Of a stretch of 25,165 bases of DNA, positions 1 to 25,165 are shown one piece after another. Within the stretch, counting starts at the first letter, position 1, and the number at the start of each line of letters is the position of its first letter. Origin of the DNA: a virus; IMG/VR virus record IMGVR_UViG_3300036466_000086, positions 1 to 25,165 of that record. One strand, written 5' to 3'. The notes under the pieces were generated by a model, which worked only from the letters and a program-made list of their open reading frames with translations, ran no database searches and had not been told where the DNA came from. The translations under genes and the position numbers were made by a program.

Positions 1-1381
1 TCCAAGCATTTTTTAATGTCCATATTGTCTTTCCAAATTTTCCAGAATTAGGATTTAATCTTGGAAACTTTTTCTTAGATAAGCTATCTTCATAATTTTT
101 AATTGTTTTTGAAACAGCATTATTTATCTTATCTATTGTTCTAGATACTCCTTCAACTCCTTGAAAGAATTTCTTTCTTTTAGCCTTTAATGCATTATTG
201 TTTGCTTCAGCAAGTTGTAGAGACAGTTTAGCAAGAAGTTCAGAAGATGTAATCTCTCCACTCTCAAATCTTTTTCTTCTCATAACAAAATCAAATAATC
301 TTCCAAGTAATTCAAGAACTACTTCAAAAAATTTCTTACCTCTTAAATCAGATTTCTCATAAACATTTAATCCGTTAAGCTTATTCATTACTTTTTCATT
401 TGTTAATCCAAGAGCCACGAATTCTGGTAATCCATTTTTAGACTTAATATAATCAAGAGTTGCTTGTGCAATCTTTTTCTCTTCTATTTCATCATATATA
501 GAAAATTCAGGCATCAAGTCTTCAACAGTAAGGTGTCTAATAGCTTGCTCATGAAGTTTTTGTAATCTATTTACAATAGGAGAAACCTCAGATGCTTTTT
601 GAACTCTAGCATACTCTGTAGCAGCATGAATAGTCTCATGGACAAAAGCTTCAGCAGAACTCATCTGATTTCCAGCATATTGACCAGCAGTTCCAACATT
701 AACATATAGACCTTTAGATAATCCTTTAAACTTAATAAATCCACCATTTTTCTCAGCTTCTTTATTTAAATAAACATGCATAGCTGGAATAAAATCAGAA
801 GCAGAATCAGTAAAAGTAGATAATACATTTTTAAGATGAGACTTATGATTATCGCTAATATTAACATCATCAAGCTCAACAAGTTCATCAAACAATTCAA
901 TAGATTTCTTTGGATCATTTAATATTCCAACTTGTTGTTTTTCGAAATCAGAAGAAATCTCTTCAGATAAAGAGTCCTGACTTGAACCAAGATCATCTAA
1001 TATTTTTTCATCTAATTCATTTAATGCATCAATGAAGATTCCATTTTTTGTATATCCATTAGTAGTAATAAAAACAGCACCAGTAGAACCATCTTTTTTT
1101 CTACTTACAGTTTCTATCTCCCCATTAGCATTATATTTTATACTGTCAATAACTATTGGGTATGATTTCTTTTTGTCTCCAGTATTATCGACAACTCTAA
1201 TCCTATCTCCAGGCTTATAATAGTTTTCATTAAGATGGATAGTCTTTTCGTTAGCAGAATATAGATTAGTTATATATTTTTCAGCCAAAGCTTTCTTAGC
1301 TTCAAGTTCTTTTCCAGAATACATAGACTCAAGAATATCAAATTCCTGGTCTATCATTTCTTCTATTAGTTTACATGCCAT
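1..1381 (-). CDS. Zincin-motif protein following the virion RNA polymerase (3' end missing)
   Basis: The reading frame is open from an ATG at 1381 to the window edge (460 codons), so the C-terminus is missing. An AAGGAT ribosome binding site lies inside the last codons of the polymerase gene, and the frame differs from the polymerase frame by one base, so this is a separate gene. Residues 248-252 read HETIH, a HExxH zinc-metallopeptidase signature in a helix-like context (AEAFVHETIHAAT). About 68 residues later P319-E320-F321-V322-A323 resembles the downstream Glu motif (xEFVA) seen in zincin domains of large phage and conjugative 'polyvalent' proteins, so E320 is the likely third zinc ligand. 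The rest is charged and helical, with a Lys/Arg-rich stretch near residues 360-420. By position it may correspond to the C-terminal domain of N4 gp50. It could act on the host after ejection or on virion proteins during maturation; the substrate is unknown. Confidence 0.75.
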   Translation of the reverse strand, partial: MACKLIEEMIDQEFDILESMYSGKELEAKKALAEKYITNLYSANEKTIHLNENYYKPGDRIRVVDNTGDKKKSYPIVIDSIKYNANGEIETVSRKKDGSTGAVFITTNGYTKNGIFIDALNELDEKILDDLGSSQDSLSEEISSDFEKQQVGILNDPKKSIELFDELVELDDVNISDNHKSHLKNVLSTFTDSASDFIPAMHVYLNKEAEKNGGFIKFKGLSKGLYVNVGTAGQYAGNQMSSAEAFVHETIHAATEYARVQKASEVSPIVNRLQKLHEQAIRHLTVEDLMPEFSIYDEIEEKKIAQATLDYIKSKNGLPEFVALGLTNEKVMNKLNGLNVYEKSDLRGKKFFEVVLELLGRLFDFVMRRKRFESGEITSSELLAKLSLQLAEANNNALKAKRKKFFQGVEGVSRTIDKINNAVSKTIKNYEDSLSKKKFPRLNPNSGKFGKTIWTLKNAW

Positions 1382-1385
1382 TTTA

Positions 1386-4300
1386 TTATAATCCTTCACA
1401 TTCATTTATATTTTTGTTCATTGTATCATTAATTCGCTTAGTATCATCTTCAGAAAGTACATACTCTGTACCACTTGAGTTAGTAGCGGAAAGAGAAGAC
1501 ACATCGTTAACATCATTAGCATTATTGATACCTCTAGCGGACTCACTCTTAGGAGAAACAACTCCATACCCAAGTTTAGAAACATTATAGTCTTCGATAG
1601 TTTCATTCTCTAAGAATCTATCTTTTTCTTTTTCTTTATATTGTTTGTTTATAAATTCAGAGCCAGGTAATGCAGTCATGTGCATAACCTTAATATCATT
1701 ATTAAACAATTCTTCTCTAGCTACTTTTGATACAGAATCTAAATCAGATAACTTTTTACCAATATCGTCAAAAGAATAAGATTTCTTATTTTTACCAAAA
1801 CCAGTAACTATGCTTTCTATTTCAGATCTTTGTTTTTCTGTCATTGTTTTAGCTACTCTTCTCATTGATACAAGTAACTCATTTGTTAAGCTATATTCTT
1901 TACTAATATTGAAAACTTGTGTATTGTAATCAACAACATTATCTAAAGCTGAATTAAGACTAGACATCTTAGCATCATGAATACCAAGAATTCCACCTTT
2001 TCCTAATAGATTAGTCATCAAACTTCCATCTATATAGTGAATAGGTATAACAGCACCAGAGTTTATAGCCTCTTCAAACTGTCTAATCATACTTTGAACC
2101 TTAGGAGAACTTCCGTTTGATAGAGCAGTTTGAGCCGCACCATACTTATAATCATATTTTGTATCTATACCAGTATTAACAATTGCAACACCATCTCTTG
2201 TACCATCTCCTAGTGGAGACTTAATAAGTGGAAAAATATCTCTTAAAGATTTAATAATCTCAAGTTCTTGTTCTGCAGTTATAGTGCCAAAACCACCAGC
2301 TAACTGTATTGCTTCATCATATTTAATTTTCCAAGCCCTAAACATCATTTTAAAACTATTGTTTATAGTTTCATTAGCTTCAATCATATCTGCAAATTCA
2401 GTAGATAAAATACTTTCTACTTGATTTCCGTAACCATCTTCAATTATGTTTCTAAGATATTGACCAAGAGTAATCTGCTCACCGTTTCCAATATTAATAG
2501 ATATGTCTTCGATAGACTTATCTCTAAGCATTTGCTTAAAGTCTCTAAGATTAATTGATGTCTTAGACAAAATATTTTCAATTAATTCATTACTCTCAGC
2601 ACTTCCATCTAAAAGTTTAGTTGGTATAGCTTCAATCATTTTATATCCAAGGTGTCTTTTAATAGATTTCATACCAGCAGAATAACCAAAAGTCATAAAT
2701 GGATCTTTAAACAATGCTCTACCATCTTTAGAAACAACATACTCTTCTCTGCTTGCACTTGAATTTTCTGAAGAAATAGTATCAGACTCAACTTCAACTT
2801 TTTCAAGTATATCTGGAAGGAACTTATTTTTTCTAAGAGTAGACCATAATCCAAGAGGATCGATTGAATCAGGGACATCATCTGGCTCTATCATTCCACC
2901 AGCAAGAGTTCTATATCCATCTACAACTCTTCCAGAATCTATTTCATCATTCATGCTAGATATTCTTTCAAAATCATTTTCAGATATTCCATCTAGACCA
3001 CCAATAAATATACCTCCTTTGGCTAACCATTCTTTAGTTTTTTTAACATCTGATAAAGGAAGCTGCATTAACTTTAAAATAAATCCACTAGTAACAGCAT
3101 CAAACTCAACTGATAAGTTAGTTTTGAAAGATTTAGATTCATTATTAATTGCATTTTGATAAGCAGTTACAGCTTGTATACCAACTATTGAATGACTCAA
3201 GTGCTCAGCTTCTAATTCTATGCCATTAAGTTTTAATTTTCCATTATTAAATAATTTTTTCAAATCAGAAATATTTGAATTCAATACAACATCGGCAAAC
3301 TCATATATTTTTTTAGTTGATTTTTTATCAACAGCAAAACCAAATGCTTGAGCGATAGCAGTTTTAAATATATTCATATCTTTTTCACTATCAATTTTAA
3401 TATTAGAAGCAAATGCTTTTGGAGTAACTAAAAATCTATGTAGCTTGTCAGCCTGAGGATTTACAGTTACTGAATCCATCATGAATCTTCCGTTTCTAGA
3501 GAAAAACCAATCGAAGAAAAATTTATTTTCTTGTCCAGAGTCAATATTAGATCCCAAGTTTATTAGATCATCAAGGCTAGTTGTAAGCTCTCTATTTCTT
3601 GCAATTGCAGATTCTCTATCGTTAAATGATAGGTCGTTAAGATAATCTTCATTTGTATATCCAAGCAATTCTAAAACTTTATCTTTTCCAAGAGAAAGCA
3701 AATCGTTTAATGCGTCAGTATTAAGTTCATATTCTTCTTTTGATAATACATTTAATGTGTCAACAGATGCACTTGGAACTTCGGTAACATCATTTTTTCT
3801 AATTGTAAATGTCTTGTCTTTTCTAGAAGAAGACGAAGCAAAAATATAACCTTTTCTATTTCCTTCAAAGCCTATGTCTTCCTTAACAGTGTTATATAAT
3901 GCTGATATCTTATTAATAGAAGATTTATCAGAAGGTAATTTTTTATCAGATTTAAGATTTTTAGATAACTGAATCATTGTTGTATTCTGACCATTAAGCT
4001 CAAGGTTAATATCATTTGGATCATTATATGCAAAAGCAGATTCGTACACATCTTTTCCACCATATTTCTTATAATCAGAAGAAGAAACAATAGTATCTTT
4101 TAAAGGTTCAATATATCCTTTAGACTCCATGTAATAAAGTGCCATTTGCCCAAGATCCATCTTAATTTTTACACTAGTTTCTATATCAATATCTCTTCTT
4201 GTTTTCAATGAAAGATTAGAAAGAATATTTTGACCAAGCTCAGAAGCTATAACTTTTTTAAACTTACCTTTGTTTCTCCAAAAAGCTATAATATCTGGAG

Positions 4301-7300
4301 ATAAACTTTGCTCATCGACACCAAGCATGTTAGCAATCTCTTCGTTTGTATTAAAGATTAATTTACTAGACATAAAAGAAATATATTCATCAGCAGCTAA
4401 AGCTATTGCTGTCGCAACATTTTTATTGATAGATATTTCACCATCAATCTTACTAAAAACTAATCCTCTTCCTGGTCCATTTTGACCTTTAAGCTTTTCA
4501 AGACCTTCGTTGTTAGCATATGCTAATGTGTTTCCAAGTACAGTTGTTGCATCATTTGAATAATTCATAACAGCTACAGATATTGGATCTTCTCCAAGAG
4601 CCAGAGAAGAAAGTCTATTTTTTTTACTTCTAGATGGCTCAACTATATTTAGTGGATTAATATGTTGACCTTTAATTTTACCAATACCTGCATACACAGA
4701 AGTACCATTCTTAGCTATTACCTTACCATTCTCTGTTATAGTTTTTTGACCAATTATAGACTCAATATGTGCGGTACCCTCAAGATCATTTTTTATATCT
4801 TTAATCTGCTCTTTAAATGGAGCAATTTTATTTTCATAAATTGCTTCAATAGAATTATTAAGTTCTTTTATTCTATTAGTAATCTTAGTCTTTCTTTCAA
4901 GAAGTCTAAACTTATCTATATGGAATCCATCTAATAGCTTAAAGATTCTTTCGATAATCATCCTAGCTAATTTAATAGGAGAGTCCATAGCTATTCTAGC
5001 TTTTTCTTTAGTAGTAGATTTTCTAAGTGTATCGTTAGCTTTTTTAATCTTTTGGTTAAGAACAGATATTTGGCTAAAAATATTATTTTGTTCAGCAGAA
5101 AGAAACTTCTTTTCATCTTTCATCTTATTTATATCATCAATAAAAGAATCAATAGTTCTTTGAAAACTTTCAAGATTATGATTTAAAATATCAACTCTAT
5201 TACTAGTAGAAAGAACTTCTTGCTTATCCGTAGATTGAATATCTTTCTTTATAGATACTAACTCTTTACTTAGATTATAAGAATGCTCTTCGTAAGGAAA
5301 TGATTCAGAAAGTGGATATCTATCATCAGTTGCAGAAACATCTTCAACGTCGATGCTAGACTCGTATGGAACAACTTGTTCTGGAGTAGATTCTTCATAC
5401 GATGGCATAGGATATACATCAAATATATTATCTGACGAAGGAGGAGTGATCTCAAACGTAGGAGTTTTTATCTGACTAGCAAGATCAGAAGAAGATTCTT
5501 TTGTATTGTTTTCTTCTTTTCTTTCTTTTTTATTATCTACTTCTTTCTCTTTTTTGATTTCTTTTTTGGTTTCTTTATTCTCTTTAGCTATTGATGCTTT
5601 CGTATCTTTAGCTTCTTTTATAGAATCAGAATACTTTTTTATATCTTTATTTATTGATACAATTTCTTTCTTTAATGCATTAAGCTTATTATCATCTCCT
5701 AAATTAACAACAGAATTGTATAATTTTTTTAAACCAGTTTCTTTTCCAGATTTAAATCTATCAAATGCTGAATCAATAACAGATTGTTCTTCTTTTGTAA
5801 ATAAAGAAGAATCTAATGATGAAGAAGATTTAGACGAATATTCTTTTGTATCATTTTTTTTAGAAGAATTAGTAGAAGTAGTTTTTCTTAAGCCTTCTAG
5901 TTCTTCTCTTTTTTGTCTATATTCAGAAACTATATCTCTATCTCTAGCATTTTCAATATCTTCTATTTTAACACCATTAAATTTTTTAGCAAGCTTATTA
6001 TGTTTAGTAAGAAATCCAGCAAGTCTTTTAATTCTATCTACTTTATCTGATTTTTTAACATCTTCATCAACTGTAGTGTCGTCAATTTTAGAAAGCTTAA
6101 CATCGTACAATTTAGAAAGATTAGATATTGCATCAACAGATCTTCCTATGTAGTCAAGAGTCTGAAGAACACCAGTCCTAGAATCTGAATCCAATAAATT
6201 TTTTGCTATATCTCCAGGATTTATTTGAAAATCACTAGAAAATTCACTATAAGTTACAGGAACCTGTGTATTTTTTCTGTCCACAATTGATTGTAGTGCA
6301 GAAGAATAATTCTCGCTAGCACCAGACTCAACTAATTCTCTGGCTCTAGATTTAACATCTCGTTCAACTTCTTGAGCAGCTTCAGAAAGCTTATTAAATT
6401 TAGATTCTTGACTAGCATGAAAATTGCTTATTTTTGAAACGTTACTAGTGATTGCTTTAGAATCTTGTCTTTCAATTGCATTTCTAAGATTATTAAAATA
6501 TGATTCATATCCTTTAAATTCATCAGATACAACCTCTTTTTCAACAGTATTGATATCCTTTCTAGCTCTAACAAAAGTTTCTTGCTCGTCTTTTACGCTT
6601 TTAATAGTTTCAGAATCTAATCCTAATGCTCTACCAAGACTTTCAATATTCTTCTTAATTGATTCATTAGAAAAGTCTCCAGAGTCTTTCATCTCAGATA
6701 ATAATTGTCTAAAGTTATTTTCTCTAGTATAATAATCAAGATTCTCTTGGTCAGAGCCAAGTGAGTTAATAGATTTTTCATCACCATCATAAATAGTTTT
6801 TTTTGTCATCTTTCTAACTTGATCAAGTAAATCTTTTCTAGTATTTAATATTCTTTCTTTTAATCTCTCGTCAAGAACAGCAGATTCATCAATAGAATTA
6901 AGTGAATCATTTGCATCAAATAAACTTTGTTGAGTTTTGTTTTGCTCGTAAGAACTTATAGAATTAATAGCATTATTTATTTTTTCTTCAACCTGAGTAT
7001 TAAAATCTAAATCAGTTGCAGTTTTTGCGTCTTCAGCAATGTTAACATCACTAGCGACAGACTCATCAACTTTACCAGATCCAATCTGACTATTAAAAGT
7101 AGTAGCAGCTTTTGCACCTTCGGCTAATCCTTTTCCTCCAATAGAAAGTGCATCGGCACCAGCTCTAAATTGTGTACCGCCAGCAAAACCAGCAAGAGTT
7201 GATTGGATAACTTCATCAATATTTTCTTCACTAGAGATAATTTTAGAGAATGAACCTTCATTTTTTTGAGTACCAAGTTGAGTTCCTAAGATTTGTCCCC

Positions 7301-8912
7301 AAGTTTGAGTATATTCTTGTGCAGCTTCACCTAGACCAGCAGCAGTTAGTGCACCAGCTTGCTCAGCAATTCCAAGAAGAATCTTTTTCTTTCCTATAGC
7401 ATCAGCAGAACCGAATGCATTTTTAAGTGCAACTTTTCCACCTTCAATACCAGTTATTTTATCAAAGGCAATTCTGTCAAGTCCAAATAAAGCAAAATTT
7501 AAAGCACCAACAGATAGGGTCTCAGCCATAGTTGGTTCAACTCCTCCATTATTTGCTTTTCTTTCTTCAAGATCATTATTAGTTTGTTCACCAACAACAG
7601 ATAATAAACCAGCATTTTCTGCAACCTTTTGAATACCTCTTTGAACGGAAGTGTTCGCTTTAGCAATTTTAGAAGAAATAGATGCAACTTCATCCGCTTT
7701 TCCAGCAGCTTTTGCAGCAGTTAGTTCAGCTCCAAGCTTACCAAGTATAGAAAATTTACCGAAACCAATAGCCATTTCAAGCATAGTAGCAAGAGACTCA
7801 GCAGCTATTTCTGGCTTAGATAATACTTTTCCTATGGCACCAAAATAGTCTCCTTTTTTCCATTTACCACCAGCCTCATTTAATGTCTTGCTTGCATCTC
7901 TTCTATCATACCCAACTAATTTATCAACATTTTCTTGTTGCTTAGCTTCGTCAAGCAAAGTATTATTTCCTGGAGTAAGAACATCAAGTATGAAGTCTCC
8001 TGTGCTAGCAAGTGCTCTGACACCACCAGCTGCGGCAGCTCTTAGTATTCCAGATTCTCCAGAAGCAGAAGCTTTATCAGCAGCCTTCATTAGCATTTCA
8101 CTATTATATTTATTTTGAGCAAGTCTATTAGAATCTTGGTTAAACCCAAATGCATCTGTATTGTAAACCTCTGTATATCCAGAACCCAACTGAGCAATAT
8201 CTTTTATCTTCTTGCCTTGCTCGTTGTAACCAGATCCATATGTTCTATTTTCTATGTTTGCTCTATTGCCATGCCACTTGTTTTCCCAGTCTTCTGCGCC
8301 AGTAAAACCTTTCTCGTCAAGAATATCATATCCTTGTTCAATGAATTGTCTTCTGTATCTATCAGCAGCACTATTCTTAGCAACACCAGTTTTGTATGTA
8401 TATAGTGGTTTTCCTTGGTAATCATATCCATCAAGAAGTCTAAGGTGATAAACTCTATGCTCAGCATTTGGATCATCCTGTGCAGAATTATATTGATCAA
8501 TAAGCTCTTGTCTATTTTTAGAACTTTGTTCAATACCAACTCCTGGCTCCTCAAAAGTTTTATTATCTAAATTTAATTTTCTGCCATAAAGATTAGCTTG
8601 TAAATCTTTTCCTCCCCATAAATCATTAACAACATTGTATGCTCTCTTTGCATTAATCATTAATGAAGAGTCATCCTCTGCACCAGATTTTTTAGATAAT
8701 CTTTCTGCTTTTCTTTGTGCTATTTCATCTTGAGAAAGTCTTGTATTCTGTCCAGAAATATTTGTTCCAGTAAAAAAACCAGAGTTATCACTTGGTGAGA
8801 TATCTGGATTACCCAAATCAGATGCTACACTAACATTGTCAAAAATAGATGGTTGTGAATATTGGTTATTGTATTCAGAAGTATTTGCATATTCGTCGTA
8901 TATTTCAGCCAT
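1386..8912 (-). CDS. Giant virion-encapsulated single-subunit RNA polymerase (N4 gp50-like)
   Basis: This 2508-residue protein ends in a T7-superfamily RNA polymerase module. Visible motifs are: T/DxxGR as S1805-R-N-G-R1809; motif A with D1938 (FDAVTSG); motif B with R2065, K2069 and Y2077 (RxxxK then Y eight residues on, in FKDPFMTFGYS); motif C with D2313 (GIHDA). The spacings (R1809 to D1938 129, K2069 to Y2077 8, K2069 to D2313 244) are close to those of N4 mini-vRNAP (R424, D559, K670, Y678, D951). The core is roughly residues 1385-2508. The N-terminal half holds a possible GIY-YIG-like domain (about 151-255), an Ala/Gly-rich hydrophobic region (285-600) and long Lys/Glu/Ser-rich coiled coils (650-1380). 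In N4 this enzyme is packaged, ejected with the DNA and transcribes early genes from hairpin promoters. The start has an AAGGA site. Only one cysteine (C2505) is present. Unlike N4 (3500 residues), no long C-terminal domain follows the core. Confidence 0.9.
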   Translation of the reverse strand: MAEIYDEYANTSEYNNQYSQPSIFDNVSVASDLGNPDISPSDNSGFFTGTNISGQNTRLSQDEIAQRKAERLSKKSGAEDDSSLMINAKRAYNVVNDLWGGKDLQANLYGRKLNLDNKTFEEPGVGIEQSSKNRQELIDQYNSAQDDPNAEHRVYHLRLLDGYDYQGKPLYTYKTGVAKNSAADRYRRQFIEQGYDILDEKGFTGAEDWENKWHGNRANIENRTYGSGYNEQGKKIKDIAQLGSGYTEVYNTDAFGFNQDSNRLAQNKYNSEMLMKAADKASASGESGILRAAAAGGVRALASTGDFILDVLTPGNNTLLDEAKQQENVDKLVGYDRRDASKTLNEAGGKWKKGDYFGAIGKVLSKPEIAAESLATMLEMAIGFGKFSILGKLGAELTAAKAAGKADEVASISSKIAKANTSVQRGIQKVAENAGLLSVVGEQTNNDLEERKANNGGVEPTMAETLSVGALNFALFGLDRIAFDKITGIEGGKVALKNAFGSADAIGKKKILLGIAEQAGALTAAGLGEAAQEYTQTWGQILGTQLGTQKNEGSFSKIISSEENIDEVIQSTLAGFAGGTQFRAGADALSIGGKGLAEGAKAATTFNSQIGSGKVDESVASDVNIAEDAKTATDLDFNTQVEEKINNAINSISSYEQNKTQQSLFDANDSLNSIDESAVLDERLKERILNTRKDLLDQVRKMTKKTIYDGDEKSINSLGSDQENLDYYTRENNFRQLLSEMKDSGDFSNESIKKNIESLGRALGLDSETIKSVKDEQETFVRARKDINTVEKEVVSDEFKGYESYFNNLRNAIERQDSKAITSNVSKISNFHASQESKFNKLSEAAQEVERDVKSRARELVESGASENYSSALQSIVDRKNTQVPVTYSEFSSDFQINPGDIAKNLLDSDSRTGVLQTLDYIGRSVDAISNLSKLYDVKLSKIDDTTVDEDVKKSDKVDRIKRLAGFLTKHNKLAKKFNGVKIEDIENARDRDIVSEYRQKREELEGLRKTTSTNSSKKNDTKEYSSKSSSSLDSSLFTKEEQSVIDSAFDRFKSGKETGLKKLYNSVVNLGDDNKLNALKKEIVSINKDIKKYSDSIKEAKDTKASIAKENKETKKEIKKEKEVDNKKERKEENNTKESSSDLASQIKTPTFEITPPSSDNIFDVYPMPSYEESTPEQVVPYESSIDVEDVSATDDRYPLSESFPYEEHSYNLSKELVSIKKDIQSTDKQEVLSTSNRVDILNHNLESFQRTIDSFIDDINKMKDEKKFLSAEQNNIFSQISVLNQKIKKANDTLRKSTTKEKARIAMDSPIKLARMIIERIFKLLDGFHIDKFRLLERKTKITNRIKELNNSIEAIYENKIAPFKEQIKDIKNDLEGTAHIESIIGQKTITENGKVIAKNGTSVYAGIGKIKGQHINPLNIVEPSRSKKNRLSSLALGEDPISVAVMNYSNDATTVLGNTLAYANNEGLEKLKGQNGPGRGLVFSKIDGEISINKNVATAIALAADEYISFMSSKLIFNTNEEIANMLGVDEQSLSPDIIAFWRNKGKFKKVIASELGQNILSNLSLKTRRDIDIETSVKIKMDLGQMALYYMESKGYIEPLKDTIVSSSDYKKYGGKDVYESAFAYNDPNDINLELNGQNTTMIQLSKNLKSDKKLPSDKSSINKISALYNTVKEDIGFEGNRKGYIFASSSSRKDKTFTIRKNDVTEVPSASVDTLNVLSKEEYELNTDALNDLLSLGKDKVLELLGYTNEDYLNDLSFNDRESAIARNRELTTSLDDLINLGSNIDSGQENKFFFDWFFSRNGRFMMDSVTVNPQADKLHRFLVTPKAFASNIKIDSEKDMNIFKTAIAQAFGFAVDKKSTKKIYEFADVVLNSNISDLKKLFNNGKLKLNGIELEAEHLSHSIVGIQAVTAYQNAINNESKSFKTNLSVEFDAVTSGFILKLMQLPLSDVKKTKEWLAKGGIFIGGLDGISENDFERISSMNDEIDSGRVVDGYRTLAGGMIEPDDVPDSIDPLGLWSTLRKNKFLPDILEKVEVESDTISSENSSASREEYVVSKDGRALFKDPFMTFGYSAGMKSIKRHLGYKMIEAIPTKLLDGSAESNELIENILSKTSINLRDFKQMLRDKSIEDISINIGNGEQITLGQYLRNIIEDGYGNQVESILSTEFADMIEANETINNSFKMMFRAWKIKYDEAIQLAGGFGTITAEQELEIIKSLRDIFPLIKSPLGDGTRDGVAIVNTGIDTKYDYKYGAAQTALSNGSSPKVQSMIRQFEEAINSGAVIPIHYIDGSLMTNLLGKGGILGIHDAKMSSLNSALDNVVDYNTQVFNISKEYSLTNELLVSMRRVAKTMTEKQRSEIESIVTGFGKNKKSYSFDDIGKKLSDLDSVSKVAREELFNNDIKVMHMTALPGSEFINKQYKEKEKDRFLENETIEDYNVSKLGYGVVSPKSESARGINNANDVNDVSSLSATNSSGTEYVLSEDDTKRINDTMNKNINECEGL
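8148..8462 (-). other. GIY-YIG / T5orf172-like domain inside the polymerase N-terminus
   Basis: This covers residues about 151-255 of the virion polymerase. The order of elements is like a GIY-YIG fold: a hydrophobic strand (RVYHLRLL), a second strand with Y-x-K-T-G (LYTYKTGVAK), a helix with clustered arginines (R185, R187, R188) and a later acidic helix ending in E210 and H214 (AEDWENKWHG). The following GSGYTEVYNTDAFG segment is a pattern I associate with this domain in other large phage proteins. This is a recognition from memory of the pattern, not a computed match, and the canonical tyrosines are not all present. If real, it would be ejected into the host with the polymerase. Confidence 0.45.
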
Positions 8913-8930
8913 TTAGTTATTCCTTTTTAT

Positions 8931-8957
8931 TATATATGGTAGATTATACCACATATA
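8931..8957 (-). promoter_or_regulatory. Inverted repeat with TGnTATAAT just upstream of the polymerase gene
   Basis: The gap 8913-8986 holds an 11-bp stem (one G-T wobble) around a 5-base loop. On the coding strand the arms end in TGGTA and TACCA, and the loop region reads TATAATC, so TGGTATAAT (forward 8943-8951) is an extended -10-like element inside the repeat. No good -35 and no T-run are present, so it is not a classical terminator. It could be a promoter for the polymerase gene, an RNA-processing hairpin, or a mRNA structure limiting polymerase translation. Confidence 0.4.
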
Positions 8958-8986
8958 ATATTAGGAATATCTTTTAGCATTACATA

Positions 8987-10666
8987 TTAGTTAGATAAAT
9001 AAGTTCTAGCATTATAATATAAATCTTTAGCAGCATTTATATCTCTATTAAATGAATCTCCAGGCTGACCAGTACCACCTATAGAAGTAGCAAGTGCTCT
9101 TTTCTCTGCAGGAGTTATATTTTTACCCTGCTCCTTTAGAAACTCTCCAATAGGTATAGCCATATAATCTCTAATAGATGAAAGACCAGAAGCACCCTCT
9201 ATTGCTCCAATGATTTTCTTAGAATTTTCTGGATTAGATCTAAGATATTCCCCCAGCGGAACGGCAATATTATCTCTAATGTCTCTAACATTTCTCTGAT
9301 TTGCAAATATATATTTATTGATAGCAGATGTAACTGGTTTTTCTATATTAAACTCAGGAGAAACAGTTGAGTTGGCTAAACTATTTAATAGCTTAGAATT
9401 TCCACTAATTAAGCCATCTTTCCATGTTTCAGATTCTATCTTCTTGTTTAATTCATTTACCTTCGTAAATCTTTGTTTTGCACTAAGGCTCTCATCATTA
9501 AGGATATCTTGCTTCTGAGATGATAATTTGTCTATCTCTTTAAAGCTAGATGATCCTTGGTTAGATGAATCAGCAACGATGCTGACAGCATTGTCAGCAT
9601 TAGAATTCGAAGCACTAGCATTTTCTGCTTCTTTCTTTGGAAGATTAGCTGTATATCTAGCGAGTGCTGACTCAAATCTATTTTCAGCAGTCTGAGGAGC
9701 TATTCCTCTTATATCATTAAGAATTGCTTGAGCAGATGTAGCACCTTGGCTACCAACTTGTATCCTATTTAATCCTTCAGTTGGCTGAGGAGTAAACTTA
9801 GGAGATCCTCCTCCAAAACCAAGAGTACTAGAACTTGTAGAGTATCCACTTCTGACTAACCCACCTATATCAGAAGGAGAATATCCTTGTCTTGCAAGAG
9901 TAGCTCCGTATTTTCTCATTTCATCTGCAACATTTTGTCCAGCAGTAGTACTTGGAAGTTCTAAGTCTTCTATAACTTTATTAACTGATTTACCAGTTTC
10001 TTCAATATACTTAGCAGGATTTTGTATAGAATTCTTACCGTACGATTGAGAGCCAGAGGTTGGTGATTTTAATCTTGAGTCAACTAATTGTTTTTGCAAT
10101 TCTTCTTCCTGAGTAGGAATGAAAGACGATCCAAACGAATTTAATAATTGTTGTTTTTTAAGCTGACTAAGCCCAGGAACAGAATTTAATTGCTTAGAGT
10201 AATCAGATAATGATGCAGCTCTAGACTCAGCAGTATTAAGATTGTTAAAACCTTGATTAAAAGCTTCTTCAAACTGCTTGTCAGTTCCTCCAGCTTTTGT
10301 AAATTTATTATAATTTTCAAGTAAAGATTTTCCTTGATCTATTCCTATAACATCTTGTTCTGTTATTTTTTTAGGAGATATTTTATTTGCAGCTCGTTCT
10401 GCTTCAAGATCAGCCAATTGAAGACCTTTAACCTTTTTATTGAGATTAAATTCTTCTTGTTGTCTAGCATTTTGTATATCAAATCTTCTAGCATTTTCTG
10501 CATCCTGAGAAGCAAGCCTAGCATCAAGAAGTTCTTGTCTTTGCTTATCGTCTTCTCTCTTTTGAAGATTTCCAATAATGTCAGACAGCCCAGACGAAGG
10601 AGATTGACCAAATCTTGGGATTGAAATTCTTCCGCCTGAAAAACTACCTATATTTTTTATAGCCAT
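8987..10666 (-). CDS. Probable internal/ejected virion protein, 559 residues
   Basis: This is a Gln/Asn/Ser/Ala-rich, helical, cysteine-free protein between a small ejection-type protein and the giant polymerase. That is the position taken by ejected proteins in N4-like phages. Residues about 30-90 are strongly helical and charged (coiled-coil-like); residues 200-320 are Gly/Ser/Thr-rich and probably flexible. Near the C-terminus an element of about 35 residues is repeated: IRDNIAVPLGEYL from I463 and IRDYMAIPIGEFL from I498. No enzyme motif and no membrane segment is visible. The start is supported by AAGGAAACAAT before ATG. I do not recognise a family. The assignment as an internal virion protein rests on position and composition. 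Confidence 0.7.
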   Translation of the reverse strand: MAIKNIGSFSGGRISIPRFGQSPSSGLSDIIGNLQKREDDKQRQELLDARLASQDAENARRFDIQNARQQEEFNLNKKVKGLQLADLEAERAANKISPKKITEQDVIGIDQGKSLLENYNKFTKAGGTDKQFEEAFNQGFNNLNTAESRAASLSDYSKQLNSVPGLSQLKKQQLLNSFGSSFIPTQEEELQKQLVDSRLKSPTSGSQSYGKNSIQNPAKYIEETGKSVNKVIEDLELPSTTAGQNVADEMRKYGATLARQGYSPSDIGGLVRSGYSTSSSTLGFGGGSPKFTPQPTEGLNRIQVGSQGATSAQAILNDIRGIAPQTAENRFESALARYTANLPKKEAENASASNSNADNAVSIVADSSNQGSSSFKEIDKLSSQKQDILNDESLSAKQRFTKVNELNKKIESETWKDGLISGNSKLLNSLANSTVSPEFNIEKPVTSAINKYIFANQRNVRDIRDNIAVPLGEYLRSNPENSKKIIGAIEGASGLSSIRDYMAIPIGEFLKEQGKNITPAEKRALATSIGGTGQPGDSFNRDINAAKDLYYNARTYLSN

Positions 10667-10684
10667 ATTGTTTCCTTTTATTTA

Positions 10685-11092
10685 TTATATTTTAGAAGCA
10701 ACGTTAGCTGATCCAAAATGTTTATTAACTGCTTCTGTTCTGGCAACAGCATTATTATATTTTGTCTTCTCTGCTTCATAGTTTCTATTAGCATTTTCAA
10801 TACTTGCGTTAAGTGCTTTCTTTTGAAGATTATAGTTTTGGAAACCTTGGAACGCTTCAAGTGCACCAAGACCAACTTGTGCAGCACCCAACCCATCTCC
10901 AAACGAAAATCCAGAATCAGAAACTGGAAGATTGCCCAACCCATCTTGTCCGACACCAATGCTTCCAGTAGAATTACTTCCGCTTTTAAAAACTGGGCTA
11001 GAGATAACATCTCCACCATTACCACTTACAGGTATTGGTTTAAAATATGAATTTGTAGCATTACTTCTAGAGTAAGTTGTATAGTCAGCCAT
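10685..11092 (-). CDS. Small internal virion protein, N4 gp52-like in position and layout
   Basis: This is a 135-residue protein without cysteine. The first 65 residues are Gly/Ser/Asn-rich and probably disordered. Residues about 66-90 form an Ala/Gly/Leu helix (GAAQVGLGALEAFQGF), followed by a long polar helix (KKALNASIENANRNYEAEK) to about residue 120. A glycine-rich helix followed by an Asn/Gln/Lys coiled coil is the usual layout of small ejection proteins next to the giant polymerase in N4-like phages and resembles T7 gp14-type core proteins. It may line or traverse the envelope during DNA entry. An AAGGAT site precedes the ATG. Exact family membership cannot be shown here. Confidence 0.65.
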   Translation of the reverse strand: MADYTTYSRSNATNSYFKPIPVSGNGGDVISSPVFKSGSNSTGSIGVGQDGLGNLPVSDSGFSFGDGLGAAQVGLGALEAFQGFQNYNLQKKALNASIENANRNYEAEKTKYNNAVARTEAVNKHFGSANVASKI

Positions 11093-11180
11093 CTTTGTAT
11101 CCTTTTTTGTAACAACCAGTATTGAATTGTTTTTTTAATTTATTTTTCTTAATTTTACTTAAATATTGCTTAGCTATTCA

Positions 11181-13487
11181 TTAACCAGTTTGAGTAACCT
11201 TTCTAGTTTCATATGCATAGTCAACATCATAAAGCTGGTCAAAATTAAAAGCAGCCTCGCCAAGCATGCTTGAAATATATGCATCTGGCATATTTAGTGT
11301 CCCAGAAAAGTAAGAAGACTGGTCATCAAACATCATTATTGTAGCAGAGGCATCATTGTAATTCATTGAATCAAGAAGCTCTTTTAATTCTGAATGTTGT
11401 TCTTGTATTGAATCAAGACGTGTCTCGCCCTCGGCAATCATTCTATCTGTTTCCATCTGCATAGCTTGGTTCATTGTTGAAAGTATTACGTTTGCTGCCT
11501 GAAGATAGCCAACACTAAATTGTTGTCCAAATAAAGTAAAGTCTCCATACATAGCTGCAATAATAGCAGCGGCAATTATAACTGCAGCTCCTAGCTTTGG
11601 ACCAAGAACTTTAATTACTATATGCACAACTAGTGCAACAGCAAGAATCTTAAATAGTGCAACCCATAAAGATGTGGTGCTACCTAAAGTCCATATTATT
11701 ATTACGAATGCTACCATTTTAAGTATAGCACCAAAGATAGACGTTTCATACCATTTAACAAAAACTTCTTCTGTTGCGTAACCAAGAAGACAAAGACCAG
11801 CTTCATATATTGCAACAAAATTTTTATAGCTAAGACTATTAAGAACACCAAGCGGAACAATTATTCTGCTATGTTCAGCGTCTCCATTTAGATCTGTATC
11901 TATGGTTTGACCAGATATTTTATATTTCTGCCTATAGTCAGCTATAATTATCTGCTTATATTCTGATTGACTACCCTGATATCTCATTACCATTCTATAT
12001 CTTGCTTCCTGACTTGTCCCATCCCCAGAAGAAACACTAACATAATATGTATCAATGGTTTTGGAATATGTTCCAACTGGAAGAATAGAGCCAGAGATTG
12101 TGCTTCTAGAAATTGTAAATGTATAAACCATGTTAAGCTGATTCATTGAAATACTTATATTTCCAGATCCTGGAGCATAATAATTAAATGATTTATATAA
12201 TGCTTCAGCTATAGCAGAACCTCCAGCATGTGGATGAATGCCAGTCATTAGGTATGCATTATCCATATCAGGATTAGCCAGGCTGTCTACAAGATCATTT
12301 GGCTTAAGATTTAATTTTTTAAGCATTCTTTTTAGCTTATAATTTTCTAAATCTTGAACTACATTATTTTCTTTTAGTGCTATTATAGCTGTCATTGGTA
12401 CAGTTTCTGAGAAATAAATATTAGTCGGTGCACCAGATAATAACTCAATATGTGTAAAATAAAATTCTGAATCATAATCGCTTCTAGTGTATTCTATATA
12501 CAGATTTTCAAAATCATTGGCTGCAGTAGATATTGAAAATGTTGTCAATGGCAAGTAAATCTCTATAATATTTGAATCACTAACACTTTCAGCAAAAACT
12601 CTATAGTTATTAACTCCTGATATATTATAAACTGTATGGTCATAGTAAGTAACCTCATATTGAGAATAATAAACAACTTCATATGGATACGAATCAGTTT
12701 CAACAGAATCTTCTATCACTTTGATAGTATAGTTACCAACATCATATAAAGAATCGCTAATTGACCATTCCTTCACAGAACTAGTATTAAATACATAGCT
12801 ATCGTATAGTAATCCAGATTCATATATTTCTATGATTGTCTCATTTATGGAAACTCCAGCAATACCAGATAATTCAAGAATTCCAGTTCCTTCATCAAAA
12901 TTAATATATGTTCCATCGTAAGAATATGAGTCCTGAAGAGACTCAACTATATCTTCCTCTGGCTCTTTTATAAAATCACAAGTTAATGTATTTCCAGATC
13001 TAGAGACACTTGGATTTATCCATGTATCGCCAGCATTAATTAATGTTTGCGTGTGATTAGTATAATCATAATTATTTTGAATATAGTTAAACATAATTTG
13101 ACTATCAGATAAATAGTCACCAATAAATCTTCTTATTCCATTTGCCTCTGGAACAATAGTCTGAAGATAAGAAAGAGTAGCTGCTTCATTTATAACTCTA
13201 GTACTTGCATTTGTACTTGGTGCGTATCCAAGACTGGTTAAGAATCTAGGTGAGCACTTTCTTCTGTAGTCCTTTTGAAAACTCTTGTATATTTTAAAGT
13301 AGCTATTCGCATCTCCTTTTGACTGACGAATAGCATTACGTCTAGCACTTTCATCAGCTTCTCCTGGAGTAAGAAGATTCTGTATAGATATATCACTAAC
13401 TGTCTCATAATGATCAACAATACCAAGTAGAAGGTTTAGTCCTCCAGTCATAACAGTCATTAGATTTTTACCAAAACTTCCACCCAT
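11181..13487 (-). CDS. Large virion protein with a C-terminal membrane-segment cluster
   Basis: This is a 768-residue protein whose ATG shares one base with the stop codon of the acyltransferase gene, so the two are translationally coupled. Residues 1-140 are helical and begin with a hydrophobic Gly-rich stretch. Residues about 190-370 are rich in Tyr/Ser/Val/Ile and look like beta-sandwich (Ig-like) domains. Residues 450-530 are again beta-rich. Residues about 584-601, 605-628 and 632-646 form three hydrophobic segments (FGAILKMVAFVIIIW and following). A charged helix (675-710) and a polar tail follow. A virion protein with membrane segments, placed just before the ejection proteins, could form part of the channel through the host inner membrane. 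No catalytic motif is visible. It is the nearest candidate acceptor for the upstream acyl cassette, by position only. Confidence 0.7.
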   Translation of the reverse strand: MGGSFGKNLMTVMTGGLNLLLGIVDHYETVSDISIQNLLTPGEADESARRNAIRQSKGDANSYFKIYKSFQKDYRRKCSPRFLTSLGYAPSTNASTRVINEAATLSYLQTIVPEANGIRRFIGDYLSDSQIMFNYIQNNYDYTNHTQTLINAGDTWINPSVSRSGNTLTCDFIKEPEEDIVESLQDSYSYDGTYINFDEGTGILELSGIAGVSINETIIEIYESGLLYDSYVFNTSSVKEWSISDSLYDVGNYTIKVIEDSVETDSYPYEVVYYSQYEVTYYDHTVYNISGVNNYRVFAESVSDSNIIEIYLPLTTFSISTAANDFENLYIEYTRSDYDSEFYFTHIELLSGAPTNIYFSETVPMTAIIALKENNVVQDLENYKLKRMLKKLNLKPNDLVDSLANPDMDNAYLMTGIHPHAGGSAIAEALYKSFNYYAPGSGNISISMNQLNMVYTFTISRSTISGSILPVGTYSKTIDTYYVSVSSGDGTSQEARYRMVMRYQGSQSEYKQIIIADYRQKYKISGQTIDTDLNGDAEHSRIIVPLGVLNSLSYKNFVAIYEAGLCLLGYATEEVFVKWYETSIFGAILKMVAFVIIIWTLGSTTSLWVALFKILAVALVVHIVIKVLGPKLGAAVIIAAAIIAAMYGDFTLFGQQFSVGYLQAANVILSTMNQAMQMETDRMIAEGETRLDSIQEQHSELKELLDSMNYNDASATIMMFDDQSSYFSGTLNMPDAYISSMLGEAAFNFDQLYDVDYAYETRKVTQTG

Positions 13488-13978
13488 TATAAGCCTTTTA
13501 TTTTATTGTAAAATTTATTTATAGATTCTTTTGTTACTTCAGATATCAATACTGAATCATCAGAAACTTTTGTTCCTAGTTTAATAAACTTTTCTATGTT
13601 TTTGTTTTTTATATATAAATCAATATTTTTAAATAAATTATTCATAATATAATTATTAAAAAGAATATTACCATCAGATACCCTGAATGGCTTAAGCACA
13701 TTAATATAAGATATCGAGCCAAATTGTTTTTCTCCAATTTGAGTTAACTCAGTACATGCAGCTCCAATGATAAGATTATTAATCATCAGAATATAACATG
13801 TTCCTCTAGATATTGATCCTCTAATCTTTATATTTACGCTATTGCTAGATCTATCAGTAGATGACAATACTTCAGATGTAGAAAAAATCTCTCCAAGTAT
13901 CATACCAGAAACAATATCAGCATGAGAAGAATCAGCTTTATATATTGAAAAATTATTTAGTGAGTCTAACTCCACCAT
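13487..13978 (-). CDS. Probable GNAT-type N-acyltransferase
   Basis: This is a 163-residue protein that starts 26 bases inside the ketosynthase gene and has the strongest ribosome binding site in the window (TTAGGAGG). Strand-like segments CYILMINNLIIGAAC (61-75) and FGSISYINVL (86-95), followed by KPFRVSDGNILFNNYI (96-111), resemble beta2-beta3, beta4 and the acyl-CoA-binding turn plus helix of GNAT enzymes, although the Q/RxxGxG/A loop is degenerate. T7 gp13, needed to assemble the T7 internal core, is also described as GNAT-like, so such a protein beside ejection genes has precedent. With an acyl carrier protein and ketosynthase upstream, the donor here could be an acyl-ACP instead of acetyl-CoA (inference). 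It could also be a structural relic without activity. Confidence 0.45.
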   Translation of the reverse strand: MVELDSLNNFSIYKADSSHADIVSGMILGEIFSTSEVLSSTDRSSNSVNIKIRGSISRGTCYILMINNLIIGAACTELTQIGEKQFGSISYINVLKPFRVSDGNILFNNYIMNNLFKNIDLYIKNKNIEKFIKLGTKVSDDSVLISEVTKESINKFYNKIKGL

Positions 13979-14792
13979 AAAAGCCTCCTAATCCGCTTGC
14001 TAAAACCAATCCAGTTTTATTGTCATATCTTTTATCTTCTATTAACATACATAATTCAATTAGACCACTGGCACCTTGAGTATGCCCATGAATTTCCTTA
14101 TAAGACACCGTATCTCTAATCCCAAATAATTCAATAGATGAAGCTTCTACTTCATTATTTCTTTCTGTTCCTGTTCCATGTGTTTTTACGTATGATACAT
14201 CATCAGAGTATAAATCATTAAGGACTTTGATATAACCATCCGCACTAACAGACATTGGACTTGAATCTGCATTCCACTTCCAAGAAGTAAGATCTATCTT
14301 GTAATTAGAATACTTATTTGATAAATGTATAATAGCAGCACCATCTGTGCAAACCATATCTATTCCAAGCTGCTTAAATAATAGCTCTTGTGTAGGTTCT
14401 CGAAGTTCATCAGAATAAACTACTACATCTGTATATCCTGAATCAAGAAGCATCTTAGCTTCATGTAAAGAATATATACTACTTGCACAAGTGTTTGAAT
14501 TACTACTTGCATAATTTACATTATTTATCATCTTTGATATCGTAAAAACATTCAATCCTATCTGGCTCTTTATTGGAGCATTTCCAGGAAGAGACAAGTT
14601 TTTAATATTTCTAACATCACTATGATGCATTGCTGGACCAGCAGCATACAAAAAAGCAACATTTTCTCCAACATCTAATCTGTCAAAAAATGGATTTAGT
14701 ATATTAATATATTGACCAGTCATAAACTTTGATCTGTCAATAGACTCAATAAGTGGATCTCCAACAACATATTCAAAATCTTTTACATACAT
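13953..14792 (-). CDS. Shortened beta-ketoacyl-ACP synthase (ketosynthase)
   Basis: This 279-residue protein has the thiolase-fold condensing-enzyme motifs in order. The nucleophile C102 lies in NTCASS followed by a helix and SGYTDVVVYS. H205 lies in KTHGTGTE with the downstream ELFG. K232 and H237 lie in YKEIHGHTQGASG. The C-terminal glycine loop is SGLGGFYGG. These match the FabB/FabF Cys-His-His triad plus the conserved Lys; K232 to H237 is five residues, as K328 to H333 in FabB. It is about 130 residues shorter than typical enzymes (about 410), mostly before the Cys and between Cys and the first His. Such enzymes condense or decarboxylate malonyl-ACP to extend acyl-ACP. It overlaps the ACP gene by 10 bases and the acyltransferase gene by 26. 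Activity is plausible because no catalytic residue is missing; the product is unknown. Confidence 0.85.
   Translation of the reverse strand: MYVKDFEYVVGDPLIESIDRSKFMTGQYINILNPFFDRLDVGENVAFLYAAGPAMHHSDVRNIKNLSLPGNAPIKSQIGLNVFTISKMINNVNYASSNSNTCASSIYSLHEAKMLLDSGYTDVVVYSDELREPTQELLFKQLGIDMVCTDGAAIIHLSNKYSNYKIDLTSWKWNADSSPMSVSADGYIKVLNDLYSDDVSYVKTHGTGTERNNEVEASSIELFGIRDTVSYKEIHGHTQGASGLIELCMLIEDKRYDNKTGLVLASGLGGFYGGVRLTK
13984..13989 (-). promoter_or_regulatory. Strong ribosome binding site of the acyltransferase gene
   Basis: AGGAGG lies six bases or less upstream of the ATG at 13978 and is embedded in the last codons of the ketosynthase gene. Most genes here have the weaker AAGGA form, so this one may be tuned for higher translation or for coupling. 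Confidence 0.7.
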
Positions 14793-15031
14793 GATACTAT
14801 TCTTTCATAAATTGTATTTGGTGTTTGGTTTGAATAATCAAACTTTTCCTTGTTCAAATCTGATGTGTCAAAACAATGATACTTATCATCAAGTTCAACA
14901 TACATCATTATTCCGCTAAAGCTATCAATACCAGATGATAATATCTTATCATCAAAAGATATCGGATTACCATGGTTTTCGATAATATAATCATTAATAA
15001 AATCTAATATTTCATCTTCTGAATAATTCAT
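14783..15031 (-). CDS. Phage acyl carrier protein
   Basis: This 82-residue acidic helical protein has the carrier-protein signature: DKILSSGIDSFSG, with S37 in G-I-D-S as the predicted 4'-phosphopantetheine attachment site, followed by a helix (IMMYVELDDKY) like the recognition helix of ACPs. Its length matches bacterial ACPs (about 75-85 residues). It would need a host phosphopantetheinyl transferase, as none is seen in the window. It is followed with overlap by a ketosynthase and then a probable acyltransferase, so it most likely carries the acyl chain for that cassette. Host ACP normally serves this role, so a private ACP suggests an unusual chain or a dedicated acceptor. AAAGGAT precedes the ATG. 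Confidence 0.8.
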   Translation of the reverse strand: MNYSEDEILDFINDYIIENHGNPISFDDKILSSGIDSFSGIMMYVELDDKYHCFDTSDLNKEKFDYSNQTPNTIYERIVSCM

Positions 15032-15047
15032 GTGTATCCTTTCTTGA

Positions 15048-15575
15048 CTAGTCTAGTGTAGAATAATAATCTGTAATAACATTCTCAAATGCTTGGTTAA
15101 ACCCAAATGTTCCAGATGGATATTCTGTAGTTGAACCAGTTTGAGATATTTGTGCAGGAATAAATGTAGTATCTGTATCTTGAAAAGTAATACCCCATGC
15201 ATTCATTTGTGCTTCTAGAATCTTTTGATGCTTATTATCATCAAAACCAGCTCTCTGTCTATTGTATAATTTTTCCTGTGAAGACATCACATCTCTTTGT
15301 TTTGCCGAAGTAAGAAGTTTGTCTTGCTCATTTTTAAGTTGTGCATCTTTAATCTCTAAGTCTTTATTGGCTAAATCAATTCCAAGCTCAAATCTAACAG
15401 CCTCTTGTATCATACTTGGAATAACTCCAGTATAAACTGCACCAGCCTCTTGTTGTGTAATTTCATTTTTAGCTATAGCGTCATTAATATGTAATCGTAA
15501 AACTCTCATAAATGCATCAAAAGATCCATTTCCTTCAAGGCTTACTTCTGTAACGTCAGATAGTTGTACTGCCAT
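15048..15575 (-). CDS. Structural protein, connector- or tail-associated, 175 residues
   Basis: This is a mainly helical protein. Residues 15-60 (GSFDAFMRVLRLHI and the following ITQQEAGAVYTGVI) and 60-120 (a Gln/Lys/Asp-rich helix ending in YNRQRAGFDDNKHQKILEAQMNAWG) match a layout I have seen in small structural proteins encoded after the capsid gene in podoviruses: an initial FD helix, a membrane- or interface-like helix, a long Gln-rich helix, then a conserved Trp. The C-terminal 45 residues are Thr/Ser/Gly-rich. No enzyme motif is present. The start follows CTAAGGAAT. I cannot name the family, but position and composition favour a virion component. Confidence 0.6.
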   Translation of the reverse strand: MAVQLSDVTEVSLEGNGSFDAFMRVLRLHINDAIAKNEITQQEAGAVYTGVIPSMIQEAVRFELGIDLANKDLEIKDAQLKNEQDKLLTSAKQRDVMSSQEKLYNRQRAGFDDNKHQKILEAQMNAWGITFQDTDTTFIPAQISQTGSTTEYPSGTFGFNQAFENVITDYYSTLD

Positions 15576-15610
15576 AATATTCCTTAGTTTATAGTATTTA
15601 ATTCATATTC

Positions 15611-15633
15611 GAGAGCCATGAATTGTGGCTCTC
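15611..15633 (-). repeat. Perfect 8-bp GC-rich hairpin between two structural genes
   Basis: GAGAGCCA and TGGCTCTC flank a 7-base loop in the 67-base gap 15576-15642. It is the most GC-rich stem in the intergenic sequence. No T-run follows on the coding strand, so it is not a standard intrinsic terminator. ATACTATAAA, a -10-like stretch, lies between it and the next ribosome binding site. It may be an RNA-processing or mRNA-stabilising hairpin. Confidence 0.5.
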
Positions 15634-15642
15634 TGATATAAA

Positions 15643-16266
15643 CTAACCTATTTTGTTAGCAGCTTTAATTTGTTGCTCAACTTTTTTCTTTTGCAATTCA
15701 GCAAAGCTTAATCCAGCAGCTGGAGTAATTAAAAATCTAGGCTCATCACTATATTTAATCTCTTCAGATTTTTCTGTCTGAATAGGAACACGCTTTGTAA
15801 CTCTAGCAAGATTTGCTAATGCACCTCTTCTAATATATTGAATGTTTCTTCCTTCAAGATTAATAACATCAGTCTGATGACCAATTAACCCATTTCCCCA
15901 TGAAACAAACATTGCTTTGTCTGGAGTTTGAGTAGTTCTAGTATCAGTAATTAGTACACATTCTTTTCTAAATAAATCAGCAGTCTGCAATCTTTTTCTT
16001 TGCGACCTAGGCAACTCTGAAGCTTTTAAAATTTTCTTTGGAGCTTCTAATTCAGGACTAGTTTCATCCTCAGCTTGATATTCTTCTTCTTCAGCGATTA
16101 ATGATTTCTTGTAAACATTAACTGCAGAAAGTAATTCTGTTTTGTTAGGCTTGTTTGGATTTTTTGCATCTAATACAATATTTGCACCTGAATCTGTTAA
16201 GTCATCAATTAGAGTCTTCAACTCTTCATTAGTTAATTCTTCTACGTTTTCTAGTTTCTCATTCAT
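15643..16266 (-). CDS. Conserved structural protein following the capsid gene, with SAP/HeH-like N-terminus
   Basis: In this 207-residue protein, residues about 10-55 (LTNEELKTLIDDLTDSG, then NKTELLSAV) resemble a SAP or HeH/LEM-like helix-extended-loop-helix, a small nucleic-acid or protein-binding fold common at the start of phage head proteins. An acidic linker (57-75) follows. Residues 85-160 contain a basic helix (RSQRKRLQ) and a strand-rich part (ECVLITDTRT, FVSWGNGLIGHQTDVINLEG) that looks like the small protein usually encoded next to N4-gp56-type capsid genes. A basic helix (185-205) closes it. It is likely a head-to-tail connector or head-decoration protein. AAGGA precedes the ATG. 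Function is inferred from context and a remembered sequence pattern. Confidence 0.6.
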   Translation of the reverse strand: MNEKLENVEELTNEELKTLIDDLTDSGANIVLDAKNPNKPNKTELLSAVNVYKKSLIAEEEEYQAEDETSPELEAPKKILKASELPRSQRKRLQTADLFRKECVLITDTRTTQTPDKAMFVSWGNGLIGHQTDVINLEGRNIQYIRRGALANLARVTKRVPIQTEKSEEIKYSDEPRFLITPAAGLSFAELQKKKVEQQIKAANKIG

Positions 16267-16291
16267 TTATTTTTCCTTATTTTTCGGATTT

Positions 16292-16313
16292 TATCTATCT
16301 CAATAAATAGATA
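16292..16313 (-). repeat. 9-bp AT-rich hairpin upstream of the 207-residue gene
   Basis: Coding-strand arms TATCTATTT and AGATAGATA (one G-T wobble) enclose the 4-base loop ATTG. It ends about 27 bases upstream of the ATG at 16266, just before the AAGGA site. It is the second hairpin in the 110-base gap after the capsid gene. No T-run follows. Confidence 0.45.
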
Positions 16314-16324
16314 TATTGCCTCAT

Positions 16325-16356
16325 ATTATAACAGAAGAGCCTAAGCTCAACTGTTA
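16325..16356 (-). promoter_or_regulatory. Bipartite hairpin after the capsid gene with overlapping TGnTATAAT
   Basis: On the coding strand TAACAG and CTGTTA form a 6-bp outer stem (16329-16356). A 2x2 T-T internal loop and an inner GAGC/GCTC stem with loop TTAG complete it. TGTTATAAT, an extended -10-like element, begins in the right arm (forward 16325-16333). A transcript from here would drive the genes after the capsid gene. Alternatively the hairpin protects the 3' end of capsid mRNA. There is no U-tract, so simple intrinsic termination is unlikely. Confidence 0.4.
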
Positions 16357-16376
16357 AGCCACATCAGATTATCTTA

Positions 16377-17798
16377 TTATGCTAATTTAGCAGCACAAAT
16401 AATTTGTCTAATTCTCTCTGGTCTATAAATCATCATACCGAAGTACCATGAGATTGCAACCGCACCTTTTTTACCGAATACATCATTGTACGCATCTGCT
16501 TTTGGCATAATTGTATTAACTCTTGCAACGTCACCTTCAAATCCAATTGTAGCAAATGAATCTGTACCAACATATAACACTGGGAAAACGTCATAATGAC
16601 CATTTGTTTGGTGTAAGTCAGCAGCACCTGTATCATCTACAGTATCTGTAGTATTAGCACCAGCACCTTTGTATTTTTGCATATCTTCAACTTCAATGAA
16701 TCTAGTAGCAGAAATCTTTCCGATTTCACCTTCCATAATCATTCCAGCAGCAGCATAAGACTCAACTGGTTTCCAAACATTAACACTGTTATGTTGCATA
16801 TCTTCTAAAGTTGGGTATAACTCTTGACCAACATAAGCAGTATATCCAGCACCAACTACAGTTGTGCCTACTTTAGTAGAACCATCAATAATTTTTGTTT
16901 GCTTTGGAGATCTTGCAGCTTTTAAACCTTGTTCCATTGCTCTAATGTCAGTAAATGTTAAAACATCACCAGCACCAATTTCAGCAATAGTAGATGCATC
17001 ACCAGCTTGGAATCTATTAACTTCAGAAGCAGTTAACAATCCAGATTGAATTTGCATTTCTCTAATTGTACCTTGAGCTTCACCAACTTCTCTAGCGATT
17101 CTAGCGATTAAACCAGTCTCTGTATCCATATCAATCATTCTTTGAGTAAATGGAACATGGAAGCCAAACTCTTCAACTTGTGCTTCAAGTGTTAATCTTG
17201 TCATACCAACAGCATTCACGATTCCACCTTCTTCTCTTAATGCTGGGAATGAACCCTTAACAATTGAGAAATCAGTATCACCACCATAAATATTACCATT
17301 ACCAGATAAAATTGTACCAGCAACAACTGGATAAGCAGTATATGGAGCACCTGCAGCACCTGCAGTAGCAGCAGCAACAGCTAAAGCTTCAGTAGTATAG
17401 TTAGAACCTGTATTATCAAATTCTGCACCAGTACCATCAACACCAATCCATGTTCTAATTTGGTCATAAGCTAATTCAGAAGTAGCATACCCAGATGTAG
17501 AACCAACCATAGCACCAGCAGTATCATAAGCAAAATACTTATCTTTTACAAGAGTAGCACCATTTGCATCAATACCTTGATCATTTTTGTTCAATTCATG
17601 AATAATTGGTAACTCATGGTATTTAACAATCTTATCACCATAATTTTTAGGCTGAGTTAATTTGTCACCTAATTGAGAGAATACTCTCATTCTTCTAGCT
17701 TCTTTTACAGAAACCTTCGACCAAAATTTGTCGTTAAACTGAACACCAATATCAGACGTAGCTGGATCGTATCCACCTTGATTAAATTTCATACTCAT
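16377..17798 (-). CDS. Major capsid protein, N4-gp56 family
   Basis: This 473-residue protein has the HK97-like layout of N4-gp56-type capsids. The N-terminal FWSKVSVKEARRM helix and the YGDKIVKYHELP strand come first. A long helical segment follows (VEEFGFHVPFTQRMIDMDTE and the next helix through IREMQIQSGLL). Then come the LTFTDIRAMEQGLKAAR and YTAYVGQELYPTLED elements typical of the P-domain. The ending FGKKGAVAISWYFGMMIYRPERI is the family's C-terminal signature. N4 gp56 is about 400 residues; the extra length here lies mainly at residues 125-200, an Ala/Gly/Thr-rich insertion, and around 375-400. Translation starts at M-S-M-K after AAGGAATG. It follows the scaffold gene directly, as expected. 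It is expected to be the most abundant virion protein. Confidence 0.92.
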   Translation of the reverse strand: MSMKFNQGGYDPATSDIGVQFNDKFWSKVSVKEARRMRVFSQLGDKLTQPKNYGDKIVKYHELPIIHELNKNDQGIDANGATLVKDKYFAYDTAGAMVGSTSGYATSELAYDQIRTWIGVDGTGAEFDNTGSNYTTEALAVAAATAGAAGAPYTAYPVVAGTILSGNGNIYGGDTDFSIVKGSFPALREEGGIVNAVGMTRLTLEAQVEEFGFHVPFTQRMIDMDTETGLIARIAREVGEAQGTIREMQIQSGLLTASEVNRFQAGDASTIAEIGAGDVLTFTDIRAMEQGLKAARSPKQTKIIDGSTKVGTTVVGAGYTAYVGQELYPTLEDMQHNSVNVWKPVESYAAAGMIMEGEIGKISATRFIEVEDMQKYKGAGANTTDTVDDTGAADLHQTNGHYDVFPVLYVGTDSFATIGFEGDVARVNTIMPKADAYNDVFGKKGAVAISWYFGMMIYRPERIRQIICAAKLA

Positions 17799-17830
17799 TT
17801 TTCATTCCTTATTTTTTGTTTTAGGGAACC

Positions 17831-19219
17831 TTATTTATTAAAGTTCCCAGAAATCATACTGTCGACTAAAGCATCAAGATCATCATCTTCTAATGTCATT
17901 GGATCGAACTTAGCTTTAGGCTTAGCCTTTGGCTTAGTTTTACTTACAGACGATGCTTTTTTTCTATCTTCAGCAATCTTTCTCTTTTCTTCTTCTGCTT
18001 TGAGTTTGTACTCGTTTTGCTTTCTCTCTTGCTCAATTCTAGCTTTTTCAGCCTCAATCTTCGCAGTAGATGAATTAGCTTCAGCAATCTTAGCTTCTTC
18101 AGCTTCGTTTGCAGCAGCCTCAGCTTGCAATTCTTTAACAGCAGTTCTATATTGGTCAGTCATTTTCATTGAAGAAAAAGAGCCATGAACGTCTGTTCGC
18201 TTAATTTCTTGAATCTTGTCTTTGACAAGATCATAAGCTCCACTATTAATATGGTCTATAAGATCATTTCTAGTAGAAGGATTGTTCACAAATTCAGAAA
18301 AACTTTCATCATCCCATTCAGAAGAACCAATTACATTTCTAACCTTATCCTCTATTCCAAAGTTTCTAGCTTGTTCAAAAGCTTCGTCGATTGCGATAAC
18401 TTCTTTAGTAGCTAAATGATTTTTCTTTGTATAGTTGATTTCCTCAGTATCTAAGTCAACTACTGGATCTAACTCCAAACTTTTGATATGAGATTTTAAA
18501 GCTTCTTTGTCACCATCTAGTAAACTCAACGCAAGGTTAAATTTATCTGGATCATCAAGAATCCCTTTTTCTTTTAAAGGAATAAGGAATGGTTTATATT
18601 TTTTAAAACCAGCCATTTTGTCACTGAATCCATATGACATTTGTTGTGCTTGGATAATTTTAGCTGGATCTGTTAAACCCTTAACCTTCTTACCATTAGC
18701 CATGAACTCTGCGTTTGCAACTTCATCGTAGAACTTTTTGTATCTTTCAAAATCTTTAACATCAATTGTCGCTTTATCCTGAGAATCACCGTCGCTTTTC
18801 TCATCTGTGTTCGACTCATTATCTTTAGATTTGTCAGCATCTTGTTCTTCACGAGCGTTGTCCTCATCATCATTTTCTGAATCTTCTTTGGAATCATCAC
18901 TTGAACCGTCGTTCTCGTTTTGATTTTCCTCATTTTCATCAGAACCATCAGATTGATTTGTGTCCTCGTCGTTTTCGTCTTCGTCAGAGCTCGAAGTATC
19001 ATCTTCATTAGAATCATCTTCATTTTCATCCACACCATTTTCATCATCATTTTCTGAATCTTTTTCATCAGAAGCTGAATCATCATTCTCAGAGACATCT
19101 GTTGAGCTATCTTCAGATGTATCACTCTTAGACTCATATGTTCCGCTATCAATTTGATTTAAAATCGCATCAATATCTTCATCGCTAGTGATATCATCTA
19201 TGTTAATTGTATCAGCCAT
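17831..19219 (-). CDS. Scaffolding protein with a long acidic N-terminus
   Basis: This 462-residue protein lies immediately before the capsid gene. Residues 29-150 are almost only Asp, Glu, Ser and Asn, likely disordered. Residues 155-335 are a helical domain with features seen in proteins upstream of N4-type capsid genes (MSYGFSDKMAGFKKYKPFLI, then GILDDPDKFNLALSLLDGDK). Residues 340-440 form a long charged helix turning into a basic Lys/Pro segment (TKPKAKPKAKFDPMT). An acidic terminal helix (LEDDDLDALVDSMI) follows. A basic C-terminal region that binds the capsid protein and acidic repulsive segments fit assembly scaffolds. The start is after a perfect TAAGGAG that overlaps the upstream stop codon. 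It probably leaves the head on maturation. Confidence 0.75.
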   Translation of the reverse strand: MADTINIDDITSDEDIDAILNQIDSGTYESKSDTSEDSSTDVSENDDSASDEKDSENDDENGVDENEDDSNEDDTSSSDEDENDEDTNQSDGSDENEENQNENDGSSDDSKEDSENDDEDNAREEQDADKSKDNESNTDEKSDGDSQDKATIDVKDFERYKKFYDEVANAEFMANGKKVKGLTDPAKIIQAQQMSYGFSDKMAGFKKYKPFLIPLKEKGILDDPDKFNLALSLLDGDKEALKSHIKSLELDPVVDLDTEEINYTKKNHLATKEVIAIDEAFEQARNFGIEDKVRNVIGSSEWDDESFSEFVNNPSTRNDLIDHINSGAYDLVKDKIQEIKRTDVHGSFSSMKMTDQYRTAVKELQAEAAANEAEEAKIAEANSSTAKIEAEKARIEQERKQNEYKLKAEEEKRKIAEDRKKASSVSKTKPKAKPKAKFDPMTLEDDDLDALVDSMISGNFNK

Positions 19220-19229
19220 TGACTACTCC

Positions 19230-19631
19230 TTATTCAGAAACAGAAGCAGTAATTTGCATTCTTCTATCTTCTAGATCTTCAATCTGAGAAGGAGCCATAG
19301 CTGCATTTGAAGCAACTGTATCTAAAAATTGCTTAAAGTGTCTAATTCCAGACATCATGCTAGTCATATTGTCAATAACTTCTTTTCTGAAAATAGAAGG
19401 ATTAACCAATGCTTGTCTTAATCTTTCAGATTCTCCATCAACATACATCTTGTTAAATAACAAGTCAAATTCTTCGCTAGAACTAAATCTTGATAATGCT
19501 TCTCCAGCAACGATAGCCTCTTTGTATTCAGCTATACATTTATCAATCTCAGCCAGCTCTGCTCCAAGTGTAGATTTACTTCCATCTTCAAAATTTAAAA
19601 CAGTTTCTAAATTCAATTCTTTTTCACCCAT
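19230..19631 (-). CDS. Helical head-region protein of unknown function, 133 residues
   Basis: I chose the ATG at 19631 because AAAGGA lies seven bases upstream of it. An in-frame ATG at 19655 has no ribosome binding site and would add eight residues. The protein is acidic and helical (LGAELAEIDKCIAEYKEAIV, then a helix over SMMSGIRHFKQFLDTVAS). It has a C-terminal segment, QIEDLEDRRMQITASVSE. It sits between small head proteins and the scaffold, so a role in head assembly is likely, but I do not recognise the family. Confidence 0.6.
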   Translation of the reverse strand: MGEKELNLETVLNFEDGSKSTLGAELAEIDKCIAEYKEAIVAGEALSRFSSSEEFDLLFNKMYVDGESERLRQALVNPSIFRKEVIDNMTSMMSGIRHFKQFLDTVASNAAMAPSQIEDLEDRRMQITASVSE

Positions 19632-19713
19632 TTGTTTTTCCTTTGAGTTAGACATATTGTCCAGTGCTCTTTATTTTAGATTCAGTGCTTTTTTAGTCTT
19701 CATGTATTGGACG

Positions 19714-19743
19714 TATTTCATACAAGTATTATAGTATGAAATA
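19714..19743 (-). promoter_or_regulatory. Perfect 10-bp inverted repeat with TATAAT in its loop
   Basis: Arms TATTTCATAC and GTATGAAATA flank a 10-base loop (coding strand TATAATACTT). TATAAT occupies forward 19728-19733. The repeat lies in the 125-base gap before the 133-residue gene and the scaffold and capsid genes. No convincing -35 sits 16-18 bases upstream, and the TG of an extended -10 is replaced by TA. It could be a late promoter ahead of scaffold/capsid, a protein-binding palindrome, or an RNA hairpin. Confidence 0.4.
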
Positions 19744-19756
19744 TCTTAATATAGAC

Positions 19757-19951
19757 TTAAAGTTTACCAAGACCTACCGATATTTCAGTAGGATAGTTCT
19801 TTTTAACTTTTACTAATCTAGTTTTATTAGCCTGTTCTGTTCTTGCATCATCATCTTTTTTCAATGATATGCTTTTTTTAGAAATAGATATAGAATCTAT
19901 CTTTCCGCCAAGACCATTAACGCCATTTAATCCTTTTTCTGAGTTCATCAT
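19757..19951 (-). CDS. Small basic protein of unknown function, 64 residues
   Basis: The start codon overlaps the stop codon of the preceding gene (ATGATGA), with AAGGAT at good distance, so it is probably translated by coupling. The protein is Gly/Asn-rich at the N-terminus, then Lys/Ser-rich (SISISKKSISLKKDDD) and ends in a short hydrophobic-glycine tail. There is no recognisable domain. It lies in the head gene cluster between portal and scaffold, so it may be a minor head component. Confidence 0.55.
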   Translation of the reverse strand: MMNSEKGLNGVNGLGGKIDSISISKKSISLKKDDDARTEQANKTRLVKVKKNYPTEISVGLGKL

Positions 19952-20442
19952 CTTACAAATCCTTTTTGAGGAACAGAACCAAGTCCTGATTGTTGCTGTG
20001 GAGCAGATTGATGAGTAGCTTCCTGATAACCCAAGCCAAGTGAATTAGCAAGTATACGTTTAATTTCTGGATCAACACTAGGCTCTTTAAGTGCAGCCAT
20101 AGCTTCCTCTGGAGCAAGAGTTCCGCTTTCTAGCCCAGAAGCCAAATATCCATTAATATCTTGGTTTCCAGATTGACCTTTAACTGGAGTATCATTTATT
20201 CCAAAAGAACTAGATGCCTCATCAAAACCCTGTGCTCTAGCAAGCTCAATCTGTCTAGCAGTTTCTGCATCCTTAACATTAGCAGCAGCCATAACTGCTC
20301 GCTCATCAGCTCTTATTTTATCAGTCATTGATGTTCTGTCTTGTTCTCTCTTTAAATCAATCAAAGCAAGAGAAGAGTTTGGAACAGCTCCAAACCCTGC
20401 ATTTTGACCAACAACTTCTTGTCCCATTTCATTTAGTGCCAT
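19948..20442 (-). CDS. Head-region protein following the portal, 164 residues
   Basis: A GGAT site overlapping the portal stop codon (TAAGGATTACATATG) sets the start and implies coupling to portal translation. Residues 25-75 are a charged helix (KREQDRTSMTDKIRADERAV and following). Residues 105-140 contain a helical LASGLESGTLAPEEAMAALK segment. The C-terminus is Gln/Gly-rich and likely flexible. N4-like phages carry small proteins of unknown function between portal and capsid genes, and this fits that position. I see no catalytic motif. Confidence 0.6.
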   Translation of the reverse strand: MALNEMGQEVVGQNAGFGAVPNSSLALIDLKREQDRTSMTDKIRADERAVMAAANVKDAETARQIELARAQGFDEASSSFGINDTPVKGQSGNQDINGYLASGLESGTLAPEEAMAALKEPSVDPEIKRILANSLGLGYQEATHQSAPQQQSGLGSVPQKGFVR

Positions 20443-20451
20443 ATGTAATCC

Positions 20452-22695
20452 TTATTGTTTATTTTTAGAGCTAGATAGTGCGTCTTCTAGCAATCTTATC
20501 TTAGCCATCATTTCTTCTCTTGTCATTTCTAACTCAGCAGAGTGTTCTCTCTCATTTGCTTTTAGCCTAGCATCAATAGCTTTATCTTCAAGCTCTTTTG
20601 CTCTAGTAGCACCAGTTTGCTCATCGACAAACTTCTTGTCAATCATGTCAGACTCAGACTCAAGTTTTCTAGTTTGAGCTTCTCGCAATAATCTCTGGCT
20701 CTCTTTATTTTTAACATCAGTTTCATTTTCAATAACTCTTGAAATTCTTTCATGAATCTTAGAGTCACCCTCTTCGATATCTTTTTTAAGTTTTTCGTTT
20801 ACAAGAGTAGCATTTTCAAGTTCAAGTTGTTTAATTTGCTCAGCAACTGGATCTGGTTGAGGTTCGTAAGTTCTAAAATATTCTGCTAGGTCTGGTTGTT
20901 TTTTCAAGTCCATAATCTTAGCCATAACCATGTTGGCTAATTTAGGATCCATGCTTGCAGCATTAGTTTGAAGAATCATTCCTAAGTCTTGTGCAGTTTC
21001 ATTATCTCTTTCTGGAGTAGAAACTTCAATTATTAAGTCAAATTCACCAGCTAAGTCATCTCTTCTGATTGTAACAAACTTATTTGTTATTCTAATTATT
21101 TCTTCATCATCAAGATAAGACTGATTCATTGCTATAGTCATTCTAGCCATATCTTTAAACAGCAAGTCTGATATTCTTCTAAGAATAGATAGCTCTCTTT
21201 TTGACACAGCATCCATTGCACTTCTAACACCAGTTGCCACAGAACCAAATGTTTGACCAGATATACCAGTGCTAAAAGCTTTTGTTCCACTTAAAGATTC
21301 AGCTTCAGCATTTTGCATACTAATCATATTAAATACAGTTCCATCAATAGGGGTAGTTCCATTTTTGTATATAGAAGTCTTAGGATTTAGTCCAGTTCTA
21401 AAATAAACAGTATTCCCTTTATTGTAGTTATCTCTTTGAACAGGAGAAGGAAATAATCCCTCATCAATAAACTCTTGACCAATAGCATTATTTGCTGTAA
21501 TATCATGAGCAGCTCTCATCATCTTACCAATAGATTCTTGATTTTCTATAAGAAGCTCGGCGTCAGGCTCACCAAAACATTCTTTCTTAATTGGCATATA
21601 AGTTGCAATACTAAAAGGAAGTCTTTTATGAGGAAATGGATTCTTTTCCATTCTTATAATTGTTTTACCAACCCATGTAGCTATAATAGGCTCAACTTCT
21701 CCATCACCATTGATGTCCCAATATCCCCAATATTCAAATGCCCTAACTTTTTTTCTAGGACCATCTTTATATTTAAAGTTTTGAGCAGATTCAGAATCGT
21801 ATTCAAGATCAACAGCTTCCAAATCTTCATCTTTTATTTTGCTTAAATTTTTGTATATACCAGTTTCGAAAGTTTCCTTTACGCCAGTCTCCTCGTCAAC
21901 TTCTGTCCATCTTCTATATTCTTGTTTCTTTAGTTCAGACATACTAGTTGAATATTCATGTATAACGAATTGTGCATTTTCCATTATTCCTTCACAAGTA
22001 GGATCAATGATAATGTTTGCGTTGTTACAAACTTCATATGTAGGCTGATTCTTAATAAGAACTTCTTTTTCTACATATACTTTTTCTGTTCCTGTTTGCA
22101 TTGGTTGACCAGTCTCTATCATAGCCTGCATTTGTTCCATTGACATACTTCCATCTTGAACAGCTTGTTGCATTAACGCTAAACTTTCCTCTGGACTTGC
22201 ATAGACAGGCTGCTCTTCTTCTACAAGCTTTATGCCTTCTTCTGATTCCCATCCAGTTTTAACAACAACGGTACCCTCGTCAACAATTGTTCTAACTATG
22301 TCACCAACAAGCTTAACCTTGTTTATTTTAGATGACCATTGATAGTTAAGTAGTATTTGATTTTGCATAGCAGCATTAGCATCTTCTTCTGTTCTTGGAT
22401 TTATTTTATACATATAAGGAGTGCTTAAAAAAGGCTCTTCTAAAGATGGATATTTCCATTCATTCTGTTTACGTATAAGTTTTGGTCTAACTGTACTTTT
22501 ACCAGGCTTAGATGGAGTAATTTTTTTACCACCATCACGATATTCTTCCCATCTTTTTAAATTAGATCTGAGAGTTTCTTGATAAGTTGAGGCGTTAATC
22601 CTATCAGTATTTAAGTCGTTGTAAGATGGTTCTTTATTCCAATCAGTAAGAGTTGGTTCGCCATTAGTAGCAAGTTCTAATTCATCTTCATTCAT
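20452..22695 (-). CDS. Portal protein, N4-like
   Basis: This 747-residue protein is close in length to N4 gp59 (about 760). The diagnostic part is residues 60-150: STVRPKLIRKQNEWKYPSLE, then EPFLSTPYMYKINPRT, and DIVRTIVDEGTVVVKTGWE. These are typical of large podoviral portals that begin with a conserved Arg-Pro-Lys loop. The middle part carries NIIIDPTCEG, a stretch with a calcium-like DINGDGEVEP loop, and an ending block with TNKFVTIRRDDLAGEFDLII (the wing/stem side). Residues about 630-747 are a long charged helix (barrel-like or coiled coil). The portal forms the dodecameric DNA gate of the head and anchors the tail. AAAGGAAACAG precedes the ATG. Confidence 0.88.
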   Translation of the reverse strand: MNEDELELATNGEPTLTDWNKEPSYNDLNTDRINASTYQETLRSNLKRWEEYRDGGKKITPSKPGKSTVRPKLIRKQNEWKYPSLEEPFLSTPYMYKINPRTEEDANAAMQNQILLNYQWSSKINKVKLVGDIVRTIVDEGTVVVKTGWESEEGIKLVEEEQPVYASPEESLALMQQAVQDGSMSMEQMQAMIETGQPMQTGTEKVYVEKEVLIKNQPTYEVCNNANIIIDPTCEGIMENAQFVIHEYSTSMSELKKQEYRRWTEVDEETGVKETFETGIYKNLSKIKDEDLEAVDLEYDSESAQNFKYKDGPRKKVRAFEYWGYWDINGDGEVEPIIATWVGKTIIRMEKNPFPHKRLPFSIATYMPIKKECFGEPDAELLIENQESIGKMMRAAHDITANNAIGQEFIDEGLFPSPVQRDNYNKGNTVYFRTGLNPKTSIYKNGTTPIDGTVFNMISMQNAEAESLSGTKAFSTGISGQTFGSVATGVRSAMDAVSKRELSILRRISDLLFKDMARMTIAMNQSYLDDEEIIRITNKFVTIRRDDLAGEFDLIIEVSTPERDNETAQDLGMILQTNAASMDPKLANMVMAKIMDLKKQPDLAEYFRTYEPQPDPVAEQIKQLELENATLVNEKLKKDIEEGDSKIHERISRVIENETDVKNKESQRLLREAQTRKLESESDMIDKKFVDEQTGATRAKELEDKAIDARLKANEREHSAELEMTREEMMAKIRLLEDALSSSKNKQ

Positions 22696-22819
22696 CTGTT
22701 TCCTTTTTTTGTATTAATATGTATTAAATTGAATATTAAAATTTATACATATTTTATACTATATTTTGTTAATAACTACTTAAAAAATAATCAATAATTA
22801 TAGATAAGAGTATTAATTA
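22696..22819 (-). promoter_or_regulatory. AT-rich gap with imperfect hairpin upstream of the portal gene
   Basis: This is a 124-base gap, almost only A and T. On the coding strand arms TATGTATAAATT and AATTTAATACATA (forward 22718-22751) form a 12-bp stem with a one-base bulge and a 9-base loop. TAGTATAAAATATG just upstream is -10-like. A short 5-bp AT stem followed by TTTTT (around forward 22777-22796) could act as a weak terminator for the lysis genes. The gap between lysis and head modules is a sensible place for a promoter, but nothing here is decisive. Confidence 0.3.
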
Positions 22820-23341
22820 CTACAGTCCAATCCTAGTATTTATTGTAATAGTTCCATTAGCGTGTGTCATTTTTTCTTTAAATGTAGAAAATCTCTGAAG
22901 CCCAGCATGATCAGGATTTCCAGAATCATATGGAATATAAGACTCTTCTCCATAATCAAGTTCATTTTCTATAACATAATCACCAAGGTCATTTGCATAG
23001 TAAAAATCTTTCTCTCTTGTTATCATGTAATCAAATACTCCATCAAGAGAAAATCCAGTATGTGCTCCGATTAAAGAGCCAGATGTGGAATAGGCATTAC
23101 AATATTCTTCTCTTGGATAAAAATCTACTTCACCAATTCTAAGAGAATCACTTATTCCAGCTATTTGTATAGTATTAGTTGTTGATACTGGAACAGTTCC
23201 TGTAGTTGAAGTTGTTTCGTCATAGTATAAATATGTGTCCCAGTCTGATACATTAATTCTTGTTCCATTTATCCTGTATGTAATTTTCTCTGGATATGTA
23301 TCTCCATTTACTCTAGTTATATTCCCGTCTAAATCTATCAT
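22820..23341 (-). CDS. Beta-rich virion protein, possible BppU-like domain
   Basis: In this 173-residue protein, residues 1-80 show a pattern of short strands: GDTYPEKITYRINGTRINVS, an Asp/Tyr strand, then IQIAGISDSLRIGEVDFYPRE. This recalls the N-terminal beta-sandwich of BppU-type baseplate or neck proteins, but the match is from memory. The remaining part is rich in Tyr, Asp and Gly with no catalytic motif. It lies between the endolysin and portal genes, so a head-closure or tail role is possible. AAGGAATGTTAA precedes the ATG. Confidence 0.5.
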   Translation of the reverse strand: MIDLDGNITRVNGDTYPEKITYRINGTRINVSDWDTYLYYDETTSTTGTVPVSTTNTIQIAGISDSLRIGEVDFYPREEYCNAYSTSGSLIGAHTGFSLDGVFDYMITREKDFYYANDLGDYVIENELDYGEESYIPYDSGNPDHAGLQRFSTFKEKMTHANGTITINTRIGL

Positions 23342-23351
23342 TTAACATTCC

Positions 23352-23795
23352 TTATGCTTTAATAAGTTCAAAGTGAGGAAGGTCGTCAAAAGATTGATCT
23401 GAAAAATCTTTGTCAGAATCCCAATCTCCACCCCATCTTAATTTATGAGTAATCTCACCAGATGCCAATAACATTTCAGATACAGCAAACATATATCCAG
23501 CAAGCATATAAAATCTAGCTCTAGCCTTTAATCCATCTGAATAATCAATTGGATAAGGTGCTATATCAACAGCCTTACTTAATGGCTCTTCTTTAGTAAC
23601 TTGATGCTTTGATCGCTTATTTACTCCATCAAGCTTGCTTTTACCAGCAAGAAAATATTCCATTTGCTTTTCATCTGGTCTTGCTCCTTCAGTAACACTG
23701 TTATCCATAATCGATACAACAATTGTACATATTTTTATTAAATCAGGATGGCAAGTATTTAATCTAGCCTTAGATGTTTTTCCATATTTAGCCAT
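23352..23795 (-). CDS. M15-family endolysin (L-alanyl-D-glutamate endopeptidase type)
   Basis: I place the start at 23795 (MAKYGKTS) because AAAGGA lies just upstream and overlaps the holin gene's stop; an upstream in-frame ATG would overlap the holin gene by 68 bases. The 147-residue product shows the M15 peptidase pattern: EGARPDEKQ, SKHQ with H64, AVDIAPY with D77, LRWGGDWD, and DLPHFEL with H141. H64, D77 and H141 are the predicted zinc ligands and D138 the catalytic acid, as in the phage T5 endolysin. It would cut the peptide stem of Gram-negative peptidoglycan. The H64-D77 interval (13) is longer than the seven residues in T5-type enzymes. It has no signal peptide, so it needs the holin encoded upstream. 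Confidence 0.88.
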   Translation of the reverse strand: MAKYGKTSKARLNTCHPDLIKICTIVVSIMDNSVTEGARPDEKQMEYFLAGKSKLDGVNKRSKHQVTKEEPLSKAVDIAPYPIDYSDGLKARARFYMLAGYMFAVSEMLLASGEITHKLRWGGDWDSDKDFSDQSFDDLPHFELIKA

Positions 23796-23796
23796 A

Positions 23797-24378
23797 CTAT
23801 TTTCCTTTCGATAATGCTGTATGTATTGCTTCATTTTTATCACTAGAGCTTTGTGAAGTTCCAACGAAATAATTTATAAAAGATGCTATAACTGTACCCA
23901 ATACAAATCCAAGAATAGTATCAGCAAACCTAACATTAGCCTCTGGAATAGTAGCAAATGTTATAAATCCAATATAGAACATTGCAAACAAAGTCCATAC
24001 AGATGCAAATATATAAACAAAGTTTTTAGCTAACTTACTAGAAGTGGCAGAAGTCTGTGCAACATTATTCATATTTCTTGCGTTAGCAGTGTTTTTGTTA
24101 TTTGAATCAATTAGTGCTTCGCCATGTCTATTGTCTTCTTTCTTATTTGCAAGAGCTAGCTTTTCAAGTTCAATTCTAGTTGCAGGATCATTCTCTATAT
24201 CTTTAAGCTTATCAACCTGGCTCTTTGTTAATCCTTTATCTGGACTAAGTTTAAACCCAGCTTTGTCTTCAAGATATTTGACACCAGCATCTAGACCACC
24301 TTCAACTGCATTGGCAGCAACGTCTAACCCTTTATCCATTAGCATACTTGCTATTGAACCTATTAGTAATGATAACAT
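23797..24378 (-). CDS. Holin (three membrane segments)
   Basis: I prefer the ATG at 24378 (MLSLLIGS), which has AAGGAA upstream; an earlier in-frame ATG at 24426 would lie inside the preceding gene. The 193-residue protein has a short hydrophobic N-terminus (1-14), a long polar and helical middle and two clear membrane segments (about 119-143 and 151-173). It ends with INYFVGTSQSSSDKN, the C-terminal signature of the 3-TM holin family found in podoviruses and gene transfer agents. It would open the inner membrane for the endopeptidase encoded directly downstream; that ribosome binding site overlaps this stop codon. Confidence 0.8.
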   Translation of the reverse strand: MLSLLIGSIASMLMDKGLDVAANAVEGGLDAGVKYLEDKAGFKLSPDKGLTKSQVDKLKDIENDPATRIELEKLALANKKEDNRHGEALIDSNNKNTANARNMNNVAQTSATSSKLAKNFVYIFASVWTLFAMFYIGFITFATIPEANVRFADTILGFVLGTVIASFINYFVGTSQSSSDKNEAIHTALSKGK

Positions 24379-24391
24379 ATTTATTCCTTGT

Positions 24392-25006
24392 TTATTTTTT
24401 TTCAGCTTGTCTAATTTTTGCATCATTTCTGTTTACATAAACTTCAAGCTTTCTTATTTGTTCCTGAAGAAGTCTTTCTTTCTCGTCAGCCTTTTCCTGA
24501 ACATTTGAAACATAACTAAATATTCCACCAAGTAAACCTATGAAAATAACAACAACAGTAAGCCCACCTATAAATTTATTTTGCTTTGCAATTATATCTT
24601 GAAAATTTTCATCGCTTTTCTGCTTGTGCTCGGCAAGTTTAGTGTCAGCATCTTTTTTATTTTTTTCTATTATAAATTCTGCTTCACGCTTATTGTCCTG
24701 AATGACTATCTCTTGCTTGTCTATCTTTTTGTTAATATTATCAATTCCAGATATTACAGATTTAACAGAAGTAGTAAGTTCAATAATGTGTCTATCGTTA
24801 TCATCGTATTTCTTCATCTCTTTCTCATCATGTATCTTAAAAGTATTTGTATGTTCTTTTAATTGACCAAGTGTCTCTTTGGTTATTCCAATGATAGTAT
24901 CAATCTTTTCGTCTTGAACTTTATCGCTTATCTCAAGTTCTTTTACCCTGTTGAATAAATCTTTCATATCACTTTTGTCCAAAGACAGTTCAGAATCATT
25001 GCCCAT
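24392..25006 (-). CDS. Coiled-coil protein with one membrane segment
   Basis: This 204-residue protein is charged and helical over residues 15-140 (heptad-like, rich in Lys, Asp, Ile), with one hydrophobic segment at 144-166 (FIGGLTVVVIFIGLLGGIFS) and a C-terminal coiled coil (170-203). It precedes the holin and endopeptidase. The layout could be a holin partner or antiholin, a spanin-like envelope protein, or a XhlA-like membrane protein. There is no lipobox, so it is not an o-spanin. GGAGAG precedes the ATG. Confidence 0.65.
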   Translation of the reverse strand: MGNDSELSLDKSDMKDLFNRVKELEISDKVQDEKIDTIIGITKETLGQLKEHTNTFKIHDEKEMKKYDDNDRHIIELTTSVKSVISGIDNINKKIDKQEIVIQDNKREAEFIIEKNKKDADTKLAEHKQKSDENFQDIIAKQNKFIGGLTVVVIFIGLLGGIFSYVSNVQEKADEKERLLQEQIRKLEVYVNRNDAKIRQAEKK

Positions 25007-25032
25007 GTTCTCTCCATTTTTTGATCATACAT

Positions 25033-25165
25033 CTAAGTTCCATACATTATTTTGTGATAAATTTTAACAGATGATATCATAATTTTGCTTAATTTATCAT
25101 TAGGCAATAACTCTTCGAAGTACTTATTTGCAAGTTCCCAGTTACCTTCATCCGTTAAGTAATCA
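25033..25165 (-). CDS. C-terminal end of an unknown gene (5' part outside window)
   Basis: An open frame enters at the window edge and ends with TAG at 25033-25035. The last 43 residues are visible and begin DYLTDEGNWELANKYFEELL. They are helical and mixed charge, with the basic ending KIYHKIMYGT. The next gene starts 27 bases downstream with its own ribosome binding site. Family and function cannot be determined from this fragment. Confidence 0.5.
   Translation of the reverse strand, partial: DYLTDEGNWELANKYFEELLPNDKLSKIMISSVKIYHKIMYGT

What the first reader, a model, noticed from the sequence alone, without database searches (positions are those of the whole stretch)
1..1480. Polymerase C-terminal domain apparently split off as a separate zincin gene
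The polymerase ends 195 residues after motif C; N4's minimal domain ends about 155 residues after it, and N4 gp50 then continues for about 1400 residues. Here a new gene begins five bases after the stop, in another frame with its own ribosome binding site, and carries HETIH plus a downstream PEFVA. The C-terminal function of N4 gp50 has been unclear, so a free-standing, recognisable version would be informative.
Basis: partly seen in the sequence, partly recalled or inferred. Interest (0 to 1): 0.72.

Follow-up and report, generated by a model that had tools for sequence, protein, structure and literature searches.

The report
Split phage polymerase with paired end cysteines

Summary
Observation confirmed, reading supported. 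The 3'-truncated 459-residue protein starting at 1381 (-) is the C-terminal domain (CTD) of an N4-type virion RNA polymerase (vRNAP): PHROG 2206 positions 2273-2565, E 1.9e-23; its predicted fold best matches N4 gp50 2374-2592 (VIA Z 9.9), then zincins. It corresponds to the start of N4's C2, not to C1, N4's HExxH domain. The split is real: it recurs in about 20 other viruses, including cultured Alteromonas phages AD45-P1 and P4, annotated 'potential frameshift'.

New: a cysteine rule. Undivided vRNAPs are practically cysteine-free (known for N4). In divided ones each broken end carries one cysteine: last residues upstream, about residue 3 downstream, both ends of middle chains. In 29 divided genomes 67 of 67 break ends have it and 67 of 71 cysteines lie there. 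It holds where the genes lie kilobases apart, the NTD|RNAP break needs 6 changes on the tree, re-fusion lost it (L003), and it held out of sample.

Best explanation: a disulfide replaces the peptide bond, keeping the chain linked for packaging and ejection and letting it part in the host cytoplasm. No disulfide has been observed.

The parts
1386..8912 (-). N4-type virion RNA polymerase chain (N-terminal part plus T7-like RNAP domain), 2508 aa, cysteine-free except C2505
   Evidence: PF21867 E 2.1e-6; phrog_2206 E 4.6e-85; cysteine count
1398..1400 (-). TGT codon of the only cysteine of the polymerase chain, 4th residue from its C-terminus (..NINECEGL*)
1386..1388 (-). TAA stop of the polymerase chain
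1392..1397 (-). GAAGGA, Shine-Dalgarno-like, 10 nt before ATG 1381, inside the last codons of the polymerase gene
   Evidence: read from sequence
1..1381 (-). Separate C-terminal-domain gene, 459 aa up to the contig end (truncated)
   Evidence: phrog_2206 positions 2273-2565 E 1.9e-23; split also in relatives
1373..1375 (-). TGT codon of Cys3, the only cysteine in the 459 residues present (MACKL..)
1046..1234 (-). Small SH3/Tudor-like barrel before the zincin (residues about 50-112), modest confidence
   Evidence: AF2 model, VIA rows Z about 5
170..937 (-). Zincin module (residues about 149-404), homologous to N4 gp50 2374-2592
   Evidence: AF2 with pLDDT about 90 over residues 150-350; VIA top hit 9pnr Z 9.9
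626..640 (-). HETIH, residues 248-252 (predicted zinc ligands and general base)
422..424 (-). E320 of PEFVA, predicted third zinc ligand, invariant in 52 relatives
8987..10666 (-). 559-aa protein in the position of N4 gp51 (ejection protein), no cysteine
   Evidence: gene order compared with N4, cysteine count; no significant family hit
10685..11092 (-). 135-aa protein in the position of N4 gp52 (ejection protein), no cysteine
   Evidence: phrog_2646 E 3.7e-6

Best explanation
This is a divided N4-type virion RNA polymerase. Gene 1 encodes the N-terminal part and the RNAP; gene 2, translated from its own start four bases later, encodes the C-terminal domain, which begins with a zincin metallopeptidase-like module. 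Shown by sequence: the homology, the break between RNAP and CTD, recurrence of breaks in diverse relatives, and a single cysteine on each of the two facing ends in chains that otherwise lack cysteine. Inferred: both chains are packaged with the genome, and the facing cysteines form an intermolecular disulfide that joins the C-terminus of the RNAP chain to the N-terminus of the CTD chain. This would restore head-to-tail continuity for packaging and for threading through the tail. The bond would form in or after virion assembly and be reduced in the new host's cytoplasm, releasing RNAP from a CTD that in N4 is reported to repress transcription, and freeing the zincin to act separately.
For: Homology. 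Split real and recurrent. Cysteine rule: 29 divided genomes, 61 chains, 97,981 aa hold 71 cysteines, of which 67 lie within 20 residues of a break end; 67 of 67 break ends have one. 55 undivided chains (182,185 aa) hold 8 cysteines in 3 chains. Other genes 0.84% Cys. Control: only 4 of 401 adjacent gene pairs have cysteine at both facing ends. Not a DNA-overlap effect: in L060, L063, L074, L164 and L077/L167 the two genes are kilobases apart and still carry the pair, and these N-terminal partners were confirmed by homology. Middle chains (L006 C1; RNAP of L022, L059, L069) carry one at each end. Repeated change: the NTD|RNAP break needs 6 changes on the tree. Loss on re-fusion: L003, nested among divided chains, lacks the linker and both cysteines. 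Accidental breaks lack the pair: L107, one nonsense change from fused L049; frameshifted L055, L016. Out-of-sample: new divided genomes L124, L146, L164, L219 all obey; 66 new undivided chains (214,735 aa) have none. CTD represses RNAP in N4 (PMC12633501).
Against: No biochemical evidence: neither a disulfide nor packaging of both chains is shown. Phage assembly takes place in a reducing cytoplasm, so when the bond would form is unclear. L082 looks like an NTD|RNAP division without the pair, or a frameshift. A few undivided chains carry interior cysteines (L021, L083, L090, L168, L189), so cysteine is not absolutely forbidden. The 20-residue window is wider than most cases need. The partner in L025 was picked partly by its terminal cysteine. 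Nearly all cases are metagenomic assemblies; AD45 is the only cultured group found.
Confidence: 0.7

Rival explanations
1. The break is a frameshift, a sequencing error or a dying gene, and the CTD is normally fused.
For: Such cases exist in the set: L107, L055, L094, L016, the NTD/RNAP part of L095; AD45 is annotated 'potential frameshift'.
Against: The window's downstream gene has its own start and SD-like site and the conserved M-x-C start; independent contigs and AD45-P1 and P4 break at the same domain boundary with different stop codons and frames. Accidental breaks lack the cysteine pair.
Confidence: 0.02
2. Two separate, non-covalently associated proteins; the terminal cysteines serve something else, such as a shared metal site, a mixed disulfide with another virion protein, or lipidation.
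For: In N4 the RNAP-CTD interface is weak (PMC12633501), so some tether is plausible but its chemistry is open. One cysteine per end does not specify the bond.
Against: Cysteines sit only on facing ends, not on true outer ends, and middle chains have both; this fits chain-to-chain linkage better than attachment to a third partner. One cysteine from each chain is a poor metal site.
Confidence: 0.22
3. The two chains are re-joined by a peptide or other permanent bond (trans-splicing, ligation).
For: Paired reactive residues at facing ends.
Against: There is no room for intein segments upstream: the cysteine is the last to fourth-from-last residue in the junctions, and the downstream Cys is not N-terminal (M-x-C). 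No ligase candidate was sought.
Confidence: 0.03
4. Translational readthrough or frameshifting makes some fused product, and the separate CTD is an additional form.
For: Junctions are tight; in L004 the two ORFs are in one frame separated by a single TAG.
Against: Many junctions are out of frame with various stops, all have an own start, and in the L060/L063/L074/L077/L164 group the genes are kilobases apart.
Confidence: 0.03

Closest known systems
N4 gp50 virion RNA polymerase and Schitoviridae vRNAPs (PDB 9pnr, 11fw and others)
   Same: RNAP family, giant cysteine-poor chain, CTD homologous in sequence and predicted fold, virion gene neighbourhood (gp51/gp52 positions, major head protein, portal)
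   Different: N4 is one 3500-aa chain with no cysteine; here RNAP and CTD are separate genes with one cysteine on each facing end. N4 has HExxH in C1 and a degenerate copy in C2; the window has it in the C2 module and no detectable C1.
Zincin-like MPTase domains of polyvalent proteins (PMC5512222)
   Same: HExxH plus downstream Glu; that paper linked the N4 domain to the lethal-factor endopeptidase fold, and VIA gives the same neighbours here
   Different: There the RNAP module is described as always or almost always fused to the MPTase; here it is a separate gene.
Alteromonas phages vB_AmaP_AD45-P1 to P4
   Same: RNAP and CTD encoded as two genes with a cysteine at each facing end, checked in P1 and P4; cultured, so testable
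   Different: Annotated as one 'potential frameshift' feature; the CTD zincin motif is degenerate (EEVVH instead of HExxH).

Membership tests
N4-type virion RNA polymerase | vRNAP domain sequence | tested here: met
   PF21867 E 2.1e-6, above the curated cut-off; phrog_2206 E 4.6e-85
N4-type virion RNA polymerase | CTD homologous to gp50 C-terminus | tested here: met
   VIA Z 9.9 to 9pnr 2374-2592
N4-type virion RNA polymerase | one single chain | tested here: not met
   two ORFs in different frames with stop and start
N4-type virion RNA polymerase | no cysteine (literature: PMC3715699, PMC3915230, PMC2784036) | tested here: not met
   one cysteine in each chain, at the facing ends only
N4-type virion RNA polymerase | N4-like virion gene neighbourhood | tested here: met
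   PHROG hits to major head protein, tape-measure-labelled protein, portal and endolysin, order like N4's
N4-type virion RNA polymerase | packaged in the virion and injected | not testable with these tools
   needs virion proteomics
Zincin metallopeptidase (lethal factor/PPEP-like fold) | HExxH plus downstream Glu ligand | tested here: met
   H248, E249, H252, E320 invariant in 52 rows, the HExxH partly by selection
Zincin metallopeptidase (lethal factor/PPEP-like fold) | zincin fold | tested here: inconclusive
   AF2 core pLDDT about 90; VIA Z 7.3 to lethal factor and 5.7 to PPEP-3, below the Z 8 guide; Foldseek itself gave no significant hit
Zincin metallopeptidase (lethal factor/PPEP-like fold) | zinc binding and proteolysis | not testable with these tools
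   biochemistry needed
Split intein | intein segments between break and extein | tested here: not met
   upstream Cys lies 1-4 residues from the C-terminus in the junctions and downstream Cys is residue 3 or 4; no room for an intein segment upstream

The most novel reading that the evidence does not exclude
N4-type phages have repeatedly broken their giant ejected polymerase at domain boundaries and each time replaced the lost peptide bond with a single disulfide between the new ends, giving a covalent but redox-cleavable protein train that is threaded through the tail and comes apart in the host cytoplasm.
Probability: 0.6. Interest if true: 0.92.

Novelty: new variant of a known kind. Interest (0 to 1): 0.86.

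Why it matters
How a 380-kDa enzyme passes a tail channel of about 35 Angstrom, and what its CTD does, are open questions (PMC12633501). Divided vRNAPs show by evolution where the chain can be cut (NTD|RNAP, RNAP|C1, C1|C2). The cysteine pairs suggest that covalent continuity of the chain matters for packaging or ejection, and give a simple test: reduce the bond or remove the cysteine. Retention of the zincin motif in 29 of 30 divided sets suggests that its target is not only the RNAP-CTD junction.

Tried and rejected
A direct search for close relatives of the short protein in viral contigs found none; plasmids none; phmmer against PDB with the window chains gave nothing useful, so the link to N4 structures came through profiles and folding. 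Foldseek alone gave no significant match; VIA gave the N4 hit. The AF2 model of the free C1 chain of L006 is poor (pLDDT 46, five sequences), so C1 as a zincin rests on motif and sequence. Frameshift, sequencing error, readthrough and split intein were considered and rejected for the reasons given under the rivals. A DNA-level cause of the cysteine codons (overlap with the SD site of the next gene) was rejected because distant gene pairs keep the cysteines. Literature searches for split vRNAP or disulfides in vRNAP found no such report; the library holds only open papers. The apparent break at L007:1107 lies inside the RNAP and is not the domain break.

Full report
What was claimed. The polymerase ORF is 8912..1386 (-); the stop is 1388-1386; the next ATG is 1381-1379; GAAGGA lies upstream. 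195 residues follow the Asp of GIHDA. The window is a whole 25,165-base virus record, so the second protein is cut after 459 residues.

What it is. The polymerase matches the vRNAP family (PF21867, phrog_2206). The short protein matches the same PHROG profile further along (positions 2273-2565 of 3406, E 1.9e-23) and the annotated vRNAPs of many cultured schitoviruses. The rest of the window has N4-like virion genes: major head protein, portal, a tape-measure-labelled protein and an endolysin, in an order like that of N4. An AlphaFold2 model with 52 relatives has pLDDT about 90 over residues 150-350. Its best VIA match is N4 gp50 (9pnr) residues 2374-2592, Z 9.9, followed by lethal-factor and PPEP zincins at Z 5-7. 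Foldseek alone was not significant, and Z under 8 is weak, so the zincin fold is likely rather than proven.

Which part of N4 it is. The 2025 preprint on N4 gp50 (PMC12633501; read) divides the CTD into C1 (2124-2375, with HExxH) and C2 (2376-3500, said to have no significant structural homology), with an invisible linker 2102-2123 before C1. A profile of the window's module finds N4 2444-2653 (conditional E 5e-17), where HExxH and the third Glu are lost, and only weakly N4 2226-2324 in C1. So N4 appears to carry two related modules, with the motif intact in C1 and degenerate in C2; the window carries the intact C2 version and no detectable C1. Other relatives carry two or more HExxH motifs before or in the CTD (L004, L006, L035). 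[quoted passage not shown]

The split is real. Related contigs show the same kind of division: L002, L004, L005, L006, L007, L022, L023, L027, L032, L033, L035, L042, L046, L059, L062, L064, L069, L078, L079, L095 and later L219, and the cultured phages AD45-P4 (L008) and AD45-P1. The AD45 records carry no CDS there but one 'potential frameshift' note. Break positions differ: RNAP|CTD in most, C1|C2 in L027 and L035, both in L006, NTD|RNAP plus RNAP|CTD in L022, L059, L064, L069 and L078, NTD|RNAP alone in L025, L060, L063, L074, L077, L164, L124 and L146.

The cysteine rule. It has been noted for years that N4-like vRNAPs contain no cysteine and that this may help passage through the tail (PMC2784036, PMC3715699, PMC3915230, PMC4837373). 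Here N4, A5, Vibrio 1.224.A, BUCT194 and phiCB2047-B have none. In divided genomes the cysteines are at the breaks. The window's polymerase chain of 2508 residues has one, fourth from its C-terminus; the 459 residues of the CTD chain have one, residue 3. The same holds in the junctions listed, for example ..LEEC* / MSCQI....IEETCK* / MGCII....KHCKQ* / MTICT.. (AD45). Over 29 genomes, 61 chains and 97,981 residues there are 71 cysteines; 67 lie within 20 residues of a break end and all 67 break ends have one. Of the other four, three lie in probable over-extended starts of L033 and L035 and one inside the L078 polymerase. 55 undivided chains hold 8 cysteines in 182,185 residues; other genes of the same loci have 0.84%. 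Among 401 ordinary adjacent gene pairs only 4 have cysteines at both facing ends.

Why this is not an accident of gene overlap or descent. First, in the L060/L063/L074/L077/L164 group the two genes are separated by several other genes (about 1.7 to 7 kb), yet the facing ends carry the cysteines, and the N-terminal partners are confirmed by homology to N-terminal parts of other vRNAPs. Second, on a tree of the C2 region the NTD|RNAP division needs 6 changes and the RNAP|CTD division 2 (FastTree, local support; first tree). Third, L003 is fused but nested inside the divided clade with starred support; it lacks the linker and both cysteines. Fourth, broken copies that look accidental have no pair: L107 differs from fused L049 by one TAT to TAA change in the RNAP-CTD linker region; L055 and L016 are frameshifted. 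Fifth, I wrote down the prediction before two more scans. Of the new contigs, 66 undivided chains (214,735 residues) had no cysteine; the newly found divided genomes L124, L146, L164 and L219 had the pair, and the partner of L077 was found in the longer locus L167 with its cysteine fourth from the end. Exceptions: L168 and L189 have interior cysteines; L122 and L214 are interrupted inside the RNAP without a pair, L214 apparently by frameshifts; cysteines near the starts of L180, L183, L201 and L235 lie in probable over-extended starts.

Mechanism. The preprint describes N4 gp50 as loosely linked globular units like beads on a string, with a weak RNAP-CTD interface and a CTD that lowers transcription, and says the role of the CTD in early transcription is unknown. 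PMC5512222 cites work that the region with the metallopeptidase domain is needed for encapsidation. If so, a divided chain needs another link. A disulfide between the C-terminus of one bead and the N-terminus of the next would provide it, and the host cytoplasm would undo it. Shown: homology, break, cysteine pattern, repeated change and loss. Inferred: packaging of both chains, the bond itself, the time of its formation, reduction in the host and any effect on transcription. The zincin motif is present in 29 of 30 divided and 58 of 61 other C2 modules (the searches that brought in most of these rows used this motif as a pattern, so the share is biased upward). It is therefore probably not kept merely to cut RNAP from CTD.

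Limits. All is sequence analysis; assemblies are mostly metagenomic; the window CTD is incomplete; L082 may be a real exception; the partner in L025 was chosen partly by its cysteine; supports on the trees are local and some branches long.

Noticed in passing
window 13487-15031 (-): Small genes resembling an acyl carrier protein (by eye only), a ketoacyl-synthase-like protein (PF02801 E 1.3e-8) and a possible acetyltransferase (by eye only) sit among virion genes.
   Followed up: partly
L009 (N4), gp50 residues 2444-2653: The start of N4's C2 subdomain is homologous to an intact zincin module in relatives but has lost HExxH and the third Glu.
   Followed up: yes
L008 and L114 (Alteromonas phages AD45-P4 and P1): vRNAP annotated as 'potential frameshift' without CDS is two intact genes; AD45-P1 also encodes a thioredoxin.
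   Followed up: partly
L007:1107: In-frame TGA inside the RNAP domain followed by continued homology; mutation, error or recoding not resolved.
   Followed up: no
L082:3462-13231: NTD and RNAP-CTD in two overlapping ORFs without terminal cysteines; true exception or frameshift.
   Followed up: partly
L034, L035: Relatives of the window polymerase (39% identity, the closest found) lie in contigs filed under Gracilibacteria and Falkowbacteria genomes; probably phage DNA co-binned or co-sorted.
   Followed up: no
L107 versus L049: Near-identical viruses, one with a nonsense change in the RNAP-CTD linker region.
   Followed up: yes
window 8987-11092 (-): The two genes in gp51 and gp52 positions also have no cysteine, as in N4.
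   Followed up: partly

Follow-up and report, generated by a model that had tools for sequence, protein, structure and literature searches.

The 25,165-base virus record analysed here (the window), whose main genes lie on the minus strand, encodes an N4-type virion RNA polymerase (vRNAP) that is split into two proteins. Part 1 (1386..8912, minus strand; ATG start) is a 2508-aa protein made up of an N-terminal domain (NTD) and a single-subunit RNA polymerase domain, with one Cys, at residue 2505 of 2508 (codon 1398..1400, minus strand), the fourth residue from the C-terminus. Part 2 (2..1381, minus strand) is a C-terminal domain (CTD) protein of which 460 aa are visible before the window end cuts it, and its only Cys codon inside the window (1373..1375, minus strand) encodes residue 3 counted from the ATG at 1381; the two Cys are predicted disulfide partners. 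Comparison with related sequences showed that the split is conserved, that it falls at the linker between polymerase and CTD in N4, and that each new end carries its chain's only Cys. We consider it probable that the parts are joined by a disulfide and that this joint is opened in the host cytoplasm, releasing the polymerase from the CTD.

Motif, profile and fold all identify the window protein as an N4-type vRNAP. The sequence-only reading had called it a distant vRNAP of this kind, and this held. The T/DxxGR motif SRNGR (residues 1805-1809; 3486..3500), motif A with catalytic D1938 (EFDAVTSG, residues 1936-1943; 3084..3107), motif B from R2065 through K2069 to Y2077 (2682..2720), and motif C with catalytic D2313 (HDA, residues 2312-2314; 1971..1979), all on the minus strand, stood at the residues it gave, and its spacing was right, with an R-to-D distance of 129 in the window versus 135 in N4 (R1421, D1556) and a K-to-Y distance of 8 in both. 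It had also singled out Ser in T/DxxGR, Tyr-Ser after motif B and HDA in motif C as departures from consensus, which proved mostly ordinary for the vRNAP family: in an 11-sequence alignment the first residue of T/DxxGR was variable and HDA was the commonest motif C (7/11 rows; N4 itself has FDG), and Tyr-Ser after motif B also occurred in Klebsiella phage KpCHEMY26. The reading gave no strand and missed the split, the Cys signature, the zincin half and motif A, which in the window's clade is EFDAVTSG in place of ExDGxTNG. R1809, D1938, R2065, K2069 and D2313 were invariant in a 35-sequence alignment.

PHROG 2206 ('virion RNA polymerase') matched part 1 residues 1488-2378 (1779..4451, minus strand; E 4.6e-85), the span taken as the polymerase domain together with the predicted fold, and Pfam vRNAP_dom_2 also matched part 1 (E 2.1e-6); agreement of this order lies well outside chance expectation. 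A phmmer search of the PDB with the whole part 1 protein returned no matches; a profile search of the PDB with the polymerase region and 34 relatives returned only N4 vRNAP entries (E about 1e-64). The AlphaFold2 model of the polymerase (pLDDT 81.1, pTM 0.82) predicted a right-hand fold, which had been named beforehand as the feature on which the assignment turned. Foldseek analysis with this model gave ten best matches that were all N4 vRNAP, followed by T7 and mitochondrial RNAPs, the best being N4 mini-vRNAP 3c3l_B (E 7.3e-28, TM 0.63). From the match of the model to N4, D1938 and D2313 are predicted to be adjacent. N4-type promoters are hairpins with 3-base loops in the early region, a region that the window does not include; a search of Alteromonas phage AD45-P1 for repeated 3-base-loop hairpins (13-mer) found none.

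N4-type vRNAPs are described as one polypeptide of about 2,800-3,800 aa (PMC10654107), and in eight reference records, those of N4 and of seven named schitoviruses, a single ORF of about 3,000-3,600 aa occupied the equivalent place. The window shares with N4 gp50 and its Schitoviridae homologues the single-subunit RNAP motifs, the profile and fold matches, the zincin-containing CTD (here on a separate ORF) and, judged by position, probably the ejection-gene neighbourhood. However, the N4 type is one Cys-free chain, whereas the window, up to its edge, has two proteins with one Cys each at the joint; because these two defining features fail, it is not a standard N4-type vRNAP. ORF sizes and order in the window resembled the N4 late genes, where ejection, structural, coat and portal genes lie in turn upstream of the vRNAP, and there were PHROG matches to phrog_2220 and phrog_2050. 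Upstream, a 559-aa protein (8987..10666, minus strand) and a 135-aa protein (10685..11092, minus strand), both without Cys, occupy the places of N4 ejection proteins and are gp51-like and gp52-like, respectively, by position only.

In N4, the polymerase ends at residue 2101 and is followed by a 23-aa linker and then by the CTD, which consists of C1, with a conserved HExxH, and C2 (PMC12633501). The part 1 profile aligned to N4 up to residue 2129 and the part 2 profile to N4 2475-2841, which places the break at the natural polymerase/CTD linker. The part 2 ORF matched PHROG 2206 further along (profile positions 2273-2565 of 3406, E 1.8e-23) and carries HETIH (626..640, minus strand), the zincin metallopeptidase motif of the C1 subdomain as interpreted in PMC5512222 and PMC12633501; a fold search with the part 2 C1 model gave no match at E 0.001. 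The likely start of part 2 is the ATG at 1381, 4 nt past the part 1 stop (the longest ORF begins at 1405), and AAGGA (1392..1396, minus strand), 10 nt ahead of this ATG and within the end of part 1, is its likely ribosome-binding site. Part 2 ends at the window edge, where a third part or more Cys may follow. Prediction confidence was low for the Cys-bearing tail of part 1 (residues 2425-2484 and 2503-2508) and, in a weak model, for part 2 residues 1-142; these tails are therefore probably disordered. The best-matching segment of the window's NTD (residues 59-568) was 55% identical to contig L004, whereas its polymerase core was closer to L013, L124 and others than to L004/L025, so the modules seem to recombine.

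Scans of viral contigs yielded 117 distinct vRNAP rows. Of these, 73 were single ORFs of 2700 aa or more, 27 were split chains and 17 were dropped from the counts. The dropped rows were L018 (same virus as L017); the truncated, Cys-free single ORFs L022, L023, L049, L051, L067, L071, L089, L097 and L104; L092, likewise truncated and Cys-free, with 'next' ORFs that were judged spurious; the 2409-aa L108, with a Cys at residue 6; and L027, L029, L075, L144 and L151, whose polymerase core was broken or unreadable. Comparable splits, each into two or three parts, were found in 27 loci besides the window, giving 28 curated split chains, all broken after the polymerase domain. Among the split chains, L028/L142 and L128/L132 are about 92% alike, and independent origins of Cys-jointed splits are few.

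Relative frames 0, 1 and 2 all occurred among the 28 split chains, so no single programmed frameshift underlies them. Junction gaps ranged from -11 to +26 nt (187 at one NTD joint), and part 2 had its own ATG, in several cases preceded by an SD-like AGGA. Programmed frameshift or read-through was ruled out, as frames and gaps differ among the split chains. It is true that GenBank labels the AD45-P1 gene 'potential frameshift', that its ORFs have been concatenated with speculation about a gene-calling error or read-through (PMC10654107), and that the core appears broken or unreadable in the five rows mentioned above, but the conservation of the split, with long open frames on both sides and Cys at every break, refutes the idea of an ordinary single-chain gene broken by sequencing error, pseudogenisation, stop read-through or programmed frameshift, which we regard as extremely unlikely.

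Two candidate markers of the split were rejected. The motif A form DAVTSG is also present in L150, a Cys-free frame that is open-ended and undivided, and the split chains L021 and L028 have DG.TNG. Zincin conservation was no better a marker, since some split chains retain HExxH and others (L014, L015, L016 and L019) have lost it.

Unsplit vRNAPs were nearly free of Cys. Among single ORFs of at least 2700 aa, 68/73 had none, with 10 Cys in total in 247,267 residues, and in a smaller comparison set 10/11 unsplit proteins had none. The exceptions were L134 (Cys at -3 and -1), L055 (at -143), and L020, L050 and L083 (within the first 48 aa). The 3419-aa vRNAP of L134 (L134:5816-16075) ends in SCDC and is the only one of the 73 single chains with a C-terminal outer Cys, which may form a junction to another virion protein.

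Split chains had Cys no more than 6 residues from the break on both sides at 42/42 junctions (28 chains), a count favoured by our choice of ATG, since downstream starts were moved to the last ATG ahead of the first Cys if that Cys lay at most 40 residues in; with longest-ORF starts, the first Cys of the downstream parts was at residue 3-7, and at 18 in L137. Just one non-junction Cys, in L152, was present in 108,411 residues of split chains, whereas at the rate of neighbouring genes in the same loci (0.76% Cys) about 824 Cys in all would be expected. The outer ends of the split chains lacked Cys (0/21 N-termini and 0/27 C-termini). Two chains found later in bacterial/archaeal genome bins (L165 and L166) kept the junction Cys pair, L165 having an additional Cys at residue 2. 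That the Cys arise incidentally from nucleotide constraints where stop/start and ribosome-binding sites overlap is hardly credible: many junctions are indeed compact, showing TAATG overlaps and last codons that contain SD-like sequence, but both Cys were also present where gaps were 8-26 nt (L013, L014, L016, L131, L133, L140), TGT and TGC codons were both used, and among the remaining pairs of adjacent genes in these loci only 1/87 had Cys on both sides.

The placement of Cys followed the order of the parts. First parts had Cys at the C-terminal end only, last parts at the N-terminal end only and middle parts at both ends. Part 2 of L021 and of L028 has another Cys shortly before its end, and a part 3 beginning M-x-C, as the idea of joint Cys predicted, was present in L021, L119, L120, L121 and L028; more three-part chains appeared in the 117-row survey. 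In L131, L137 and L163 the NTD is split off, and a Cys pair was found at that joint as well. The ORFs listed immediately upstream of the chains in the split loci were Cys-free except where they were themselves an N-terminal part. Phylogenetic analysis placed all 26 split rows of the tree in one clade of 30 rows (support 99) together with 4 unsplit rows, with 65 unsplit rows outside; L124, a single 3141-aa chain within the split clade next to L128 (branch 100), had no Cys. Given this placement in first, last and middle parts, and the near absence of Cys elsewhere in these chains, we infer an interchain disulfide between the two ends.

The middle parts vary by clade and most contain HExxH, and the last part is the CTD. 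In L021 (AAA_30, E 4.2e-26) and L121 (E 3e-22), the middle part is a superfamily 1 helicase, with the zincin motif and helicase together in part 2. The middle parts of L119 and L120 are probably of a similar kind, and the middle part of L146 gave a weak NADAR-like match (E 1.1e-5, below the curated cut-off).

Two of the dropped contigs showed further arrangements. L027 has a 763-aa ORF with its start cut off (L027:2-2293), whose sole Cys is next to last, and, 6.7 kb after it, a polymerase ORF that begins MASC (L027:9005-11206); chain parts may therefore be encoded apart. L144 (L144:1-1629) has an in-frame stop inside the polymerase core with an in-frame ATG at once after it, which could reflect sequencing error, mutation or recoding.

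A similar joint pattern was found in Crassvirales, whose RNAP cargo (phi14:2 gp76-78, crAss001 gp47/49/50) likewise consists of giant parts with joint Cys. The likeness to the window is confined to the joints: the crassvirus polymerase is not a single-subunit RNAP but belongs to another RNAP fold, its core having the catalytic motif DFDID (DFD[IV]D, of the DxDxD type), and inner Cys are commoner in crassvirus chains than in N4-type split chains. From 80 crass-like loci, 4 of them duplicates, we obtained 76 distinct polymerase ORFs. RNAP/downstream junctions had Cys on both sides in 58/60, both being missing in L212 and L216. Loci with a separate upstream part of 1200 aa or more had both Cys at that joint in 25/28, with one Cys missing in L183, L227 and L249; where the NTD was read as fused (a shorter upstream neighbour and a polymerase ORF of 3,299-5,005 aa), either Cys occurred in 0/30. 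In phi14:2 the Cys were at -1 in gp78, at 3 and -2 in gp77 and at 3 in gp76, with no others; crAss002 gp33 and cr116_1 gp30 lacked the N-terminal Cys. An independent-contrast test on the crassvirus tree gave 4 pairs, 3 for, 0 against and 1 tied (p 0.25), and is underpowered. The crass-like polymerase ORFs of L221 (3219 aa) and L254 (5005 aa), for which no downstream partner was found, had no Cys. Virion disulfides between phage proteins are known from crAss001 tail parts (PMC10172136).

The bonding partner of a terminal Cys cannot be read from sequence alone, and such residues could instead form disulfides within homodimers, bind metal or attach the chain to some other virion protein. We judge this improbable, since the distribution of Cys over first, middle and last parts is what head-to-tail joining needs, upstream ORFs that are not themselves an N-terminal part lack Cys, and Cys are absent once two parts form one chain, as in L124 and the crassvirus NTD fusions. 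On balance we favour, somewhat less firmly than the reading of the window itself, the view that a disulfide 'daisy chain' has evolved repeatedly, with Cys-jointed cassettes of Cys-poor ejected polymerases in two unrelated families and loss of the joint Cys on fusion. Such a string would form after assembly and thread the tail as one molecule, and the cytoplasm would then release polymerase, protease and helicase units.

Under the disulfide-joined reading of the window, the virion would carry the parts linked head to tail in one string, much as it carries the single N4 chain, and since the middle part of three-part relatives has Cys at both ends, the order of the string would be written in the cysteines. 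The absence of Cys from vRNAP has been presumed to avoid disulfides during transit via tail and periplasm (PMC3715699, PMC3915230); by avoiding Cys elsewhere in the chain, the split forms would likewise make no wrong bonds while threading unfolded through tail and periplasm. As virions assemble in a reducing cytoplasm, oxidation has to be late or assisted. A thioredoxin-domain protein, gp082 (L169:22326-22571; 72326-72571 of the NC_021532 record), is present in AD45-P1, but its presence is explicable as well by the ribonucleotide reductase that this phage also encodes. The reducing cytoplasm of the host would then open the bonds and free the polymerase from an inhibitory CTD, inhibition of the RNAP by the CTD being described for N4 (PMC12633501). 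Once freed, CTD, zincin or helicase parts could act elsewhere, and the redox-cut linker would substitute for proteolytic processing. Cytoplasmic release and relief of CTD inhibition lie a further step from the data than the bond itself and are put forward as suggestions.

The alternative that survives best is that the disulfides are real but serve only assembly (packaging, co-ejection), their opening having no regulatory role. In N4, encapsidation is said to require the CTD, and injection the N-terminal region (PMC5512222; PMC4496689, as unpublished data), so that a polymerase part made separately would have to be tethered. Nothing counts directly against this alternative, which fits all the observations and differs from release of the polymerase only in the last step; we hold it to be rather unlikely, and prefer release.

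Alteromonas phage vB_AmaP_AD45-P1 was the closest isolate by polymerase BLAST (32% over 609 residues). It has the split (2495 + 1409 aa) and the Cys pair as in the window; unlike the window, it is annotated as a frameshift and has a degenerate zincin motif, EEVVH. Polyvalent phage proteins with MPTase domains (PMC5512222) likewise deliver many domains as one protein, and their MPTase domains have been proposed to cut the multi-domain proteins after entry, releasing the units (Iyer et al., PMC5512222). In the window, by contrast, the division is already made at the level of the gene and the joints appear open to redox cleavage, and the HExxH-less split chains named above (L014, L015, L016, L019) differ from MPTase polyvalent proteins in that respect too.

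Within the literature searched, which did not cover the paper on crAss-like vRNAP (PMC12127119), the Cys joints seem to be new. They bear on the long-standing question of how a 380-kDa polymerase exits the virion, crosses two membranes and is activated. A 2025 preprint on N4 does not settle what the CTD does during early transcription and only speculates on DNA unwinding by the CTD (PMC12633501). A natural series of chains cut at domain linkers, with a Cys open to testing at every cut, marks the limits of the functional units, allows their order to be predicted and offers a redox-based way to probe CTD release. In addition, it recovers a group poorly handled by published screens: the window's motif A would not pass the ExDGxxxG filter described in PMC10654107, and AD45-P1 is recorded as having a frameshift. 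If the Cys-joint rule is true of crassviruses as well, which are abundant in the human gut (PMC10172136), it would be a general principle of protein ejection.

Elsewhere in the window, the region 23352-23864 (minus strand) gave a weak Peptidase_M15_4 match (E 0.0076, below the cut-off) and is a possible endolysin. Amid the structural genes, the minus strand at 13487-15031 carries carrier-protein-like, beta-ketoacyl synthase-like and unassigned 163-aa ORFs. The carrier-protein-like ORF is 82 aa long, contains SSGIDSFSG and had a weak DltC match (E 0.0048). The beta-ketoacyl synthase-like ORF is 279 aa long (Pfam PF02801, E 1.3e-8; PRK09185, E 3.8e-11) and was matched in only 1/50,697 phage records. 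At the equivalent place, L003 and L004 each carry an ORF of 163 aa and one of 287 aa, the latter synthase-like in L004.

Follow-up and report, generated by a model that had tools for sequence, protein, structure and literature searches.

The window analysed here is the whole of a 25,165-bp virus record from IMG/VR (IMGVR_UViG_3300036466_000086, positions 1–25,165). It derives from an N4-like phage of the Schitoviridae type, with virion RNA polymerase, N4-type portal, capsid protein and gp53 all present, and every feature described below lies on its minus strand. Read along that strand, the gene for the portal protein (20452–22695; phrog_1216, 2e-184; Pfam SU10_portal, 2e-121) comes before those for the major capsid (head) protein (16377–17798; phrog_1357, 2e-79) and for a gp54-like virion structural protein (15048–15575; phrog_2050, 1.8e-21). 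Further along are a gp53-like gene (11181–13487), a gp52-like gene assigned by synteny (10685–11092; gene order as in phi50-12; phrog_2646, 3.7e-6), a gp51-like gene placed by synteny between its gp52-like and polymerase neighbours (8987–10666) and the gene for a virion RNA polymerase of 2508 aa (1386–8912; Pfam vRNAP_dom_2, 2.1e-6, 28.5 bits against a cut-off of 27). In N4, gp54 forms the tail tube and gp53 the tail plug, which is positioned at the tail tip toward the host, and gp52, gp51 and gp50 are ejected (PMC12633501).

A cassette of three genes is flanked by the gp54-like and gp53-like genes and, given the roles of these proteins in N4, thus sits between the genes for tail tube and tail plug. 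It encodes an acyl carrier protein (ACP, 82 aa; 14783–15031), a ketosynthase (KS, 279 aa; 13953–14792) and a third protein that is GNAT-like by position (163 aa; 13487–13978). With ATG starts throughout, the consecutive open reading frames overlap by 10 and 26 bases, and the third gene has one base in common with the gp53-like partner gene behind it; these coordinates agree with the overlaps and one-base coupling to a virion gene first described for this locus. Between gp54 and gp53, the annotation of ten cassette-free N4-like phages and of PJN101 and pYD6-A lists neither an ACP nor a KS nor a third gene. One cassette-free N4-like phage, SBP1, carries a homing endonuclease gene at this place.

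The ACP carries its attachment serine, S37, within a GIDS motif and has homologues in the phages PT11-V19 and R22Y. The D36–S37 pair is invariant in 10 phage ACPs of the N4 type, and Asp-Ser is also invariant in ACPs of the P22 type, a term used here for contigs in which, where annotation exists, the gene ahead of the cassette is P22 gp10-like (MW202545 is an example). A 44-member profile of phage ACPs of the P22 type matches dozens of acyl carrier protein structures in the PDB, from 5.6e-6. The window copy matches the extended phage ACP profile at 8.7e-12, a value obtained with that copy included in the profile. Searched alone, it has no Pfam match, falling below the PP-binding cut-off, and retrieves only DltC in NCBIfam (0.0048); the PT11-V19 ACP scores just below the same Pfam cut-off (20.7 bits against 20.8). 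In one N4-like locus (L249), ACP and KS are fused into a single open reading frame.

The KS is of a compact FabF type. It matches Pfam Ketoacyl-synt_C (PF02801; 1.3e-8, 35.3 bits against a cut-off of 20.8), scores below the NCBIfam equivalog cut-offs and, at 279 aa, is shorter than the P22-type KSs (~370 aa), E. coli FabF (413 aa) and the ~410 aa of a full-length enzyme. Residues C102, H205, K232 and H237 align with C164, H304, K336 and H341 of E. coli FabF, and this Cys-His-Lys-His catalytic set is invariant in 44 of 44 phage KSs, the window copy included. Moreover, a profile built from 37 phage KSs matches FabF structures at ~1e-29. The earlier note had claimed an ACP with a GIDS attachment serine and a condensing enzyme with the full Cys-His-His-Lys set, and had let its reading depend on the conservation of S37, C102, H205 and H237 across homologues; both claims are confirmed, and the residues are conserved in the families examined. 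This conservation supports the view that the phage ACP and KS are active-looking proteins.

Related loci were sought with DNA patterns for conserved motifs, which replaced peptide patterns; scans with peptide patterns from the window KS or a KS pair, which miss the conserved motifs, returned no related loci. A DNA pattern for THGTGTxxN[ND] recovered at least 120 loci from IMG/VR, nearly all encoding KSs of ~370 aa with KTHGTGTxxNNxAE, and a second DNA pattern recovered 21 further loci, so that the clade comprises at least about 140 IMG/VR contigs from the two scans. A narrower pattern, run against genomes covering 84,980 species of bacteria and archaea, matched a single contig, which belongs to a Sulfurospirillum MAG and carries phage-like genes. 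In a phylogenetic tree, some branches of which are long, the phage KSs all fall on one side of a 100/100 branch, with a small cellular set of three KSs on the other; within the tree, a 100/100 clade unites the N4-type KSs with the Sulfurospirillum KS. By these sequence comparisons, the KS clade is virus-specific. KS matches also came from unannotated phage assemblies, among them ones for Listeria and Enterococcus; these resemble contaminating host DNA and were left out.

The three genes also recur together. Among the matches listed, an ACP gene is adjacent in 116 of the 121 P22-type KS loci with room upstream, a GNAT-family gene is adjacent in 99 of the 118 with room downstream, and the full row of ACP, KS and third gene is present in 89 of the 107 with room on both sides. 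The arrangement is therefore not due to chance, as it recurs in about 90 contigs with full flanks. A third scan yielded seven N4-like contigs (L244–L250), every one of them with the trio (7/7). Synteny in other N4-like phages, which had been named as a check on the original reading, is thus found there and in the P22-type loci. L248 and L250 are near copies of each other. The gene order in L244 is third gene, ACP, KS, and the protein encoded behind the cassette has 484 aa in L245 and 359 aa in L249. In 80 further N4-like contigs from IMG/VR, picked by their capsid protein and many of them short fragments, no ACP, KS or GNAT-family match was found.

Departures from the common arrangement suggest which of its parts belong most closely together. 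R22Y and PT11-V19 have the ACP and third gene with no KS at the same place; in R22Y, the ACP gene occupies the position that it has in the window and is followed by the third gene and then gp53. In the L008 genome, ACP and KS genes lie elsewhere and the GNAT gene is still found directly before the partner gene. About 15 loci have ACP and KS without a neighbouring GNAT gene and, among the matches listed, only the L008 record showed one elsewhere. Since the GNAT gene stays by the partner when ACP and KS move, the GNAT protein and partner look like the tightest unit, with ACP and KS as the probable supplier.

The third genes of the P22 type encode a family of ~150-aa proteins with no meaningful Pfam, PHROG or NCBIfam match. 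An AlphaFold model of this family (pLDDT 96.2, pTM 0.89) exhibits the GNAT element order, and its listed PDB matches are GNAT-type enzymes (E = 4.8e-5, TM ~0.5–0.6). The CoA-binding motif [QR]xxGx[GA] occurs in 0 of 52 P22-type and 0 of 9 N4-type third genes, which favours a donor other than CoA, and the neighbouring ACP suggests acyl-ACP in this role.

For the third gene of the window itself, no family match was obtained in Pfam, PHROG or NCBIfam, and no homologue by tblastn or in an IMG/VR scan whose peptide patterns miss the conserved motifs; a scan with PT11/R22Y third-gene peptide patterns, which share this property, likewise returned no related loci. AlphaFold gives a pLDDT of 35.5 from the single sequence, the top PDB match of a joint profile of N4-type third genes is a GNAT at a weak 0.033, and profile comparison of the N4-type with the P22-type third genes, which are too diverged, gave no sequence link. 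The GNAT identity of the window copy consequently rests on position, and this gene is a candidate GNAT-like acyltransferase by synteny. The GNAT reading originally given to it therefore holds for the syntenic P22-type gene, which folds in this way, and is presumptive for the window copy.

The partner encoded directly behind the cassette is a 768-aa homologue of the N4 tail plug gp53 (phrog_2220, 3.6e-23) that starts with MGG. The earlier note had thought of ejection proteins; the partner is not an ejection protein proper, those being encoded in the window by the gp52-, gp51- and gp50-like genes downstream (by synteny). Comparison with cassette-free gp53 proteins points to codons 1–26 (13410–13487), which specify a hydrophobic or amphipathic N-terminal segment, as the proposed acyl acceptor. 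An N-terminal 19-residue stretch with a GRAVY value of at least 1.15 occurs at the gp53 position in 8 of 9 proteins with the cassette and 0 of 12 without it (one-sided Fisher test, ~4e-5, calculated by hand with a post hoc threshold and for phages that are not independent). Furthermore, a conserved gp53 anchor lies at position 105 in two proteins with the cassette and at positions 58–61 in three without it, an offset that indicates an N-terminal extension of ~45 residues in cassette-bearing gp53. The L244 partner has the same N-terminal region as the window partner after the hydrophobic segment.

In P22-type loci the partners are putative entry proteins of ~300–2,500 aa, which on inspection resemble gp53 in N-terminal style only. 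Across 76 loci these proteins exhibit an N-terminal amphipathic helix, with a mean hydrophobic moment of 1.68 at 100 degrees that drops on either side of this angle; shuffled N-termini give 0.50, with a maximum of 0.56. An amphipathic or hydrophobic partner N-terminus is a feature of two unrelated phage groups.

Residue 2 of the P22-type partners (76 non-redundant loci) is Ser in 41, Gly in 18, Ala in 11, Pro in 4, Thr in 1 and Arg in 1, and hence small in 75 of 76, which is weak evidence given that neighbouring proteins have a small residue there in 24 of 33 cases. The Met-Pro starts of some P22-type partners make a poor N-terminal acceptor and count against amine acylation in those proteins. 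A strict N-myristoylation model, restricted to Gly2, was dropped: Ser is commoner than Gly, Ala occurs, and MG starts are also present in cassette-free gp53.

Searches of 13 phage records, several of them fragments, revealed no phosphopantetheinyl transferase (PPTase; 0/13) and no FabG-type reductase (SDR; 0/13), with positive controls in well-known genomes. Host enzymes would therefore be needed for ACP activation and ketoacyl processing, unless a 3-oxoacyl group is transferred directly, and a complete fatty-acid auxiliary pathway is unlikely. Together with the nature of the ACP and KS, their synteny and the link to a membrane-type N-terminus, this makes acylation of the partner a better fit than general lipid supply. 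That the cassette acylates the adjacent tail or entry protein is a putative function that we judge to be somewhat more probable than not. Counting against it are the missing KS at this place in R22Y and PT11-V19, the roughly 15 loci in which ACP and KS have no GNAT gene beside them, and the presumptive nature of the GNAT assignment for the window's third gene. We hold more tentatively to a fuller reading, in which the N-terminal amine of the tail plug or entry protein would be the acceptor of an acyl-ACP-dependent lipidation that serves insertion of this protein into the host membrane.

From the anatomy, families, conservation and linkage observed for these genes, we infer the following chemistry. 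A host phosphopantetheinyl transferase would turn the phage ACP into holo-ACP, onto which the fatty-acid synthesis of the host would load a chain; the phage KS, with its intact active site, would condense or select this chain on the phage ACP. The GNAT-fold third protein, which lacks a CoA motif, would then take the chain from phage acyl-ACP and transfer it to the product of the adjacent gene; judged by linkage, this target would be the gp53-like tail plug in the window and the entry protein in the P22-like group. The acceptor would most likely be the N-terminal amine (of Gly, Ser or Ala after Met removal) at the head of the amphipathic helix, and chain and helix may together hold the tail tip, or the entry protein, fast in the outer membrane of the host while DNA is delivered. 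This model suggests that the many uncultured bacterial viruses with the cassette add a fatty chain to whichever of their parts is the first to touch the bacterial membrane.

A related scheme has the GNAT protein acylating an internal lysine of the neighbouring or another virion protein, in the manner of HlyC and CdiC, which use acyl-ACP on a neighbouring membrane-acting protein (PMC8510554), and the window partner does have lysines near its N-terminus. However, no Pfam match to the HlyC family exists among 52 P22-type and 9 N4-type third genes, lysine reaches at most 47% in any alignment column over residues 1–140 of the P22-type partners, and 38 of 76 such partners have no lysine within their first 40 residues. 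Internal lysine acylation is accordingly unlikely, though a lysine further along the partner might serve, and the HlyC-type transfer that the earlier note had drawn on is disfavoured. Because a lysine is not always there, the N-terminal amine is the sole ever-present group if the acceptor lies within the N-terminal segment, as the N-terminal lipidation favoured here would have it. The phage-acylation reading of the earlier note thus keeps the conserved ACP and KS, the synteny, the GNAT fold of the syntenic gene and the linkage to the partner; it is corrected on the ejection proteins, and its HlyC-type transfer is not favoured. Alternatively, the cassette could mainly help the tail plug or entry protein to assemble, as a chaperone or scaffold in which ACP and KS are bound for structural reasons and no protein is acylated. 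Small genes do lie directly before the ejection genes of P22 (gp14, DUF2824) and T7 (gp13, PF11090, named a probable scaffold), and a distant resemblance in fold links the P22-type GNAT family to a DUF2824 protein. These P22 and T7 genes come with no ACP or KS, and no sequence link of the third genes to gp14 or gp13 was found. A scaffold, however, would not need the KS catalytic set (44/44) and ACP serine that are kept across diverged phages, which renders this account quite improbable.

The product might instead be a small acylated molecule, such as a signal, toxin or lysis aid, with the GNAT protein working as a synthase of N-acyl amides or in the manner of LuxI. LuxI enzymes have a GNAT fold and depend on acyl-ACP, and NcdE, an NRPS acyltransferase domain, is among the PDB fold matches of the P22-type third gene; but this idea does not predict that the cassette is coupled to a virion gene, or that an amphipathic N-terminus of the partner goes with it, and we give it very little credence. 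Finally, the genes could be auxiliary metabolic genes through which the phage raises or adjusts the host's synthesis of fatty acids and membranes. This is the reading offered, in the passages concerned, for the R22Y ACP (gp30; PMC11705849) and for acpP, fabF and fabG in prophages (PMC8224337), and acpP–fabF is a host gene order too. The R22Y ACP lies in the same place as that of the window, and the third gene and partner do not figure in that paper's treatment of gp30. Against a metabolic role stand the absence of an accompanying reductase or PPTase from the 13 records, the location of the cassette inside the tail operon with its coupling to a virion gene, the GNAT gene that remains by the partner even where ACP and KS move, and the virus-specific KS clade, so that for the cassette we rate it as having little likelihood. 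Where such loci lie in a replication module, their role may still be metabolic.

The folds involved are known; as far as we found, the system, the GNAT family and the KS clade have no description in the libraries and literature covered. The word 'acyl' is absent from a review of ejection proteins (PMC8954989), and nothing relevant on acylated phage virion proteins was encountered in the literature covered, whose scope excludes most subscription papers and all bioRxiv preprints. If lipidation of the partner is correct, the cassette would be, as far as found, the first dedicated phage protein-acylation system, with a parallel in the myristoylated capsid proteins of animal viruses. It would provide a direct chemical handle on the open question of how phages with short tails place a hydrophobic channel in the outer membrane, and would change the reading of those phage ACP genes that are currently classed as auxiliary metabolic. 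R22Y and PT11-V19, with their ACP and third gene, are isolated lytic phages of Alteromonas with marine hosts.

RTX toxins and CdiA are known cases in which a protein that acts on membranes is lipidated, with acyl-ACP, by the product of a neighbouring gene (PMC8510554). For the RTX toxin-activating acyltransferases (HlyC, CyaC and ApxC) and CdiC, as for the phage cassette, a small acyltransferase gene adjoins that of the modified membrane-acting protein, and acyl-ACP is the donor (PMC8510554). Unlike the phage cassette, these systems rely on the ACP of the host, come without a KS and modify lysine, and no sequence relation to them was found. In the type II fatty-acid synthase pair acpP–fabF, too, a KS that shares the catalytic set comes after an ACP, whereas the phage KS is compact and belongs to a separate virus clade, and the cassette comes with no FabG or PPTase and is coupled to a virion gene. 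N-myristoyltransferase is a eukaryotic enzyme with a GNAT fold that uses an acyl-CoA donor and strictly a glycine acceptor. It resembles the phage system in its fold and in N-terminal fatty acylation, the outcome proposed for the cassette, whereas the phage partners have Ser, Gly or Ala at residue 2 and ACP is the presumed donor. If it occurs, lipidation of the partner N-terminus would be a functional counterpart of eukaryotic N-myristoylation, encoded by bacterial viruses.

Two isolated Alteromonas phages, PT11-V19 (L002:14995-15745) and R22Y (L004:5739-6504), carry the acyl carrier protein (ACP) gene and the third gene of the cassette in the same place, without a ketosynthase (KS) gene there. 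Both genes are annotated as 'hypothetical' in PT11-V19. A different arrangement is found in L249, one of the N4-like contigs with the trio, where ACP and KS are fused in a single ORF of 363 amino acids (L249:6316-7407). The tree places the KS of this contig as the nearest relative of a KS on a Sulfurospirillum MAG contig (L127:1819-2721), which is flanked by two large phage-like ORFs and has a lysozyme-like ORF nearby; neither an ACP gene nor a GNAT gene was seen around it. Three other loci (L026:6824-7963, L138 and L140) encode a KS that has the same motif as those of the cassettes but no adjoining ACP, in other gene contexts.

Among the matches listed, some ACP-KS pairs are followed by an ORF of roughly 98-103 amino acids with RLSDEE or RLSDED, which takes the place of the GNAT gene (L007, L036, L037, L093, L094, L096, L103, L119, L133, L134, L145, L146 and L148). 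The setting of these loci looks like a replication-type module, and a search for a GNAT gene in the records of five of them found none.

Elsewhere in the window, the virion RNA polymerase (1386-8912; 2,508 amino acids) is clearly shorter than the roughly 3,500 residues of its N4 counterpart. A possible M15-type peptidase gene (23352-23864; 0.0076, below the cut-off) overlaps another gene (23797-24426), whose match to Colicin V production is weak; the two constitute a candidate lysis pair.

P22 gp14, itself DUF2824 (L242:8911-9366), precedes ejection genes, as does T7 gp13 (L243:1308-1724), and a DUF2824 protein matches the fold of the phage GNAT family distantly. Entry proteins may therefore have GNAT-like helpers more often than is known.
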